Assembly: GCA_017355425.1 (NCBI GenBank)
Contig: CP070233.1
Location: forward strand, 660,501-724,500
Direction of reading: 5' to 3'
Length of the DNA stretch: 64,000 bases
Source of the DNA: Dolichospermum sp. DET69
GTDB taxonomy: Bacteria; Cyanobacteriota; Cyanobacteriia; Cyanobacteriales; Nostocaceae
The notes under the pieces are model-generated. The model was not told where the DNA came from. It worked only from the letters and a program-made list of their open reading frames with translations, and did no database searches. Both the position numbers and the translations under genes were made by a program. Below are positions 1-64,000 of this stretch, piece after piece. Position 1 is the first letter of the stretch, and each line of letters opens with the position of its first letter.

Positions 1-567
1 TGATAACCGAGTTTTACCGAAGAATTTGCCAAAAGTATAAGCACCAATATCAGCAGCCCAAATACATAAAAATGTGAGGATAGTTGCTGTTAAACCTGTT
101 GGGAAAGAAGTAAAATTGCCTTGTCCAATATCTTGCCAATTAGATGGCCAATAACCACCTAAAGGTAAATTACTGCTAATAGTATGTTCAATTCCCCGTA
201 AGCGTACCCAGTAACTTGGTAAGTAACCTACATAAAACAAACCCATAATAGAAGCGGAAATATCAGCAATGGTGGCTAATTTGGGTTGAAAAAGCAGGTA
301 AAAACAAATAAGTGTCCCGGCTATGGGCATAATTGCATCAGCTAAACTACTATTAAGGGTACAAATTGCTAGTAAAACTTGACTAACAATCATAGTAATT
401 TTGACTGAGGGTGTTATGCCTCGAGAACGCACCAAATTAAAATATTCTTGTTGACCTAAAAATACGACAATAGCGATCGCTACTGTAAAATACCAACCCC
501 CTAAGAGGGTTGCAGATAGCGCCATGATAATCGCAATAATTCCACTAATAATTCGAGGCCAGGGCAT
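1..567 (-). CDS. cdsA: Phosphatidate cytidylyltransferase, N-terminal part (cut by window edge)
   Basis: The frame is open from an ATG at 567 down to base 1, giving 189 residues without a stop; the C-terminal catalytic part lies outside the window. The protein starts MPWPRIISGIIAII and is a run of hydrophobic membrane segments, with the motif ADIGAYTFGKFFGKTRLS near the cut end, typical of CdsA. The enzyme is a polytopic membrane protein that makes CDP-diacylglycerol from phosphatidate and CTP for phospholipid synthesis. Upstream, at about 574-611, are short TTTTGGA-type repeats. cbiT follows upstream on the same strand. The family call is by recognition of the sequence; the missing end prevents checking the CTP-binding signature. 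Confidence 0.85.
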   Translation of the reverse strand, partial: MPWPRIISGIIAIIMALSATLLGGWYFTVAIAIVVFLGQQEYFNLVRSRGITPSVKITMIVSQVLLAICTLNSSLADAIMPIAGTLICFYLLFQPKLATIADISASIMGLFYVGYLPSYWVRLRGIEHTISSNLPLGGYWPSNWQDIGQGNFTSFPTGLTATILTFLCIWAADIGAYTFGKFFGKTRLS

Positions 568-633
568 AGGATAGTATTTTGGATTTTAGATTTTGGATTT
601 TGGATTCCATCCAAAACCGAAAACCGAACGAGT

Positions 634-1242
634 TTAATCTAGTTTCTCACCACTGAGAATGAAAATGGGATCGGCTGCTACAAAGGTTTGAGAATAGCCC
701 CGTGTTTCTAAGCGATTTACCGCTGACTGGACAACTTCAATATTCCTAACTCTCAATTGAGAAAAGCTTTGAGAAATAGCATACAGACTTTCTAGACTAG
801 CAGCAGTGGCGACCACTCGGCCAGATGTTGGTAAATATTGCCAGGCAGCTTGGACAATTTCCTGTATGGCTTTTCCACCTTCAATGCAGATCCGATCAGG
901 TAGTAACTTGATTTGATCTAAGCATTCTGGGGCGCTACCTTCAATTACTTCGACGTTTTTGACTTCAAAGCGATCGCAGTTGCGTTTAATTAGATTAGCA
1001 ACATCCTCATCTCTTTCGATAGCAATCACCCGTGCTTGGGGACACAATAAACCCACCTCTATAGGAATTGTACCTGTTCCTGCGCCAATATCCCACAATA
1101 CAGAATCGGCTTGTAGTCGCAATTGGGAAATTAACAGCAATCTTAATTCTCGCTGACTGAGGGGAATACCTGGTAAATTCTCAAATAATTCGTCGGGAAT
1201 ACCTGGGGTAATATAAGGCCAAAGTGGGGAAGGCATAAGCAA
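634..1242 (-). CDS. cbiT: Precorrin-6B methylase, CbiT-type SAM methyltransferase
   Basis: 202 residues. The start of the protein (PGIPDELF, then PLSQRELRLLLISQL) and the SAM-binding motif I WDIGAGTGTIPIEVG at about residues 50-64 are characteristic of CbiT, which methylates C15 of the corrin ring and decarboxylates the C12 acetate during cobalamin synthesis. Acidic loop AIERDED follows motif I, as in class I methyltransferases. Two possible starts lie six bases apart (1242 and 1236). No other cobalamin gene and no cobalamin riboswitch was recognised nearby, so the gene stands alone here. Length matches the stand-alone CbiT form rather than the CbiE-CbiT fusion CobL. Confidence 0.85.
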   Translation of the reverse strand: MLMPSPLWPYITPGIPDELFENLPGIPLSQRELRLLLISQLRLQADSVLWDIGAGTGTIPIEVGLLCPQARVIAIERDEDVANLIKRNCDRFEVKNVEVIEGSAPECLDQIKLLPDRICIEGGKAIQEIVQAAWQYLPTSGRVVATAASLESLYAISQSFSQLRVRNIEVVQSAVNRLETRGYSQTFVAADPIFILSGEKLD

Positions 1243-1329
1243 TTAAAAATTAACAATTAAAATTTAACAGTTGGGAAAGGGGAAGATAATTTTGGTAGTT
1301 ATGCTCATCAATGACATCAGGAAACTGCA

Positions 1330-2769
1330 ATGATGAATAGGGAAATATTAGCCGACCGCTATGAAGTTCAACAACAGCTAGGCAAAAAAGCCGGGAGAAG
1401 GACTTTTTTAGCTACTGATTTAGTAACTGGAAAATCGGTAATTGTCAAGTTACTTGCTTTTAGTAGTGATTTTGAATGGGATGATCTGAAGTTATTTGAG
1501 AGAGAAGCTCAAACTTTAAAATCTTTATCACATCCCTGTATCCCTCTTTACTTAGACTATTTTGAGGTAAATTCCCCTGAATATAAAGGATTTGCCCTTG
1601 TTCAGACTTATATATCGGCCCAAACCATAGAACAATATTTACAAGCTGGGAGGAAATTTACAGAAATTGAAGTTAAAGAAATTGCTAAAGCAGTTTTAGA
1701 GATCCTTAAATACTTGCATGAGTTAAATCCACCTGTTGTCCACCGTGATATTAAGCCTAGCAATATTTTATTAGGAGAGCGCTCTGGCAATAGTATTGGT
1801 ACAGTTTATTTAATAGATTTTGGTTCAGTTCAGACCGTCCTAGCAGCAGAAGGAGGGACAAGAACTGTTGTCGGGACCTATGGTTATATGCCACAGGAGC
1901 AGTTTGGAGGGAGAACTGTTCCTGCTTCTGATCTTTATAGTTTAGGATGCACAATGATTTATTTGGTGACTGGTACTAACCCAGCAGATTTACCCCAAAA
2001 GGATTTTCGCATTCAATTTCAGCAAGTTGCTAATATTAGTCCTAGTTTTGCTAACTGGTTGCAGCGAGTCACAGAACCCAGTTTAGAAAAGCGGTTTTCT
2101 ACAGCAACTCAAGCCCTCACCGCTTTAGAACAGGGAGAGGGAGAACATACCAAAATTACAGCTTTAGCTGTTGGTAAACCAGCAGGTAGTGAAGTTCAAC
2201 TTACAAAAAATCAAGATTTTTTAGAAATTATTATTCCTCCGGTTTGCTCCGAATGCTCAATAGTTTTTTATAATTTGTGTTTTGGCACATTTTTTAGTTC
2301 ATTTGCTTCACTTAGTTTATTATATTTTATTGGCCTTAGTTATTCACATTTTCTCGACAATATAGTTCGCACGATAGGTCTTCTCACGATGCAAGCGGCC
2401 TTGCACTTACCTTTTTTGATTGGAGGATTTTCGATGATCTATTCTGCATTATATCACTTATTTGGTAGTAGCGGGATACATATAGATCAGCAACAAATCA
2501 CCGTTTATAATCTCTTGTGGAAATGGAAAACTCCCCGCAGTCGTTCAGCTTTTAGGAAAAATATTCATAAACTGGTTTATACTCCACAATATTACACTAA
2601 AGGTGAAAAACGATATGGACATCAAGAGCAAATTCTAGTCCCAGCACAATTGGTGATTTGGGCAGGATCTGAAAAATTTGAGTTATGTGTCATTAAATCT
2701 GAAGCAGAATTAGAATGGTTAGCTAGAGAATTGAGTCAGTGGTTAGATATGCCAATTAGAACGCAATAA
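1330..2769 (+). CDS. Serine/threonine protein kinase with C-terminal membrane region
   Basis: 479 residues. The N-terminal 270 or so residues form a Hanks-type kinase: Lys in VIVKLL, catalytic loop VVHRDIKPSN near residue 139, DFG in YLIDFGSV near 163, then activation segment GTYGYMPQEQFGG and a DLYSLGCT helix. All expected catalytic residues are present. After the kinase comes a region with two hydrophobic stretches (about residues 310-375) and a cytoplasmic-looking tail containing IHIDQQQITVYNLLWKWK, a layout common in cyanobacterial kinases whose C-terminal domain lacks a clear function. It is divergent from cbiT and followed 41 bp later by tatA. Substrate unknown. ATG pairs at 1330 and 1333 are both possible starts. 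Confidence 0.85.
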   Translation: MMNREILADRYEVQQQLGKKAGRRTFLATDLVTGKSVIVKLLAFSSDFEWDDLKLFEREAQTLKSLSHPCIPLYLDYFEVNSPEYKGFALVQTYISAQTIEQYLQAGRKFTEIEVKEIAKAVLEILKYLHELNPPVVHRDIKPSNILLGERSGNSIGTVYLIDFGSVQTVLAAEGGTRTVVGTYGYMPQEQFGGRTVPASDLYSLGCTMIYLVTGTNPADLPQKDFRIQFQQVANISPSFANWLQRVTEPSLEKRFSTATQALTALEQGEGEHTKITALAVGKPAGSEVQLTKNQDFLEIIIPPVCSECSIVFYNLCFGTFFSSFASLSLLYFIGLSYSHFLDNIVRTIGLLTMQAALHLPFLIGGFSMIYSALYHLFGSSGIHIDQQQITVYNLLWKWKTPRSRSAFRKNIHKLVYTPQYYTKGEKRYGHQEQILVPAQLVIWAGSEKFELCVIKSEAELEWLARELSQWLDMPIRTQ

Positions 2770-2810
2770 ATTCTCTAGTTAATTACAGTGACTCAAAAAG
2801 GAAAATCATC

Positions 2811-2981
2811 ATGTTTGGATTAGGATGGCCGGAAATAGTGATAATTGCCATAGTTGCAATTTTGATTTTTGGACCCAAGAAAATTCCTGAATTGGGGGGA
2901 GTTTTGGGAAAAAGTATCAGAAGTTTCCAAGAAGGAATGAAAAAATCTGATGAAGATCATAATTCAGACAAAGAAAACTGA
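2811..2981 (+). CDS. tatA: Twin-arginine translocase subunit TatA/TatE family
   Basis: A 56-residue protein beginning MFGLGWPEIVIIAIVAILIF. It has the single N-terminal membrane helix, the hinge FGPKKIPELGG and an amphipathic helix (KSIRSFQEGMKK) followed by a charged tail ending DKEN, the full TatA layout. TatA oligomers form the pore through which TatBC passes folded proteins; in cyanobacteria this works in thylakoid and plasma membranes. A ribosome-binding AAAGGAAAA lies just before the ATG. It follows the kinase gene by 41 bp and may be cotranscribed. Confidence 0.9.
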   Translation: MFGLGWPEIVIIAIVAILIFGPKKIPELGGVLGKSIRSFQEGMKKSDEDHNSDKEN

Positions 2982-3008
2982 GATTAGGTAAAATAACGAG
3001 AAATAATT

Positions 3009-3041
3009 AGATCCCAGACTTTACCAAAAAATCGGGGATCT
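3009..3041 (+). terminator. Hairpin downstream of tatA, possible terminator
   Basis: AGATCCC and GGGATCT pair across an 19-base AT-rich loop and are followed by TTTGTGTTT. The placement 28 bp after the tatA stop suits a terminator, but the stem is only 7 bp. The stem resembles the AGATCCCC family of hairpins seen at 30358-30422 and 56343-56375, so it could equally be a dispersed repeat. Confidence 0.4.
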
Positions 3042-3113
3042 TTGTGTTTAGAATTTGCGAAGAATAGCAATCTATCTTTCTGTAATCGAAAAAATCTGAA
3101 AATTTTTAATTTC

Positions 3114-3815
3114 CTAAATGTCTTCTGTATTCACCCCCAAATCACGTAATTTTTGCGCTAATCTTTCAGCTTTTAATCTTTCTTTTTGCGCTAATTCTTC
3201 AGGAGTTGGTAATCTTTTTCCCTGTTCATCATACCAATACAACCATTCTCGCGTTCGTCCTAAATATGTACCCCGTTCTCTTCCTAATGCTAAACCTATT
3301 TCTGGCATCCATACCGGTGAATTAGGCTGCAAGATATATTCACTATTTTCTAATTTATAAATTTCTAAAGGTTGACGTTTGCGGCGATATTGACGAGTCG
3401 GTACATAAATTGCATAATATAAAATCCCTAATTTCGCATAATCAACTTTCTTTTTTTCATACTCGCCACCATAGGTTTTAGAAACTACTTCTAACGCCAA
3501 AATAGGCGGAATATTATCTTCTTCCCAAAAGACATAACTTAACCGTCCTTCTTCTCCAATAAAGCGTTCTACTCCCAAACTCAAAAATCCATCGGGAACT
3601 AATGCTGGTTGACTTGGTGCGTAGTAAATACCCATATCCACACCGAAAAACCAATCATTACGGTTATTCCAAAACAAAGCTAAAATCGCTTCTAATAAAT
3701 TGGGAATCAGGTTTTGTAGTTCGTTATCCACTGGAGTATCATCAGAGTCAAGAAGTTCGGCGGAAGATGGCAGACATTCACGCAATTGGTAATTTACCAT
3801 AATAGTCTTCACCAT
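3114..3815 (-). CDS. Uma2 family (DUF820) putative endonuclease
   Basis: 233 residues. The core FGVDMGIYYAPSQPALVPDGFLS, then PPILALEVVSKTYGGEYEKK with Asp, Glu and Lys spaced as in the PD-(D/E)XK fold, marks the Uma2 family, which is greatly expanded in cyanobacteria and of unsettled function. The C-terminal part (LAQKERLKAERLAQKLRDLGV) is a charged helix seen in many members. Starts at 3815 and 3800 (MVNYQL) are both plausible. A second Uma2 gene lies at 29728-30315. Confidence 0.8.
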   Translation of the reverse strand: MVKTIMVNYQLRECLPSSAELLDSDDTPVDNELQNLIPNLLEAILALFWNNRNDWFFGVDMGIYYAPSQPALVPDGFLSLGVERFIGEEGRLSYVFWEEDNIPPILALEVVSKTYGGEYEKKKVDYAKLGILYYAIYVPTRQYRRKRQPLEIYKLENSEYILQPNSPVWMPEIGLALGRERGTYLGRTREWLYWYDEQGKRLPTPEELAQKERLKAERLAQKLRDLGVNTEDI

Positions 3816-3847
3816 AACTATGTAAATTTATTTTATCGCCAAAATAC

Positions 3848-4084
3848 TCATACATGATAAGCAGTAATTACCTTTTTTCTATCAGGAGTATAAATAGATT
3901 CTACTATTGGGTATTGTTCATGAACCCACCAAACTTTAATTCTGTTACCTTGTGCTGGAGCAGTTCCTGATATAGAATAACCAGCATCAATCATTAATTT
4001 TTCAAATTGATTTGCATCTAAAATTGTACATTTAAACTTTGGTAGTCCCTCTATTTGATGCTTATTGAGGGTCATAACTACCAT
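3848..4084 (-). CDS. Small conserved-looking protein of unknown function
   Basis: 78 residues; not recognised. It contains KFKCTILDANQFEKLMIDAG and ends with VESIYTPDRKKVITAYHV, soluble with no signal peptide or membrane segment. Its start (4084, or ATG at 4075) overlaps the end of the upstream gene at 4062-4328 by up to 23 bases in another frame, suggesting translational coupling. The compact two-gene arrangement invites a toxin-antitoxin idea, but no motif supports it. Confidence 0.5.
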   Translation of the reverse strand: MVVMTLNKHQIEGLPKFKCTILDANQFEKLMIDAGYSISGTAPAQGNRIKVWWVHEQYPIVESIYTPDRKKVITAYHV

Positions 4085-4328
4085 TATAAGTTGAAAATAT
4101 CTTATAACCTGGTAATACTAAAGCCACACCTAAATTACAGTGAATCTTACCTGGATATCTGTAAGGTTGATCATCAGGAACAGCCCCACCAAACCGAATA
4201 TGTATTCCTGGTAGCCATAAGTAAAATCCAGGAATTAATAAGTCCATACTGTAAGCTATTTCTCTCATTGCTTCATTAGTGAAGTTATTGCTTATCAGTC
4301 TGAAATTGGTGTTTGTAATGTTCAACAT
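4062..4328 (-). CDS. Small protein of unknown function
   Basis: 88 residues, not recognised. It is rich in Gly, Pro and aromatic residues (IPGFYLWLPGIHIRFGG, then DDQPYRYPGKIHCNLGV), predicted soluble. Its 3' end overlaps the start of the gene at 3848-4084, so the two are probably one transcript. The start region MLNITNTNFRLISNNF is less ordered in composition than the rest. Confidence 0.45.
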   Translation of the reverse strand: MLNITNTNFRLISNNFTNEAMREIAYSMDLLIPGFYLWLPGIHIRFGGAVPDDQPYRYPGKIHCNLGVALVLPGYKIFSTYNGSYDPQ

Positions 4329-4589
4329 AAGTTTTCAATCTCCAATTAGAATTGTGACAATAAAAATTAGTGTCAATTAATAATCAAATAAAAATCCTGT
4401 ACATCCTTTCATCCTGGGTATCCTGATTTGTGACAATTTAATTTAGGCATAAATTGGTTGCACTTCAAAGACAAACCGAATACTAGTACACTACGGCGTA
4501 AATAAACCAACCATGATAAATCTCCCAAAAGCCTATACTGTATTCGTTTTGACTTTTGACTTTTGACTTTTGACTTCCGCCCTGCGGTG

Positions 4590-4744
4590 CTAGGATGTTC
4601 ACTTAATCCAAAATCATTGAGATTTTCCCCTTCCAAGTGCAAAGACACTGCTTCAGTCAAATTGCTGACAACTGCATCCAAACTACCACCTTGGGTAACT
4701 ACAGATATTTCTACACATTCTGCAACATAACCAAAATCATAAAA
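4590..4744 (-). pseudogene. hicB-type antitoxin remnant
   Basis: On the minus strand the frame from 4744 reads FYDFGYVAECVEIS, then VVTQGGSLDAVVSNLTEAV and SLHLEGENLNDFGLSEHPS. This is the middle of a HicB/UPF0150-like antitoxin (the part with the EAISLHLEGE motif). There is no start codon: the 5' end stops where the IS605-type end begins (about 4745). The 3' end runs into foreign sequence (GCACCGCAGG, then four copies of the heptamer TTTTGAC at 4546-4577 on the plus strand) and so lacks the usual C-terminal strand. It looks like an antitoxin gene destroyed by the adjacent insertion. Confidence 0.6.
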
Positions 4745-4873
4745 CCTCGTGGGAAGTGGGAAACTCAGTCCCTTTAGGGACCAGAGGGAAGCGGCTCAAG
4801 GGATTTTAATCCCCGTCAATCTTAAAATGTGTAATCGTAGCCATCTTTGCGCTGAATGATTTTGCAATATTTA

Positions 4874-7088
4874 GGTAGAGTCGAGGGGGAATATTATTTC
4901 CCGCCCCTCTCTGTTAAATCTGGGCGTGCAGCTTTCGCTGCACCCAGCTTCCGACGTTCTTAGCTTTTGCGTTTGCTCATGTGAGTATAATCGTGGCAGC
5001 TTTCGTGAATTGCTAGAAGGTTTTTAGGTTTACCATTCTTATGGTTTCCATCTATATGATGTAAATGTACCTTCTCATCATTGAGCAATTTCAGTCCACA
5101 ATGACCACATTTATGGCTTTGCCGTTTAAGGGCTTTAGAGGTATCGTTGTTATAGAGCTTGCTGTTACGCTCGCTCCAATAACTCAAATCTCCGTCGTAG
5201 GGTGATTTCTCACCTTTGACATTGATATGTTTGTTTTCGGAGTAAGGGACTGCTGGGAATGCCTTCTTTATTAGCACCTGGCTAGTAAGGCGGTTCTGTT
5301 TAGTTTCCTTGTTGAATACCTTAAATGCTCTGTGATTGATGTGCCATAGGGAGAACCTTGACCCGTCCATCTTGCAGAAGCGGTGGTAGTTCCTCCAACC
5401 TCTAACTACAGGGGCTAATTTCTCCGCCTTTGTGGTAGCACCATAATTCGAGTTGTTGACGATGTGTTTTACTTTCTTGCGAAAAGCCTTAAAGTTATCC
5501 ACTGAAGGGACACATCTAAACTTTCCGTTTTTCTGGACTTTAAAGTTCCAGCCGAGGAAATCAAACCCATCTGTCGCGGCGGTTAGCTTTGTCTTTTTCT
5601 CGCTGACTTTCATTCCCCGCTCTGCTAGGAACTGACTGATTTTGTCAAGTATTTCTGTGGCATCGTCTTGGGGTCTGAGTATTATTACCATGTCATCCGC
5701 ATAACGGATTGTTGGCTCTATAATCTGTTCCCTTGAGGTTTTGTCTGTAATTCTGTTCTTAGATATCACATGATATCTATGAATACTTTCAATCCCATTT
5801 AAGGCGATGTTGGCTAAAAGTGGACTTACCACGCCCCCTTGGGGTGTTCCTTGTTCAGGAAATTCTGGGTTGACTCCGGCTTTGAGACATCGGAAAATTC
5901 CTTGTCTTATGCTCTTAGGAGCGATGAGTCTATCCATTATGGCAGTGTGGTTTATCCTATCGAAGCATTTCTCGATATCGAGTTCTATAACTCGTTTATC
6001 TTTTCCATTGCAAGCTGAACGTAGATTGTTAAACAGGATTTTCTGTGCATCATGTGCCGAGCGTCCTGTCCTAAACCCGTAGCTGTATGCGTGGAACGTT
6101 GCCTCGTGTGCTGGTTCTAATGCGTACTTGATAAGGCACTGATATGCCCTGTCCGCAATAGTAGGGATTTTCAGTATCCTGGTAGTACCGTCCTTTTTGG
6201 GGATAGGTATTTCTCTTAGCCGCTGGTGTTTCCAGTTGCTAACGGATGCTTTTAGCAGTTCATTAAGCTCGAAGCGTTCCTTAAAGGTAAGGGACTTTTT
6301 GCCATCAATTCCTGCGGTCTTTTTCCCAGCGTTTAGCTGTGATACTTGACGGATAGCCAGTAATCTTGCTGCGGTTGATTTCAGAATCAGCTTTTGTAGG
6401 GACTTTGCTTTACGCTTGTCTCCAACTTGAACCGCTTTATACACTCGTTTTTGTAGGCGGAATAAGTTACGGCGGAATTTCTTCCACGGTAACGTCTTCC
6501 AAGATTCACTAGAGTTGTCTCTGTGTCCAATCATGCTCTGCTCCAATTTGTGTATTCTGAACACCTCAGACCAATTACGGTCTGTCCTACCCGAATTGAG
6601 GGATTTCCGCTGCTCGTCCAGCCTACTTAGGGTTCGACCGCCCTTAGACCATCAACCCGTTTTTATTCGTTCCCTCGGTTGATTGTTAGTTCCGTTAGGT
6701 GTAGCCATTTCAACTATTAGAACCCCTGGACTCTTGCCGATACTTAGTTAAAGGTTCGGCGGGGTTTTTAGCTCTAATGAAGTCAGGTTTTATTGTTGTG
6801 TCCTGCTTAGGCATAAGTTGCTTTTTGAGGCTCTGTTTCACCGTAGGAACTCCCCATTAGCACCAGTGTCACCCCACAACGGATATCTGATTGCGCCCTG
6901 TTCCTAGCTTCGACCTCCCGAAACCGAGTCGGGTCATCGTAGGCAGATAGGGAGTCATACCTGAGTCTGGTAGATGGGACTTACACCCATATCAGACCGA
7001 GAGTTCAACCTTTCCTCTATTACTAGAGTTGGGTTGGTTAGCTTATGTACGGGCTGGATACCGTGATTCAGCTAACAACGAATCGCAC
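4874..7088 (-). mobile_element. Group II intron (copy 1), inside iscB
   Basis: On the minus strand the intron begins GTGCG (7088-7084), the group II 5' consensus, and carries a long structured 5' RNA part (6565-7088, no gene), the reverse transcriptase ORF, then a domain V hairpin at 4916-4950 (CTGGGTGCAGC-GAAA-GCTGCACGCCCAG) and a domain VI stem at about 4875-4913 with a bulged A before CTCTACC. The 3' boundary is set at 4874 because it restores the IscB frame; ending one base earlier (TAC) is the alternative. A near-identical intron is at 44862-47044. HNH-bearing ORF type suggests the chloroplast-like class common in cyanobacteria. Confidence 0.85.
4960..6564 (-). CDS. ltrA: Group II intron reverse transcriptase/maturase with HNH endonuclease
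   Basis: 534 residues, intact. The RT palm motif TIRYADDMVII near residue 288 carries the catalytic Asp pair; earlier RT blocks include GTPQGGVVSPLLANI. Then come the X (maturase) domain, with APVVRGWRNYHRFC, and a C-terminal HNH endonuclease (CGHCG near 475, then HLHHIDGNHKNGKPKNL and HESCH). The protein binds the intron RNA to aid splicing and drives retrohoming by cutting the second DNA strand and priming cDNA synthesis. The copy at 44948-46522 is ten residues shorter, differing mainly after RYHV/RYKD. MIGHRDNSS at codon 11 is an alternative start. Confidence 0.92.
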   Translation of the reverse strand: MFRIHKLEQSMIGHRDNSSESWKTLPWKKFRRNLFRLQKRVYKAVQVGDKRKAKSLQKLILKSTAARLLAIRQVSQLNAGKKTAGIDGKKSLTFKERFELNELLKASVSNWKHQRLREIPIPKKDGTTRILKIPTIADRAYQCLIKYALEPAHEATFHAYSYGFRTGRSAHDAQKILFNNLRSACNGKDKRVIELDIEKCFDRINHTAIMDRLIAPKSIRQGIFRCLKAGVNPEFPEQGTPQGGVVSPLLANIALNGIESIHRYHVISKNRITDKTSREQIIEPTIRYADDMVIILRPQDDATEILDKISQFLAERGMKVSEKKTKLTAATDGFDFLGWNFKVQKNGKFRCVPSVDNFKAFRKKVKHIVNNSNYGATTKAEKLAPVVRGWRNYHRFCKMDGSRFSLWHINHRAFKVFNKETKQNRLTSQVLIKKAFPAVPYSENKHINVKGEKSPYDGDLSYWSERNSKLYNNDTSKALKRQSHKCGHCGLKLLNDEKVHLHHIDGNHKNGKPKNLLAIHESCHDYTHMSKRKS

Positions 7089-8311
7089 TAACTAATGCCC
7101 TGAACTAATTTTGACGCAGAAATATTGAAAGAACCTGTTGCTCTAATTGCAACACGACCAATATATTTACCGATTTTCTTCCCAGTAGTAACAATTGCTT
7201 TCACAATATCACCGGTCTGAAAACCTTTAACAAATTTAATTCTCGGCACATATCGAGATGGAAAACCAAACTTGTCAGTCCGACACATTTGACGAGTTCC
7301 ATGCCCTGTTGCTTTGATTAGCAAAGGCTTGTTCGTTAAAATTTCCAATTCTCCAATTTGTCCAACACAAGCAGCATCTAGCCAATGAGTTTTAGGAAAG
7401 TTTAATCTAGTTCGGTTGAACTTAGTTTGACCACCAGAACCAGTGGAAACGGGTAAACCAGTTTCTTTGAGTCGGCTAAACAATGCCCAACGGGTAGAGT
7501 TCACAGCCGCTGCATCTTTTAAAGGTCGTTTTGCTTGTGCCAGAATACATTTGAGAAGATCCGGTTTCTTAGCCAGGAAGTCTTTAATATCCTGAGTGCC
7601 TTTTTTGATATTGCACTTCTCGCAAGCAAGACAAAGATTAGAAATTCAATTAGTGCCACCTCTGGCTTGAGGATGAATATGCTCAACTTGCAAGGGAACA
7701 TTCTCAATCCCACAGTAAGCACATTTTCTCTGCCATTTTTCTAGTAGATACTCACGGACTTCGTACCCGGACAAAGTGCCTTGCTGATATTCAATACCTG
7801 ATATTTCTGGATTGTCTATTTGTTGCAAGTCAAACCTGACAAGCTCTTGAGATATCCTTGTGATGGGAGCAAACTTAATGAGTTTGTTAACCCAAGTGAA
7901 AGTAGTCTCAACTCGATGCTGCAAACTTGGAGCTAACCAATTTTTTGTCCTAGTTCTATTCAAGAATCTGGCTTGACGATAGCGAGTATGGCGGTTTCGT
8001 CTCCCCCTGCGGAGTGAGCGACGGGATTCTAGGGACGCTTTAATTGCATTTCCTCGATGAGAAAGTTCTCCACCAAAAATGATTTTTTCTCCCTGAATCA
8101 ATGCTATGCCCGTAGTTTTGGAACCAGGGTCTATTTTGAGTTCTATTGGTTGGTTAACAATATCTGAGCATGACTTGTTTAAGATGATAGTAAAGGGATA
8201 CCTCCTAAATAAAGCAGCTTTTCCAGAATCCAATAATTTCCTTGCTACCGAGGGATGACAAGGGCTTAAAGGTTGTTTGTTTGTGTCGAGAACTAATGCG
8301 TAATTTGACAT

Positions 8312-8587
8312 TTCTGCCTCTCTGATTGCTCAGGTGATGTTCGCTTCGACCTTGTTATTTGAGCTTGCTTGAGCTTGCAACACTGTTTCAGTGACTTTAA
8401 AACTGTTTAATTACAAACGACAGAGCGGAAAACTAGCGTCGCATTCTCCGGTGTCTTGACTCAAATAACGGCTACCCTAACCTTCGGTATGCTACGCAAA
8501 CGATTATGCTCAGGGTGGTCTGGTCAGTATAGCTTGCTTGATTACTCTTACAAGCTCAGTGGCTTTAGCCCTGAGTTACTGACCACC
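8312..8587 (-). ncRNA. Candidate omega-RNA locus upstream of iscB
   Basis: IscB guide RNAs are encoded just 5' of the gene. The 276 bases before the iscB ATG hold no gene but several paired segments, including CTCAGGGCTAAAGCCACTGAG (8575-8555) close to the element end, CTTGTAA after it, and further inverted repeats (for example AGCTTGC-type repeats near 8364-8378). The outer motif GGTGGTCA-(G/A)-TAAC, hairpin, GCTTGTAA is shared with the region upstream of isrB (47257-47045). The guide would derive from sequence beyond about 8587. Exact ends are not determinable from sequence alone. Confidence 0.5.
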
Positions 8588-9044
8588 TTGATGAATGATT
8601 GCTGTAATGCTTTCTTTGTTCATATTTGTCAGAATCAGGATATCCAGGATTTGAGGATGTACAGGATTGAATTTTTTAAAAGCTGTTATATATGGGCGAC
8701 ACAGATTCCCACTTTTTTATGATATGTCAATATTGATATTTTGTCAAGTGTTTTTTGGGTAAAAAGTTTGTTGGAATGAGGATTTTTTCAGAAGTTTGAT
8801 TTGGGGGATATGATAATTTTTGGATGTTATATAAATGATGATGTAGCTGATTTTTAAAAGATATGATAGTTAATCAAATAAAAATCCTGTAAATCCTTTA
8901 ATCGGTGGATATCCTGATTCTGACAACATCCTGTAAATCTTCAAATCCTGGGTATCCTGATATGGCTTGCGCCACGCTACGCTATCAGACAGTTAAATAT
9001 TGAGGCGCGGGCAAGATGCCCACCCCACAAGATGATAGAATTAT
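8588..9044. repeat. Gene-free stretch with dispersed AATCCTG repeats
   Basis: No gene seen. Copies of a dispersed repeat built around AAAATCCTGTAAATCC and GGATATCCTGATTCTGAC lie at 8635-8675 (inverted) and 8875-8965; relatives are at 4381-4440 and 48266-48309. A short palindrome-like GCGGGCAAGATGCCCACC at 9006-9023 belongs with similar motifs at 39876-39892 and 52818-52835. Confidence 0.6.
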
Positions 9045-10526
9045 CTAAACTACAACCTTTTCTAAAATCAATTTAGAGCGCTTCATTTTTTCAGGAATAG
9101 CAACAGGATAATCACCAGTAAAACAAGCCGAACAGAAACTATTAGTATCTTCTCTGGTTGTTTCTAGCATTCCTTCCCAACTCAAATAAGCCAGACTATC
9201 AACTTGTAATTGTTTGGCTATTTCCTCGACTGATTTTGTCGCTGCAATTAATTGATCTTGGGTATCGGTATCAATCCCATAGAAGCAAGGATGAGTTACA
9301 GGAGGAGAAGAAATTCTCATGTGGACTTCAGCGACACCAGCATCACGCAAGGCCTGCACGAGTTTACGGCTAGTAGTTCCCCGGACGATGGAATCATCAA
9401 TGATTACTACTCGCTTACCGAATAAGACATCTTTGAGGGGGTTGAGTTTCATTTTAATCCCTGACTCCCGCATGGCTTGGGTAGGCTGAATAAAGGTGCG
9501 GCCGACGTAGCGATTTTTAATCAGTCCTTCACCATAAGCAATACCAGAAGCTTGGGAATAACCAATGGCCGCAGGGATACCAGAATCAGGGACACCGAAT
9601 ACTAAATCAGCTTCTACAGGAGCTTCTGCCGCCATTTTTCGTCCTAAGCGCATTCGATAACTGTATAAAGTTTCGTTGTGCATGAGGCTATCAGGACGAG
9701 CAAAATAGATCATTTCAAAGATACAAAGTTTGCGTTCTGGCTGTTGATGCCACTGAAATGATTCTAAACCAGTTTCTGTAATCCACACTAATTCCCCAGG
9801 GGCGACATCCCGCAGATATTCTGCACCGATAATATCTAAACCGCAAGTTTCGGATGCGAGAACATAACGCAGAGGTTCGCTATCTAACGTACCAATTACT
9901 AAGGGACGAATCCCGTTAGGATCACGGACTCCCATCACACCTACGGGTGTACCAATAGTCAGGCTAAATGCTCCATCGCAACGATGAAAGGCACTGATAG
10001 CTCCTGTTACCCAATCTGCACCGGCGTTGACTTCCTGAGCGATCGCATAAGCAATCATTTCTGAGTCGGTGGTCGTGATTAAGTTAAACTTATCTTTAAG
10101 TAACTCTTCTCGCAGTTTTACAGTATTGACTAAATTTCCATTATGTGCTAGAGCCAATAAACCTAAACGAGTTTCCACCACAGCAGGTTGGGCATTAACT
10201 CTGCGACTAGAACCGGTAGTGGAATAGCGAGTATGTCCAACTGCCAGATTTCCGGGTAATTGATCTAAGATGGTTTCATTGAAGACTTGAGACACCAAAC
10301 CCATATCTTTGTGCTGGTGAACGTGGGGACCTTCAAAGGTAGCAATCCCAGCAGATTCTTGACCCCGGTGCTGAAGCGCATACAATCCAAAGTAGGTCAA
10401 TTTAGCAACGTCTTGTTCTGGGGCGTAAATGCCAAATACACCACAAGCCTCTTCTGGCTTGTCAGGGCGATCTTCATCACTGTTAATTGGGTTGTTGGCA
10501 ATTTCGGGGTATTCAATGGGAATCAT
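9045..10526 (-). CDS. purF: Amidophosphoribosyltransferase
   Basis: Catalyses the first step of purine synthesis, making phosphoribosylamine from PRPP and glutamine. The N-terminal glutaminase begins with Cys in EEACGVFGIY after a short propeptide and is followed by LYALQHRGQESAG; the phosphoribosyltransferase part has the PRPP loop VVIIDDSIVRGTTSRK. The ATG at 10526 (MIPIEYPEIANN) is chosen because GGAG lies 10 bases before it; an upstream ATG at 10559 would run into GGGAACA-type heptamers. purL lies 210 bp upstream on the same strand, the usual cyanobacterial order. Confidence 0.95.
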   Translation of the reverse strand: MIPIEYPEIANNPINSDEDRPDKPEEACGVFGIYAPEQDVAKLTYFGLYALQHRGQESAGIATFEGPHVHQHKDMGLVSQVFNETILDQLPGNLAVGHTRYSTTGSSRRVNAQPAVVETRLGLLALAHNGNLVNTVKLREELLKDKFNLITTTDSEMIAYAIAQEVNAGADWVTGAISAFHRCDGAFSLTIGTPVGVMGVRDPNGIRPLVIGTLDSEPLRYVLASETCGLDIIGAEYLRDVAPGELVWITETGLESFQWHQQPERKLCIFEMIYFARPDSLMHNETLYSYRMRLGRKMAAEAPVEADLVFGVPDSGIPAAIGYSQASGIAYGEGLIKNRYVGRTFIQPTQAMRESGIKMKLNPLKDVLFGKRVVIIDDSIVRGTTSRKLVQALRDAGVAEVHMRISSPPVTHPCFYGIDTDTQDQLIAATKSVEEIAKQLQVDSLAYLSWEGMLETTREDTNSFCSACFTGDYPVAIPEKMKRSKLILEKVVV

Positions 10527-10559
10527 GCTGGTATTGCTCCTGGTGGGGTGTCGAGTCAC

Positions 10560-10607
10560 TGGGAATGGGGAACAGGGAAGAGGGAAGAGGGAACAGGGAA
10601 CAGGAAA
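10560..10607. repeat. GGGAACA/GGGAAGA heptamer tandem repeat
   Basis: About six imperfect heptamers (GGGAATG, GGGAACA, GGGAAGA) between purL and purF, directly upstream of the purF start. Such short tandem repeats are common in Nostocales intergenic DNA. Confidence 0.75.
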
Positions 10608-10736
10608 TAATTAATTTTCCTCCTGATTCCTATCTTCTTAACAAATCTTTAACCATCCATTAAAACAGTATCGTAAATTGGTCAAGGATTAAGTGTAAAT
10701 TGTAAATTTTCTTCAATCCTTGGTTTTTGATATCTA

Positions 10737-13169
10737 TTAGGTATTAGTGTAGATAGCGAGACGTTTAGCGATCGACTGAGAATAGCTATCGTTCATATCT
10801 TCAAGACTAATCTGGAGTAATTTGTGGTTATCAGCCGTTAAAATTGCCAAACTAGCAGAATTAGCCACTGTTCCCAATTTTTGCCAACTCTCTGGTAAAT
10901 GTTCCTGTAAATAGGATTCCCATTTTTCTTGGTTTTCTTCACTCACAGAAACTAAAATTCTTGCCCCACCTTCACCAAATAGCACTTCGTCAAAGCGGGA
11001 ATCGTGATTTGCAGAAATCGGGAAATTAATCTCAGCACCCAAATTTCCCGAAAGACAAGATTCCGCTATAGCTACAGTTAAACCACCTTCAGCCGAATCA
11101 TGGGCAGAATTTACCCAACCTGCGCGAATCCCTTCACGACAAGCTTTTTGTACCCGACGTTCTAAATCAAAATCAACTCTTGGTGGTTTTCCAGCAATAG
11201 TTTTATGAATAGTTGCCAAATATTCAGAAGCACCCAATTCAATTGTAGATATTTTGGCCGCCTTTTCTAGATGAGACTCTATAGCCCCCCTTTCTAAGGG
11301 GGGTTGGGGGGATCTCCATTGCACAGGTAAACCCAAAAGGTAAATTACATCCCCGACATTTTGCCAACCTTGTCCGCAAATTTTGGTTAAATCAGGAATC
11401 AACCCCACCATACCCACAACAGGAGTCGGGTAAATTGGTTGAGGATTACCTTGGGCATCAAAAGTTTCATTGTAGAGAGAAACATTTCCCCCAGTTACTG
11501 GCGTTCCCAACTCACTACAACCCTCGCTCAAACCCCGACAAGCGGACGCTAATTGCCAATAACCAATGGGTTTTTCTGGGCTACCAAAATTGAGGTTATC
11601 CGTCACCGCAATGGGTTCAGCACCCACACAACTAAGATTCCGAGCAGCTTCTGCTACCACTGCCTTAGCCCCTTCATAAGGATCTAGATAAACATAACGA
11701 GAATTACAATCTACCGTCGCTGCAACCCCCGATTTTAGATTTTGGATTTTGGATTTTGGGGTTCGGGGTTCTTCTAAAGGACGTAAACGAATAACAGCCG
11801 CATCTGCACCACCGGGTAACAATACGGTATTATTCTGAACTTGATGGTCATATTGGCGATAAACCCAGCTTTTAGAAGCAATGGTAGGAGTATCTAGCAA
11901 AGTCAATAGAATATCATTCCAACTTTGCAAACTTCCCGCAATCTCAATACCTGCAACAGTACAAGAAGGTAAACTATCACTTGTCCATGTCCAAGCTTTT
12001 TGGGCATATTCGGGGGGTTCTGCTAATAATTCCCGTTCATACAAAGGCGTATTTTCTGCTAAAGCATCAGCCGGAATTTCTGCGGCAATTTCCCCTTTAA
12101 ACCAAATCCTGACAATGGGTTCTTCTATTACCGTACCGGCAACTACCGCTTGTAGTCCCCAACGGTGGAAAATATCAATTAATTCCTGTTCTCGTCCCTT
12201 ATGGGCAACAAACAACATTCTTTCTTGAGATTCCGAAAGCAGATATTCATAAGGTATCATTCCCAATTCCCGGGCTGGAATTTTATCTAAATCGAAATCA
12301 ATGCCGACTCCACCTTTAGCAGCCATTTCGGAAGTTGAACAGGTAATACCCGCAGCACCCATATCTTGTGCCGCAACTACAGCCCCGGTTTTAAATGCCT
12401 CTAAACAAGCTTCAATTAAAGATTTTTCTACAAATGGATCTCCTACTTGGACAGCAGGACGATTATCCATTGATTCCTCGGTTAATTCGGCACTGGCAAA
12501 ACTTGCGCCGCCCATGCCATCTCTTCCGGTGGTTGAACCCACATACAGCACGGGATTTCCTAAGCCTGAAGCCCCTGATTTGACAATTTCCGACGTTTCC
12601 ATCAATCCTAACGCCATGACGTTGACAAGGGGATTTCCAGAGTAAGCAGGGTCAAAATACACTTCACCACCCACGGTGGGGACTCCAACGCAGTTGCCAT
12701 AATGGCTTATGCCTGCTACAACGCCTGCAAACAATCTTTGGGTTTTGGGATCATTCAAATCTCCAAAGCGAAGAGAATTTAATAAAGCTATGGGACGCGC
12801 CCCCATTGTAAAGATATCTCTGAGGATACCACCAACTCCGGTGGCTGCTCCTTGGAAGGGTTCAACGGCAGAAGGGTGGTTATGGGATTCTATTTTAAAT
12901 GCTAATTGTAGTCCGTCGCCGATATCCACAACTCCGGCATTTTCACCAGGTCCGACGAGAATGCGGGGTCCTGTGGTGGGAAACTGTTTGAGTAAGGGGC
13001 GGGAATTTTTATAACAGCAATGTTCTGACCACATCACCCCAAACATACCTAATTCGGCTTTGTTGGGATGGCGACCTAGGCGGCGGACAATTTCGGTATA
13101 TTCGTCTGGTTTGATGCCTTCTGAGGCTATTTCTTGGGGAGAAAAGGGATTTTCTGAGGTGGTTGTCAT
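10737..13169 (-). CDS. purL: Phosphoribosylformylglycinamidine synthase, large subunit (PurL)
   Basis: 810 residues, the small-type PurL that works with PurS and PurQ to make FGAM from FGAR, ATP and glutamine. Recognisable blocks: [61 protein letters not shown] and [12 protein letters not shown]. Two in-frame insertions of intergenic repeats are visible: [15 protein letters not shown] (from a palindromic repeat at 11283-11315) and [11 protein letters not shown] (from AATCCAAA-type repeats at about 11730-11774). Both sit at places where family members have no such sequence and probably form surface loops; together they account for the slightly long protein. purF follows downstream. Confidence 0.95.
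11283..11315. repeat. Palindromic repeat inserted in frame in purL
   Basis: AGCCCCCCTTTCTAAGGGGG followed by GTTGGGGGGATCT. The same unit occurs twice, inverted, inside the MITE at 20199-20353. In purL its length keeps the frame open and encodes [11 protein letters not shown]. Confidence 0.75.
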
Positions 13170-13274
13170 GGCAGTTATGCACCAAGGGGACAGAGGAATA
13201 TTCTATCTTTTTTGACGCAGTTCTGATATTTTCATCCAATTACATTTTTTTTACTAGGTTATAAATAAAATCAT
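13170..13274. other. Short gap upstream of purL
   Basis: AT-rich, no gene; presumably contains the purL promoter, but no convincing -35/-10 pair was identified. Confidence 0.4.
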
Positions 13275-13898
13275 CTGAACTATGATTTTTGTGATTTTTG
13301 TGATTAAGATGATTTTTTTAACATTATGTTAATTTGACTATTTAAACAAAAACTTCTACTTCCTGGGCGATACTTGTCGGTTGAGGAATTGGTAAACCTT
13401 CTTCTATTAACCCTTCAATATGAAATTCTTCTGAACTATGATTTTTGTGATTTTTGTGATTAGGATGATTTTTTCAACATTATGTTAATTTTACTATTTA
13501 AACAAAAACTTCCACTTCCTGGACGATAGTTGTAGTTCGAGGAATTGGTAAACTTTCTTCTATTAATCCTTCAATATGAAATTCTTCTGAACTATGATTT
13601 TTGTGATTTTTGTGATTAAGATGATTTTTTCAACATTATGTTAATTTTACTATTTAAACAAAAACTTCCACTTCCTGGACGATAGTTGTAGTTCGAGGAA
13701 TTGGTAAACTTTCTTCTATTAATCCTTCAATATGAAATTCTTCTGAACTATGATTTTTGTGATTTTTGTGATTAGGATGATTTTTTCAACATTATGTTAA
13801 TTTTACTATTTAAACAAAAACTTCCACTTCCTGGGCGATACTTGTTGGCTGAGGAATTGGTAAACCTTCTTCTATTAACCCTTCAATATGAAATTCTA
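13275..13898. repeat. 156-bp tandem repeat built from the hicB 3' end
   Basis: CTGAACTATG recurs at 13275, 13431, 13587 and 13743, exactly 156 bp apart. Each unit has a spacer (GATTTTTGTGATTTTTGTGA, ATGATTTTTT, ACATTATGTTAA) followed by a copy of the last 90 or so bases of hicB including its stop. Copy 4 runs into the real hicB and stops matching at about 13895, where GAAATTCTTCTG becomes GAAATTCTATGG. Copies 2 and 3 share variants (GGACGATAGTTGTAGTTCG) that differ from copy 1 and from hicB. None of the fragments has a start codon. Confidence 0.9.
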
Positions 13899-14022
13899 TG
13901 GCTTCAACAATCATTTGTTGAACTTCTACTAATGTTTCGGCAACTGCTACACAACCTGGTAAATCAGGAACATAAGCCCCATAGCTGGTATTTCCTTTTT
14001 CAATTACTACTGTATAACGCAT
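13810..14022 (-). CDS. hicB: HicB-family antitoxin
   Basis: 70 residues from ATG 14022: MRYTVVIEKGNTSYGAYVPD, then LPGCVAVAETLVEVQQMI and EAIEFHIEGLIEEGLPIP, the partial RNase-H-like fold of HicB/UPF0150. HicB neutralises HicA and normally represses the operon; this form is short and shows no separate DNA-binding domain. It starts two bases after the hicA stop, so the pair is translationally coupled. Its 3' end has been copied three times downstream (156-bp array). The longer frame from 14052 overlaps hicA and is less likely. Confidence 0.88.
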   Translation of the reverse strand: MRYTVVIEKGNTSYGAYVPDLPGCVAVAETLVEVQQMIVEAIEFHIEGLIEEGLPIPQPTSIAQEVEVFV

Positions 14023-14024
14023 TA

Positions 14025-14213
14025 TTATTCCTCCAATTGAGCTTGTCTCCAAATACTTTTTAATGTACCAATGGGTACGTCAATATTCGGTTTACCGGAA
14101 ACTGTAACTGTACCAAGTTTACCAAAATGTTTAAACTGTCGGTGACTCCCTCTAGTTCTTGCTAAATACCAACCATCAGCTTCTAGTCGCTGAATGACTG
14201 CTCGTAATTTCAT
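14025..14213 (-). CDS. hicA: HicA toxin, mRNA interferase
   Basis: 62 residues with the dsRBD-like HicA fold: LRAVIQRLEADGWYLARTRG, the catalytic His in GSHRQFKHFGK, and VTVSGKPNIDVPIGTLKSI. HicA cleaves mRNA independently of the ribosome. All core residues appear intact. First gene of the hicAB pair, with hicB immediately downstream. Confidence 0.9.
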   Translation of the reverse strand: MKLRAVIQRLEADGWYLARTRGSHRQFKHFGKLGTVTVSGKPNIDVPIGTLKSIWRQAQLEE

Positions 14214-14273
14214 GTTAACGTTTATCTGTGATAAATAGTTTCTGAATCTTGTACAATTAACTAATTATATGAA

Positions 14274-14498
14274 GTGTTTTTTAGCCAGTATCTTAGTTTG
14301 CCATTTGATGGTAAATCGGCTGTAATTTACGGCAGTATTCGTGCTAATTTAGAAGCTAAAGGTACTCCTATTGGTGCTTATGATTTACAAATTGCTTCTA
14401 TCGCATTAGCAAATGATTTAATTTTAGTTTCACATAATTTAAGAGAGTTCAACCGTGTTGAAAATTTAAAAACTGAAGATTGGGAAATAATAATTTGA
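14274..14498 (+). pseudogene. vapC toxin remnant (C-terminal half)
   Basis: The frame from a GTG at 14274 reads YLSLPFDGKSAVIYGSIRA, then GTPIGAYDLQIASIALANDL and ILVSHNLREFNRVENLKTEDW, the second half of a PIN-domain tRNA(fMet)-type VapC, including its conserved D in IGAYDLQIA. The first half, with the DTN motif, is missing and there is no antitoxin in front. It is a decayed toxin gene between hicA and the next remnant. Confidence 0.75.
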
Positions 14499-14812
14499 GC
14501 TATGTATTCTATTACTGGTTATTTTATGATTTTCTTGTTTATAAGCGACGTAAGCGAGTTGAGAAATACAAGCAATTCCTAAAGAATATATATCAAATTA
14601 TACAAAACAGCTTAGGAGTATTACAAGCAACAACCGCCCTCATCGGTGTAGGAACAGTTGCAGGTGTAGCATTAACAGCAGTGAACTTACACCAAACCCT
14701 GAAAATGCGGAAAGAAGTTGAGCAAATGCGGTTAGAGGTCAAAAATGGCTTTATTGATTTGAAACAAGCCTTAAAAGACCAAGGAGCAGAAATTAGACTA
14801 TCAAAATCTTGA
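14480..14812 (+). pseudogene. Fragment of an unrecognised cyanobacterial protein with one membrane helix
   Basis: The frame contains LGVLQATTALIGVGTVAGVA, LTAVNLHQTLKMRKEVEQMR and DLKQALKDQGAEI: one membrane helix followed by a coiled-coil-like tail. The first 20 residues overlap the vapC remnant and are probably not native. The end, from about 14797, is the antisense of the vapC 3' part at 14593-15189, so the original C-terminus is gone. Likely a truncated gene joined to vapC by recombination. Function unknown. Confidence 0.45.
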
Positions 14813-15189
14813 AAATCTACCACATTATTTGTTACTAAAATCACATCATTTGTGAGCGCAATAGAGGCAATTTGACCATCAATAAAAGCAGGAGTTTTAC
14901 CAACCTTAGATAACCTTGCTCTTTGCTGGGCGTGATATTGTGCTGCTTTGAGATTATAATCAAATAAAGGAAGTTGTGCTAAAATCACATCATTTATATA
15001 ATCCTCTATATCTTGACGTTTTTTAGACAAGGAAAGACGTAAACAACCATATAACATCTCGTGGATAACTATGGTAGCGGTAGCTGTTTCTTGTCTATAT
15101 AACCTGAGCTTTTCCATTACTTTCTCATTCGGTTGAGGGCGTTTAGCCTCAGATAAGATGTTAGTATCTAGTAAATATTTTAGAGTCAT
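14593..15189 (-). CDS. vapC: VapC PIN-domain toxin with a foreign C-terminal extension
   Basis: PIN fold with LLDTNILSEAKRP (first acidic residue), IVIHEMLYGCLRL (Glu) and TPAFIDGQIASIALTNDVIL (Asp), then the final strand LVTNNVVDFQDFD. VapC proteins cleave tRNA or rRNA. Relatives stop about ten residues after DFQDF; here the frame continues about 60 more residues (from near 14797 downward) through sequence that is the antisense of the gene fragment at 14480-14812. The acidic site is intact, but the tail is probably not native and may impair the toxin. Its ATG overlaps the antitoxin stop by 4 bp. Confidence 0.8.
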   Translation of the reverse strand: MTLKYLLDTNILSEAKRPQPNEKVMEKLRLYRQETATATIVIHEMLYGCLRLSLSKKRQDIEDYINDVILAQLPLFDYNLKAAQYHAQQRARLSKVGKTPAFIDGQIASIALTNDVILVTNNVVDFQDFDSLISAPWSFKACFKSIKPFLTSNRICSTSFRIFRVWCKFTAVNATPATVPTPMRAVVACNTPKLFCII

Positions 15190-15443
15190 AAATTAACATC
15201 TCTCCCTGGTGACTTATCCCGAAGATTTTCAAAAATATCATCATCAATACTTTCTAAATCCACTCTTTGTCTAAATTCTTGTAAAGCAGACCAAAAATCA
15301 TTAACTTCTTGATTATCAGATAGACAAATTGGTTTTTGAACTGATAATTGAGATTTGAGAAATTGAATAAAATCTAAAACTTCTTGTTGTTTATCTATGG
15401 GTAATTCTCGAAAGTTTTCTAAAACTGTTTGTTCAATAGTCAT
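15186..15443 (-). CDS. Antitoxin of the vapBC pair (DUF2281-like)
   Basis: 85 residues: TVLENFRELPIDKQQEVLDF, then IQFLKSQL, typical of the short DUF2281 antitoxins paired with PIN toxins in cyanobacteria, with an acidic C-terminal half (DDDIFENLRDKSPGRDVNL) that would bind the toxin. ATGA overlap with vapC indicates coupled translation. Confidence 0.8.
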   Translation of the reverse strand: MTIEQTVLENFRELPIDKQQEVLDFIQFLKSQLSVQKPICLSDNQEVNDFWSALQEFRQRVDLESIDDDIFENLRDKSPGRDVNL

Positions 15444-15625
15444 AAGAATACCTCTGCTAAATGAGATACAATTATATTATAGAACTCCTATTTAATTTTT
15501 GAAAAATATGTTCTCTTCGGACTCCACTACAAGAATTGTCCATTTTTGGGTTATGTAGTTTAAGTATGTTTTATTTCTGAGTAAATGGTTTTATCTAGCG
15601 TCTTATTAGTTCGCTTTTTTTATAT

Positions 15626-16402
15626 ATGACAGAAACACCGATACAAAAACCCAATATTCCCCAACTTCCCACATTTACCTCCATTCCTGAAGAAAGATTA
15701 CATCGTCAACAACGACTAGCGGCTGCATTCCGTCTCTTTTCCCGATTTGGATTTGATGAAGGTGTGGCCGGACACATTACAGCGCGTGATCCAGAAAACC
15801 CCGAACACTTTTGGGTAAATCCCTTTGGAATGAACTTTGGTTTAATTCGAGTTAGTGACCTAATATTAGTTAATCAGCAAGGTGATGTAATTTACGGTAA
15901 TCGTCCAGTAAATCGCGCAGCTTTCGCTATTCATTCTCAAGTTCACGCAGCCCGTCCTGACGTGGTAGCCGCAGCCCACGCTCATTCTATCTATGGTAAA
16001 AGCTGGTCTAGTCTAGGTCGTCTTCTTGACCCCCTCACCCAAGATGCCTGTGCTTTTTACCAAGACCATAGTATATTTACTGATTATACGGGAGTTGTTC
16101 TTGACCCGGAAGAAGGCAAGCGCATTGGTCAAACTTTAGGCAAAAATAAAGCTGTCATTCTCCAAAATCACGGCTTATTGACAGTCGGTAAGACTATTGA
16201 TGAGGCTGCTTGGTGGTTCATCACTATGGAGCGCTCTTGTCAAGCCCAATTATTGGCAGAAGCAGCCGGCAGACCTAGAGTAATTAAACCAGAGTATGCT
16301 AAGATAGCGCATAGTCAAGTCGGTTCTGCTGAGTTGGGTTGGTTTAGTTTTCAATCTTTGTATGAGATGATTGTGCGCCAAGAACCGGATTTTTTGGAAT
16401 AA
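15626..16402 (+). CDS. Class II aldolase/adducin family protein
   Basis: 258 residues. The fold is marked by GVAGHITARDPENPEHFWVN, the metal-site histidines in AAHAHSIYGKSWSSLG (about residues 115-120) and a third His in ILQNHGLLTVG (near 180). Members split or epimerise sugar phosphates using zinc or a similar metal, while many cyanobacterial and fungal members have no known substrate. The stretch HSQVHAARPDVVAAAHAHS is intact. No functional partner adjoins it, so no substrate is proposed. Confidence 0.85.
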   Translation: MTETPIQKPNIPQLPTFTSIPEERLHRQQRLAAAFRLFSRFGFDEGVAGHITARDPENPEHFWVNPFGMNFGLIRVSDLILVNQQGDVIYGNRPVNRAAFAIHSQVHAARPDVVAAAHAHSIYGKSWSSLGRLLDPLTQDACAFYQDHSIFTDYTGVVLDPEEGKRIGQTLGKNKAVILQNHGLLTVGKTIDEAAWWFITMERSCQAQLLAEAAGRPRVIKPEYAKIAHSQVGSAELGWFSFQSLYEMIVRQEPDFLE

Positions 16403-16446
16403 CTTCTGTTGCGGTTGTAGGGGTTATGGGTGGGATGCAACATGAT

Positions 16447-16506
16447 TTGGGGTGCAATTTGGGGTGCAATTTGGGGTGTAATTTAGGGCGCAATTTAAGG
16501 CGTAAT
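16447..16506. repeat. 12-bp tandem repeat, five copies, then a G-rich tract
   Basis: TTGGGGTGCAAT is repeated five times with increasing divergence (TTGGGGTGTAAT, TTAGGGCGCAAT, TTAAGGCGTAAT). About 50 bp on, 16558-16595 is a run of GGGGGTTGGGGGTGGGG units able to form a G-quadruplex. Both lie between converging genes. Confidence 0.85.
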
Positions 16507-16663
16507 TTACAGCAATTTCCAATCATATAAGGTACATCTTAGCCCCCTCATCGCTTGCGGGGAGGGGGTTGGGGGTGGGGTTGGGGGTGGGGTTCTTGTT
16601 CCAGGTTTGATGACAATTTGCTGTAGGGCGCAATTTGGGGCGCAGGCCCTGCGCCCCTACGGG

Positions 16664-17719
16664 TCAACTGAATTGTTCGATAATTCCTCCACCTAATACC
16701 TGATCTCCATCGTACCAAACGGCGGCTTGTCCAGGTGTGATGCTGAATTGCGGTTCATCAAAGACTAAACGCACGCGGTAATCTGCTAGGGGAATGACGG
16801 TGACGGGTACGGGTTGGGAACGATAACGGATTTGCACTTCAGCGCGTATGGGGGTAGCAGGTTCAGCTATGGAAACCCAATTTACTCGATTTACTGTACA
16901 TTCTGATTGTGTGCCTTTGGTGCGATCGCCTACAACTACCTTGTTATTAACTGCATCTAATTCAATCACATACAAGGGTTCAGCCGCAGCAATGCCTAAG
17001 CCTTTTCGCTGACCGATAGTGTAATGATGAACACCATCATGTTGACCTAAAATTTTACCAGTTTCATCAACAATATCACCTGGTTTGGGAGCTAAATATT
17101 TATCTAAAAATGCCCGCATAGAACCATTGCTTTCTACTAAGCATAGATCTTGACTTTCTGGTTTATCGGCGGTTTTTAAGTTGTATTCGGTGGCGATTCT
17201 ACGGGTATCGGTTTTATTGAGTTCACCCAGGGGAAAAATTGTCGCCCCTAATAAGTCTTGGGATAAGTCGTAGAGAAAATAGGATTGATCTTTGTTGCGG
17301 TCAACGGCTCGTAATAATTGGTAACGATTCGTAGCGTCATTGTAACGGATTTGGGCATAATGACCTGTAGCGATGCTGGTACATTCTAATTTTTCCCTGG
17401 CATATTCCACCATTGGCCCAAATTTCACCGTCTTGTTACATTGAGAACAAGGCAAGGGCGTAATTCCCACGCTATAACCTGTGACTAAAAAATCAACAAT
17501 TTCCGTTTGAAAGACATCCCGAATATCCACAATTTCATGGGGAATGCTCAATTGTTCACAAATATCAGCCGCGTCGATCATTCCTTCAGAGCAACATTGC
17601 CCCTTGCCTTTCATCAGCCAAAGGGTTAAACCAATTACATCATAGCCCTGATTATGTAGAATAGCGGCGGCTACGGAACTATCAACGCCACCAGAAAGAC
17701 CAACGACAACTTTTTTCAT
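16664..17719 (-). CDS. mnmA: tRNA-specific 2-thiouridylase
   Basis: Puts sulfur on U34 of tRNA-Lys, -Glu and -Gln. The ATG at 17719 ([15 protein letters not shown]) is chosen because it places the PP-loop SGGVDSS at the N-terminus as in all MnmA proteins; the frame extends 12 codons upstream without support. Catalytic Cys pair: [12 protein letters not shown] and SQDLCLVES. The C-terminal barrel ([26 protein letters not shown]) is complete. 351 residues, the expected length. Confidence 0.95.
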
Positions 17720-17927
17720 ACTTTTAAAAATTCTTGCGGCTGATTTTGACAACAAAGAGGCTTTTTATTTAACCACAAGGTGCGAGACTGTCCGATTGTA
17801 GCACACATACCTACAAAGTCTGAAGAGGCAAAAGGAAAGTCTCCACATTGTCCAGATTAGTGAGAAAATAAAAACTTGCAATTATTCTTACCTTGTCTTG
17901 CTGACGGCTCAAAGGAATCTGACAAAA

Positions 17928-18473
17928 ATGTGGCAAAGAATTACGTTCATTTTATTATTGGTGTTGAGCTTTAGCTTGAGTAGTCCCAGTTTAGCTAATG
18001 CGGCTGCACTTAATAGCTTTGTGGATAGTGCTGACGGGTATCAGTTTTCTTATCCTAATGGTTGGTTACAAGTTAAAGTTGGTGATGGACCTGATGTGGT
18101 ATTTCATGATTTAATTGAAGTATCAGAAAATGTTTCTGTGGTCATTAGTCCTGTTCCCAGTGGCAAAACTTTGGCGGAATTGGGAACACCAACAGAAGTT
18201 GGTTATAAATTAGGAAAAGCGGCTCTTGCTCCTGTAGATTCTGGCCGGACTGCTGAATTAATCAATGCGGCTGAACGGGAAGTAAATGGTAAAATTTACT
18301 ATTTTCTAGAATATGAAGTTAAATTTCCCAACGGACAAGAAAGACACAATATCTGTAGTGTGGCTGTAAGTCGTGGTAAGCTGTTTACTTTTAATGCTTC
18401 CATTCCTGAAAGACGTTGGAAAAAACTCCAACGGATGATTGATGAAGTTGTGAGTTCTTTCACTGTTTATTAA
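17928..18473 (+). CDS. PsbP-domain protein (CyanoP-like), secreted
   Basis: From ATG 17928 the protein is MWQRITFILLLVLSFSLSS followed by PSLANAAA, a signal peptide with an AxA-type cleavage site, then the PsbP domain (SFVDSADGYQFSYPNGWLQV, ending RWKKLQRMIDEVVSSF). CyanoP assists assembly of photosystem II on the lumenal side. Unlike some CyanoP proteins there is no lipobox Cys at the cleavage site. AAGGA lies 12 bases upstream; the longer frame begins at a TTG and is not favoured. Confidence 0.85.
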   Translation: MWQRITFILLLVLSFSLSSPSLANAAALNSFVDSADGYQFSYPNGWLQVKVGDGPDVVFHDLIEVSENVSVVISPVPSGKTLAELGTPTEVGYKLGKAALAPVDSGRTAELINAAEREVNGKIYYFLEYEVKFPNGQERHNICSVAVSRGKLFTFNASIPERRWKKLQRMIDEVVSSFTVY

Positions 18474-18541
18474 TAATTAGCACTGCTGGTAATTGACAAT
18501 TAACAATTATCAATTACCAAAAATTACTTATACAGAAATCT

Positions 18542-19135
18542 ATGAAAATTCCCCAATTTGTGCTTGCTTCTGCATCTCCTGCTCGGAAAAAATTATTAGC
18601 AACTGTGGGAATTAAACCTATTGTTTGTGCTAGTGATTTTGATGAGTCGCAAATTACCATTACTCAACCAGAGGAGTTAGTAAATACTCTGGCTAAATGT
18701 AAAGCGGAAACGGTTGTTTCTCGATTTCCATCATCTTTAATTATGGGTTGTGATTCGGTTTTAGCTATTGATGGTAATATCTATGGTAAACCAGCAAATG
18801 CTCAAGAAGCGATCGCTCGTTGGCAATTTATGCAAGGTAATTTTGGTGACTTGTATACAGGTCATGTTTTGATTGATACTACCAACCATCGAACTCTGGT
18901 GAAATGTCAAGTTACTAGAGTGTACTTTGCAGAAATGAGCGATCGCGCTATTCAAGCCTATGTAGCTACAGGCGAGCCGCTTCAATGTGCTGGGGCGTTT
19001 GCTTTAGAAGGGTTTGGGAGTTTATTTGTCGAAAAAATCGCAGGTTGTCACAGTAATGTAATTGGTTTGAGTTTACCCCTATTGCGGCAAATGATCGGGG
19101 AATTGGGATATGAAGTTACAGATTTTTGGGGATAA
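18542..19135 (+). CDS. maf: Maf-family nucleotide pyrophosphatase
   Basis: 197 residues with the N-terminal signature [14 protein letters not shown] and the motifs DESQI and [17 protein letters not shown] that bind nucleotide and metal. Maf proteins hydrolyse non-canonical or dTTP/UTP-type nucleoside triphosphates; the specificity subgroup cannot be told with confidence here. The [22 protein letters not shown] block near the C-terminus is complete. Confidence 0.9.
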
Positions 19136-19140
19136 TTCAT

Positions 19141-19195
19141 TAGACATCTGGTGAAAATTAAATATGCGTAATCTAAAACTCTTGTAGAGACGTTT
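19141..19195. repeat. Half copy of a TAGACATCT MITE
   Basis: TAGACATCTGGTGAAAATTA followed by AATATGCGTAATCTAAAACTCTTGTAGAGACG matches the left half of the element at 60264-60364, including the terminal TAGACATCTGG. The right terminal repeat is absent here. Confidence 0.6.
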
Positions 19196-19225
19196 CAATT
19201 TAGCATAGTAAGTCCCGAAGAGCCA

Positions 19226-19371
19226 TAATTATTTGGAGATATAAAATACAATTTAATCATATAAATCAAAAAAATCAAAAAAATCATAGTTCAGACAATA
19301 ATTATTTGGAGATATAAAATACAATTTAATCATATAAATCAAAAAAATCAAAAAAATCATAGTTCAGACAA
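19226..19371. repeat. 73-bp direct duplication upstream of pcyA
   Basis: Two consecutive copies, 73 bp apart, each with TTATTTGGAGATATAAAATAC, ending in AATCAAAAAAATCATAGTTC. The latter motif is the reverse complement of the spacer motif in the 156-bp hicB array and recurs near 20400. The duplication lies where the pcyA promoter would be expected. Confidence 0.85.
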
Positions 19372-19413
19372 TATGATTGTAAAATAGCAAATAGATTGTA
19401 TTTTCCAAATAAT

Positions 19414-20154
19414 ATGTCTTCTACTCCTTCCCTCAGAGAACAACAACATCCCCTGATTCATCAACTGGCTGATTGTATTGAAGCAGTTTGGCATAAACAC
19501 TTAGATTTGTCACCATACCATTTACCTGCGGAATTGGGATATGTAGAAGGTAAATTAGAAGGGGAAAAACTGATTATAGAAAATCGCTGTTATCAAACTC
19601 CCCAGTTCCGCAAAATGCACTTAGAATTGGCCAGAGTAGGGAATATGTTAGATATTCTCCACTGTGTTATGTTTCCGCGTCCAGAATATGATATTCCCAT
19701 GTTTGGCTGTGATTTAGTGGGAGGTAGAGGTCAAATTAGTGCCGCTATTGCCGATCTTTCTCCTGTAAACTTAGAGCGGATTTTACCAGATGGTTATAAT
19801 TCTCAACTCAGTAAATTAACCACATCCCACTTTTCGCAACCACGTGAATTACCAGAATGGGGAAATATATTTTCTGATTTTTGTCTTTTTATTCGTCCTG
19901 CGTCTCCAGAAGAAGAAACTATTTTTCTTTCCCACGTTCAATCATTTCTAGAAATACATTGTACACAAGCGATTGCATCTAGTCCAGTTGCACCAGAAAA
20001 AGTAGCTGCAATTATAGCTGGACAGCATAACTACTGTACCAAACAACAACAAAATGACAAAACCCGTAGAGTTTTAGAAAAGGCGTTTGGTTCAGATTGG
20101 GCAGAAAATTATATGACTACAGTTTTATTTGATTTACCAGAATTACCGATGTAA
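19414..20154 (+). CDS. pcyA: Phycocyanobilin:ferredoxin oxidoreductase
   Basis: Reduces biliverdin to phycocyanobilin using ferredoxin, the chromophore of phycobilisomes and phytochromes. 246 residues from ATG 19414; a TTG six codons earlier is not needed. The active-site block [20 protein letters not shown] carries the Asp and the residues around the catalytic His (PcyA family Glu, His, Asp), and [17 protein letters not shown] and [20 protein letters not shown] are family signatures. Upstream is a 73-bp duplication that may alter its promoter region. Confidence 0.93.
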
Positions 20155-20198
20155 TTTCCGGCAAGTTTCTATAAAATTAGACAATGATTATTGTGATT

Positions 20199-20353
20199 TA
20201 GAGGTTGTTTGAAAACTTTTTCGTGTGGTATCTAACACCCGCAGATCCCCCCAACCCCCCTTAAAAAGGGGGACTTTGAGGAATTTAGCCCCCCTTTTTA
20301 AGGGGGGTTGGGGGGATCTCGATTAATTCTGATACTTTTCAAACATCCTCTTA
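20199..20353. mobile_element. MITE with TAGAGG(T/A)TGTTTGAAAA terminal repeats
   Basis: Terminal inverted repeats GAGGTTGTTTGAAAACTTTT (20201) and, on the other strand, GAGGATGTTTGAAAAGT (ending about 20353) flank a 155-bp non-coding unit. Inside is a large inverted repeat of the AGATCCCCCCAACCCCCC type (20243-20272 against 20288-20319), the same unit that entered purL. No transposase; presumably moved in trans. Confidence 0.75.
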
Positions 20354-20436
20354 GATGATTATCTGAAAAATCACATCAAAGATCATCATCTCAATCACAA
20401 TAATCAAAAAAATCATAGTTTGCGATTACTCTATTT

Positions 20437-20478
20437 GTAAGCTGCGTTACGTTTTCTCTCAACTGATAAATGTAGAAT
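20437..20478 (+). promoter_or_regulatory. NtcA-activated class II promoter for devBCA
   Basis: GTA-AGCTGCGT-TAC (20437-20450) is an exact GTAN8TAC NtcA box. Exactly 22 bases after it is TAGAAT (20473-20478), matching the TAN3T -10 box. This is the canonical NtcA-dependent layout, giving a predicted start near 20485, about 760 bases before the devB ATG. The long leader contains the second MITE (21020-21203). A far-upstream NtcA start is known for devBCA of Anabaena PCC 7120. Confidence 0.75.
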
Positions 20479-21019
20479 TTACATGAAGTAATCACCATAG
20501 ATACTTCTAGGAGAGAAAACTAACGTTAATCACTCAAATTTCTAGTTATCTAGTTTAGGCTGATAATTTGTAATTTGTAAAATTCTCACCTATTTTTATG
20601 TCCTTGTGTAAATTTTAAACCTTGTTAATCTTTCTGAACAAAAGTAGTAAATTAACCGAATGTTTTTTAAGTGATCAGTAATCTCAGAAAAACTCTCAAT
20701 TCCTCCTCAATTAATCCTGACAATGGGAGTTTGAAACCTTTATTGATCACTCTGATTTATTAAATCTACCAATTGTATACCAGGTTGCTTTGAGACGGGA
20801 ATTTTCATGTCAAGATAATACACTTGAATAACCACAAAGTGTAGTTTATGTAAAGTTATCACCCCTAACAACAATTATAAAATTGCAAAAATAAAAGCCT
20901 AACAAGGTGTAAATCTCCCATGAAATTTGCTGTGAATTTTAATGATTTACTGAAGTTCATAACTAAGTCTTAAATTAAGACCTTGAGGAACTAATTTAAT
21001 TACAGCTAATTTACTTTTT

Positions 21020-21203
21020 TAGAGGATGTTTTAAAAGTCCCTTATGGTGTATCAAATATTGTTTTACCCCTCCCTAACCCTCCCCTTAGAAAGGAGATGG
21101 GACTTAATTTTCTGTTATCCCCCGGAGGAGGGGGGACTAAGGGGGGTAAGTAATCATACCTGATATCACTTTATGGCTACGCTTTGCTATCAAACAACCT
21201 CTT
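21020..21203. mobile_element. Second MITE of the same family, in the devBCA leader
   Basis: Ends are TAGAGGATGTTTTAAAAG and, inverted, TAAGAGGTTGTTTGAT, closely matching the MITE at 20199-20353. The inside differs: CCTCCCTAACCCTCCCCTTA and GGAGGAGGGGGGACTAAGGG form a long imperfect hairpin. It lies 40 bp upstream of devB, between the predicted NtcA start and the gene. The remaining gap 20354-21019 holds no gene other than the promoter. Confidence 0.7.
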
Positions 21204-21242
21204 AGTTTCATCACCACAATTCAGATAAATAGGTTAAATATC

Positions 21243-22661
21243 ATGTCAAGGGTGAATGAAAAACCAAAATCTCCAGAAAAGGCACTTGAGCAGCCTAAAA
21301 TTTGGTTGAGTATTGCCATAGCCCTACCAGTAGCTATAGCTGCCGGGTTTCTCGCTACAGCCAGAATGGAACAATTAAAAAAACTGACTTCTGCTGTATC
21401 TGTAGCACCAGTTCCTAATTCTATTAGTGCCATAGGACGCTTAGAACCAAGAGGAGAAGTAATTAAACTTGCTGCTCCGGCCGGTTTATCAGGCAGTTCA
21501 CGAGTACAGCAACTTTTAGTTAGAGAAGGGCAACGGGTACAGCAAGGGCAGGTTGTAGCTATTTTAGATAGTCGGGATACTAGCATGGCAGTGGTGGAAG
21601 AAGCCAAAGCGAAACTGCAAGAATCCCGGGCAAATTTAGCCCAAGTGAGTGCCGGGCCACCAAGAGATGCTCAAGCACAAAGATTCGTTATTTCTCGATT
21701 GCAGGCACAATTAGCTGGGGAAAAAGAGTCCCAACAAGCGACAATTAGCCGAATTGCTGCCCAGTTAAGTGGCGAAAAAGTTGCCCAAGAAGCAGGAGTT
21801 ATGCGACTGGAAGCAGAACTAATGGGACAAAGAAATTCTTTAAAAGCTAACGTTGCGCGGATTAGAGCCGAAAAACGGAATGCTCAAGTAGATTCGGGAC
21901 GCTATGAATTTTTATACAAACAAGGTGCTATTTCTCAGCAAGAACGCGATCGCCGACGTTTAAGCGCAGCTACGACCAATCAACAATTCATTGAAGGCGA
22001 AGCTAGTTTAAAACGGGCAATAGACACAATCCGACAACAAGTTTCTGAAGCTAGAGCTAATCAAATTAAAACTTTAGCGACTTTACAGCAGCAGTTAATT
22101 GAAGCTACAGCCAACCGCAATAAAACTGTAGCTACTTTGCAAAGGCAAATAGACGAAGAGAGAGAAAGATTGAGCAGAATTTTAGTAGTTAGTCCCCTAA
22201 ATGTCCAGGTAGCTCAAGCTCAAGTTACTAATGCAATTGCGATCATGAGAAAAGCCCAAGTAGAACTTCAGCAAAGCTATGTTAAAGCTCCTAGTTCGGG
22301 TGAAATATTAAAAATTCACACCAAATCAGGGGAAATGATGAGTGCAAATGGAATTGCGGAAATTGGCCAAACAGATCAGATGTTTGTAGTTGCAGAAGTT
22401 CCTGAAGATAGTATTAATAAAGTACGTTTAGGTCAAACTGCTACTATCTCTAGTGACAACGGCGCATTTAGTGGGCAATTAAAAGGCAGAATTACCTCAA
22501 TTGGTAGAAAAATTGGCAAAAAAGATGTCTTAAATAATGATCCAGCCGCAGATATTGATGCCAGAGTTGTCGAAGTGAAAATTGCCCTATCTCCAGAATC
22601 TACCAAGCAAGTTTCTGGTTTAACTAATGCTAAAGTTACGGTCGAAATTAATGAGAATTAA
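21243..22661 (+). CDS. devB: DevB-type periplasmic adaptor (membrane fusion protein)
   Basis: 472 residues. One N-terminal membrane anchor (IWLSIAIALPVAIAAGFLAT), a DevB-specific start ISAIGRLEPRGEVIKLAAPA, lipoyl-like halves (VREGQRVQQGQVVAILDSRD and YVKAPSSGEILKIHTKSGE) around a long coiled-coil hairpin of about 200 residues with repeated QLAGEKESQQ-type segments, and a beta-barrel (FVVAEVPEDSINKVRLGQ). It links the DevCA inner-membrane transporter to a TolC-like channel; in heterocystous cyanobacteria this machine exports heterocyst glycolipids. First gene of devB-devC-devA, downstream of an NtcA promoter. Confidence 0.88.
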   Translation: MSRVNEKPKSPEKALEQPKIWLSIAIALPVAIAAGFLATARMEQLKKLTSAVSVAPVPNSISAIGRLEPRGEVIKLAAPAGLSGSSRVQQLLVREGQRVQQGQVVAILDSRDTSMAVVEEAKAKLQESRANLAQVSAGPPRDAQAQRFVISRLQAQLAGEKESQQATISRIAAQLSGEKVAQEAGVMRLEAELMGQRNSLKANVARIRAEKRNAQVDSGRYEFLYKQGAISQQERDRRRLSAATTNQQFIEGEASLKRAIDTIRQQVSEARANQIKTLATLQQQLIEATANRNKTVATLQRQIDEERERLSRILVVSPLNVQVAQAQVTNAIAIMRKAQVELQQSYVKAPSSGEILKIHTKSGEMMSANGIAEIGQTDQMFVVAEVPEDSINKVRLGQTATISSDNGAFSGQLKGRITSIGRKIGKKDVLNNDPAADIDARVVEVKIALSPESTKQVSGLTNAKVTVEINEN

Positions 22662-22731
22662 CTTCCTGTTCCTGTAAGAAAATATTGATGTTTAACTACT
22701 TAATTAGTATCCAGATGAGAAGGTTGAGAAA

Positions 22732-23886
22732 ATGGCCTTAAAAATACCTTTATCTTGGCTACAACTGACAAGAGAAAAAACTCGCCTCGTGGTAGCTTTG
22801 TCCGGTATTGCCTTTGCTGATATTTTAATGTTCATGCAGCTAGGATTCCGGGATGCACTCTATTACAGTAACGTGAGAATGCACAGCAGTTTAGCAGGAG
22901 ATGTGGTTTTAATTAACAGTCAATCTAATGCTGTTTTGTCAATGAAAACCTTTTCCCAACGCCGCTTATATAAGGCATTAGATCTACCACAAGTTCAGTC
23001 AGTACATCCTTTATATTTAGACTATACAAGCTGGAGAAATCCCGTTACAGGCCGCCCTCGCAGTATTTTGATTTTCGGCATGAATCCAGAAGTTAATCTT
23101 TTTAATTTATCTGGAGTAGATGAAAATTTAAATAAACTCAAACTTCCTGATGTGGTTTTATATGACCGTTCTTCCAGAGTAGAGTATGGTCCCATTGCTG
23201 ATAGTTTTAATCAAGGAAAAGTTGTCACAGCAGAAGTGCGAAGAAGACAAGTTAAGGTAGGTGGATTATTTACATTAGGGGCATCTTTTGGCGCAGATGG
23301 AAATTTAATTACCAGTGATGTTAACTTTTTACGGATTTTTAATAACCGTCAACGGGGATTAATTGATATTGGCATCATTAAATTAAAACCAGGTACAGAT
23401 TCCACCCAAGTAGCTCAACAATTGCGAAGTTATCTACCTACAGATATCAATGTTTTAACTAAGGAAGAATTTATTGAATTTGAAAGAAATTATTGGGCAG
23501 GTAGTACGGCTATTGGCTTTATTTTTACTTTAGGAACAATTATGGGTTTTATTGTGGGAACTGTAATTGTTTATCAAATTCTATATACAGAAGTTACAGA
23601 TCATTTATCTGAATATGCTACTCTCAAAGCAATAGGTTACACTCAAAACTATTTATTAATGGTGATTCTTCAAGAGGCTTTTTTATTAGCTGTTGTTGGT
23701 TATCTACCTGGATTTGCTTGCGCTCTTGTTTTGTACAATGTTGCTAGAGATGCTACACTTCTACCTATATTCATGAGTTATGATCGTGCCATTATGGTCA
23801 TCATGTTAACTATTTTAATGTGTTTTATTTCGGGGATGATTGCTATGCGTAAATTAAGCTCTGCTGATCCAGCAGATATTTTTTAG
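22732..23886 (+). CDS. devC: DevC-type ABC exporter permease
   Basis: 384 residues, MacB/FtsX-like. One membrane helix near the N-terminus (about 20-40, LVVALSGIAFADILMFMQLG), a periplasmic domain of about 200 residues and three C-terminal helices (AIGFIFTLGTIMGFIVGTVI; YLLMVILQEAFLLAVVGYLP; AIMVIMLTILMCFISGMIAM). The motif ATLKAIGYTQNYL before the third helix is the FtsX-type coupling region for the ATPase. It lies 70 bp after devB. A tract of about 20 heptamers separates it from devA. Confidence 0.88.
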   Translation: MALKIPLSWLQLTREKTRLVVALSGIAFADILMFMQLGFRDALYYSNVRMHSSLAGDVVLINSQSNAVLSMKTFSQRRLYKALDLPQVQSVHPLYLDYTSWRNPVTGRPRSILIFGMNPEVNLFNLSGVDENLNKLKLPDVVLYDRSSRVEYGPIADSFNQGKVVTAEVRRRQVKVGGLFTLGASFGADGNLITSDVNFLRIFNNRQRGLIDIGIIKLKPGTDSTQVAQQLRSYLPTDINVLTKEEFIEFERNYWAGSTAIGFIFTLGTIMGFIVGTVIVYQILYTEVTDHLSEYATLKAIGYTQNYLLMVILQEAFLLAVVGYLPGFACALVLYNVARDATLLPIFMSYDRAIMVIMLTILMCFISGMIAMRKLSSADPADIF

Positions 23887-23887
23887 A

Positions 23888-24031
23888 TTAGTCATTAGTC
23901 ATTAGTCATTAGTCATTAGTCATTAGTCATTAGTCATTAGTCATTAGTCATTAGTCATTAGTCATTAGTCATTGGTCATTGGTCATTGGTCATTAGTCAT
24001 TAGTCATTAGTCATTGGTCATTGGTCATTGG
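23888..24031. repeat. ATTAGTC heptamer array (about 20 copies)
   Basis: Nearly uninterrupted ATTAGTC with an internal block and an end block of ATTGGTC, between devC and devA. Length variation here could alter spacing or transcript structure inside the operon. Confidence 0.92.
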
Positions 24032-24093
24032 AAAAAACAATATTTATTCTTCCTACTTTCCCCTAAATTCCTTAATTCCTGAACCCCTTAATT

Positions 24094-24810
24094 ATGATCA
24101 ACAAAGAACCTGTAATATCTATTAAAAATATCAATCACTACTACGGTAAAGGATCTCTGAAAAAACAGATTTTATTTGACATCAATTTGGATATATATGC
24201 CGGAGAAATTGTGATTATGACTGGACCTTCTGGTTCGGGAAAAACAACGTTATTAAGTCTGATTGGTGGGTTAAGATCGGTACAAGAAGGAAGTTTAAAA
24301 TTTTTAGGTGACGAACTATCTGGTACTAGTCAAAGCAAACTAGTACATATTCGGCGGAAGATTGGTTATATTTTCCAAGCTCATAATTTATTGGGTTTCT
24401 TAACTGCTAGGCAAAATGTGCAAATGGCTGTGGAATTAAATAATAATATTTCCCAATCAGCAGCTATTTCTCAATCAGAAGAGATGCTTGCATCTGTAGG
24501 TTTACAAGAACGGATTAACTACTATCCAGATAATTTATCTGGTGGACAAAAGCAAAGAATAGCGATCGCTCGCGCTCTAGTTAATCGTCCTCCCTTAGTA
24601 TTAGCAGATGAACCAACAGCCGCATTAGACAAACAATCAGGACGTGATGTAGTAGAAATTATGCAGCATCTGGCTAAAGAACAGGGAACTACGATCTTAT
24701 TAGTAACTCATGATAACCGAATCTTAGATATTGCTGATCGCATTGTCGAAATGGAAGATGGTCTTCTCACCCGTGATGCTCAAAATACTACTTCTAATCA
24801 CAACTCCTAA
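24094..24810 (+). CDS. devA: DevA-type ABC transporter ATP-binding protein
   Basis: 238 residues. Walker A MTGPSGSGKTTLLSLIGGL, Q-loop YIFQAHNLLGFLTA, signature LSGGQKQRIAIARAL, Walker B LVLADEPTAALD and the switch His in LLVTHDNRIL are all present, so the ATPase should be active. It resembles LolD/MacB-type ATPases and powers the DevBC exporter. Third gene of the operon, 207 bp after devC because of the heptamer array. Confidence 0.9.
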   Translation: MINKEPVISIKNINHYYGKGSLKKQILFDINLDIYAGEIVIMTGPSGSGKTTLLSLIGGLRSVQEGSLKFLGDELSGTSQSKLVHIRRKIGYIFQAHNLLGFLTARQNVQMAVELNNNISQSAAISQSEEMLASVGLQERINYYPDNLSGGQKQRIAIARALVNRPPLVLADEPTAALDKQSGRDVVEIMQHLAKEQGTTILLVTHDNRILDIADRIVEMEDGLLTRDAQNTTSNHNS

Positions 24811-24938
24811 TTTGGGTTATCCGTCTTCTTAAATACAAGTTATGTGGAATTAAAAATTAACAATTAAAAATTAAAAAAGTAGACTAAACCAGCTTTTTAT
24901 GGAATTGTTAATTGTTAGTTGATTTACGTTGTGCTGTA

Positions 24939-25721
24939 CTACTGTTTTCTCGTCATAGGGATTTGACGGCTAGTTCTAAATGTCACATTCACCCCTTCAT
25001 TTGATTGTTCTAGTACCAGCAACGGTGTAGGTTTAGCCTTTTGATCCCAATGTATATAAACAATCCGACCTTGAATAGTAGGTTGCCAAGTATCCTCTTC
25101 TTCTCTGGGACTAAGGTATGTTTCTATACAATTTATAATTTGACTAATAGTAGAAGAAGTAGCTTGAGTTGGTAACTTCATTAACCGAATTTGCGCTCGA
25201 AATAGCACCCGCTTAACAATGTTAGGTGCTATACCAGTTTCATGCTCAATATCGAAAGTTTCATCTACCTGCTTACCAGTACTACTAGCAACTCCCACAG
25301 ATCCTTGGTTAGCTTGACTAGGACGCAGTGCTTCAGAGATTTTATCTTTAACTTTAATTTTAATTTGATTAACTAGAGCAAAATGGAATACTTCCTCTGA
25401 CATCCGCATTCGCAGATAATCGAGGTTAAAATCCCGTGAGTGAACTAAATCTGGATTAGTTTCCATTTTGCGAATAGTTTCTAAAGCTAACTTCAGCTTT
25501 TTCTCTAATTCTCGCGTACGAAATTGTTCAAATTTCAGTTTTTTATCACCTTTTTCCACTAAAATTTTACTATAGACAATGACAGCAACCAAAACTAAAA
25601 CCAGTCCACTACTAGCAAATAATAGTAATGGTTGTCCTTGGGACTCACCAATAGGTAAGGCTTTATTCGTCTTTGTGATCTTTGATCCAGAAGATTGAGC
25701 CAGAAAAATCGTATTAACCAT
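24939..25721 (-). CDS. Cyanobacterial membrane-anchored protein of unknown function
   Basis: 260 residues; not recognised beyond being cyanobacterial in style. One membrane helix near residues 32-52 (LLLFASSGLVLVLVAVIVYS) is followed by a coiled coil (FRTRELEKKLKLALETIRKM) and a soluble domain with FNLDYLRMRMSEEVFHFALV and a C-terminal strand-rich part (IQGRIVYIHWDQKAKPTPLL). It converges with devA and is divergent from the HAD gene. The sequence before the helix is Ser/Lys-rich without a cleavage site. Confidence 0.65.
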   Translation of the reverse strand: MVNTIFLAQSSGSKITKTNKALPIGESQGQPLLLFASSGLVLVLVAVIVYSKILVEKGDKKLKFEQFRTRELEKKLKLALETIRKMETNPDLVHSRDFNLDYLRMRMSEEVFHFALVNQIKIKVKDKISEALRPSQANQGSVGVASSTGKQVDETFDIEHETGIAPNIVKRVLFRAQIRLMKLPTQATSSTISQIINCIETYLSPREEEDTWQPTIQGRIVYIHWDQKAKPTPLLVLEQSNEGVNVTFRTSRQIPMTRKQ

Positions 25722-26575
25722 AGTTTATAACCTGAAATTATTAACCCCTGATGTTTATAATGCCCAAATCTTACTTAGTAGCTTGCTATGGTATAAGTAT
25801 TTTTTACTTATCTTGATAATGTCATATGTACAGACCTATTAGTGACTTGAATAAACATCTTATAAATATACAGCAGTTTTCTGACATAACATCTACGCAT
25901 TTATATCATACTTGCCTGTTAGCAACAGATATGGATGGGACACTAACTAAGAATGGCAAATTTACGTCTCAATTACTAAATTCTTTGGAGAGTCTATCAG
26001 AAGCCAAAATTCCGGTCTTGATTGTGACTGGACGTTCCGCTGGGTGGGTAAGCGCTATCAGTAGTTTAATGCCCATTGTCGGTGCGATAGCCGAAAACGG
26101 TGGCTTATTTTATCCAGCAGGTAATTCTGAACCAGTCACACTCACGGATATTCCTGACTTAGATAATCATCGTCAAGATTTAGCTAAAACCTTTGTGAAC
26201 ATACAAACTTATTTTCCGCAAATCCGAGAATCCGCTGATAATTTGTTTCGCGTCACAGACTGGACATTTGACCTTAACTCACTCACGACTGATGAACTAA
26301 AGAATATAGGTGATCTTTGTAAACAGATGGGGTGGGGATTTACTTATAGCAATGTTCAGTGTCATATTAAACCTCAAGAACAAAATAAAGCTGTTGGTTT
26401 ATTAAAAGTCTTGCGTCAATATTTTCCCACATACTTATCTGAACAGGTTATCACTGTTGGTGACAGTCCTAATGATGAAAGTTTATAAGACCTCGCGGTA
26501 AGCGTAAAACTCAGCGGCTTTAGCCCTGAGATATAAGCGACACGAGCGGTTTTAACCGCTTTGGTATTTTCTATA

Positions 26576-26977
26576 TTAACCGTGATGCGGGTCTTCAATA
26601 TATCTCCTCACGGATTCGCTACTAACATTCCCTGCGGTGCTTATAAAATAACTACTTGTCCAAAGAGACGGTAGTTTTTTTAATTGGGGAAATTCTTTTC
26701 TCAAGTAGAAGCTAGAACGACCTTTAAATGCCTTGATAACTAAATGTGGGGTATCTGTGGGCTTAACGCTAATAAATAAGTGGATATGGTCTGGAGCTAC
26801 TTCTAAAGCTAAAATATCCCAACCTTTTTCTATAGCCAGTTCAGCAAAAATCTGTCTCGCTCTTGTTGCTATTTCTCCTACTAAAACTTTTTTCCGTCGT
26901 TTAGGTATCCAAACAAAATGGTAATTAACCAGGAATTTAACGTGGTTGTGGGTTTTATAGTCTTCTTGCGTTAACAT
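26576..26977 (-). CDS. tnpA: IS200/IS605 TnpA, Y1 HUH transposase
   Basis: 133 residues. HUH motif in APDHIHLFISV (near 62-69) and the catalytic Tyr in SSESVRRYIEDP near the C-terminus are both present, with the family start NYHFVWIPKRRKKVL. TnpA excises and inserts the element as single-stranded DNA by recognising the end hairpins. It appears full length. Shared end sequences suggest it may also move the iscB element at 4742-8590. Confidence 0.93.
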   Translation of the reverse strand: MLTQEDYKTHNHVKFLVNYHFVWIPKRRKKVLVGEIATRARQIFAELAIEKGWDILALEVAPDHIHLFISVKPTDTPHLVIKAFKGRSSFYLRKEFPQLKKLPSLWTSSYFISTAGNVSSESVRRYIEDPHHG

Positions 26978-27086
26978 ATTCTCTTGTTGTTTTCTTGATA
27001 GCTATTGACAATACTAGCTTAATCAATTATTCTTGAGAAGTCAACTTCTCATCAATCGTAACTTGGTGGCAAAAAATAAAAAAGCA

Positions 27087-28346
27087 ATGGGAGTACAACA
27101 GGTTTTGTTGTCTCCCGATAATGAAACAAAGGCAGTATTAGAATATCTCTGTCAGCAGTCAGGGAAGCTGTATAACAGTGGTGTTTATTTCGCTAGACAA
27201 ACATTTTTTAAAACTGGAAAGTTGTTAACGGGTAAGTTCGACTTGATTTACGAGCCTTCAGTGTCTAAAACTATGGTTGCTCAATCGATGCCATCTATCC
27301 CCGCACAACAAACTTTATTATCTGTAACAGAAGCCTTCAAATCTTTTAAAGAATTACGTTCTTTGTTTATCAAAGGACAATTACACTTTAAGCCTAAAGT
27401 ACCCGGCTATCTAACAGGTTCTAAACTTTTCAAGGTTGCTTATCCTCATAGTGGAGGACAGAAACCAACTCTAGTTAATGGACAACTTAGATTTTCGTTG
27501 GGACTAACGGTTAAAAGATGGTTTGGAATTTCTGAATTTTTTCTACCGCTGCCGTCAAATTTAGATATAGCTCATGTTAAGGAGTTTACTATCCTACCTA
27601 AAAACGGTGCTTTTTATCTAGAGATGTCTTACGAAGTTGAGAAACAACAGCATGATTTAGACATTAATCAAGCTCTATCTATTGACTTGGGAACGGCTGA
27701 TAATTTAGCGGCTTGTGTTGATACATTGGGTAATTCCCTATTGATTGATGCCCGGTCAATGAAAGCCATGAATCAGCTTTGGAACAAGAAAATATCAACA
27801 AAAAAAGAGGGGAAATCAGAAGCTTATTGGGATGCTTGGTTAGACCGTGTAACCCGTAAACGTAACCATCAAATGCGTGATGGTATTAATAAAGCAGCGA
27901 AACTAATTATTGACCATTGCTTAAAATATGGTATTGGTACATTAGTTATCGGCTGGAACGAGGGGTTTAAATCCAACGCTAATATGGGGAGAATTAACAA
28001 TCAAAAGTTTGTCCAAATGCCATTGGGTAAACTTAAAGATAGATTAAGACAACTCTGTGAATTGCACGGTATTAGATTTCAAGAAACTGAAGAAGCATAT
28101 ACGTCAAAAGCTAGTTTTCTAGATGGAGACTCCCTACCTAAGTATGGCGAAAAGCCAGAAGGGTGGAAAGCATCAGGAAAGCGTGTTAAGCGTGGATTGT
28201 ATGAGTCGGGCGATGGTTCATTCGTAAATGCAGATTTGAACGGAGCAGCTAATATTTTAAGAAAAGTATCGGGAAGGTTGAGTCTATCACTTGATCAACT
28301 CAGTAGACGATCTTTGGCAATCGTAGCGAGAATTAAATTAAATTAA
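27087..28346 (+). CDS. tnpB: TnpB RNA-guided nuclease lacking the zinc ribbon
   Basis: From ATG 27087 (MGVQQVLLSPDNETK); the frame is open from a TTG at 27033, so the start is uncertain. Numbering from 27033, the RuvC acidic residues are Asp218 in LSIDLGTADN, Glu310 in VIGWNEGFK and Asp401 in NADLNGAANIL. The usual CxxC...CxxC zinc ribbon between RuvC-II and -III is absent: EAYTSKASFLDGDSLPKYGE has no Cys. This subtype is known among TnpB proteins. TnpB cuts DNA guided by an RNA from the element right end and helps the transposon persist at its donor site. Confidence 0.9.
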   Translation: MGVQQVLLSPDNETKAVLEYLCQQSGKLYNSGVYFARQTFFKTGKLLTGKFDLIYEPSVSKTMVAQSMPSIPAQQTLLSVTEAFKSFKELRSLFIKGQLHFKPKVPGYLTGSKLFKVAYPHSGGQKPTLVNGQLRFSLGLTVKRWFGISEFFLPLPSNLDIAHVKEFTILPKNGAFYLEMSYEVEKQQHDLDINQALSIDLGTADNLAACVDTLGNSLLIDARSMKAMNQLWNKKISTKKEGKSEAYWDAWLDRVTRKRNHQMRDGINKAAKLIIDHCLKYGIGTLVIGWNEGFKSNANMGRINNQKFVQMPLGKLKDRLRQLCELHGIRFQETEEAYTSKASFLDGDSLPKYGEKPEGWKASGKRVKRGLYESGDGSFVNADLNGAANILRKVSGRLSLSLDQLSRRSLAIVARIKLN

Positions 28347-28390
28347 TTCTGTCCGCAGAATCTCAGCGGCTTTAGCCCTGAGAGTGTCAA
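28347..28390 (+). ncRNA. Right end of the tnpB element, 3' part of the likely guide RNA scaffold
   Basis: TnpB guide RNAs overlap the 3' end of tnpB and run through the right end into the flank. Here the segment contains the CTCAG...CTGAG hairpin and ends AGTGTCAA at 28390. The guide would therefore begin at 28391 (TTAACCAGCGTTATTTTC), that is the second half of the HAD gene. The 5' end of the RNA is not determinable. Confidence 0.5.
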
Positions 28391-28549
28391 TTAACCAGCG
28401 TTATTTTCCTATTTCCGTAGGTGTAGCAAATATCCGAGAATACCAGAATCAGTTACAACATCAACCTACTTATGTGACTACAGCAGCAGAAGGAGATGGT
28501 TTTTGTGAGTTGTGTAGTTATATTTTGCAAAACTAATAGAGCAGGAGTC

Positions 28550-28604
28550 AGTAGGGGCGTATAGTAGGGGCGTATAGTAGGGGCGTATAGCAATACGCCC
28601 CTAC
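28550..28604. repeat. GTAGGGGCGTATA tandem repeat with inverted partner
   Basis: Three direct copies of a 13-bp GTAGGGGCGTATA-type unit, the last pairing with ATACGCCCCTAC. The same palindrome core is inside the MITE at 35563-35704. The rest of 28537-29037 is AT-rich and holds no supportable gene. Confidence 0.7.
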
Positions 28605-29037
28605 AGAAGTCAGGAGAAGAAAGAAGAAAATTTTTCCCTGTTCCCTGTTCCCTGCTGTAATGTGACTCGGATAACTTTTTTTCTGATCTTCTATCACCTA
28701 AAATTAATGTCATCGTTTCCTAATGGTTATACAGTCTAGCTGGAGGATGAGGCTAAGGATGACTGTACAGCTTCAAAACCATGACTTAGGATGTTTATAT
28801 ATAAGATTAGTATATTCAATATCAGGAATCCATAAGCTAAGACTATACCATTTTTATATTTTCTTTGTTATTTTGTATTCAACTGAACAGTTATTCCACA
28901 CAAAGCCAGTTTAAATAAAAATTAGTTCAACTACTTTACCGTTTCTCAACTTCCGTGCAAATTCCCAAGATAATTTTTTGTGCAAGTTGCTACATTGGCA
29001 AAGTTTTATCTATATCATCCACATAGGATTTATAATC

Positions 29038-29376
29038 ATGCTGAAAACCGATACTCAACCGATGATTCTCTCTAGTTTTGTTAATCCCATTGAAGAAAAC
29101 CTTACAGTTCAAACTAAGTTTGATTTATTGCAAAAATTACGTCAATGGTGCGACGAAATCGAAATTAATGATCCTCGGTTTGCTAGATTGATTGCTAAAA
29201 TGATTCCGGCTCAATGTCCCTTTGAGCGTGATATCATCGTTTTTGGTCGGAAAATTGCCCATATTCCTCCTATGTGCAAACTAAATCCACTGTATGATCA
29301 ATTCGTAGGCTTACGTTTTCGCGCATTATGTTATTTAGTAGATAAGTGTGGAGAAGACATTCAATCTTACTGTTAA
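29038..29376 (+). CDS. Mo-dependent nitrogenase C-terminal domain family protein
   Basis: 112 residues from ATG 29038. FDLLQKLRQWCDEIEINDPR, FARLIAKMIPAQCPFERDI and PPMCKLNPLYDQFVGLRFRA are the hallmark of the family named after Mo-dependent nitrogenase, found in nitrogen-fixing cyanobacteria. Three conserved Cys (CPFERD, MCKLNP, DKCGED) suggest metal binding or structural roles; the biochemical function is not established. A cupin gene follows within 17 bp and is probably cotranscribed. The longer frame from 28978 adds an unlikely hydrophobic leader. Confidence 0.8.
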   Translation: MLKTDTQPMILSSFVNPIEENLTVQTKFDLLQKLRQWCDEIEINDPRFARLIAKMIPAQCPFERDIIVFGRKIAHIPPMCKLNPLYDQFVGLRFRALCYLVDKCGEDIQSYC

Positions 29377-29392
29377 TATACAAATCAATTAA

Positions 29393-29665
29393 ATGGAAAT
29401 TAAAGTCGAGCATCAACCAAATCTGGCATATCTCAACGAGTTAGATGTATTCAACTGGCCAATATGGGAAAAAGAAATATCTACATTTCCCTGGACTTAC
29501 GATGATCAAGAAACTTGCTACTTTTTAGCAGGTAATGTTATTGTCACTCCCAATGGAGGACAAGCGGTAAAAATGGGTAAAGGAGATTTAGTAACTTTTC
29601 CCGCTGGGATGTCGTGTACATGGGAAATTACCAGGGACGTAAAAAAACATTATTGCTTTGATTAA
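29393..29665 (+). CDS. Small cupin-domain protein
   Basis: 90 residues, single cupin domain: FNWPIWEKEISTFPWTYDDQ, ETCYFLAGNVIVTPNGG and GDLVTFPAGMSCTWEITRDV, of the EutQ/cupin_3 type common as stand-alone proteins in cyanobacteria. The usual first-motif histidines are replaced, so metal binding is uncertain. Seventeen bases downstream of the Mo-dependent nitrogenase-type gene. Confidence 0.85.
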   Translation: MEIKVEHQPNLAYLNELDVFNWPIWEKEISTFPWTYDDQETCYFLAGNVIVTPNGGQAVKMGKGDLVTFPAGMSCTWEITRDVKKHYCFD

Positions 29666-29727
29666 TAATTCTGCAATCCCAATAACTAAGATTAAAATAT
29701 GCAATCTTCATGTTATTTGTGGATTTA

Positions 29728-30315
29728 CTATACACTTATTGATCCTAAAATATCATTCACAACTAAATTAATTTCGGGGAATGCTTGAATTGATAATTTC
29801 TCCCCGCGACTGAATGTTTGAATGTCGCTATAACCATTTTCGCTAGGGTAGCGATAAACAATAATTACTTGTTCATAAATATCAACTAACCAAACTTCAG
29901 AAATACCGCTAGTAGCATAGAGAGGAATTTTTACATCTCTATCATATTCCAGACTACTATCTGCAACTTCAATTAATAGGAATATGTCTTGGGGTTGGGG
30001 ATGTCCAGATTCATAGAAATCTGCGCGATGTTTCAGTAATGCTATGTCTGGTTCAGGTTCAGATAAGTTATTTAAGATAATCGGATTTTGTACGGCAATT
30101 ATGACTTTATTACCCAGTAATTGCGAAAAAACTGAATTTAAACGATTTACACAAGCTGTGTGTCTTCTACCAATTGGTGACATTTCTATAATTTCTCCAT
30201 TAATCAGTTCTACTTTATCATTTTCTGAGAAAATACCGGCTTCGCTCATTTGATGGTATTGAGAAACATTGAGACGAAAAGTTTTAAGGCGTGGTTGTGC
30301 TAATTGTAAGGTCAT
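29728..30315 (-). CDS. Uma2 family (DUF820) putative endonuclease
   Basis: 195 residues from ATG 30315 (MTLQLAQPRLKTFRLNVSQY). Core motifs MSEAGIFSENDKVELINGEI, EPDIALLK and DIFLLIEVADSSLEYDRDVK supply the Glu, Asp, Glu and Lys of a PD-(D/E)XK site. The IIVYRYPSENGYSDIQTFSR end is typical. The frame continues 20 codons upstream into non-conserved sequence, rejected as start. Not closely similar to the Uma2 protein at 3114-3815. Confidence 0.85.
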   Translation of the reverse strand: MTLQLAQPRLKTFRLNVSQYHQMSEAGIFSENDKVELINGEIIEMSPIGRRHTACVNRLNSVFSQLLGNKVIIAVQNPIILNNLSEPEPDIALLKHRADFYESGHPQPQDIFLLIEVADSSLEYDRDVKIPLYATSGISEVWLVDIYEQVIIVYRYPSENGYSDIQTFSRGEKLSIQAFPEINLVVNDILGSISV

Positions 30316-30357
30316 AATTAACTTCCTGTATTTACCTTTATTTCTACTATAGCAATC

Positions 30358-30422
30358 AGATCCCCGACTTCTCAACTTAATTGATTATTTACTGACAAGA
30401 TAGAAAAAGAAGTCGGGGATCT
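30358..30422. repeat. AGATCCCCGACTTCT hairpin repeat
   Basis: A 15-bp perfect inverted repeat (AGATCCCCGACTTCT / AGAAGTCGGGGATCT) around a 35-base AT-rich loop, between two minus-strand genes. Same family as 56343-56375. Could act as a terminator for the nudix gene. Confidence 0.75.
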
Positions 30423-30426
30423 AGGG

Positions 30427-30858
30427 TTACAAATAATCAAAAAACACTTCAGGAACTAATCTTAATTCACCAGATTTGAAGCGAGAAATATCTATCCACA
30501 ATGCACGATGTTGACGTTCTGGTGTTTCCGCAAAAGTTAAACTTTCGATTTGATAAAATTTAGGATCTGCAAAATCACATTCATATAGTTGAATAATTTC
30601 ATGTCCTTGTCTACCGTCAAAGGTAAAGAGGTTTTCAATACAACTTAGATAGCGAATATTGGTTAATTCGGCTTGAATTTCTTCTTGAAATTCTCTCACT
30701 AAAGCTATAGGGCTAGTTTCACCAAATTCCACACCACCACCTAAAGCCCGATAGAATATTGATTCTTTTGCAGGATCATTACCTTCAGAAACAAATATTC
30801 TATTACCATCTCGAATGAGTGCTAAGACTATTACCCGAATTTGACCTTCTTTATTCAT
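30427..30858 (-). CDS. Nudix hydrolase
   Basis: 143 residues from ATG 30858 (MNKEGQIRVIVLAL). The Nudix box GGGVEFGETSPIALVREFQE continues EIQAEL and has all the metal-binding glutamates. Substrate unknown; the fold handles nucleoside diphosphate derivatives. The ATG overlaps the end of the DUF3531 gene by 8 bp, so the two are one transcript. The frame can be extended to 30888 inside the upstream gene but lacks support. Confidence 0.88.
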   Translation of the reverse strand: MNKEGQIRVIVLALIRDGNRIFVSEGNDPAKESIFYRALGGGVEFGETSPIALVREFQEEIQAELTNIRYLSCIENLFTFDGRQGHEIIQLYECDFADPKFYQIESLTFAETPERQHRALWIDISRFKSGELRLVPEVFFDYL

Positions 30859-31306
30859 TATCGTAAATTGAAGTGGGACGACTTTCACTATCTTCTATAG
30901 ACCAATCTGAATTTTCACCACCAATATATAGTTCTTCAATAGTGACATATTCTTCAGTTAATTGAGTTAGGGCGTTAATAAGAATATCTAAGGCGATCGC
31001 ATCACTTGTGCCTAAATCAAACCAACAACGCCCCCATTCTCCTTCATATTCAAACTCACCCATATTGTGCATTAAAGCCATGAAGCTTTTATCATAACCT
31101 TTTGCATCATAATCCATATAGCTGATATCAAGTCCTGTATCTTGGATTTGCAGATTTTCCGCATTAAATCCCCCCAATTTACCGAGATAAAACCAGGAAT
31201 TAAAGACTTCTTCTACATATTGTTTTTCCCGTTGGGAAGGAACATTGCTGAACTTCAACCAAATCCAAACATCAAAAGGATTAAACTCGCGAAATTGTAT
31301 TTGCAT
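30851..31306 (-). CDS. DUF3531 family protein
   Basis: 151 residues from ATG 31306 (MQIQFREFNPFDVWIWLKF). The family is conserved in cyanobacteria and plastid-bearing eukaryotes, function unknown. Blocks EKQYVEEVFNSWFYLGKLGG, GYDKSFMALMHNMGEFEYEG and WGRCWFDLGTSDAIALDILI are typical. The frame is open further upstream only because the TAATGGG heptamer array happens to encode NYPLPITH repeats. Confidence 0.85.
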   Translation of the reverse strand: MQIQFREFNPFDVWIWLKFSNVPSQREKQYVEEVFNSWFYLGKLGGFNAENLQIQDTGLDISYMDYDAKGYDKSFMALMHNMGEFEYEGEWGRCWFDLGTSDAIALDILINALTQLTEEYVTIEELYIGGENSDWSIEDSESRPTSIYDNE

Positions 31307-31311
31307 TTTTG

Positions 31312-31425
31312 TAATGGGTAATGGGTAATGGGTAATGGGTAATGGGTAATGGGTAATTGGTAATGGGTAATTGGTAATTGACAACTGACTACTGACTACT
31401 GACTACTGACTACTGACTACTGACT
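31312..31425. repeat. Adjacent heptamer arrays TAATGGG and TGACTAC
   Basis: About nine TAATGGG/TAATTGG units (31312-31379) are followed by six TGACTAC units reaching 31425. The second array overlaps the stop codon of the TPR gene (31417-32340), so it may have replaced the gene's original 3' end. Confidence 0.9.
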
Positions 31426-32340
31426 TTTAACAGCTTGATTGCGTTCAGATTCGATTTGTTTAACTAAATTAGCAGGAAGTTGGGATTTTTTGGCTAATGC
31501 TTTGTCAAAATTAGTTATTGCTTCCTTAATTAAATTCTGGCTTTTTTCCGCTTTCCCCTTTTCATGAAGAATTTGGGCTTTAAGATAATAAATTTCCGGG
31601 TTATCGGCAGTTGTTTTTAAAGCGCGGTTGACATAATCTAAAGCCTGGGAGTATTGTTTTAAATCTCGATATGCTAAAGCAATACCTCGATCTACTAAAT
31701 AACTAGGTGCTGCGTTTTTTTGTAACTTTTCAATAGCATCATCTGGACTAGTAAAAGGTAAATTCACAGCTAACATTAAATCCATATAGCCACGAATTAA
31801 GTTTAACTCTGGATCATTGGCAGAAATCTCCTCGGCTCTGTCAAGATATGTATAAACTCTTCGCAATCGAGTCAAAGCCTGTGCTGCACCATTTACAGTC
31901 CCTTCTCGACTCAAAATTGTCGCCCCTTCCAAAAAATGACCAACAGCAGTGTATAAATTACCACGTAATGGGTCACTAGCAACGAGATTTTGTCCAGTTT
32001 CCAAAGTTTTTGTACTGTATTTTGCTAAACTAGCCAAATCTTGATTTTGATATGCTAAAGAGGCCTGGATAGCATAAATTAAAGGTTCATTGGCTTCGCT
32101 AGAGACGGCTTTTTGCAAAGCATCTTTGGCTGCTGGGTAATTTCCTTGTTGAAAAATAGCATTAAAAACGGCTTCGGTCTGATTTCCAATTTTATGAGGT
32201 TCTCGAGAGCGAAATGGATCACCCGCAAAAGAGGGATTTACCAAAATATTTAAAAGGATTGAAGTAGTCACAGTCACTTTTAAAAATGCGGGCGATCGCC
32301 AGAATATCATAAATTGAGGCCTTAAAAACTGTTTAATCAT
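31417..32340 (-). CDS. Secreted TPR protein (Sll0314/Alr2269-like)
   Basis: 307 residues. An N-terminal hydrophobic segment (VTVTTSILLNILVNPSFAGD) forms a signal peptide with an AxA-like site, followed by helical repeats: AVFNAIFQQGNYPAAKDALQ, a central region with RVYTYLDRAEEISANDPELN, and TPRs near residues 210-285 (QYSQALDYVNRALKTTADNP). Conserved in cyanobacteria, role unknown, likely protein-protein contact in the periplasm. The last residues AVKSQ come from the adjoining heptamer array. Confidence 0.8.
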   Translation of the reverse strand: MIKQFLRPQFMIFWRSPAFLKVTVTTSILLNILVNPSFAGDPFRSREPHKIGNQTEAVFNAIFQQGNYPAAKDALQKAVSSEANEPLIYAIQASLAYQNQDLASLAKYSTKTLETGQNLVASDPLRGNLYTAVGHFLEGATILSREGTVNGAAQALTRLRRVYTYLDRAEEISANDPELNLIRGYMDLMLAVNLPFTSPDDAIEKLQKNAAPSYLVDRGIALAYRDLKQYSQALDYVNRALKTTADNPEIYYLKAQILHEKGKAEKSQNLIKEAITNFDKALAKKSQLPANLVKQIESERNQAVKSQ

Positions 32341-32451
32341 GGCAACTCTCAGAATAATTACGGTTGAAATTGTTGTATTTGTTACCTAAAATGCCAAAAT
32401 AGTGAATTATAAGTTACGTCTATTTCCATCTGCCAGCAAAATTTTTCATAG

Positions 32452-32477
32452 AATCTCGCGGTAAGTGGGAAACTCAG
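32452..32477 (+). repeat. Remnant of an IS605-type left end
   Basis: TCTCGCGGTAAGTGGGAAAC then TCAG matches the left end of the tnpB element (26491-26514) and the corresponding end of the iscB element (4745-4769). No transposase remains. The rest of the gap 32341-32716 shows no gene. Confidence 0.6.
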
Positions 32478-32716
32478 TCACAAAGCGGGCGTAAGAGGAA
32501 AACGACATATAGCAAGATCCAGAAGAGTGCAATTTTAACCGCCTAAAAATATTTGGCAAAAACATCATAGTCTCGCTATAATTTTAAACAAAGTAAGCAC
32601 AATGCTTTAAGCGGAGTGTCTAGTGGTTGTTTGGCTCAACCTTTACGAGTGAAAATCTCTTAAGAATCTCAGTGTCTAAAGACGGTGAGAGTGTCAAAAC
32701 TTGGTAATCTTAATAA

Positions 32717-33373
<657 letters not shown>

Positions 33374-33432
33374 CAAGAAAATTAACCAATTACCAATTAC
33401 CAATAAGAATACAAAAAATTTATTAAATACTC

Positions 33433-34188
33433 ATGGATTTAGAATCTTCACCAATAAATAGTTTGCCAGAAATGGCAGAAATATGGCAAAAAACTTTAAA
33501 TTGGCAACCAACAAATTCTCAAGAAGATAAATTTCAACAACTTTATCAATTAATCATTGCCGGAAATCGCCAACTTAACTTAACTCGCATTACTGAACCT
33601 GAAGAATTTTGGGAAAAACATCTTTGGGATTCTTTGCGGGGAATTGCACCAAAACAACATTTTATCCCCGGTATTGAAAAGAGTAAGCAGATAATTGATA
33701 TTGGTACGGGTGCGGGTTTTCCAGGTATTCCAATTTCTCTACTTTTTCCTAATTCTCAAGTAACGCTTTTAGATTCTACAGGCAAGAAAATTACTTTTAT
33801 TGAAGAAATTTTATCTATACTTGCTATTAGTAATGCTAAAACTTTACTAGGGAGAGCGGAAGAAATTGGTCAAGAATATGAACACAGGCAACATTATGAT
33901 GTTGCCGTAATTCGAGCAGTAAGTAATGTTTCTGTGTGTGCTGAATATACTCTACCTTTAGTTAAAAAAGGTGGTTTGGCGGTAATTTATCGCGGTACTT
34001 GGACACAAGAGGAAAATGAGAGTTTAGAAAATGCTGTCATGCAATTGGGTGGAGTAATAGAACTAATTGAAGAATTTTCCACACCTTTGAGTAATAGTAT
34101 TCGTCATTGTCTTTATTTGCGAAAAGTAACCAACACACCAATTAGTTTTCCCCGTGCTGTTGGTATACCAGTGCAAAAGCCTTTGTAA
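33433..34188 (+). CDS. rsmG: 16S rRNA (guanine527-N7) methyltransferase
   Basis: 251 residues. N-terminal LYQLIIAGNRQLNLTRITEP, EEFWEKHLWDSL, SAM motif IIDIGTGAGFPGIPISLLFP and the family block LLGRAEEIGQ then YDVAVIRAVSNVSVCAEYTL. It methylates N7 of G527 in 16S rRNA. A fragment resembling its 3' end is repeated downstream at 34246-34275. Confidence 0.95.
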   Translation: MDLESSPINSLPEMAEIWQKTLNWQPTNSQEDKFQQLYQLIIAGNRQLNLTRITEPEEFWEKHLWDSLRGIAPKQHFIPGIEKSKQIIDIGTGAGFPGIPISLLFPNSQVTLLDSTGKKITFIEEILSILAISNAKTLLGRAEEIGQEYEHRQHYDVAVIRAVSNVSVCAEYTLPLVKKGGLAVIYRGTWTQEENESLENAVMQLGGVIELIEEFSTPLSNSIRHCLYLRKVTNTPISFPRAVGIPVQKPL

Positions 34189-34245
34189 TACTGTTTCCTG
34201 TTAAAAGTCATTTCCTGTAATTTTAGAAAATTATTTATCCCCATT

Positions 34246-34275
34246 AAATAATAGTATTCGTCATTATCTTTATTT
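34246..34275. repeat. Diverged copy of a 29-bp piece of rsmG
   Basis: TAATAGTATTCGTCATTATC then TTTATTT matches rsmG 34090-34118 with about two mismatches, followed by unrelated sequence. The gap 34189-34483 holds no gene otherwise. Confidence 0.7.
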
Positions 34276-34483
34276 GGTATACTTACTCAAAAACCAATTT
34301 AACTGTAATAAAATACAATTCAGTATTTTTCTTCCCTCTCCGTCCTCTGCGTCTGGAGCGGTTAGTTAAAAAAGATGTTAAGCAACGGATTTCTCGATTT
34401 TAGATTAAATTGGTGATTAGATATCTAAAGCGTGAGAGCCTCAACGCTGATAGCGACAATAAACCTAAAATCCCAGAATCCAA

Positions 34484-35491
34484 GTGTTAAATTTGTCTCA
34501 AAATGGGTGTTCTGTATGGGTTGCTTCTTCAACAGAAGGACTGCTGACACCAACTGCTGTTGCTCTTGGCAAATTTGATGGTGTTCATCTTGGTCATCAA
34601 AGAGTAATTCAGCCAGTATTGCAGTCAGCATGGAGTGGAGAAAATTTAGACCACACAGACGGCAAAAATCCCCGCCCATACTCAACCGTTGTTACTTTTG
34701 ATCCCCATCCCCATGAGTTTTTTACGGGACAACCCCGTGATTTGTTAACACCACTGGATGAAAAAGTTGCCCAATTGCGATCGCTTGGAGTAGAACAATT
34801 AGTATTATTACCTTTTGATAGAGAATTATCTGCCCTTTCCCCGGAAGAATTTGTAGACAAAATCCTGGTTCAACAACTGCAATGTCAACAAATTAGCGTT
34901 GGCCAAGATTTTTGTTTTGGCAAAAAACGTATGGGTACTGCCCAAGATTTGCAAATACTCGCGGCTAAATATAATATACCTGTTACCATAGTTCCTATAA
35001 AAACTGATACAGATAGCTTCCTCACAACAGATGATACTCGTATCAGTACCTCATTAATCCGGGAAAGTTTGGAAGCAGGAGATATTCAAAAAGCAAATCG
35101 TCTTTTAGGAAGACCTTACAGCCTCACAGGTGTAGTAGTAGCAGGTCAAAAATTAGGTAGAACTATCGGTTTTCCTACTGCCAATATGCAACTACCAAAA
35201 GACAAATTTTTACCTCGTCATGGTGTCTATGCAGTCAAAGTGATCATTTCAGACAACTCTCCTATTCAGCAATTTGGGGTCATGAATATCGGTAATCGTC
35301 CCACTGTTAACGGTATAGATACCCGTGTAGAAGTACATTTGTTAGATTGGTCTAGTGATTTATATAGAAAAAATTTGGTAGTACAGCTAGTAAAATTTTT
35401 GCGTCCCGAACAGAAATTTCCTTCCTTAGAAGCTTTGAAAAACCAAATTCAACTAGATTCCACAGCAGCTCAAGAAATTTTTAATTCTTAA
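34484..35491 (+). CDS. ribF: Bifunctional riboflavin kinase/FAD synthetase
   Basis: 335 residues from a GTG. The N-terminal nucleotidyltransferase has ALGKFDGVHLGHQRVI and TFDPHPHEFF; the C-terminal kinase has GRTIGFPTANMQLPKDKFLP and HGVYAVKV with EVHLLDWSSDLY. It makes FMN from riboflavin and FAD from FMN. The start context MLNLSQNGCSVWVASS is kept because the frame has no internal ATG before the first conserved block. No FMN riboswitch seen upstream. Confidence 0.93.
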   Translation: MLNLSQNGCSVWVASSTEGLLTPTAVALGKFDGVHLGHQRVIQPVLQSAWSGENLDHTDGKNPRPYSTVVTFDPHPHEFFTGQPRDLLTPLDEKVAQLRSLGVEQLVLLPFDRELSALSPEEFVDKILVQQLQCQQISVGQDFCFGKKRMGTAQDLQILAAKYNIPVTIVPIKTDTDSFLTTDDTRISTSLIRESLEAGDIQKANRLLGRPYSLTGVVVAGQKLGRTIGFPTANMQLPKDKFLPRHGVYAVKVIISDNSPIQQFGVMNIGNRPTVNGIDTRVEVHLLDWSSDLYRKNLVVQLVKFLRPEQKFPSLEALKNQIQLDSTAAQEIFNS

Positions 35492-35562
35492 TGCTGGATT
35501 GGGAATATTAAGTGGGAATACTGTAGGAAAGGCTAAAGTATTAAATAAGTTTTTAGTAGGGG

Positions 35563-35704
35563 TTTAGCAATGCTCATGGGTGTCAACTTAAGTAGGGGCG
35601 TATTGCAATACGCCCCTACTTATCCCTTGGTTTCCACACCCATCAGGGAATTAATTCCCTGTCTAATAGCTCACGTTAAGTTGACACCAATGAGCATTGC
35701 TAAA
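35563..35704. mobile_element. MITE with 25-bp terminal inverted repeats
   Basis: Ends TTTAGCAATGCTCATGGGTG (then TCAACTTAA) and its inverted partner TTAAGTTGACACCAATGAGC (then ATTGCTAAA) differ at one position. The centre contains the perfect 28-bp palindrome GTAGGGGCGTATTG/CAATACGCCCCTAC. 142 bp, non-coding, 70 bp upstream of moxR. Confidence 0.85.
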
Positions 35705-35775
35705 TCCTTAGTTCTAGATTCTCTAATCCTTTTTTATACTTCATCACTTCTTCTACATTTCCCCCCAGGTATTGC

Positions 35776-36684
35776 ATGAGAGAAAAAATTGCCGCTTTAA
35801 CACAAAATTTGGCTCGTACCATCGTTGGGAAACATGAAGCCATTCGGTTAGTGATAGTAGCCTTACTTGGTGGTGGTCATGCTTTATTAGAAGATGTCCC
35901 CGGTGTTGGTAAAACCCTCCTAGCCAAATCTTTAGCTCGTTCTGTAGATGGTAAATTTCAACGCTTACAATGTACCCCTGACTTACTCCCTACAGATATC
36001 ACTGGTACAAATATTTGGAATCCTAAAAGCGGCGAATTTAGCTTTATGGCTGGTCCCATATTTGCTAACGTGCTATTAGCTGACGAAATTAACCGCGCTA
36101 CACCCCGTACCCAGTCAGCTTTGCTAGAAGTGATGGAAGAACACCAGGTAACAGTTGATGGTGTTTCTCGTCCAGTTCCGCAGCCGTTCTTTGTGATTGC
36201 TACCCAAAACCCCATTGAGTACCAAGGAACGTTTCCCCTCCCAGAAGCACAAATGGACAGATTTATGCTGTCTTTAAGTTTGGGCTATCCTTCGGAATCG
36301 GAAGAATTGCAAATGCTGCAAAATCTGCAAGCAGGTTTAAAAGTTGCTGATTTACAACCTTGTATTACGTTAGAAGAAGTCCAGGGATTACGTCAAGCTT
36401 GTTCTCAAGTCAAGATAGAAGCGTCTTTGCAACAATATATTTTGGAATTGGTGCGGACTACTAGAAACGATGAAGAAATCACTCTTGGTGTGAGTCCTCG
36501 TGGTAGTGTCTCTTTACAAAAAGCTGCCCAAGCCTTGGCTTTTATCTTAGGTAGAGAATACGTTCTTCCTGATGATATCAAGTTTCTTGCACCGCACGTT
36601 CTTTGTCATCGTCTCATTCCTAGAGGGGGAAGAAATGCCAAAACTATAGTTGAACGCTTATTGCGATCTGTGCCTATTCCTTAA
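35776..36684 (+). CDS. MoxR-family AAA+ ATPase
   Basis: 302 residues. Walker A EDVPGVGKTLLAKSLA, Walker B VLLADEINRATPRTQSALLE, sensor 1 FFVIATQNPIEYQGTFPLPE and sensor 2/arginine region LGVSPRGSVSLQKAAQA. MoxR proteins work as chaperone-like partners of VWA-domain proteins in metal insertion or assembly. No VWA gene is next to it in this window, so its partner is unknown. Confidence 0.9.
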   Translation: MREKIAALTQNLARTIVGKHEAIRLVIVALLGGGHALLEDVPGVGKTLLAKSLARSVDGKFQRLQCTPDLLPTDITGTNIWNPKSGEFSFMAGPIFANVLLADEINRATPRTQSALLEVMEEHQVTVDGVSRPVPQPFFVIATQNPIEYQGTFPLPEAQMDRFMLSLSLGYPSESEELQMLQNLQAGLKVADLQPCITLEEVQGLRQACSQVKIEASLQQYILELVRTTRNDEEITLGVSPRGSVSLQKAAQALAFILGREYVLPDDIKFLAPHVLCHRLIPRGGRNAKTIVERLLRSVPIP

Positions 36685-36799
36685 TATGAAATATTACGGG
36701 AGGTAGAACCTCCCAAAAGGTATTTCTAGTTTGAAATTATCTATGAACGATGGTTATAGTAAAATTTACTGTAGAATATAAAAAAATAACGTTGTAATT

Positions 36800-38212
36800 A
36801 TGCAGAAAATCATTATTAAAAACTTCGGTGCAATTAAATATGCAGAAATTGAAATCAAGAAAACATTAGTCTTGATTGGTGAACAAGCTAGTGGTAAAAG
36901 CACTATTGCCAAACTAATTTATTTTTTTAAAACAATAAAAGATGATTTATTTAGTCAAATATACCGAGATAAAAATCATAGTAATCTTGAACCTTATTCT
37001 GATATAGTTTATCCCACAAGACAAAAATTTCAAAATTTCTTTGGCTCTACATCTCGATTTTCTGATTTTGAAATCATATTTTATTATAGTATCGAGAAAG
37101 ATAAATTTCTCAAATTAACTATTGATGAGAATAAAACACTGAGGACTAATTTTAGTCCGAATCTTTTAAATAATGATAATTTTAAAACTTCTGCAAGTAG
37201 TATTAAACGACGTATACAGCAACGTTTAAATGAAAATAATATTCGTGGACAATTACAATTATTTGATGAAGAAGAGAAAATTAGATATGCTCAACAACTT
37301 TATACATTATTAAATGAATCATTTGAAAGTAATCAGACAAATTCATTATTTATAATTGCGGGAAGAAATGCAACATTAAGTTATTCTGATTTGTTTGAAA
37401 AATATTTATTTGCAAGTATTTCAGAGGACGATAGAAATGAAATTTCTGAAAGAAACAAACGTAAAATACAAACAATAGATGAAACATTAATGTTACAATT
37501 CATGAAAAATGTTGTTAATACAAAAGACACATTTAAAAAATTTGGAAACTTTGAAGGACTAATTGACGACAACGCAGAAAATAAAGCAAAATTATATCTA
37601 ATCAAAAATAGAATCAATGAAATACTAAAAGGTGAATATATTATTGATTTTGATGGAAGTGAAAAAATCATGTTGAATACTGAAGCAGAAGAGTATGTTT
37701 ATCTTGCTAATGCTTCATCAGGACAGCAAGAGTCCATAAGGATTTTACAAGATATTTTCCTTAATATCCTTGATAATGCAAAAGTATTAAGAATATTAGA
37801 AGAACCAGAAGCACATTTATTCCCTATTGCTCAAAAGCAACTGATTGAGTTATTATCTTTAATGGTAAATCAAAATGATGATAATCAACTCATTATTACT
37901 ACCCATAGTCCTTATGTACTTACAGTTTTCAATAATCTCTTATTTGCAAACAGAGTAGTAGAAAAAAATCCCTCAGCAGAATCTGAAGTAACAGAAATAA
38001 TTCCTCAAGATTGTTGGTTAAGTGCTAAGGATTTTTCAGCTTATTCATTAGGTAATCAATCTGTTGCTGAGAATACAAATTATTGCGAACCCATTTTTAA
38101 TACCGAAAAAGGTACTATTAAACAAAATTATTTGGATACTGTTTCCGAAATTTTGGGTGGTGATTTTCAGGCTTTGTACAGTATTCACGCTAAAACTTTT
38201 GCAAGAAGATGA
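36800..38212 (+). CDS. OLD/SMC-like AAA ATPase, first gene of a two-gene unit
   Basis: 470 residues. Begins MQKIIIKNFGAIKYAEIEIK with Walker A LIGEQASGKSTIAKLI (about 26-41); an ABC-type signature ASSGQQESIRIL lies near 304, Walker B LRILEEPEAHLFP near 330 and the switch His in IITTHSPYVLTV near 368. The 250-residue insert between Walker A and the signature is the coiled-coil/lid of OLD-like ATPases. No TOPRIM domain follows, unlike true OLD. The stop overlaps the start of the next gene (ATGA). Very AT-rich codons compared with neighbours, suggesting acquisition. Such ATPases are common in phage-defence systems paired with a nuclease (for example Septu, PARIS); this pairing matches neither exactly. 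Confidence 0.85.
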   Translation: MQKIIIKNFGAIKYAEIEIKKTLVLIGEQASGKSTIAKLIYFFKTIKDDLFSQIYRDKNHSNLEPYSDIVYPTRQKFQNFFGSTSRFSDFEIIFYYSIEKDKFLKLTIDENKTLRTNFSPNLLNNDNFKTSASSIKRRIQQRLNENNIRGQLQLFDEEEKIRYAQQLYTLLNESFESNQTNSLFIIAGRNATLSYSDLFEKYLFASISEDDRNEISERNKRKIQTIDETLMLQFMKNVVNTKDTFKKFGNFEGLIDDNAENKAKLYLIKNRINEILKGEYIIDFDGSEKIMLNTEAEEYVYLANASSGQQESIRILQDIFLNILDNAKVLRILEEPEAHLFPIAQKQLIELLSLMVNQNDDNQLIITTHSPYVLTVFNNLLFANRVVEKNPSAESEVTEIIPQDCWLSAKDFSAYSLGNQSVAENTNYCEPIFNTEKGTIKQNYLDTVSEILGGDFQALYSIHAKTFARR

Positions 38213-38805
38213 GCAAATTTGACGATATCAAAGAACATTTATCAAATGCTTTCCCTAAATTCTCTGATGTTCTACAAATTGAATTGAGATCAGAATTTTC
38301 AGTAACAGATGATGGAGGACAATCTTTTATTATTCTTAGTATTCAATTTGAGAATAATACATTTACTATTATGATGAATGGTGTTGACACTGTTAAAAAC
38401 GGATTTGATAGTACGAAACTATTTAATGTCAGCAATTCTGTAATGGTTGGCTTTATTCCTATTGACGGAAAAAAGGGACTTTTAGGATTTGGTGTTTCTC
38501 ATTGTGATTTCGTATTTTTTGATGAGAATGATTTTTGTTTTGTAGAGTTTAAATTAAATGCAAGTAGCAGAGAAGAAAGGGCTATATCTAAAAATAGAGA
38601 AAAAGCTATTGAGCAATTAATTAACACTATTAGTTTGTTTGATTTTAAATTAAATAGAAACTATGCAGAGTTAAATTTAGAAGCTTATGTTTGTACTCCT
38701 GAGTTTTATCCAAGATTCAATGCAAGTTGGCAAGAATTGGCAGAAAATTTTCTAGAAGAAAATTGTATTCCACTTTTTGAAAGTAATGATAAAACCTGTA
38801 AGTGA
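38209..38805 (+). CDS. Partner protein with a PD-(D/E)XK-like nuclease motif
   Basis: 198 residues, not recognised as a named family. SHCDFVFFDENDFCFVEFKL has Asp100, Glu113 and Lys115 spaced as D-x12-ExK on two strands, followed by the helix REERAISKNREKAIEQLINT with a Gln (136), as in RecB-like PD-(D/E)XK folds. The N-terminal half is beta-rich (FIILSIQFENNTFTIMMNG). It overlaps the ATPase gene by 4 bp, indicating coupled translation and likely complex formation. AT-rich like the ATPase gene. Nuclease activity is inferred from the motif only; no HNH or TOPRIM motif is present. Confidence 0.65.
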   Translation: MSKFDDIKEHLSNAFPKFSDVLQIELRSEFSVTDDGGQSFIILSIQFENNTFTIMMNGVDTVKNGFDSTKLFNVSNSVMVGFIPIDGKKGLLGFGVSHCDFVFFDENDFCFVEFKLNASSREERAISKNREKAIEQLINTISLFDFKLNRNYAELNLEAYVCTPEFYPRFNASWQELAENFLEENCIPLFESNDKTCK

Positions 38806-39012
38806 ATAAATCTCTTTAGCTACTATTTTTTTGTAGCGTGTAGGGTTTAGATTCCTTTTGTTGAGTTTTTCCGCAAGCCCTCCTTACCTTTGTCTATTAG
38901 CTAACAGAAATACCCACGATATTTTGTTATAAATAATTTTACTAAGTCGTATTATCAACGCGTAAAGATTCCCAAGGTGTTATCTACCAAAAACACTATC
39001 TTGAGGAAATAT

Positions 39013-39270
39013 ATGCGCTATCAAATCTATGGCAAAAAACGTAAATTTTCTATAATACCTGCTATTAGATTTGTCAGCGTTACGTTTTTTTTTGGAACTT
39101 TAATCTTTTGTGGTTTCTCTACAGGTTCATTCATGATCTCGTATGTTACATCCAGCTTAAACATTATTCAGCCTACATCAATGACTGGTATTAAAGACCA
39201 GGAAAAGTGTGAGGAAAAAAATATAGTTTGGCGTGATCATAAATGTTGGGATTATGAACATAACCCCTGA
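39013..39270 (+). CDS. Small membrane protein of unknown function
   Basis: 85 residues from ATG 39013, which has GAGG seven bases upstream; the frame is open from a GTG at 38977. One membrane segment (FVSVTFFFGTLIFCGFSTGS) and a short tail with two Cys (DQEKCEEKNIVWRDHKCWDY), possibly outside the membrane and disulfide-linked. Not recognised. Confidence 0.55.
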   Translation: MRYQIYGKKRKFSIIPAIRFVSVTFFFGTLIFCGFSTGSFMISYVTSSLNIIQPTSMTGIKDQEKCEEKNIVWRDHKCWDYEHNP

Positions 39271-39282
39271 TTTTAAATGATT

Positions 39283-39789
39283 TTAATTGACGCTTTTCCG
39301 TGGTGGAGAAGTTACCGCTGCTGGTTTGGCAATTTCTTGCTTGTAAAAACGAACTACCTTCTGCACATAGTCAGCAGTAAAGCCTTGATCGCAGCCCGTA
39401 TAATTACCAGTCATCCACCAACAAGCGACACCACGGACAGCACTATTTTCATTATTTTTCGTGGCTACAAATTGCTTATTTAACTCTCGGTTCATAATGC
39501 AGGAAATAACTTGACGGGCTACTTGAGGATCATTTTCAAACTGAGTTGGTGTTAATTCTTTCTTCAGACAAGTTTTTGTCCAACCTTTGAGAGTTTCTGG
39601 TTTAACTTGCCATTCACTATAATATCCATCGTTGCGCTTTTTTGTTTGCGGTGCAGCTAGTCGCAAAGCTTCCACCATTGCGGCAACTTGGGTATCAGAA
39701 ACAGGCTGTTTTGCTTGTGCCAAGGATGGTAAAATTCCTAAGCTGATAATAATGCCGCTAAATATGAATGCTATAGGGTTTTTCTTCAT
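39283..39789 (-). CDS. Secreted protein of unknown function, four cysteines
   Basis: 168 residues. Clear signal peptide (AFIFSGIIISLGILPSLAQA) then a mature domain with WTKTCLKKELTPTQF, VARQVISCIMNRELNKQF and VACWWMTGNYTGCDQGF. The four Cys could form two disulfides. Resembles unnamed exported proteins common in cyanobacteria; no enzyme motif seen. Confidence 0.7.
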   Translation of the reverse strand: MKKNPIAFIFSGIIISLGILPSLAQAKQPVSDTQVAAMVEALRLAAPQTKKRNDGYYSEWQVKPETLKGWTKTCLKKELTPTQFENDPQVARQVISCIMNRELNKQFVATKNNENSAVRGVACWWMTGNYTGCDQGFTADYVQKVVRFYKQEIAKPAAVTSPPRKSVN

Positions 39790-39875
39790 GATTTTAAAAT
39801 TATTGGAAATTATTTAAAAAACTTATTTTAGCATACTATATATAACTAATATTTAATTTAAAAAATATACCGGAA

Positions 39876-39892
39876 GGTGGGCAATGCCCACC
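39876..39892. repeat. GGTGGGCAATGCCCACC palindrome
   Basis: A 17-base palindrome in the gap between two minus-strand genes. Similar motifs: 9006-9023 and 52818-52835. Confidence 0.65.
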
Positions 39893-39916
39893 CTACATTG
39901 CGAAATTATCTTATAT

Positions 39917-41284
39917 TTAAGAACAAACTAAATCTTCGATAGCTCTGGCTTGAGTTGGTAATGCGTCCGTTAAAACCTCACTCCCTGATTCCGTCACCAA
40001 TATATCATCTTCAATGCGAATTCCCCGCACATCTGCAAATTGTGCTAACCGTTCCCAATTAACTAGATATTGATATTGATTACGAGTTTTGGGATCATTT
40101 AAAATTGCTGGAACTTGATAAAATCCCGGTTCAATTGTTACTAACATTCCCGCACGTAAAGGACGATTTAACCGCAAATAACTTAAACCAAAGCGACTAC
40201 TTCTATTTCTTCCCTCATCATACCCAGCTATATCTCCCAAATCTTCCATATCATGAACATCTAAACCTAAAAGATGTCCAATTCCGTGGGGAAAAAATAA
40301 AGCATGAAGATCCATTTTTACCAAATCTTCTGGTTTACCTTGCAAAATTCCTAAATCTACCAAACCTTGGGCAATAATAGTTGCTGCTAACAGATGAATT
40401 TCTGCATATTCCACACCAGGAGCTATATTTTGAATACAAGCATCATGGGCAGCTAAAACAATATCATAAATATCTCTTTGAGTAGATGAAAACTTACCAG
40501 AAACAGGCCATGTACGAGTAATATCAGCAGCCCAACCTGTTTGGGTTTCTGCACCCACATCAGCTAAAAGTAAATCCCCTGGTTGCAGAGAGTGGTAATA
40601 ATGATTATTGTGTAAAACTTCGCCATGTACTGTAACAATACTGGTATAAGCAGTAGTCATATTCTGACCCATAATTACTGCTTCCATTGCAGCGCAGACT
40701 TCAGATTCTAGTTTAGCTGAAGGTGTTGCAGCCATTCCTCTCTGATGTGCTGTCACACTCACAGCCGTCGCTTTACGTAATTCTATCAATGCTGCTGCGT
40801 CGTGAGTAAGACGGAGAGAAACAATGGCTTTTGCTAGTTCTAAATCAATACCTTCTAGGGGATTTTTCGGTGAAATCGATCTATTTAAAAGTTTTGTTTG
40901 CTGTGTCCAAGTATTTGCATCTTGTACTGGCAAACTTGCCACATTTTCTAAGTAACTTGCTAATTCTGCCATTGGTTTGGCTGCATCTGCGCCTATTTTA
41001 GTGGCGATTTCCGCACGGTTCGGGGTTTCTCCATGCCAGAGGGCGCTACTGGGGTGAGGGTCATCTATAAAGAGTTGTAGCTTGCCACTTTCTAGGCGAA
41101 TGGCAGCGTTTTCCAAGGGAATGCCCGCGAAATAAAGGAAATGGCTATTGGCACGGTAGGGGAAGGTATTGGCAGGGAAGTTGCGGGGACTGCTACCACC
41201 AGACCAAAGAACAGCGGGAAAATTAATGATTTTGGCTAGTTTTTGGCGACGGTTGAGGAGGATTTCTGGGAGGGTTGTGTGCAT
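39917..41284 (-). CDS. pepP: Xaa-Pro aminopeptidase (aminopeptidase P, M24 family)
   Basis: 455 residues. The N-terminal half is the creatinase-like domain with FPYRANSHFLYFAGIPLENA. Metal ligands of the pita-bread fold: Asp pair in LLADVGAETQTGWAADITRT, His in FFPHGIGHLLGLDVHDMED, Glu in VTIEPGFYQVP and Glu in IRIEDDILVTESG, so two-metal peptidase activity is expected. It removes N-terminal residues before proline. Length is typical. Confidence 0.92.
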   Translation of the reverse strand: MHTTLPEILLNRRQKLAKIINFPAVLWSGGSSPRNFPANTFPYRANSHFLYFAGIPLENAAIRLESGKLQLFIDDPHPSSALWHGETPNRAEIATKIGADAAKPMAELASYLENVASLPVQDANTWTQQTKLLNRSISPKNPLEGIDLELAKAIVSLRLTHDAAALIELRKATAVSVTAHQRGMAATPSAKLESEVCAAMEAVIMGQNMTTAYTSIVTVHGEVLHNNHYYHSLQPGDLLLADVGAETQTGWAADITRTWPVSGKFSSTQRDIYDIVLAAHDACIQNIAPGVEYAEIHLLAATIIAQGLVDLGILQGKPEDLVKMDLHALFFPHGIGHLLGLDVHDMEDLGDIAGYDEGRNRSSRFGLSYLRLNRPLRAGMLVTIEPGFYQVPAILNDPKTRNQYQYLVNWERLAQFADVRGIRIEDDILVTESGSEVLTDALPTQARAIEDLVCS

Positions 41285-41313
41285 AGCAGGGCGGAAGTCA
41301 AACTGTTTGTAAA

Positions 41314-41541
41314 TTATGTCATTATTTCAAAAGCATGAACTTCTAAAACAGAACCAATCATTGCTGCGGTCATGAGATCTTCGCGGACTTTTCCGGTAAT
41401 TTTGGCTTTTTGTCCTGATTTTAGTAAGTTTTTATCGGTGCTTTTCGGTATTTCATAAGTAACACCATCTTCTGTGACAAATGCCCAAGCTCCAAGGCCA
41501 ATATTTCGACGTTCGATAGTACCGGTAACTGTAATATTCAT
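41314..41541 (-). CDS. Small OB-like protein of unknown function
   Basis: 75 residues: MNITVTGTIERRNIGLGAWA, FVTEDGVTYEIPKSTDKNLL, KSGQKAKITGKVREDLMTAA. Alternating strands and the GKV segment suggest a small OB-fold barrel. Located 30 bp upstream of pepP on the same strand, possibly cotranscribed. Confidence 0.65.
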   Translation of the reverse strand: MNITVTGTIERRNIGLGAWAFVTEDGVTYEIPKSTDKNLLKSGQKAKITGKVREDLMTAAMIGSVLEVHAFEIMT

Positions 41542-41844
41542 GATAATTAAGTTTTGTAAATTTATTTGCAGTTAAAAATAACCCAGGTAGATCATATTCA
41601 AAAATATCATAAAAAAAATAGTTGAAAAAATCAAGCTCTGAAATGGACTTTTTTCGTCGTCTTATTGAGAATTTTCAGCAAATTATTGAGAATTTAGGGT
41701 ACTAGAACTTTTTTACTAAAATTATATCGAAAAATCTTATTGCTTCTGGCATCTTATATTTAGAAAAATTATCTGTATTTATCTGCGTTTAATTCTGGGA
41801 AAATTGTAGAGATAATTCATCAATTACCCCCACACAATAGGTTT
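41542..41844. other. Gene-free gap
   Basis: 303 bp, very AT-rich, no gene, repeat or clear hairpin recognised; presumably the promoter of the small gene at 41314-41541 and the 3' end region of the subtilase. Confidence 0.5.
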
Positions 41845-43677
41845 TTACTCCTTCTTCAACGCTAAACGGGCAAGTCCGTAACACAGTACAGCATTGCTAA
41901 ACAGGAAAATTCGCGCTAGGTTACTATTTCCTAAACCCCAAACAGCAGGATCATAAATACCACTAACTGTGAGGAATGCTGTCATTCCTAAAGTTGCACC
42001 AATAGCAAACCATTTGCCGGTGGGATGTCCTAAAAATAAGGCTATTAACGCTAGAGGAATTAAGACACTGGCAAAAAGAGGATTTAGTGCGTCTGTTCCT
42101 TGTAAAGTGTTGCCTAATTCGGGAATAGAACTACCTAAAACCCGGAACGGCCATTGGGGAAGATCATAGATATAAAATCCTTTGAGGAAAAATAAGCCCG
42201 AACTACCGAAAATTAAGCCGCCAGATAATGACCAACTCCAAGCGAAGGGGAAGTAAACCCGTAAAAACCAAGCTAGGAGATATGAACCTACTACCATGAA
42301 GATTTTAGGCACTAATGCGATCGCACCGCCATCTATCCAAAAGCCAGGATTCAGATAGCCCTGTTCTCGCAACCACCGGAAAAAGTCGGGAACACTAATT
42401 ATGCCGTCGCTGGCTAATTTAGCTGCGGCTGCGGCGTTGAGTTGTCCAGCCCCATAATAGTTCAAACCATCATCTTGAATAACTCTGGCTGACTGTTGGA
42501 GAACCTGTAAAATTTCTTCGGGTTCTTTGATTCCCAAGGCTTTGATTAATGCCGCTACACCCGCAACGTGGGGAGAAGCCATACTTGTGCCTTGCAGTCC
42601 CAGAAATACGCCTTCACCTTGTTCATTGATGGTTTCTTGGAGAATTGTCCCAGTTTCACTACCACCAGGAGCAGAAATATCTACACCTGCACCATAGTTA
42701 GAATAGGATGCTCTTTCACCGTCAGGACCAAAGGCAGAAACGCCGATAACATGAGCATAACGAGCCGGATAACTTACACCATTAGTATTTTCATTTCCTG
42801 CGGCAGCGATGATAGTTACACCTTTTTTATAGGCATAATTAACGGCATCTTCCATGAGTTGGCTTTCTCCACCACCACCTAAGCTCATGTTGATGATATC
42901 TGCGCCATTATCAGCCGCAAATTTGATGGCTTCGGCTATATCGGCTACTGTTCCTGCACCGTCGGCATTTAAGACCTTTAAGGGCATGAGAGTAGCTTCA
43001 TAAGCGACTCCGGCGACACCATAGGCGTTATTGGTGGCTTGGGCGACTGTACCGGCGACATGAGTTCCATGGCCATTGTCGTCTTTGGCTGCTTCTGTGT
43101 CGTTAACAAAATCGTAGCCTTTGACAAATTTGGTTTCATATAAATCACGGACTTTGGTAATACCAGTATCAATCACCGCAACGGTAATTCCACTACCTTT
43201 ACTGCGTGTCCATGCCGCTTCTATGCCGATTTTATGTAAGTTCCACTGCTTGCTGTAATACTGGTCGTTGGGACCGATTAAGGAAGCAGTTGGTTCTTCG
43301 TTTTGAGGTGCTAATAGTTCTCCTAACCAAGTAACTTCCCCTTGGGGTACGGTTTTATAAATGTAATTAGGTTCTATAAATTCGGTAACTTTGGCAAAGG
43401 GAGATTTTCTTAACTCTTTCAGCCTTTGGCGATCGCCTTTGATAACATAGACATGATCTACCGCTGAATATTTATTATCCAGTTGGGGTGTAACATGATA
43501 TTGCCCAGCGATCGCTTGTAAATCTTTCTCAATCACACTTTCGGCAATATCTTCCCGAAAATCTAGCAAAATTGTCTCAAACTCACCTTTTGTTGCTAGT
43601 CCCTGAAAATTCAGAAATCCAAATACAGCAGCAGTCAGTCCAATCACAAACAAGCACAATAATATAAGTTTTTTCAT
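41845..43677 (-). CDS. Subtilisin-like serine protease with C-terminal membrane region
   Basis: 610 residues from ATG 43677 (MKKLILLCLFVIGLTAAVFG, a signal or anchor). A prodomain is followed by the S8 catalytic domain: Asp in VAVIDTGITK, His in DNGHGTHVAGTVAQ, Ser in LQGTSMASPHVAGVAALI, oxyanion region IIAAAGNENTN. After the catalytic domain come about four to five hydrophobic segments (PKIFMVVGSYLLAWFLRVYF; GGLIFGSSGLFFLKGFYIYD; ASVLIPLALIALFLGHPTGK), unusual for a subtilase and suggesting membrane anchoring. The isrB element is inserted within about 60 bp upstream of the start, so its native promoter is displaced. Confidence 0.9.
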   Translation of the reverse strand: MKKLILLCLFVIGLTAAVFGFLNFQGLATKGEFETILLDFREDIAESVIEKDLQAIAGQYHVTPQLDNKYSAVDHVYVIKGDRQRLKELRKSPFAKVTEFIEPNYIYKTVPQGEVTWLGELLAPQNEEPTASLIGPNDQYYSKQWNLHKIGIEAAWTRSKGSGITVAVIDTGITKVRDLYETKFVKGYDFVNDTEAAKDDNGHGTHVAGTVAQATNNAYGVAGVAYEATLMPLKVLNADGAGTVADIAEAIKFAADNGADIINMSLGGGGESQLMEDAVNYAYKKGVTIIAAAGNENTNGVSYPARYAHVIGVSAFGPDGERASYSNYGAGVDISAPGGSETGTILQETINEQGEGVFLGLQGTSMASPHVAGVAALIKALGIKEPEEILQVLQQSARVIQDDGLNYYGAGQLNAAAAAKLASDGIISVPDFFRWLREQGYLNPGFWIDGGAIALVPKIFMVVGSYLLAWFLRVYFPFAWSWSLSGGLIFGSSGLFFLKGFYIYDLPQWPFRVLGSSIPELGNTLQGTDALNPLFASVLIPLALIALFLGHPTGKWFAIGATLGMTAFLTVSGIYDPAVWGLGNSNLARIFLFSNAVLCYGLARLALKKE

Positions 43678-43740
43678 CTTGTTTTCCGCGAGATACCCCA
43701 TCCTCAGCGAAGCAGGGTGGGGAGGGATAGTGCGTTTAAT

Positions 43741-44854
43741 TTAATGGCTCGATGCCGTTAGATTAAACATTCTCCGAGTTGACAACACGATTAAACCCGT
43801 GTTTCGCTTAATCAATCGGACTTTTTTAGCTGTACATTGTCCTAATCGTTTCCAGTTGGAATCACTAACTGAAACTTGTTTTTCCGTGTCTCCACTAACC
43901 CAACCAAAAAATGTTTTTTGGCCTTGGGTAGCTTCCACAAAATCGCCTTTTCTAAATCCATGCCTCGTAGTAGTTCCACCATATTTACGTCTATTCCCAC
44001 ATGAAGAGAAAACCATTAAATGTAGTTGCCTACGACTAATTGGAGGACGACGCAAAATAGTAAATTGCGACCCAGTAATAGTGACGTTACCTATCCAAGA
44101 CGCACCATGAGTTTTTGTTCCTTCCCATATTTTGTATTCAACAAACTGTGAACAAGCTAAAGTAACTGCATCAACCGCATGAGTTTCTGGAATTTGTAGA
44201 GACTTATCGGATTTTTCTTTGTATAAACCCAAGTATTTACGAAGATTCGATGTTTCCCATCCTTTCCTTAATTCTACTTTTGCTAGTTCAGATAATCGAT
44301 CAATTTGATATCTTTGACCTACCATTACTGGACTAAAACTCTTGTTTCCTCTTGCCTCAACCTCTTCAATGACAATTGTTTTTACTGGGTAGATTTCACA
44401 CAATAAAATTATTACTCTATATTCTAGGTCTTTGTTAGCTCGAATGCTTGGAGGAAGTTTAGAACCCCGACGATTATCAAATCTAACTTGACGATGGCTA
44501 CGTTTACTGAATGATAATTTCCGATTAATTCGTCTACCACGTCTTCCACGTCTCATGATAGCTCTTTGCTCCATTCTGTCTTTGACTGTTTTAAATGGAA
44601 GAACTAGGTGCAACATTTGTAGTGTGTATTTTTCTGATTGAACTGCTATACCAGAAAACATTTTTCCTTTCTTCTAATCCAATGACGATTTCTTGAGCTT
44701 TTGTGTTAGATGGTTCAGCTATTAACTGGACATAAAAAATACCTAACTTATTAAATTTACCAATTGCAATACCAGTTTTAATCCAACGTCTAGCGCGACT
44801 AGGTTTTGTTGGCATTAATGGAACATTATCTACTGAAATTACGGGTACTCGCAT
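43741..44854 (-). pseudogene. isrB: IsrB (RuvC-only IscB relative), frameshifted
   Basis: Start MRVPVISVDNVPLMPTKPSR then ARRWIKTGIAIGKFNKLGIF is the PLMP/RRXRR domain. The frame breaks near 44672 in GAAAGGAAAAATG: one extra base, in the A run, separates EIVIGLEERK from MFSGIAVQSEKYTLQ. The second frame has the bridge helix (RRGRRGRRINRK), RuvC-II (TIVIEEVEARG) and RuvC-III (PETHAVDAVTLA), then a C-terminal barrel (RHGFRKGDFVEATQ). There is no HNH between RuvC-II and -III, which defines IsrB. The RuvC-I position reads GLEER where relatives have G-(I/L)-DPG, so the catalytic Asp is also lost. Ends at 43741. Confidence 0.82.
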
Positions 44855-44861
44855 AAAGAGA

Positions 44862-47044
44862 GGTAGAGTCGAGGGCGGGTATTATCCCGCGCCCCTCTCT
44901 GTTAAATCTGGGCGTGCAGCTTTCACTGCACCCAGCTTCCGATGTTCTTAGCTTTCGTTTTTGCTCATGTGAATATAATCGTGGCAGCTTTCATGAATTG
45001 CTAGAAGGTTGTTTGGTTTCCAATTGTTATGATTGGCATCAACATGATGTAAGTGTACCTTCTCATCATTGAGCATTTTAAGACCACAATGACCACATTT
45101 ATGGCTTTGCCGTTTGAGGGCTTTAGAGGTATTGTTGTTATAGAGCTTGCTGTTACGTTCGCTCCAATAACTTAAATCTCCGTCATAAGGTGATTTCTCA
45201 CCTTTGACATTGATGTGTTTGTTTTCGGAGTAAGGGACTGCTGGAAACGCCTTATCTAGTAATTGCTTACTGGTATAGCGATTCTGTTTAGTTTCCTTGT
45301 TGAATACCCTAAATGCTCTGTTTTGGATGTGAAATAACGAGTTTCTTGACCCGTCCATCTTGCAGAAGCGGTGGTAATTCCTCCAGCCTCTAACTACAGG
45401 GGCTAATTTCTCAGCCTTTGTGGTAGCACCATAATTCGAGTTGTTGACGATGTATTTTACTTTCTTGCGAAAAGATTTAAAATTGTCCACTGATGGAGCG
45501 CATCTAAACTTCCCGTTTTTCTGGACTAAAAAGTTCCAGCCGAGGAAATCAAACCCATCTGTCGCGGCGGTTAGCTTTGTCTTTTTCTCGCTGACTTTCA
45601 TTCCCCGCTCTGCTAAAAACTGACTGATTTTGTCAAGTATTTCTGTGGCATCGTCTTGAGGTCTGAGTATTATCACCATGTCATCCGCGTATCGGATTGT
45701 TGGTTCTATTACTTTACTTCCGGCATCTTTATATCTGTGGATGCTTTCAATGCCGTTTAAAGCGATGTTAGCTAGTAGTGGACTTACCACTCCGCCTTGA
45801 GGCGTTCCCTGTTCAGGAAATTCTGGGTTGACTCCGGCTTTGAGACATCGGAAAATACCTTGTCTTATGCTCTTGGGAGCTATGAGTCTATCCATGATGG
45901 CGGTGTGGTTTATCCTATCAAAGCATTTTTCGATATCGAGTTCTATAACCCTTTTATCTATTCCATTTCGCGCAGAGCATAGGTTTATGAACAGGATTTT
46001 CTGTGCGTCATGCGCTGAACGTCCCGTCCTAAACCCGTAGCTCCTAGCATGGAAGGTTGCCTCGTGCGCTGGTTCTAATGCGTATTTGACAAGGCATTGG
46101 TAAGCTCTGTCTGCAATAGTAGGGATTTTCAGCATCCTCATCGTACCGTCCTTTTTGGGGATGGGTATTTCTCTTAGTTCCTGGTGTTTCCAGTTGCTAA
46201 CGGATGCTTTTAGCAGTTCATTAAGCTCAAAGCGTTCCTTAAAGGTAAGGGACTTTTTGCCATCAATTCCTGCGGTCTTTTTACCAGCGTTTAGCTGTGT
46301 TACTTGACGGATAGCCATTAATCTCGCTGCGGTTGATTTCAGAATCAGCTTTTGTAGGGACTTAGCTTTGCGCTTGTCTCCAACTTGAACCGCTTTGTAC
46401 ACTCGTTTTTGTAGGCGGAATAAGTTACGGCGGAATTTCTTCCAGGGTAAGGTCTTCCAAGATTCACTAGAGTTGTCTCTGTGTCCAATCATGCTCTGCT
46501 CCAGTTTGTGTATTCTGAACACCTCAGACCAATTACGGTCTGTCCTACCCGGATTGAGGGAATTCCGCTGCTCGTCCAGCCTACTTGTAGGGTTCGACCG
46601 CCCTTAGACCCTCAATCCGTTTTTATTCGTTCCCTCGGTTGATTATTAGTTCCGTTAGGTGTAGCCATTTCAACCACTGGAATCCCTGGACTCGTACCGC
46701 TATGGGACTAAGATGCGGCGGGAATTAACTCCAATGAGGTCGGGTTTTTTGTATTGTGTCCCGCCTCTCGATAAGTTGCTTTTCCAGGCTCTGTTTCACC
46801 GTGGGAACTCCCCATTAACGCCAGTGTCACCCCACAACGGATGTCTGATTGCGTCCTGTTCCTAGCTTCGACCTCCCGAAGCCGAGTCGGGTCATCGTAG
46901 GCAGATAGGGAGTCATACCTGAGTCTGGCAGATGGGACTTGCACCCATATCAGACCGAGAGTTCAACCTTCTTCTATTGCTAGATTGGGTTGGTTAGCTT
47001 ATGTACGGGCTGGATACCGTGATTCAGCTAACAACGAATCGCAC
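44862..47044 (-). mobile_element. Group II intron (copy 2), in the isrB locus
   Basis: Starts GTGCG at 47044 (minus strand) and carries the same architecture as copy 1: 5' RNA part with no gene (46523-47044), RT ORF, domain V hairpin at 44904-44939 (loop GAAA) and a domain VI stem ending CTCTACC at about 44862. 2183 bp. Exon junctions: upstream CCAAGGATTA, downstream TCTCTTTATG; splicing would place AAGGA ten bases before the isrB ATG. Only TTA at the upstream junction is shared with copy 1. Confidence 0.85.
44948..46522 (-). CDS. ltrA: Group II intron reverse transcriptase/maturase with HNH endonuclease
   Basis: 524 residues, intact, near-identical to the ORF at 4960-6564. YADD catalytic motif in TIRYADDMVII, GTPQGGVVSPLLANI, maturase domain, and C-terminal HNH (CGHCG, HLHHVDANHNNWKPNNL, HESCH). 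It differs from copy 1 by a shorter linker before the palm (RYKDAGSKVIEPTIRYADD) and scattered substitutions, so the two copies are not a very recent duplication. Both should be able to support splicing and mobility. Confidence 0.92.
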   Translation of the reverse strand: MFRIHKLEQSMIGHRDNSSESWKTLPWKKFRRNLFRLQKRVYKAVQVGDKRKAKSLQKLILKSTAARLMAIRQVTQLNAGKKTAGIDGKKSLTFKERFELNELLKASVSNWKHQELREIPIPKKDGTMRMLKIPTIADRAYQCLVKYALEPAHEATFHARSYGFRTGRSAHDAQKILFINLCSARNGIDKRVIELDIEKCFDRINHTAIMDRLIAPKSIRQGIFRCLKAGVNPEFPEQGTPQGGVVSPLLANIALNGIESIHRYKDAGSKVIEPTIRYADDMVIILRPQDDATEILDKISQFLAERGMKVSEKKTKLTAATDGFDFLGWNFLVQKNGKFRCAPSVDNFKSFRKKVKYIVNNSNYGATTKAEKLAPVVRGWRNYHRFCKMDGSRNSLFHIQNRAFRVFNKETKQNRYTSKQLLDKAFPAVPYSENKHINVKGEKSPYDGDLSYWSERNSKLYNNNTSKALKRQSHKCGHCGLKMLNDEKVHLHHVDANHNNWKPNNLLAIHESCHDYIHMSKNES

Positions 47045-47257
47045 TAATCCTTGGAGTAAAAGTTTAAGTCCCCTCGCCCAACTAATCCAAAATGTCTTGG
47101 CTCAACCCAACGACTAAACAAATAGTCTTGCAGATAATCCAAACTGGGGAAGTATTTGGAAGTGCGTGTCAGGATTAGTCTCAAATGGGCTAGTCAAACA
47201 CGTAATTTTTGTTAATTACAAGCCCCATCCTTCTTCAAGGTGGGGTTATTGACCACC
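47045..47257 (-). ncRNA. Candidate omega-RNA region upstream of isrB
   Basis: Non-coding exon side of intron 2. It begins (minus strand) with GGTGGTCAATAAC, a CCCCACC...GGATGGGG hairpin and GCTTGTAA, paralleling the iscB upstream region, and ends with GTTGGGCGAGGGGACTTAAA and CCAAGGATTA next to the intron. In IsrB/IscB systems the guide RNA is encoded here; the intron now separates it from the nuclease gene. Confidence 0.5.
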
Positions 47258-47690
47258 GCTTCTTGTTAGTTTGCTCACTACCATACCTTATATCAACACT
47301 ATTGCCAAATTACGAGGGTGAGATGATAATGCTTTAACCATGAACTCCCGTTTTTCACTCTTGCTTGGCAAAAACAATCAGCCTTAAAAATTCCTTAAAG
47401 GTTTCCGACAAGGATTTTTTAAATGTATTGACGGGGTAGATAAGGGTTTTAGATTCTAAATTACCTTTTTCTCGAAACGCTTATGTATGCTTATTTTTGC
47501 CGTTTTTGCCAAAAATTATCAAGGCTCTTATTTTGGCAACACTATTGTTATGAGAACAGATTTGCTGAACAGCAATAGCGAAGCGCGACCTAGCCATCGC
47601 TGTGATTTTAAACCAGAAACTCTTTTCCCTGATAGTATCTGTGTTTGCTGATCATATCTATTGCTCCTATTGGAATCCTTAACGCCTAGT
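47258..47690. other. Gene-free gap between the isrB element and DUF29
   Basis: No gene seen. It contains AT-rich sequence and, at about 47571-47605, AGCAATAGCGAAGCGCGACC, related to AGCCGATCGCGAAGCACGAC at 48188-48207. It probably includes the original upstream region of the subtilase gene before the insertion. Confidence 0.45.
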
Positions 47691-48125
47691 TTAAAGTTCT
47701 AGATTGGTAGAGATTAAGATCATGGCTCTATCGCATATCTCTTGACGGTTGACTAGTTTGGCTAACTCATGGGGTTCATAGCGTCCTTCCTCAACCTTTG
47801 AGGAGGCGCGATCAACTGCTTCTGTATAAGCTTCGGAAATTGCTAGGCTTAATTCCTCGGTATTGAGGTATGTTCCGCCAGCTTTACGGCGCTGGTTTTT
47901 GGTTTGGATACCGCGGATAGAGTTGCGAATTGATAGCTCCCACGATTTCGTAGTGCGATTTTCTGTCTTTTGTTTGATTAGATGTATGAGCAGAATTACT
48001 GCATAGCTACGAATGTTGTTGATTTTATCATCTCTGCTCATTTCTTCTAATTCGTCAACAATTGCTAAAGCTCCAGTCATATCACCTTTAAGTAGTAATT
48101 CCCTTAATGTCAAAAGTTCTTCCAT
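47691..48125 (-). CDS. DUF29 family protein
   Basis: 144 residues: MEELLTLRELLLKGDMTGAL, then AIVDELEEMSRDDKINNIRS and YAVILLIHLIKQKTENRTTK SWELSI, a helical protein of the DUF29 family that is abundant in cyanobacteria and of unknown function. Soluble. Stand-alone. Confidence 0.8.
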   Translation of the reverse strand: MEELLTLRELLLKGDMTGALAIVDELEEMSRDDKINNIRSYAVILLIHLIKQKTENRTTKSWELSIRNSIRGIQTKNQRRKAGGTYLNTEELSLAISEAYTEAVDRASSKVEEGRYEPHELAKLVNRQEICDRAMILISTNLEL

Positions 48126-48265
48126 ATCTTTAGTGATGTGAGAATGGGATATATAATAATTATAGTATTAGTTAATATATCCATTAAGAGCCGATCGCGA
48201 AGCACGACCTAGGAATCGCTTATTTACAGCAGAAACGTCCGAATTGCCGAACCAAAGAAGTTTTA

Positions 48266-48309
48266 ATCCTGTTAATCCTTAAATCCTGGACATCCTGATT
48301 CTGACAATA
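48266..48309. repeat. AATCCTG dispersed repeat
   Basis: TTAATCCTTAAATCCTGGAC then ATCCTGATTCTGACAAT, same family as the copies at 4381-4440 and 8875-8965. Confidence 0.65.
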
Positions 48310-48317
48310 ATATTAAT

Positions 48318-49169
48318 TTAAAACCCCCTAATACCCATTTCCAAACCCTCACATACACCCGTCAAAAAATCTAAATCCAAAGTCGCAATAGTATCACTGG
48401 GTTTGTGATAATGAGGGTTTCGCATAAATGCCGTATCTGTCACCATAATTGCTGGATAACCTTCATCCCAAAAAGGTGCATGATCACTCAAGCGAGTTTG
48501 GGGAACTAATAAACCGCGATTTGGTGCAGGTAGCCATTGACTATTAATACCAACTTTCTGAATACTGCTACTTAAACTCATTAAATCACCCAAAGTCCGC
48601 CAATTGCCAACCAAAGCAATAAAATCACCACGATTTGGGTAAAAGAATTGGAGAGGAAACGGATATTTTTGAGAACCAGGAGTAGAATCTCGATATCCCA
48701 ACATTTCCAAAGAGATCATCAAACGAAGAGGTTGCTTTTGTTCGCGCAACAAAGCTGCATAATCAGCACTACCCAGCAATCCATATTCCTCCATATCAAA
48801 AGCCACCAGCCGCAAAGGATATTTTGCGGGTTTTTCGGCAAAACTGCGGGCAAATTCCAATAAAACCGCCACACCAGTCGCATTATCATCCGCTGCGACT
48901 GTCCCCACCACACCATCATAATGAGCGCCAATTAAAACAGGTGATAAATCTGCCTTTTTGTTTTCAACTGAACCAGGTAAATTTAAAATCAGGTTCTTAC
49001 AACTTTTACCTCTGACTTCAAAGGTGTGGATTTCCACACTTCCCCATTGTCCCAATTGCTGGCGAATGTATTCTTGAACAAAGAAGTGTGCCGCACTATC
49101 CATATAGGGATTGCGTTCTTTCGCTACTTCCTGAAGATGGTTTTGTAACCGTTGTTTTAAGTTCAACAT
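48318..49169 (-). CDS. M28 family zinc aminopeptidase
   Basis: 283 residues from ATG 49169 (MLNLKQRLQNHLQEVAKERN). Two-zinc site: His and Asp in LIGAHYDGVVG and AADDNATGVAVLLE, Glu pair in FDMEEYGLLGS, Asp in SDHAPFWDEGYPAIMVTDTA and His in NPHYHKPSDTIATLD. No signal peptide, so probably cytoplasmic, although relatives are often exported. The frame extends 22 codons upstream into charged, non-conserved sequence (EGAKDTKEEGRRK) that belongs to a repeat also seen near 55640. Confidence 0.88.
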   Translation of the reverse strand: MLNLKQRLQNHLQEVAKERNPYMDSAAHFFVQEYIRQQLGQWGSVEIHTFEVRGKSCKNLILNLPGSVENKKADLSPVLIGAHYDGVVGTVAADDNATGVAVLLEFARSFAEKPAKYPLRLVAFDMEEYGLLGSADYAALLREQKQPLRLMISLEMLGYRDSTPGSQKYPFPLQFFYPNRGDFIALVGNWRTLGDLMSLSSSIQKVGINSQWLPAPNRGLLVPQTRLSDHAPFWDEGYPAIMVTDTAFMRNPHYHKPSDTIATLDLDFLTGVCEGLEMGIRGF

Positions 49170-49495
49170 GAATAAAGGTAATACTCCCTTCCTTCTTCCT
49201 TCTTCCTTCGTGTCCTTCGCGCCTTCGTGGTTCAATTAATCTATATTCTTCTAGTGGGAAGAGAGTAGGCAATAATAAAGATTATTATTTACCTTTTTCA
49301 CTAGCAAGTGACCAATGACCTAAAATGCTATTCTAGTTTAGCAAGTAGCACTACCGTTGCTAAAATGCCTATAATTCTTGATTTAATGATGACTATTATA
49401 TTATTAGATTGTTGACCTGATTTAGCACCAAGCTAAAAGCAGTCTTATTCTACCATAATAAATTTATAAAACACGCAACAGGAGACGAGTAACGC
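49170..49495. other. Upstream region of dnaK
   Basis: 326 bp with no gene, between divergent genes. AT-rich, with imperfect TTAGC/GCTAA pairs (TTTAGCACCAAGCTAAAAGC at about 49418) and AACAGGAG before the dnaK ATG as ribosome-binding site. The TTAGC pair is not a full CIRCE operator. Confidence 0.4.
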
Positions 49496-51550
49496 ATGGG
49501 CAAGGTAGTTGGCATCGACTTGGGTACAACCAACTCAGTAGTCGCCGTCATGGAGGGTGGCAAGCCGGTGGTGATTGCCAATGCAGAAGGAATGCGAACA
49601 ACCCCCTCCGTGGTTGGTTTTAGTAAAGAAGGTGAAAGGGTAGTTGGGCAAATGGCCCGACGGCAAACCGTATTAAATCCCCAAAATACCTTTTTTGCGG
49701 TAAAACGCTTTATTGGGCGCAAGTATGGCGAATTAAACTCGGATTCTAAGCGCGTACCTTACACTATCCGTAAAGATGAAATTGGCAATATTAAAGTTGC
49801 TTGTCCTCGGCTGAATAAGGAATTTTCCCCAGAGGAAATTTCGGCAATGGTGTTGAAGAAATTAGCTGATGATGCTAGTCGTTATTTAGGTGAACCTGTT
49901 ACCGGGGCTGTAATTACTGTTCCGGCCTATTTTAATGATTCCCAACGCCAAGCTACCCGTGACGCGGGCAGAATTGCCGGGTTAGATGTGTTACGGATTC
50001 TCAATGAACCCACAGCCGCATCTTTAGCTTACGGATTAGATCGAGGTGATATGGAAACTATCCTGGTCTTTGACTTGGGTGGTGGGACTTTTGATGTGTC
50101 TATTCTGGAAGTAGGGGACGGCGTATTTGAGGTTAAATCTACTAGTGGAGATACCCAACTCGGTGGTAATGACTTTGACAGAAAAGTAGTTGATTGGTTG
50201 GCAGAACAGTTTTTAGAAGCAGAAGGTGTAGACTTAAGACGCGATCGCCAAGCTTTGCAACGGTTAATGGAAGCCGCAGAAAAAGCTAAAATAGAACTTT
50301 CTGCCGTCAGCGTTACTGATATTAATTTACCCTTCATCACTGCCACCGAAGATGGTCCCAAACACCTAGAAACTCGCCTGACGCGATCGCAATTTGAAGG
50401 TTTATGTGTAGACTTACTGGGTAGAATTAGAACACCAGTTAAACGAGCTTTAAAAGATGCCGGACTTTCTCCTGTAGATATTGAAGAAGTCGTATTAGTT
50501 GGTGGTTCTACCAGAATGCCCATGGTGAAACAGCTAGTTCAAGACTTAATTGGCATTGAACCCAGCGAAAACGTTAATCCTGATGAAGTCGTCGCTGTCG
50601 GTGCAGCTATTCAGGGCAGCATTCTCGCCGGTGAACTTAAAGATATTCTCCTGTTAGATGTCACACCCCTATCTATGGGCTTAGAAACCATCGGTGGTGT
50701 GATGAAAAAACTCATCCCCCGCAATACAACTATTCCTGTTCGTCGTTCTGACATCTTTTCTACTTCTGAAAATAACCAAAACAGCGTAGAAATTAATGTG
50801 GTTCAGGGTGAAAGGGACATGGCCACAGATAATAAGTCCTTGGGACGGTTTAAACTATATGGCATTCCTCCCGCACCAAGGGGTATTCCTCAAGTGCAAG
50901 TATCTTTTGATATTGATGCTAATGGGATTCTACAAGTAACAGCCCTAGATCGGACAACTGGCAGAGAACAAAGTATCACTATTCAAGGCGCTTCGACTTT
51001 GAGTGAGTCAGAAGTTAACCGCATGATTCAGGATGCTCAGAAATACGCCAATGTTGATAGAGAACGGAAAGAACGAGTTGAAAAACGTACCCGGGCGGAA
51101 GCGTTGATATTACAAGCAGAACGACAATTGCGAGAAGTAGCATTAGAAATGGGGATGCAATTTGCCCGTAACCGTCGTCAACGCATTGATAATATTTGCC
51201 GGAACTTACGGGAAAGTTTACAAGCTGACGAAGATCGCGGTATTGATCAGGCTTATGCTGATTTGCAAGATGCTCTGTATGAACTGAATAGAGAAGTCCG
51301 TCAGTATTATGCTGAGGATGAAGATGAAGATTTATTTGGTGCTATCCGTGAGATCTTTGTGGGTGAAAAAGAAAAAGAACCAGAACGGGATGTTTACAGA
51401 AATAACTATCGAGAGCGAGATTCATCTAACCGGGGTTCTAGTAGAGATTATGGCAGGGAAAGTCGTTCTCCCAATTATGAAAGTCGTCCCACTCGTAGCA
51501 AACGCCCTAGCTACCAGGATAACTGGGATGATGACGATGATTGGTTGTAA
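49496..51550 (+). CDS. dnaK: Hsp70 chaperone DnaK
   Basis: 684 residues. ATPase domain with [55 protein letters not shown] and [13 protein letters not shown]; substrate domain with [14 protein letters not shown] and [13 protein letters not shown]. The tail after about residue 605 is not the usual EEVD-like end: it is a disordered Arg/Ser/Asp-rich stretch ending NWDDDDDWL, as in one of the extra cyanobacterial DnaK paralogues. A dnaJ gene follows 92 bp later, which suits the dnaK3-dnaJ type arrangement, but the paralogue number is not certain. Confidence 0.93.
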
Positions 51551-51593
51551 TTCGATTTTGGATTTTTAATTGCAGGGTCAGTCACAAGTAGAA

Positions 51594-51632
51594 ACACCAC
51601 TGACCACTGACCACTGACCACTGACCACTGAC
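51594..51632. repeat. ACTGACC heptamer array
   Basis: About five copies of ACTGACC between dnaK and dnaJ, ten bases before the dnaJ ATG. Confidence 0.85.
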
Positions 51633-51642
51633 ATTTAAATAT

Positions 51643-52638
51643 ATGCAAAATTTGCAAAATTTTCGGGATTATTACGAGATTTTAGGGGTTTCTAAAGATG
51701 CCACGAGCGAAGAAATTAAAAAGGTTTATCGGCGTTTAGCTAGGCAATATCACCCTGATCTTAATCCTGGGAATAAGGAAGCAGAGGAAAAATTTAAAAC
51801 CATTGGTGAGGCTTATGAAATCCTTTCCGATTCTAGCAGGCGATCGCAATATGATCAATTTAGCCGCTATTGGCAACAAAACGGCTTTGCAGGTAATAAA
51901 CAAACTCCCAAGCCAAAAGGTTGGGATAGCCGTGCTAACCCTCGTTCTAGTCAAGAAGTAGACCCCAGCCAATTTAACGATTTTGAAAGTTTTGTCAATC
52001 AAGTAATTGGTGTCAGCAACCGCAAAGAACCCAAAAATAGTCCGGGAAACACCAGCACTAGCGACCCATTCCGCACTCCCAGAACTAAAGTTGCATATAC
52101 GGTCAATACTCCACCCCGTAGCACTCGCAGGGATATCGAAGCCAGATTAACTTTACCACTAGAAAAAGCTTATCAAGGCGGTAATGAAAGAATACGTTTA
52201 GAAGATGGGCGATCTCTCGAAGTGACTATGCCCCCTGCTATGGTGACAGGGCAAACTATCCGCTTACGAAATCAAGGAATTAGTGGTGGTGATTTATACT
52301 TGAAAATTACCGTTGATCCTCATCCTTTGTTTAAGTTAGAAGGTGCTAATATCTTATGTCAAGTCCCTGTGACTCCCAGTGAAGCAGTTTTAGGGGGACA
52401 AGTCGAAGCACCTACCCTTGATGGTCCAGTGAAAATGACCATTCCCCCTGGTGTTAGGTCTGGGCAAAGATTTCGTCTTGGTAATAAAGGCTACCCCGGC
52501 GAAAACGGTCAACGTGGTGATCAATTAGTAGAAGTTCAGATAGTTACACCGAAAACTCTGACAGATGAAGAAAGACAACTTTATGAAAAATTGCGAGAAA
52601 TAGAAACCTTTAAACCTCGGGCTGATTTGTTGGGTTAA
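51643..52638 (+). CDS. dnaJ: DnaJ-class co-chaperone (CbpA-type, no zinc finger)
   Basis: 331 residues. J domain YYEILGVSKDATSEEIKKVY with the HPD motif in QYHPDLNPGN (about residue 40), a Gly/Ser/Pro-rich linker (about 85-165) and the C-terminal substrate-binding domains (EARLTLPLEKAYQGGNERIR; TIPPGVRSGQRFRLGNKGYP). The Cys-rich zinc-finger repeats of classical DnaJ are absent. It stimulates the ATPase of DnaK and is paired with the dnaK gene just upstream. Confidence 0.92.
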   Translation: MQNLQNFRDYYEILGVSKDATSEEIKKVYRRLARQYHPDLNPGNKEAEEKFKTIGEAYEILSDSSRRSQYDQFSRYWQQNGFAGNKQTPKPKGWDSRANPRSSQEVDPSQFNDFESFVNQVIGVSNRKEPKNSPGNTSTSDPFRTPRTKVAYTVNTPPRSTRRDIEARLTLPLEKAYQGGNERIRLEDGRSLEVTMPPAMVTGQTIRLRNQGISGGDLYLKITVDPHPLFKLEGANILCQVPVTPSEAVLGGQVEAPTLDGPVKMTIPPGVRSGQRFRLGNKGYPGENGQRGDQLVEVQIVTPKTLTDEERQLYEKLREIETFKPRADLLG

Positions 52639-52753
52639 AAATCAAATAATAGGCAAATTTAATGTGGTAATTAATATTTTCAATTTAGAGAACTTCACAA
52701 AATAAATTATCCTATCTTGTAGGATGGGATTCTAGCCAAGCCCTGACCGAATC

Positions 52754-52789
52754 GCCCCCTAACCCCCAGAATTGGGGGGTTTAGGGGGC
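52754..52789. terminator. Strong GC-rich hairpin after dnaJ
   Basis: GCCCCCTAACCCCC pairs with GGGGGGTTTAGGGGGC around AGAATT. 115 bp after the dnaJ stop; could terminate transcription, but it also belongs to a family of dispersed palindromic repeats. GGTGGGCATTGCCCAGCC follows at 52818. Confidence 0.5.
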
Positions 52790-52842
52790 TAAATAGTTGA
52801 GATACTAATATATTAACGGTGGGCATTGCCCAGCCTACGAAG

Positions 52843-53031
52843 ATGGAAAATCAAAATTTCAATACCCAAGAATATATTCAGCAAATGTCGCTTTTATTAA
52901 ATTTATCAATAAATGAAAAATATAAAGATGGAGTAATTACCAACTTTGAGAAAATCAAAGACATAGCCGAAATTGTCAATAACTTTCCTTTACCAGAATC
53001 AATTGAAATTGCACCGATTTTTGAACCATGA
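52843..53031 (+). CDS. DUF4089 small subunit (AtzG-like)
   Basis: 62 residues from ATG 52843: NFNTQEYIQQMSLLLNLSIN, then VITNFEKIKDIAEIVNNFPL. DUF4089 proteins accompany AtzE-family amidases; AtzG is the structural partner of AtzE in 1-carboxybiuret hydrolase. Its stop overlaps the amidase ATG (ATGA), supporting a complex. Confidence 0.82.
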   Translation: MENQNFNTQEYIQQMSLLLNLSINEKYKDGVITNFEKIKDIAEIVNNFPLPESIEIAPIFEP

Positions 53032-54392
53032 AAGATGCTGTATCTATCGCCGAAAATGTGTTATCAGGTAAGGTGAGTGCAAAGGAAATTACCCAGGCTG
53101 CATTAACTAGAATTGTTGCTAGAAATGATGAATTAAATTGTTTTACAAAAATTACCACAGAAACAGCTTTACAAGATGCAGAAAATATTGATAGAGAAAT
53201 TATTGAAGGTAAAAATCCTGGTGTTTTAACTGGAGTACCTTTTGCAGTTAAAAACTTATTTGATATTGCTAGTTTAACAACATTAGCAGGGGCAAAAATC
53301 AACGCCGAAAATTCTCCAGCTATCCAAGACGCAACCGCAATTAGGAGATTAAAACAAGCCGGTGCGGTGTTAGTGGGTGCGTTAAATATGGATGAATATG
53401 CTTATGGATTTGTCACAGAAAATGCCCATTATGGTGCAACTCATAACCCCCATGATTTAAAACGGGTTGCAGGAGGTTCTTCCGGTGGTTCTGCTGCTGC
53501 GGTTGCTGCTGGGTTAGTTCCTTTTACTTTGGGTTCCGATACTAACGGTTCTATTCGTGTTCCTGCGGCTTTGTGTGGTGTTTTTGGTTTTAAACCTACT
53601 TATGGCAGGTTGTCTCGTGCTGGAGTAAAATTATTTTCTAGTAGTTTAGATCATATTGGCACTTTTACTAATTCAGTGCGAGATATAGCGACAATTTTTG
53701 ATGTTCTGCAAGGTGAAGATGAAAAAGATCCGATTTGTACAAAACGTCAAATTGTTAAATGTTTACCACAATTAAATAATGATATATCTAATCTTAAAAT
53801 TGCGATCGCTGATGATTATTTTACCCAAAATGCCGAACCAGCACCTTTAGCAGCAGTTCAGCAGGTCGCTAAAGCTTTGAATGTTAGTGAATATATTACA
53901 ATACCAGAAGCAAAAATTGCCAGAGCTGCGGCTTTTATAATTACAGCTTGTGAAGGGGCAAATTTACATTTAGATAAATTAAAAAACCGTCCTCAAGACT
54001 TTGACTTTGCGACGCGAGATAGATTTTTAGCAGGTGCTTTAATTCCTAGTAATTGGTATTTACAAGCACAACGATTTAGATGCTGGTATCGAAATCAAGT
54101 TAGAGAAGTATTTCAAAATGTAGATATAATTATTGCCCCAACTACACCAATTGCAGCCCCATTAATTGGTCAAAAAACAATGATATTAAATGATCAAGAA
54201 ATTCTAGTTCGTCCTCATTTGGGTTTATTCACACAACCATTATCTCTTATTGGTTTACCTGTTTTATCAATTCCAATTAAGCAAGAAAATTCTCTACCTT
54301 TAGGAGTACAATTGATAGCAGCACCCTATAATGAAGCTTTGATTTTACAGGTTGCAGCGACTTTAGAAAAACAAGATATAATTTCTGTATAA
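53028..54392 (+). CDS. AtzE-family amidase (amidase signature enzyme)
   Basis: 454 residues. Ser-cisSer-Lys triad: Lys in VPFAVKNLFDIASL (near 73), GGSSGGSAAAVAAG (about 148-152) and the nucleophile Ser in GSDTNGSIRVPAALCG (near 172). AtzE hydrolyses 1-carboxybiuret; cyanobacteria are not known for cyanurate use, so another small amide is possible here. Translation is coupled to the DUF4089 gene; an FAD oxidase follows 18 bp later, so these three form an operon. Confidence 0.88.
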   Translation: MKDAVSIAENVLSGKVSAKEITQAALTRIVARNDELNCFTKITTETALQDAENIDREIIEGKNPGVLTGVPFAVKNLFDIASLTTLAGAKINAENSPAIQDATAIRRLKQAGAVLVGALNMDEYAYGFVTENAHYGATHNPHDLKRVAGGSSGGSAAAVAAGLVPFTLGSDTNGSIRVPAALCGVFGFKPTYGRLSRAGVKLFSSSLDHIGTFTNSVRDIATIFDVLQGEDEKDPICTKRQIVKCLPQLNNDISNLKIAIADDYFTQNAEPAPLAAVQQVAKALNVSEYITIPEAKIARAAAFIITACEGANLHLDKLKNRPQDFDFATRDRFLAGALIPSNWYLQAQRFRCWYRNQVREVFQNVDIIIAPTTPIAAPLIGQKTMILNDQEILVRPHLGLFTQPLSLIGLPVLSIPIKQENSLPLGVQLIAAPYNEALILQVAATLEKQDIISV

Positions 54393-54410
54393 ATCCTAAA
54401 TATCAAAATC

Positions 54411-55574
54411 ATGAAAACTTATGACTGGATTGTTATTGGTGCGGGAATTACTGGTGCTGCACTTGCTTATGAACTGACAAAAATCGGGTTTTCTGTGTTG
54501 TTATTAGAACAATACCAAACACCACAAAATGCTACCCGTTATAGTTATGGAGGAATTAGTTTTTGGTCAGCAACAACACCAATGACAAAACAATTATCTG
54601 AAGAAGGTATTACCCGTCACCGTATCCTTTCACAAGAATTAACAGCAGATACTCAATTTCGGGAATTAGATTTATTACTACCTATTCCTATAAATATTGA
54701 TCCAGAAATCATAGCTAAATCTTATCAAGAAGTAGTCATTCCTCCGCGTTTAATTAGTATTCAAGAAGCTTGTGAATTAGAACCCTTATTAAATCCCGAA
54801 GTAATTTCTGGGGCATTAACTGTTAAACATGGTCATGTTCACCCAGAAAAAACTACCCAAGCATATATTCAAGCAATGGTAAATTTAGGAGGAGAAATCC
54901 AATTTGAAGAATTTTTAGAATTAGTAACTACACCCTCTCAAAAATGTACAGGAGTGAAAACAAATACCACTACTTTTAATAGCGATAATGTTGTGATTTG
55001 TACAGGAGGAATTACTCGTAAATTACTTAAATCAATGGATATTGCTGTTAAGATATATTTTTCTCATACAGAAATAATTGAAACCCCACCTCTTGAGATT
55101 AAATTAAATAGCTTAGTATCAGTAGTAAACGGGAAAAGAAATGAACTAGAAGCAGAATCTACTCAAATTGATGAATTATGGAATAACCAAGATTATGAAA
55201 TAGTACCACCTATTTTAGATGCAGGTGTGGTGCAATTTTTAGACGGTAGTTTACGCATAGGTCAAATTAGCCGAGTTTTAACAAATCCGCAAGCGGAAAT
55301 TGACTCAGCAGCGAGTGAAAAATGGTTAAGAGAAAGTATCACGCAAATATTACCAACTTTAGGCAATATACCAGGAAAATGGCATCATTGTATAGCTGCT
55401 TTTACCCATGATAAATTATCCTTAATTGGTGCTATTGGCGAATTTTCAGGATTGCATATATTTTCTGGTTTTAGCAGTCCTTTTATTTTTCTTCCACCTT
55501 TAGCAGTCCGTTTTGCCAAGTTTGTATCTGGTCAAGAAGATGAAATAATTAAACAAATGTCTCCTCAACGTTAG
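54411..55574 (+). CDS. FAD-dependent amine/D-amino-acid oxidase family protein
   Basis: 387 residues, DAO fold. Starts WIVIGAGITGAALAYELTKI, the dinucleotide-binding GxGxxG, then VLLLEQ; substrate-side blocks GALTVKHGHVHPEKTTQAYI and VVICTGGITRKLLKSMDI; C-terminal FAD loop LHIFSGFSSPFIFLPPLAVR. Resembles glycine oxidase and DadA-type enzymes, which deaminate amino acids or amines. Eighteen bases after the amidase gene, suggesting a joint role in breakdown of a nitrogen compound; the substrate is not known. Confidence 0.85.
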   Translation: MKTYDWIVIGAGITGAALAYELTKIGFSVLLLEQYQTPQNATRYSYGGISFWSATTPMTKQLSEEGITRHRILSQELTADTQFRELDLLLPIPINIDPEIIAKSYQEVVIPPRLISIQEACELEPLLNPEVISGALTVKHGHVHPEKTTQAYIQAMVNLGGEIQFEEFLELVTTPSQKCTGVKTNTTTFNSDNVVICTGGITRKLLKSMDIAVKIYFSHTEIIETPPLEIKLNSLVSVVNGKRNELEAESTQIDELWNNQDYEIVPPILDAGVVQFLDGSLRIGQISRVLTNPQAEIDSAASEKWLRESITQILPTLGNIPGKWHHCIAAFTHDKLSLIGAIGEFSGLHIFSGFSSPFIFLPPLAVRFAKFVSGQEDEIIKQMSPQR

Positions 55575-55630
55575 TGTTTTTCCAGTATATAGGGGTTTAA
55601 AAATCAGACGCAGATAAACGCAGATAAAGA

Positions 55631-56335
55631 TTACTTATCTTCTTCTTCTTTTCTTCCTTCGTGTCCTTCGCTTCTATATCCCTCCGGGACGCTCCGCGAA
55701 CGTGGTTCATTCAATCCGTATTTTTCTAAATTTGATTTCATTAATTTAGCAGCTTCTTGCAACAGTTCTTTCTGTTCATTATGAATAACTTCTAAACGAT
55801 GAGAAATTTCTGCTAATCGTTGCTGTTTATGATCATGTAATTGATTGGGAATTTTCCCAATTCCGAAAATACCAACTTTAGTAAATGTTATCCACAGAGA
55901 TTTTAATAATTTTTGTAGTAAAATAAAGGGGATTTTAAAAATTGACCAACTAGCAGTTTCTATTAATTTAACAATTGCCTTAATAATACTCCAAATTATG
56001 GCAATTGTAAATAATAAAATTATCACACCCCTCAAAGGATGATTTATTCCCCATGTGATTGTTTCTAACACTTTGAAAACCCAGGGATATTGTGCTAAAA
56101 AATCATGAACAGAATTATTGATAGTTTTTTGGATTGCCCCTGATGTATTATTACTGATTTTCTCAACAACGTGCCAATTATTTTCTAAATAATCTTTAGT
56201 ATAATCTGTTGTTTGTGTGGCTGTTTGTTGTACAGATTCGGTGAAAGTATTTAGATTTTCATTAATACCATCTTTCACGATTTGCCAACGTTGAATAAAT
56301 GTGTCTGATAAGTGGAAATTTAGCTGCATAAGCAT
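55631..56335 (-). CDS. Cyanobacterial membrane protein of unknown function
   Basis: 234 residues. N-terminal amphipathic/coiled region (TFTESVQQTATQTTDYTKDY), two hydrophobic segments at about 100-140 (GVIILLFTIAIIWSIIKAIV; SWSIFKIPFILLQKLLKSLW) and a basic coiled coil (RLAEISHRLEVIHNEQKELL). The last 25 residues (PRSRSVPEGYRSEGHEGRKE) come from a dispersed repeat (GGACACGAAGG-type, also near 49200) that seems to have replaced the original end. Starts at 56335 or 56329. Confidence 0.7.
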   Translation of the reverse strand: MLMQLNFHLSDTFIQRWQIVKDGINENLNTFTESVQQTATQTTDYTKDYLENNWHVVEKISNNTSGAIQKTINNSVHDFLAQYPWVFKVLETITWGINHPLRGVIILLFTIAIIWSIIKAIVKLIETASWSIFKIPFILLQKLLKSLWITFTKVGIFGIGKIPNQLHDHKQQRLAEISHRLEVIHNEQKELLQEAAKLMKSNLEKYGLNEPRSRSVPEGYRSEGHEGRKEEEDK

Positions 56336-56342
56336 TTAATTC

Positions 56343-56375
56343 AGATCCCCAACTTCTTTAAGAAGTCGGGGATCT
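56343..56375. terminator. AGATCCCC hairpin between the membrane protein gene and ilvD
   Basis: AGATCCCCAACTTCTT against AAGAAGTCGGGGATCT with one mismatch and almost no loop, 13 bp after the ilvD stop (ilvD reads leftward). Suits an ilvD terminator; belongs to the same repeat family as 30358-30422. Confidence 0.6.
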
Positions 56376-56388
56376 AATTGTGAACTAA

Positions 56389-58077
56389 TTAAGCGAATAG
56401 GTTTAAATCAGTGACCGCACCAACACTACTAGATGATACAAGTTTAGCAAATTTTGCTAGTACACCCTTAGTATATCGCGGTGGAAGTGGTTGCCAATTG
56501 GCACGACGACGGGCTAATTCTGCATCAGATACGTTAACTTGTAACAAACGAGCATTAGCATCAATTGTAATGCTATCACCTTCTTCTATCAAAGCGATGT
56601 TACCACCTACGGCTGCTTCTGGGGCTACGTGACCGACTACCATACCATAAGTACCACCGGAAAAGCGTCCGTCGGTAATTAGTCCTACGGAGTCACCTAA
56701 ACCAGCACCGATAATTGCTGAGGTGGGGGCCAGCATTTCCCGCATACCTGGTCCGCCTTTGGGTCCTTCGTTGCGGATGATAATAACATCACCGGCAATG
56801 ATTTTTTTGGCGAGAATTGCCTCTAAACAGGATTCTTCAGATTCAAATACCCTAGCAGGTCCAGTAATGACGGGCTTTTTAACTCCGGTAATTTTGGCTA
56901 CTGCCCCTTCTATAGCCAGGTTGCCTTTGAGAATGGCTAGGTGTCCTTGGGCATACATGGGGTTATTCCACGGACGAATTACGTCTTGGTCTGCCCGTGG
57001 TTCTGCGGGGATATCTGCCAAGACTTCGGCGACGGTTTGACCGGAAATGGTGAGACAATCACCATGAATTAAGTCATGTGCTAATAGCATTTTCATGACT
57101 TGGGGAATGCCTCCAGCTTTGTGTAAGTCTGTGGCCACATATTTACCACTGGGTTTCAAATCACACAATACGGGAACACGACCGCGAATGGTTTCAAAGT
57201 CGTCTAAGGTTAGTTCTACACCTGCTGCACGGGCAATGGCGAGAAAATGTAATACTGCATTGGTAGAACCACCTACCGCCATAATTACGGAAATGGCGTT
57301 TTCTATGGATTTGCGGGTGATGATTTGTCGAGGTAATATCTGCTTGCGAATGGCTTCGACGAGAACAACGGCTGATTTTTCTGTGCTGTCGGCTTTTTCT
57401 CCGTCTTCTGCGGCCATGGTGGAGGAGTAGGGTAAACTCATGCCCATGGCTTCAAATGCTGAAGACATTGTATTAGCGGTGAACATTCCTCCACAAGAAC
57501 CTGCACCAGGACAAGCAAGACGTTCAACTGCTAAAAGTTCGGCTTCGTCAATTTTGCCGGCACTGTATTGGCCAACGGCTTCAAAGGAACTAACTACGGT
57601 CAAATCCTCACCTTTATAGTGTCCGGGTTTGATTGTACCACCGTAAACAAAGATAGCAGGGATATTCATCCGCGCCATGGCTAACATTGCCCCTGGCATA
57701 TTTTTATCACAACCACCAATGGCCAATACACCGTCCAAACTTTGCCCTGTACAGACAGTTTCAATGGAATCAGCAATAACTTCCCGTGAGACTAGGGAAT
57801 ATTTCATCCCTTCTGTTCCCATGGAAATTCCGTCACTTATGGTGATTGTCCCGAAAGTTTGGGGCATTGCACCAGCAGTTTTCACAGCGGTTTCTGCCCT
57901 TTGTGCTAGTTCATTAATCCCCATGTTGCAGGGGGTAATGGTGCTGTAAGCATTGGCAATACCGACTATAGCTTTATCAAAATCTCCATCTTGAAAGCCT
58001 ACAGCCCGCAACATGGCGCGATTAGGCGATCGCTGCACCCCTTGTGTGATAACTTTACTCTTAAGATTGTCCGACAT
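56389..58077 (-). CDS. ilvD: Dihydroxy-acid dehydratase
   Basis: 562 residues, complete. Iron-sulfur cysteines in [27 protein letters not shown] and [17 protein letters not shown]-terminal [20 protein letters not shown] and [20 protein letters not shown]. It converts dihydroxy acids to the keto acid precursors of valine, leucine and isoleucine. A HIP1 site (GGCGATCGC) lies near its start. Confidence 0.96.
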
Positions 58078-58129
58078 TTATTTTTTTTCCTTCTATACCA
58101 TTCATTATTATTCAGTAGTTAGTCACCTA

Positions 58130-58900
58130 TTAGAAAGGCAAAAACTGTAATAAGACTGAACCTATACTATTGACGAAATCAAAAACGCTGGGTTTGCCCG
58201 CATTCAATGTTTCTGTGTAAGATGTTTTTAATTCTGTAATAAAAGCTTTTGCTGTTGTCAGTCCTTCCGCATTTTTTTCTTTTTCAAATAGTTCTATTGC
58301 CTTCTGGCCATCTTCTAAGGCGTTTTTTCGATCTAAACTTTGATAATTAGCGACACCACGGGCTAAATATGCTCCTGCATAGTCTGGTTTAAGTGCGATC
58401 GCTTGGCTAAAATAATCAATAGCTGGTTTAAGATTCCCCTTTTCTGCGGCTGCTACACCCCAGGCATAAAAATCCTCTGATTTAGCAATTTGCGAAGGTA
58501 TACCCACCGCACCTTGAAAATTTGTGCCGGTAATGTTAGCACCTTTCAATTCAGCATTCATTAAAAAGGTATTTCTTAAATCAGCACCGCTTAAATTTGC
58601 ACCACTGAGTTTAGCTTCACTTAAATTTACACCAAATAAACTTGCACCACTTAAATTTGCCCCCCGCAAATCCGCACCAGCCAAATTTGCCCGACTCAAA
58701 TTTGCACCAACAAGGTTAGCACCGCTTAAATTTGCCCCAGATAAGTCAGACATTACTAATCCAGCATTAGTAAGAACACATTTTTGACATTGTTTCGTTG
58801 CTAATAACTGTCTAATATCTTCGTAATTTGCAGCTTGGACTGTACTTGATAAGCCAACTGTGAGTAAAAATACAGATGTCGCCAGAATTTTACTGTTCAT
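58130..58900 (-). CDS. Secreted pentapeptide-repeat protein with TPR
   Basis: 256 residues. Signal peptide ILATSVFLLTVGLSSTVQAA, then CQKCVLTNAGLVMSDLSGAN starting about 15 pentapeptide repeats of the A(D/N)LXX type (about 45-125), a right-handed quadrilateral helix, and TPR helices (AAEKGNLKPAIDYFSQAIAL, about 150-215). The pair CQKC could be disulfide-bonded or metal-binding. Such proteins are common in cyanobacteria and usually lack a known function. About 50 bp downstream of the ilvD start. Confidence 0.85.
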   Translation of the reverse strand: MNSKILATSVFLLTVGLSSTVQAANYEDIRQLLATKQCQKCVLTNAGLVMSDLSGANLSGANLVGANLSRANLAGADLRGANLSGASLFGVNLSEAKLSGANLSGADLRNTFLMNAELKGANITGTNFQGAVGIPSQIAKSEDFYAWGVAAAEKGNLKPAIDYFSQAIALKPDYAGAYLARGVANYQSLDRKNALEDGQKAIELFEKEKNAEGLTTAKAFITELKTSYTETLNAGKPSVFDFVNSIGSVLLQFLPF

Positions 58901-58986
58901 AATTTATTTTTTTATTAACTCAAGTTTCTGGTTTAGTTGTTAGTCAGTTGTCATTAGTCATTAGTAAAGATTATTTCCCCTGTCCT

Positions 58987-59307
58987 TCACTCAGCCAAGT
59001 TTAAACCAATAATACCGATAATTATAAAACACATAGAAATAATTTTTACGAGCGTCAAAGACTCATGAAACCAAATCACACTAATAGCAGCAATTATAAG
59101 AGTACCCAAACCTGCCCAAATAGAATAAACTATACTCACGGGAATTGTTCTGAGGGAAAGAGTTAAAAATGTTAAGCAAAGTCCGTAAAATATAAAAATG
59201 AAAATTGAGGGGATAATCTTGGTGAATTCTTCTGACAGTTTCATACAAGTTGTCCCAGAAACCTCAAAAACAATTGCTGCTATCAGATAAAGCCAACTAA
59301 TTAACAT
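58987..59307 (-). CDS. Small multidrug resistance (SMR/EmrE-type) transporter
   Basis: 106 residues, four membrane helices: helix 1 has the essential Glu in LIAAIVFEVSGTTCMKLSE, helix 3 has VSIVYSIWAGLGTLIIAAIS (YxxWxG motif) and helix 4 SMCFIIIGIIGLNLAE. SMR dimers export cationic compounds in exchange for protons; some relatives move guanidinium or spermidine. Length and motifs are typical. Confidence 0.9.
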   Translation of the reverse strand: MLISWLYLIAAIVFEVSGTTCMKLSEEFTKIIPSIFIFIFYGLCLTFLTLSLRTIPVSIVYSIWAGLGTLIIAAISVIWFHESLTLVKIISMCFIIIGIIGLNLAE

Positions 59308-59519
59308 AGCTGTTATAGCACTCCTATTTGATTGGGATATTTACTGAGGAATTTTGTCCAGAATTAAATTCTGAATTTTTTGGGATACAAAGTATCAATA
59401 TGTAAACTTTAATGGCAAAAATATCTATTAACTAAAGTGATTATTTCAGAAATTTTAAAAAATTGCTGTTTTCTCCGCTACTTGATAAAATCACATTGCT
59501 AGTGATATAACTTTGACAA

Positions 59520-60266
59520 ATGTTCAAAATTTTGACTCATTTCCGAAATTTAGCAATTATCAGTTTTGCCTGCCTGATATTAGGCTGGTCACTTCCTGTC
59601 CAAGCTGATACTAAACTTAATCCCCAACTAGAACAACAAGTTTTAGAAATTATCCGCAAAAATCCAGAAATCATTATTGAAGCTGTGGAAGCATACCAGC
59701 AGAAACAGCAACAAAAATTACAACAATCACGACAAGGATTTATCAATGATTTTCAAGCAAATCCTCAAGCTGTAATTGGTGATTCTCCTACAACTGGTGC
59801 AACCAAATCAAAAACTGTATTGATAGAATTCTCGGATTTTGAATGTCCTTATTGTGCCGAATCACAAAAAACAATAAAAGATTTATTGGCAAAATATCCG
59901 AATAAATTCACCTTGGTTTATAAACATTTTCCCCTTTATCAAATTCATGACCAAGCATTACCCGCAGCAACGGCAGCTTGGGCAGCATATCAGCAAGGTA
60001 AGTTTTGGGAATATCATGATGCTTTATTTACCAATCAAAAACAATTGGGTGAGACTTTATATTTAGATACAGCTAAAAAGCTCAATTTAAATCTCACAAA
60101 ATTTAATAGTGACCGCAAATTAGCTAATAATCCTATCCAAAAAGATCTATTATTAGCACAAAAGTTAGGACTGGGTGGCACACCTTCTTTTATTATGACC
60201 AGTCAGAATTTTGCTGGCCCTGTGAAGCTAACAGAAGTGGAAGCAATATTGCAAGGTAAACAATAG
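59520..60266 (+). CDS. Secreted DsbA-family thioredoxin-fold oxidoreductase
   Basis: 248 residues. Signal peptide LAIISFACLILGWSLPVQAD, a Gln-rich helix (EAYQQKQQQKLQQSRQGF), then the thioredoxin fold with CPYC in FSDFECPYCAESQKTIKDLL and cis-Pro region LGGTPSFIMTSQNF. Likely forms or rearranges disulfide bonds in the periplasm or lumen. The stop codon TAG is also the first base triplet of a MITE terminal repeat (60264). Confidence 0.88.
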   Translation: MFKILTHFRNLAIISFACLILGWSLPVQADTKLNPQLEQQVLEIIRKNPEIIIEAVEAYQQKQQQKLQQSRQGFINDFQANPQAVIGDSPTTGATKSKTVLIEFSDFECPYCAESQKTIKDLLAKYPNKFTLVYKHFPLYQIHDQALPAATAAWAAYQQGKFWEYHDALFTNQKQLGETLYLDTAKKLNLNLTKFNSDRKLANNPIQKDLLLAQKLGLGGTPSFIMTSQNFAGPVKLTEVEAILQGKQ

Positions 60267-60364
60267 ACATCTGGTATAAATTAAATATACGTGACCTAAA
60301 ACCCTTGTAGAAACGTTCCATGAGTAGGGATTCTCGGCTCTACATTTATTCCTGGAGATGTCTA
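60264..60364. mobile_element. TAGACATCT MITE at the 3' end of the DsbA-like gene
   Basis: TAGACATCTGG and inverted CCTGGAGATGTCTA end a 101-bp non-coding unit. The left half matches 19141-19195. It abuts the gene so closely that its first three bases serve as the stop codon. The remaining gap to 60662 shows no gene. Confidence 0.7.
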
Positions 60365-60662
60365 ATAATATTTGATGGCTAGGCAATGCTTTATACCAAT
60401 TGGATGATTATTGCCAACAAATCTGCATCTTTAGCTAGAGGTGGCACGGACTGATTAAATGTTCTAATTGCAATAAGTGTAAGGAGTAGTCTTATGAGAG
60501 GTGATGAGTATAACTTTTCACTTCTCAATTCCTATTTTTATAAATTATCAGTTTATTTACAATAACCCTTTACATTTAATAGCCAGAAATATTACAACAG
60601 ATAATAGGTAGTTGTCCAAAGAGATCACTACTGCAATAATTCTCCAAAAAACGAGGTCATGA

Positions 60663-61358
60663 ATGCGTTATCTGGGATTTTTGGTATTATTACCTATTAC
60701 GCTGGCAACTAGTTTTTCTGGTCAATTACCAAAACTTCCAGAATCTACTGTTCCACTTATTGCTAATAAAAATAATCAAACTTCATTAGCACAAAAAAGT
60801 TATCTCTCTACCTTGGAAAAACAAGTAATTGTTGAAACTAACAAAGTCAGAACAAATCCTCAATCATATTTGCCCATTTTAGAAAATTACAGAAAGCGGT
60901 TTCAGGGGAATCGAGTCAAAATTTCCGATAATACCTATTTAATCACCCAAGAAGGGGCAAAACCTGTTAATGAAGCGATCGCTTTTTTAAAATCCGTCCG
61001 TCCCGTCGGTGCATTACGTGCCTCTAAAGGATTGTCTTTAGGTGCGAGAGATCATGTTAAAGACCAAGGACCAAAGGGGGCAACAGGCCATGATGGTAGT
61101 GATGGTAGCAGACCTGACACCCGTATCAGTCGTTATGGTAAATGGCAAACTACCGCAGGAGAAAACATCAGTTATGGACCAAATACAGCCCAAGATATTG
61201 TCATGCAATTAATTATTGATGATGGTGTCCCCAACCGTGGACATCGGACAAATATCTTTAACCGTTCTTTTCAGGTAACCGGTGTTGCTTACGGTTCTCA
61301 CAAATCCTACAGAACTATCTGTGTGATTACTTACGCTGGCGGTTATATCGAAAAATAG
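60663..61358 (+). CDS. Secreted CAP-domain (SCP-like) protein
   Basis: 231 residues with signal peptide ([20 protein letters not shown]). CAP domain blocks: [50 protein letters not shown] and [15 protein letters not shown] with the conserved His and Glu residues. Function of bacterial CAP proteins is generally unknown; several bind lipids or act at the cell surface. A GAGG ribosome-binding site precedes the start. Confidence 0.88.
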
Positions 61359-61384
61359 AACTTACAGGATTAAAATAGAGATTT

Positions 61385-62227
61385 ATGAGCTATCGCATAT
61401 CTGGATCTGTACCACTTAATTTCTACATCCAAGGTCAAGGATTTCCCATTCTTGGTTTACATGGTCATCCTGGTTCTGGACATAGCCTCTCTATTTTTAC
61501 CAATCATTTATCAAAATCCTATCAAACCATTGCCCCAGATTTACGCGGATATGGCAAAAGTCGGTTTCAGAGCAAATTTGAGATGCAAGACCATTTAGAC
61601 GACTTAGAAGCTCTATTAGACCAATTAAAAATAGAGAAATGTTTAGTATTGGGATGGTCGCTAGGAGGCATTTTAGCCATGGAACTGGCAATGCGTCTAC
61701 CGCAACGAATCACAGGACTGATTCTAGTAGCTACAGCCGCTAGACCTTGGGGTAATCATCCCCGTATTTCTTGGCAAGATAATATTTATACAGGCATTGC
61801 TGGTATATTGAACTATATAAAACCCGGTTGGCAATGGAATATTGATACTTTCGGCAAGCGATCGCTCTTTCGGTACTTAATTCAACAACACACAGCCACA
61901 GCCTACAGTTACATAGCTAGGGATGCCTTACCGGCCTACTTACAAACATCCTCAGCAGCTACTAACGCTCTCTACAGTGCCATTAGAGCAGGTTATAACC
62001 GCACCCCCGACCTTGGGCAAATCCAATGTCCTAGCTTAGTGCTTGCTGGTGAACAAGACCGTCACATTACCGCTGATGCCAGTCAAGAAACAGCCCGACA
62101 CCTACAAAACTCTCAATGGCAATGTTACCCCAATACTGCCCACCTCTTTCCTTGGGAAATACCCCAACAATTATTAGAAGATATTGACATTTGGTTAGCA
62201 ACTAACCCTCAAGTAATAAAAGTTTAA
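61385..62227 (+). CDS. Alpha/beta hydrolase
   Basis: 280 residues. GLHGHPGSGHSLSIF forms the oxyanion region, the nucleophile Ser is in LVLGWSLGGILAMELAM (near 95), acid in LVLAGEQDRHITAD and His in CYPNTAHLFPWEIPQQ, a complete triad. Short cap region. Substrate not predictable. It follows the CAP gene by 26 bp, probably one transcript. Confidence 0.88.
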   Translation: MSYRISGSVPLNFYIQGQGFPILGLHGHPGSGHSLSIFTNHLSKSYQTIAPDLRGYGKSRFQSKFEMQDHLDDLEALLDQLKIEKCLVLGWSLGGILAMELAMRLPQRITGLILVATAARPWGNHPRISWQDNIYTGIAGILNYIKPGWQWNIDTFGKRSLFRYLIQQHTATAYSYIARDALPAYLQTSSAATNALYSAIRAGYNRTPDLGQIQCPSLVLAGEQDRHITADASQETARHLQNSQWQCYPNTAHLFPWEIPQQLLEDIDIWLATNPQVIKV

Positions 62228-62337
62228 ATAAGTACAACCATTAAAAATATCTGAAAAGCCTGTAAATTCTAAATTCTTAACTCGTTCCCAGGATTAGCCC
62301 AGGAACGATAACAGCCTATGAAATTGCTAAAATTAGA

Positions 62338-62640
62338 TTAAATTTGACCGCTAAAGACAGGCTTTACTTTACGGTCAATCCATTCCCCCAAATCTTCAGC
62401 AATTGTTAGAACACTAGGCTTACAGCGTTTGATATTCACTATAATTCCCTGCGCTCCTTCAATTTCCAAATCTTCTATATAGCCATTGCTGGCTTTATTT
62501 GCTGCCTCAGAACTTAAAAATGGACCAAAGTAGTATGTACAGCTAGGATTTTGTGTAACAATTTCTACCCACCAAGCCAGGCCAAGTCCATTGAATGTAT
62601 TAATCAACCTCTCTTGGAAGTTATGCCAAATCGTTTTCAT
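62338..62640 (-). CDS. DUF1816 family protein
   Basis: 100 residues: LGLAWWVEIVTQNPSCTYYF, GPFLSSEAANKASNGYIEDL and GIIVNIKRCKPSVLTIAED, the DUF1816 fold found in cyanobacteria (sometimes linked to phycobilisome linker-like CpcD proteins). Function unknown. Soluble, no partner adjacent. Confidence 0.82.
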   Translation of the reverse strand: MKTIWHNFQERLINTFNGLGLAWWVEIVTQNPSCTYYFGPFLSSEAANKASNGYIEDLEIEGAQGIIVNIKRCKPSVLTIAEDLGEWIDRKVKPVFSGQI

Positions 62641-62761
62641 GGTTTTCGCCGATTTATAAACGTGTGACTAAGTGCGTGAGAATAGCTTAATTTCTTGTCT
62701 TTTGCACTTGTTTATAGTTACTGATTTCGGGGACAAATAATCCACAAAATCAGTTTTTGTA

Positions 62762-64000
62762 CTATTGTTTTTTCAAAGCACTTGTCTGTAGTTTATCAAG
62801 ATACAGTGTATTCTGCGATTTTTGACGATAAATTTCGTAAAGTGCCATACCAGTTGCCACAGAAGCATTGAGGCTAGGAGTCTTACCCTGTAAAGGAATA
62901 GATACCAAAACATCACAAGAACGTTGTGTCAACATCCCCAGACCTTCGCCTTCACCACCCACTACTAAAACCACAGGTCCGCTAAACTTAACGTTTTGTA
63001 AGGGTTCGCTACCTGTAACCGCAGTTCCGTAAATCCAAAAACCTTCTTCTTTTAACTGTTCTAAAGCGCGACCAATATTGACAACTCTAGAGACAGGGAA
63101 GGTTTCTAATGCACCTGCTGCCACTTTCACCACTGTGGAAGTAATTCCCGCTGCTCTTCTTTGAGGAATCACCAAACCGTGAGCGCCAATAGCTTCCGCC
63201 GTGCGAATAATTGCCCCTAAATTATGGGGATCAGTAATACCATCAGCAACTACAATTACAGGATCAGTAACAGATTTAGCCTGAGTAATTAGATCTTCTA
63301 ATTCAATATAAGAATAAGGAGCAATTTGAGCCGCTATCCCTTGGTGATTAGCCCGACCAGTAATTTGGTCTAATCGCATGGGTTCAACTTCATCAATCAC
63401 TGCGCCATTATCTTTGGCTTGCAAAATTAAATGATGAAATCTGGGATCATAACGAAGACGGGTAGTAATCCAAAGACGGTTGATACTCCGTTCATTTTCC
63501 AACGCTGTCAAAACTGGATGACGACCGTAGATCAGATCAGTCTCTTCTGTGGATGTAATTTCTGGAAGTTGCAGAGGAGATTGGTAAGAGGGACGGTATC
63601 TAGCAGCAGTGAAGGAATTGGAATTATCTTGAGTTGCTAATGTCATGTCTGAGGATTGTTCAGAAGCGTAGCGAGATGAGCGTGGTTTCACAGAAAAAGA
63701 TTTACCTTCAGTTGCTAATATAATGTCTGAGGATTTCTCAGCAGCGTAGCGAGGTGAGCGTGGTTTCACAGAAAAAGATTTACTTTCTCTATCTACTCTA
63801 ATTTGTGGGGATTGTTCAGAAGAGTAGCGAGATGACCGGGGTTTAGCAGAATAGGATTTACTTTCTCTGTCTGGTCTAATTTCTGGTGGAGATTGTTCAG
63901 AACCGTAGCGAGATGACCGGGGTTTAGCAGAATAGGATTTACTTTCTCTGTCTGGTCTAATTTCTGGTGGAGATTGTTCAGAACCGTAGCGAGATGACCG
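62762..64000 (-). CDS. rlmB: 23S rRNA (guanosine-2'-O-)-methyltransferase RlmB, 5' end outside window
   Basis: SpoU/TrmH enzyme: substrate-binding domain [20 protein letters not shown], then SPOUT motifs [20 protein letters not shown] (motif 1), [20 protein letters not shown] (motif 2) and [20 protein letters not shown] (motif 3). An internal ATG at 63769 exists, but the frame stays open past it to base 64000, so the true N-terminus lies to the right of the window. The visible 5' part is a long basic, low-complexity extension of repeated [20 protein letters not shown] units. Methylates G2251-type position in 23S rRNA. Confidence 0.92.
63653..64000 (-). repeat. 78/81-bp in-frame tandem repeats encoding the RlmB N-terminal extension
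   Basis: The motif (GA)GATGACCGG or its variant GATGAGCGTGG recurs at 63675, 63753, 63831, 63912 and 63993: spacings 78, 78, 81 and 81. Each unit encodes 26-27 residues ([12 protein letters not shown], then [15 protein letters not shown]). The two right-hand units are identical as far as seen, those nearer the enzyme more divergent. The array continues past the window edge. Confidence 0.9.

Follow-up and report, generated by a model that had tools for sequence, protein, structure and literature searches.

The locus described here raises the question of how a group II intron came to lie inside an iscB gene, and whether production of an RNA-guided nuclease depends on its splicing. The window, a stretch of 64,000 nucleotides of Dolichospermum sp. 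DET69, contains the features listed below. The reading we prefer, with a probability of about 0.9, is that a mobile intron retrohomed into iscB, that splicing would restore the C-terminus of the protein, and that a separate nonsense codon disables the nuclease product.

4737..8583, minus strand: whole iscB element (omega-RNA and iscB) with the intron inside; ends inferred from the DNA matches of relatives
8334..8583, minus strand: HEARO / IscB omega-RNA (RF02033, 137.4 bits, E 1.8e-28)
7089..8311, minus strand: iscB exon 1, start at 8311 (PF14239 RRXRR, E 8.9e-76), with an in-frame TGA at 7648-7646
4822..4873, minus strand: iscB exon 2, consisting of the third base of a split Tyr codon, 16 codons and the stop
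4874..7088, minus strand: group II intron of 2,215 bases (GTGCG...CTCTACC), inside iscB in sense orientation
4875..4952, minus strand: domains V and VI (RF00029, 52.3 bits, E 2.1e-7)
4960..6564, minus strand: reverse transcriptase/maturase ORF of the intron, 534 aa (PF13655, PF00078 and PF08388 over their cut-offs)

The host is recognizable as an IscB (OMEGA nuclease) element by the omega-RNA upstream of iscB and by a protein of the RRXRR/RuvC and HNH type, with RRXRR above the cut-off in exon 1. The frame of the window copy is not intact (TGA at 7648-7646), and because this codon splits the HNH domain, Pfam reports HNH only in the unbroken paralogue L036 and not in the window copy. When five iscB loci of the same genus were compared with positions 1-14000 of the window, the DNA matches began at 8583 and ended at 4732-4737, which places the right end of the element at about 4737, where the matches of the relatives cease; the copy in G240 matches the element in two gapless pieces (1495 and 137 bases). 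Since similarity stops at the ends of the element, the elements of these relatives appear to occupy other places. An interruption of the omega-RNA by the intron was considered and rejected, given that this RNA lies upstream of iscB. The original prediction had set the usual residence of group II introns in mobile elements against residence in a nuclease gene, a contrast that does not apply here because iscB itself belongs to a mobile element.

That the insertion is a group II intron, as predicted, was confirmed by the RF00029 match and the reverse transcriptase ORF, in which RVT_N, RVT_1 and GIIM all score above their cut-offs, and it lies in the sense orientation of iscB. Together with the GTGCG start these features indicate a probably self-splicing intron of the mobile type. 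Exon 1 ends with GGC ATT AGT TA at 7089 and the intron starts with GTGCG at 7088, so that in the unspliced gene its first G completes a TAG stop. The 3' boundary required more care. Group II introns are known to end in AY; the intron in the window ends in CC and thus does not conform strictly to the GUGYG...AY pattern. The source genome yielded 29 matches to the intron, 23 of them full-length, and all 23 start with GTGCG and have CTCTAC followed by a C, past which the sequences diverge. All of 53 further copies and of 60 named copies terminate in C as well, with an AC end in 11 of the 53 (CC in the other 42) and in 8 of the 60. An intron-free isrB-like copy, L040 (AAGGATTA|TCTCTTTATG), is 98.6% identical over 1399 bases, with one gap, to the joined flanks of the second intron in the window, and both this copy and the empty sites of iscB lack the base corresponding to 4874. 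We therefore take 4874 as the last base of the intron, since the C is common to all copies and absent from the isrB-like and iscB empty sites. The RF00029 alignment stops at 4875, and if splicing followed this Rfam-predicted end, between 4875 and 4874, the product would read TAC TAA, an immediate stop, leaving the tail unrestored. Against such a splice point, which we regard as extremely unlikely, stand the extra C in 23 of 23 copies of the source genome, its absence from the intron-free sites, and the observation that retaining it shortens the frame in all 16 loci of one list, by only a few codons in L015, L136 and L044.

Joining 7089 to 4873 yields a frame that ends ...GISYKYCKIIQRKDGYDYTF-stop, exon 2 running from 4873 to the terminal TTT TAA at 4822. 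With the joined tail as query, 92 of the 208 family genomes searched gave matches, the closest being from the same genus. The joined exons align without gaps over 1274-1275 bases with the uninterrupted iscB genes of G229 (97.6%), G168 (97.1%), G240 (95.2%) and G381 (94.5%), and exon 2 by itself is likewise gapless against uninterrupted genes. Each of these four genes has a single stop, at its end, and the terminus ISYKYCKIIHRKDGYDYAF, which differs from the tail of the window copy by two residues. The fifth iscB of the genus, in G128, matches across the junction; it is damaged upstream and has no match over a segment containing the TGA position. Six uninterrupted iscB paralogues are present in the source genome, of which L036 aligns through the block and ends in GIGHKNCICVHKKDGYSYSN; in the remaining five, the similarity is limited to the extreme end, DGYSY or DAYSY. 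The coordinates of gene and intron and the join proposed at 7089/4873 thus proved correct in the light of the intron copies of the genome and the empty sites. Restoration of the C-terminus by precise removal was borne out by the four gapless relatives, and the comparison with uninterrupted homologues, which had been named as a check, showed that the closest of them keep the tail block with two changes.

When all copies of the intron family were pooled, the outcome was less uniform. Exact removal produced frames of at least 200 codons in 10 of the 23 copies of the source genome, compared with 2-7 for shifts of 1-3 bases. Among the 53 other copies the figure was 21, as against 11-21 for the shifts, the +3 shift equalling exact removal. 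Within one list, exact removal gave the longest frame at every one of 16 loci, and it did so at two of three additional loci; the exception is L147 (the same place as L049), where a +1 shift gives a frame of 130 compared with 111. L124 was outside this test.

Although splicing would restore the tail, the product is predicted to be defective. The in-frame TGA at 7648-7646 lies within the HNH domain and ends the iscB frame after 221 codons, and the stop-free frame that a spliced RNA would carry across the junction comprises the last 202 codons only. At this position a sense codon is found in all six paralogues of the genome, which contain repeats of each other, and in all four close relatives that have the segment. 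With this separate nonsense codon, splicing alone cannot, as read from the DNA, give full-length IscB from the window copy. The original prediction, in which expression of the nuclease would depend on the reverse transcriptase of the intron, had missed the TGA, and a splicing-dependent working nuclease at this iscB is not supported. The idea that the intron gates functional IscB production from this locus has in its favour that frame and tail are precisely restored, that the nonsense codon is known from one assembly, and that the codon changes private to the window copy (4 amino-acid and 8 silent, counted where the four relatives agree and without the TGA codon) resemble those of intact relatives, so that any decay of the gene would be recent. 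Nevertheless, a TGA within HNH where six paralogues and four close relatives carry a sense codon makes this very unlikely. As for splicing itself, 22 full-length copies exist in the genome besides that of the window, and frames of at least 551 codons are open in 20 of the 23; since most copies have such long frames, reverse transcriptase help in trans from other copies is possible.

The route of arrival can be approached through the pairing of the intron with its target, for which the following elements were located.

7095..7100, minus strand: IBS2 (GGGCAT) in the 5' exon; 6/6 pairs with 6814-6809, one of them G-T (hand count and best register)
7089..7094, minus strand: IBS1 (TAGTTA) in the 5' exon; 6/6 pairs with 6750-6745
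6809..6814, minus strand: EBS2 (ATGCCT), a loop that varies among the 23 aligned copies and covaries with IBS2
6745..6750, minus strand: EBS1 (TAACTA), a variable loop that covaries with IBS1

The introns are conserved apart from some variable parts, to which the two EBS loops belong, and both loops pair with the exon as expected of a group II intron that is mobile. Of 102 EBS1-IBS1 positions in 17 distinct intron/site pairs, 92 were paired, compared with 48.5 +/- 5.4 for shuffled sites, none of 20,000 of which reached this value; for EBS2-IBS2, z was about 7.5 at the best register scanned, with 300 shuffles each. Pairing of EBS1 is poor in two of the 23 copies (L022, 2/6; L023, 4/6). L018 was left out of the EBS1 count, its 0/6 being explained by a 5' flank that is another intron. 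An identical intron (L001, G000:C2:196686-198900, on the second contig) occupies a relaxase gene (Pfam Relaxase) at the target sequence shared with iscB, AGGGCATTAGTTA|TAAA, and its exact removal restores a relaxase frame of 557 codons. In L022, an intron lies in sense orientation in hsdM, flanked by HsdM_N and N6_Mtase, and a frame of 631 codons is restored, whereas the antisense intron of L023 lies within a frame of 766 codons that looks hsdM-like by eye.

The sequence itself shows the insertion, both of its boundaries, the pairing and the restoration of the frame. From these data we infer site-specific retrohoming as the most likely route, because both EBS sequences match the target by base pairing and because divergence is much lower among the introns than among the hosts. 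A mobile group II intron whose reverse transcriptase frame is open would have been guided by EBS1 and EBS2 base pairing to a conserved coding sequence, Gly-Ile-Ser-Tyr-Lys, close to the 3' end of iscB. Splicing would join 7089 and 4873 without loss or gain and so return the IscB C-terminus; with the nonsense codon elsewhere, the spliced product of this gene should be no working nuclease. In the source genome, the intron family would often home to multi-copy genes of RNA-guided nucleases, namely iscB, isrB-like and tnpB. A second member is present in the window, in front of an isrB-like gene.

44862..47044, minus strand: second intron of the same family (copy L019), a full-length match with RF00029 at 44863-44940
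47062..47253, minus strand: HEARO-like RNA of the isrB-like element (RF02033 in L019; E 4.8e-8; 51.8 bits, short of the gathering score of 83)
43741..44854, minus strand: isrB-like ORF, frameshifted, its RRXRR match split over two frames

The difference in age between introns and hosts is apparent from several pairs. In the two iscB copies L002 and L003, the introns differ by one base and the exons by 16 of 522 (Fisher p 3.6e-11). The introns of L018 and L019 show no difference in 2183 bases, with 233 differences in 1042 bases of their isrB-like flanks, and three isrB-like copies carry, at the identical position, introns with 0-3 differences in 2183 bases, while the downstream flanks are 9.5-22% apart. 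Young introns in older hosts fit repeated retrohoming better than copying together with the transposon, although gene conversion or segmental copying could also leave introns more alike than their hosts. If the intron were instead a passenger, an old insertion would have been copied along with the transposon with no repeated homing. Some intron-bearing nuclease copies are indeed partial duplicates: the homology of L003 begins inside iscB, and in G286 the loci L090 and L094 have a 5'-truncated tnpB, identical upstream flanks of 1500 bases and the intron. Such passive copying is difficult to reconcile with near-identical introns at the same position before isrB-like flanks so far apart, with an isrB-like copy that lacks the intron yet is 98.6% identical to a filled copy, with the relaxase gene filled by the iscB-type intron, or with the empty site in four iscB copies of the same genus, and we consider it clearly improbable. 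In L003 itself (G000:C1:2116713-2121926), the 5'-truncated iscB begins sharply at the equivalent of window position 7505, fused to a preceding frame of sigma-70 region 4; here gene and intron may have been copied as one.

Nine of the 23 copies of the source genome lie in or just before nuclease genes (two iscB, one tnpB and six isrB-like, including a tandem pair). A rough estimate of chance gave p of about 3e-10 for 8 of 22 places and about 4e-5 for 4 of 15 lineages, assuming a nuclease share of the genome of roughly 1.4% and lineages of our own definition, and ignoring selection against insertions into other genes. A high general rate of nuclease hosts was rejected, the count outside the source genome being 10 of 93 distinct flank pairs. 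There, among the copies listed, 11 of the 93 pairs span a reference protein, ten of them tnpB and one of resolvase type (L124), with no iscB and no isrB-like gene. The reference proteins (19 tnpB, three iscB and one isrB-like frame) all come from the source genome, so that distant nucleases may be missed. L011, L015 and L019 are included among the spanning copies, as the stop-to-stop reference frame extends upstream of the isrB-like start. All 18 listed copies that span a reference protein (7 in the source genome, 11 in others) lie in sense orientation, and restored frames with the expected domains include a tnpB of 400 codons (L005), an isrB-like gene of 407 (L013) and a tnpB of 388 (L086).

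Outside the source genome, this census covers the two candidates scored in each of 388 genomes of the order and 80 of 310 relatives kept in the search for related loci. From a first set of 93 loci 17 were dropped (16 partial introns, and L085 with no match); from the 80 named loci 20 without both boundaries were dropped, and six of the 60 kept have no usable flank on one side. The exact pattern of the iscB junction had no matches in the genome contigs searched, which possibly did not include the source genome. The pattern of the 5' junction in iscB matched three times in 217 genomes of the family, always in the source genome (two iscB, one relaxase), and that of the isrB-leader junction matched at 12 places in eight of 208 family genomes, four of them with the GTGCG start, all in the source genome. 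Within these pattern searches, no genome other than the one under study showed this intron at the iscB site.

In the account of Mohr, Ghanem and Lambowitz (2010, PMC2882425), the group II introns of Thermosynechococcus elongatus are divided into families by EBS sequence, three introns of family F4 occupy a conserved site in ISEL1, an element of the IS200 family, and twintrons with identical inner introns in diverged hosts are ascribed to recent independent insertion. The same argument is applied here to the Dolichospermum introns, and the behaviour of the intron at iscB is a clean example of this already-known kind. In contrast to ISEL1 as described there, the hosts here are iscB, isrB-like and tnpB genes, with several coding sites and long frames restored. 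A cyanobacterial group II intron that interrupts a gene is also described from Trichodesmium, where, according to that report, a conserved cellular protein-coding gene is the host and splicing in the cell was shown (PMC4649490); the iscB intron, by contrast, has a mobile element as its host, and its splicing is predicted from sequence. In the descriptions of IStrons, a group I intron has an IS605-like element at its 3' end (PMC4227781, PMC3073962). Both arrangements combine a self-splicing-type intron with a similar transposon in one unit, but the intron at iscB belongs to group II, encodes a reverse transcriptase of its own and lies inside the transposon gene; an identity as IStron was therefore rejected, no group I fusion being present. 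A literature search of titles and the beginnings of abstracts, with subscription journals mostly outside its reach, returned no group II introns inside iscB, isrB or tnpB.

It is tempting to see in these loci a lasting partnership of group II introns and OMEGA transposons, with iscB, isrB and tnpB as preferred sites and unbroken nucleases made only or mainly after splicing. We regard this as a doubtful proposition that is more probably wrong than right; if true, the maturase of the intron would gate RNA-guided DNA cutting. Because some intron-bearing nuclease genes of the source genome have no other frame break, splicing-dependent nucleases are better sought there than in the window. Candidates without another break are tnpB in L005 (G000:C1:3817192), isrB-like in L013 (G000:C1:1611633) and, in G286, tnpB in L086 (G286:C1:5541110) and L129, among others, and these name loci at which nuclease production should depend on splicing, judging by their frames. 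The comparison of occupied with empty sites of one element, for iscB within a genus and for the isrB-like gene within one genome, offers a clean natural experiment on the choice of mobile elements as refuges by group II introns.

The isrB-like genes show some peculiarities of their own. Their name is in keeping with RRXRR without an HNH match in four frames, one of them partial. Five of the six isrB-like loci of the genome carry the intron, and in L015, L017/L018 and L019 it sits in the leader outside the ORF. In the window, the HEARO-like RNA ends, according to the Rfam model, 17 bases before the second intron, the start codon follows 7 bases past it, and the frame changes about 190 bases downstream of the intron junction. 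At L017/L018 (G000:C2:68991-73356), two identical introns are arranged head-to-tail before the isrB-like gene, the second beginning directly after the last C of the first. At L011 (G000:C1:3695104-3697316), the intron has the isrB leader site on its left and the coding site of L013 on its right, an arrangement that would result from loss of the intervening piece by recombination between two introns.
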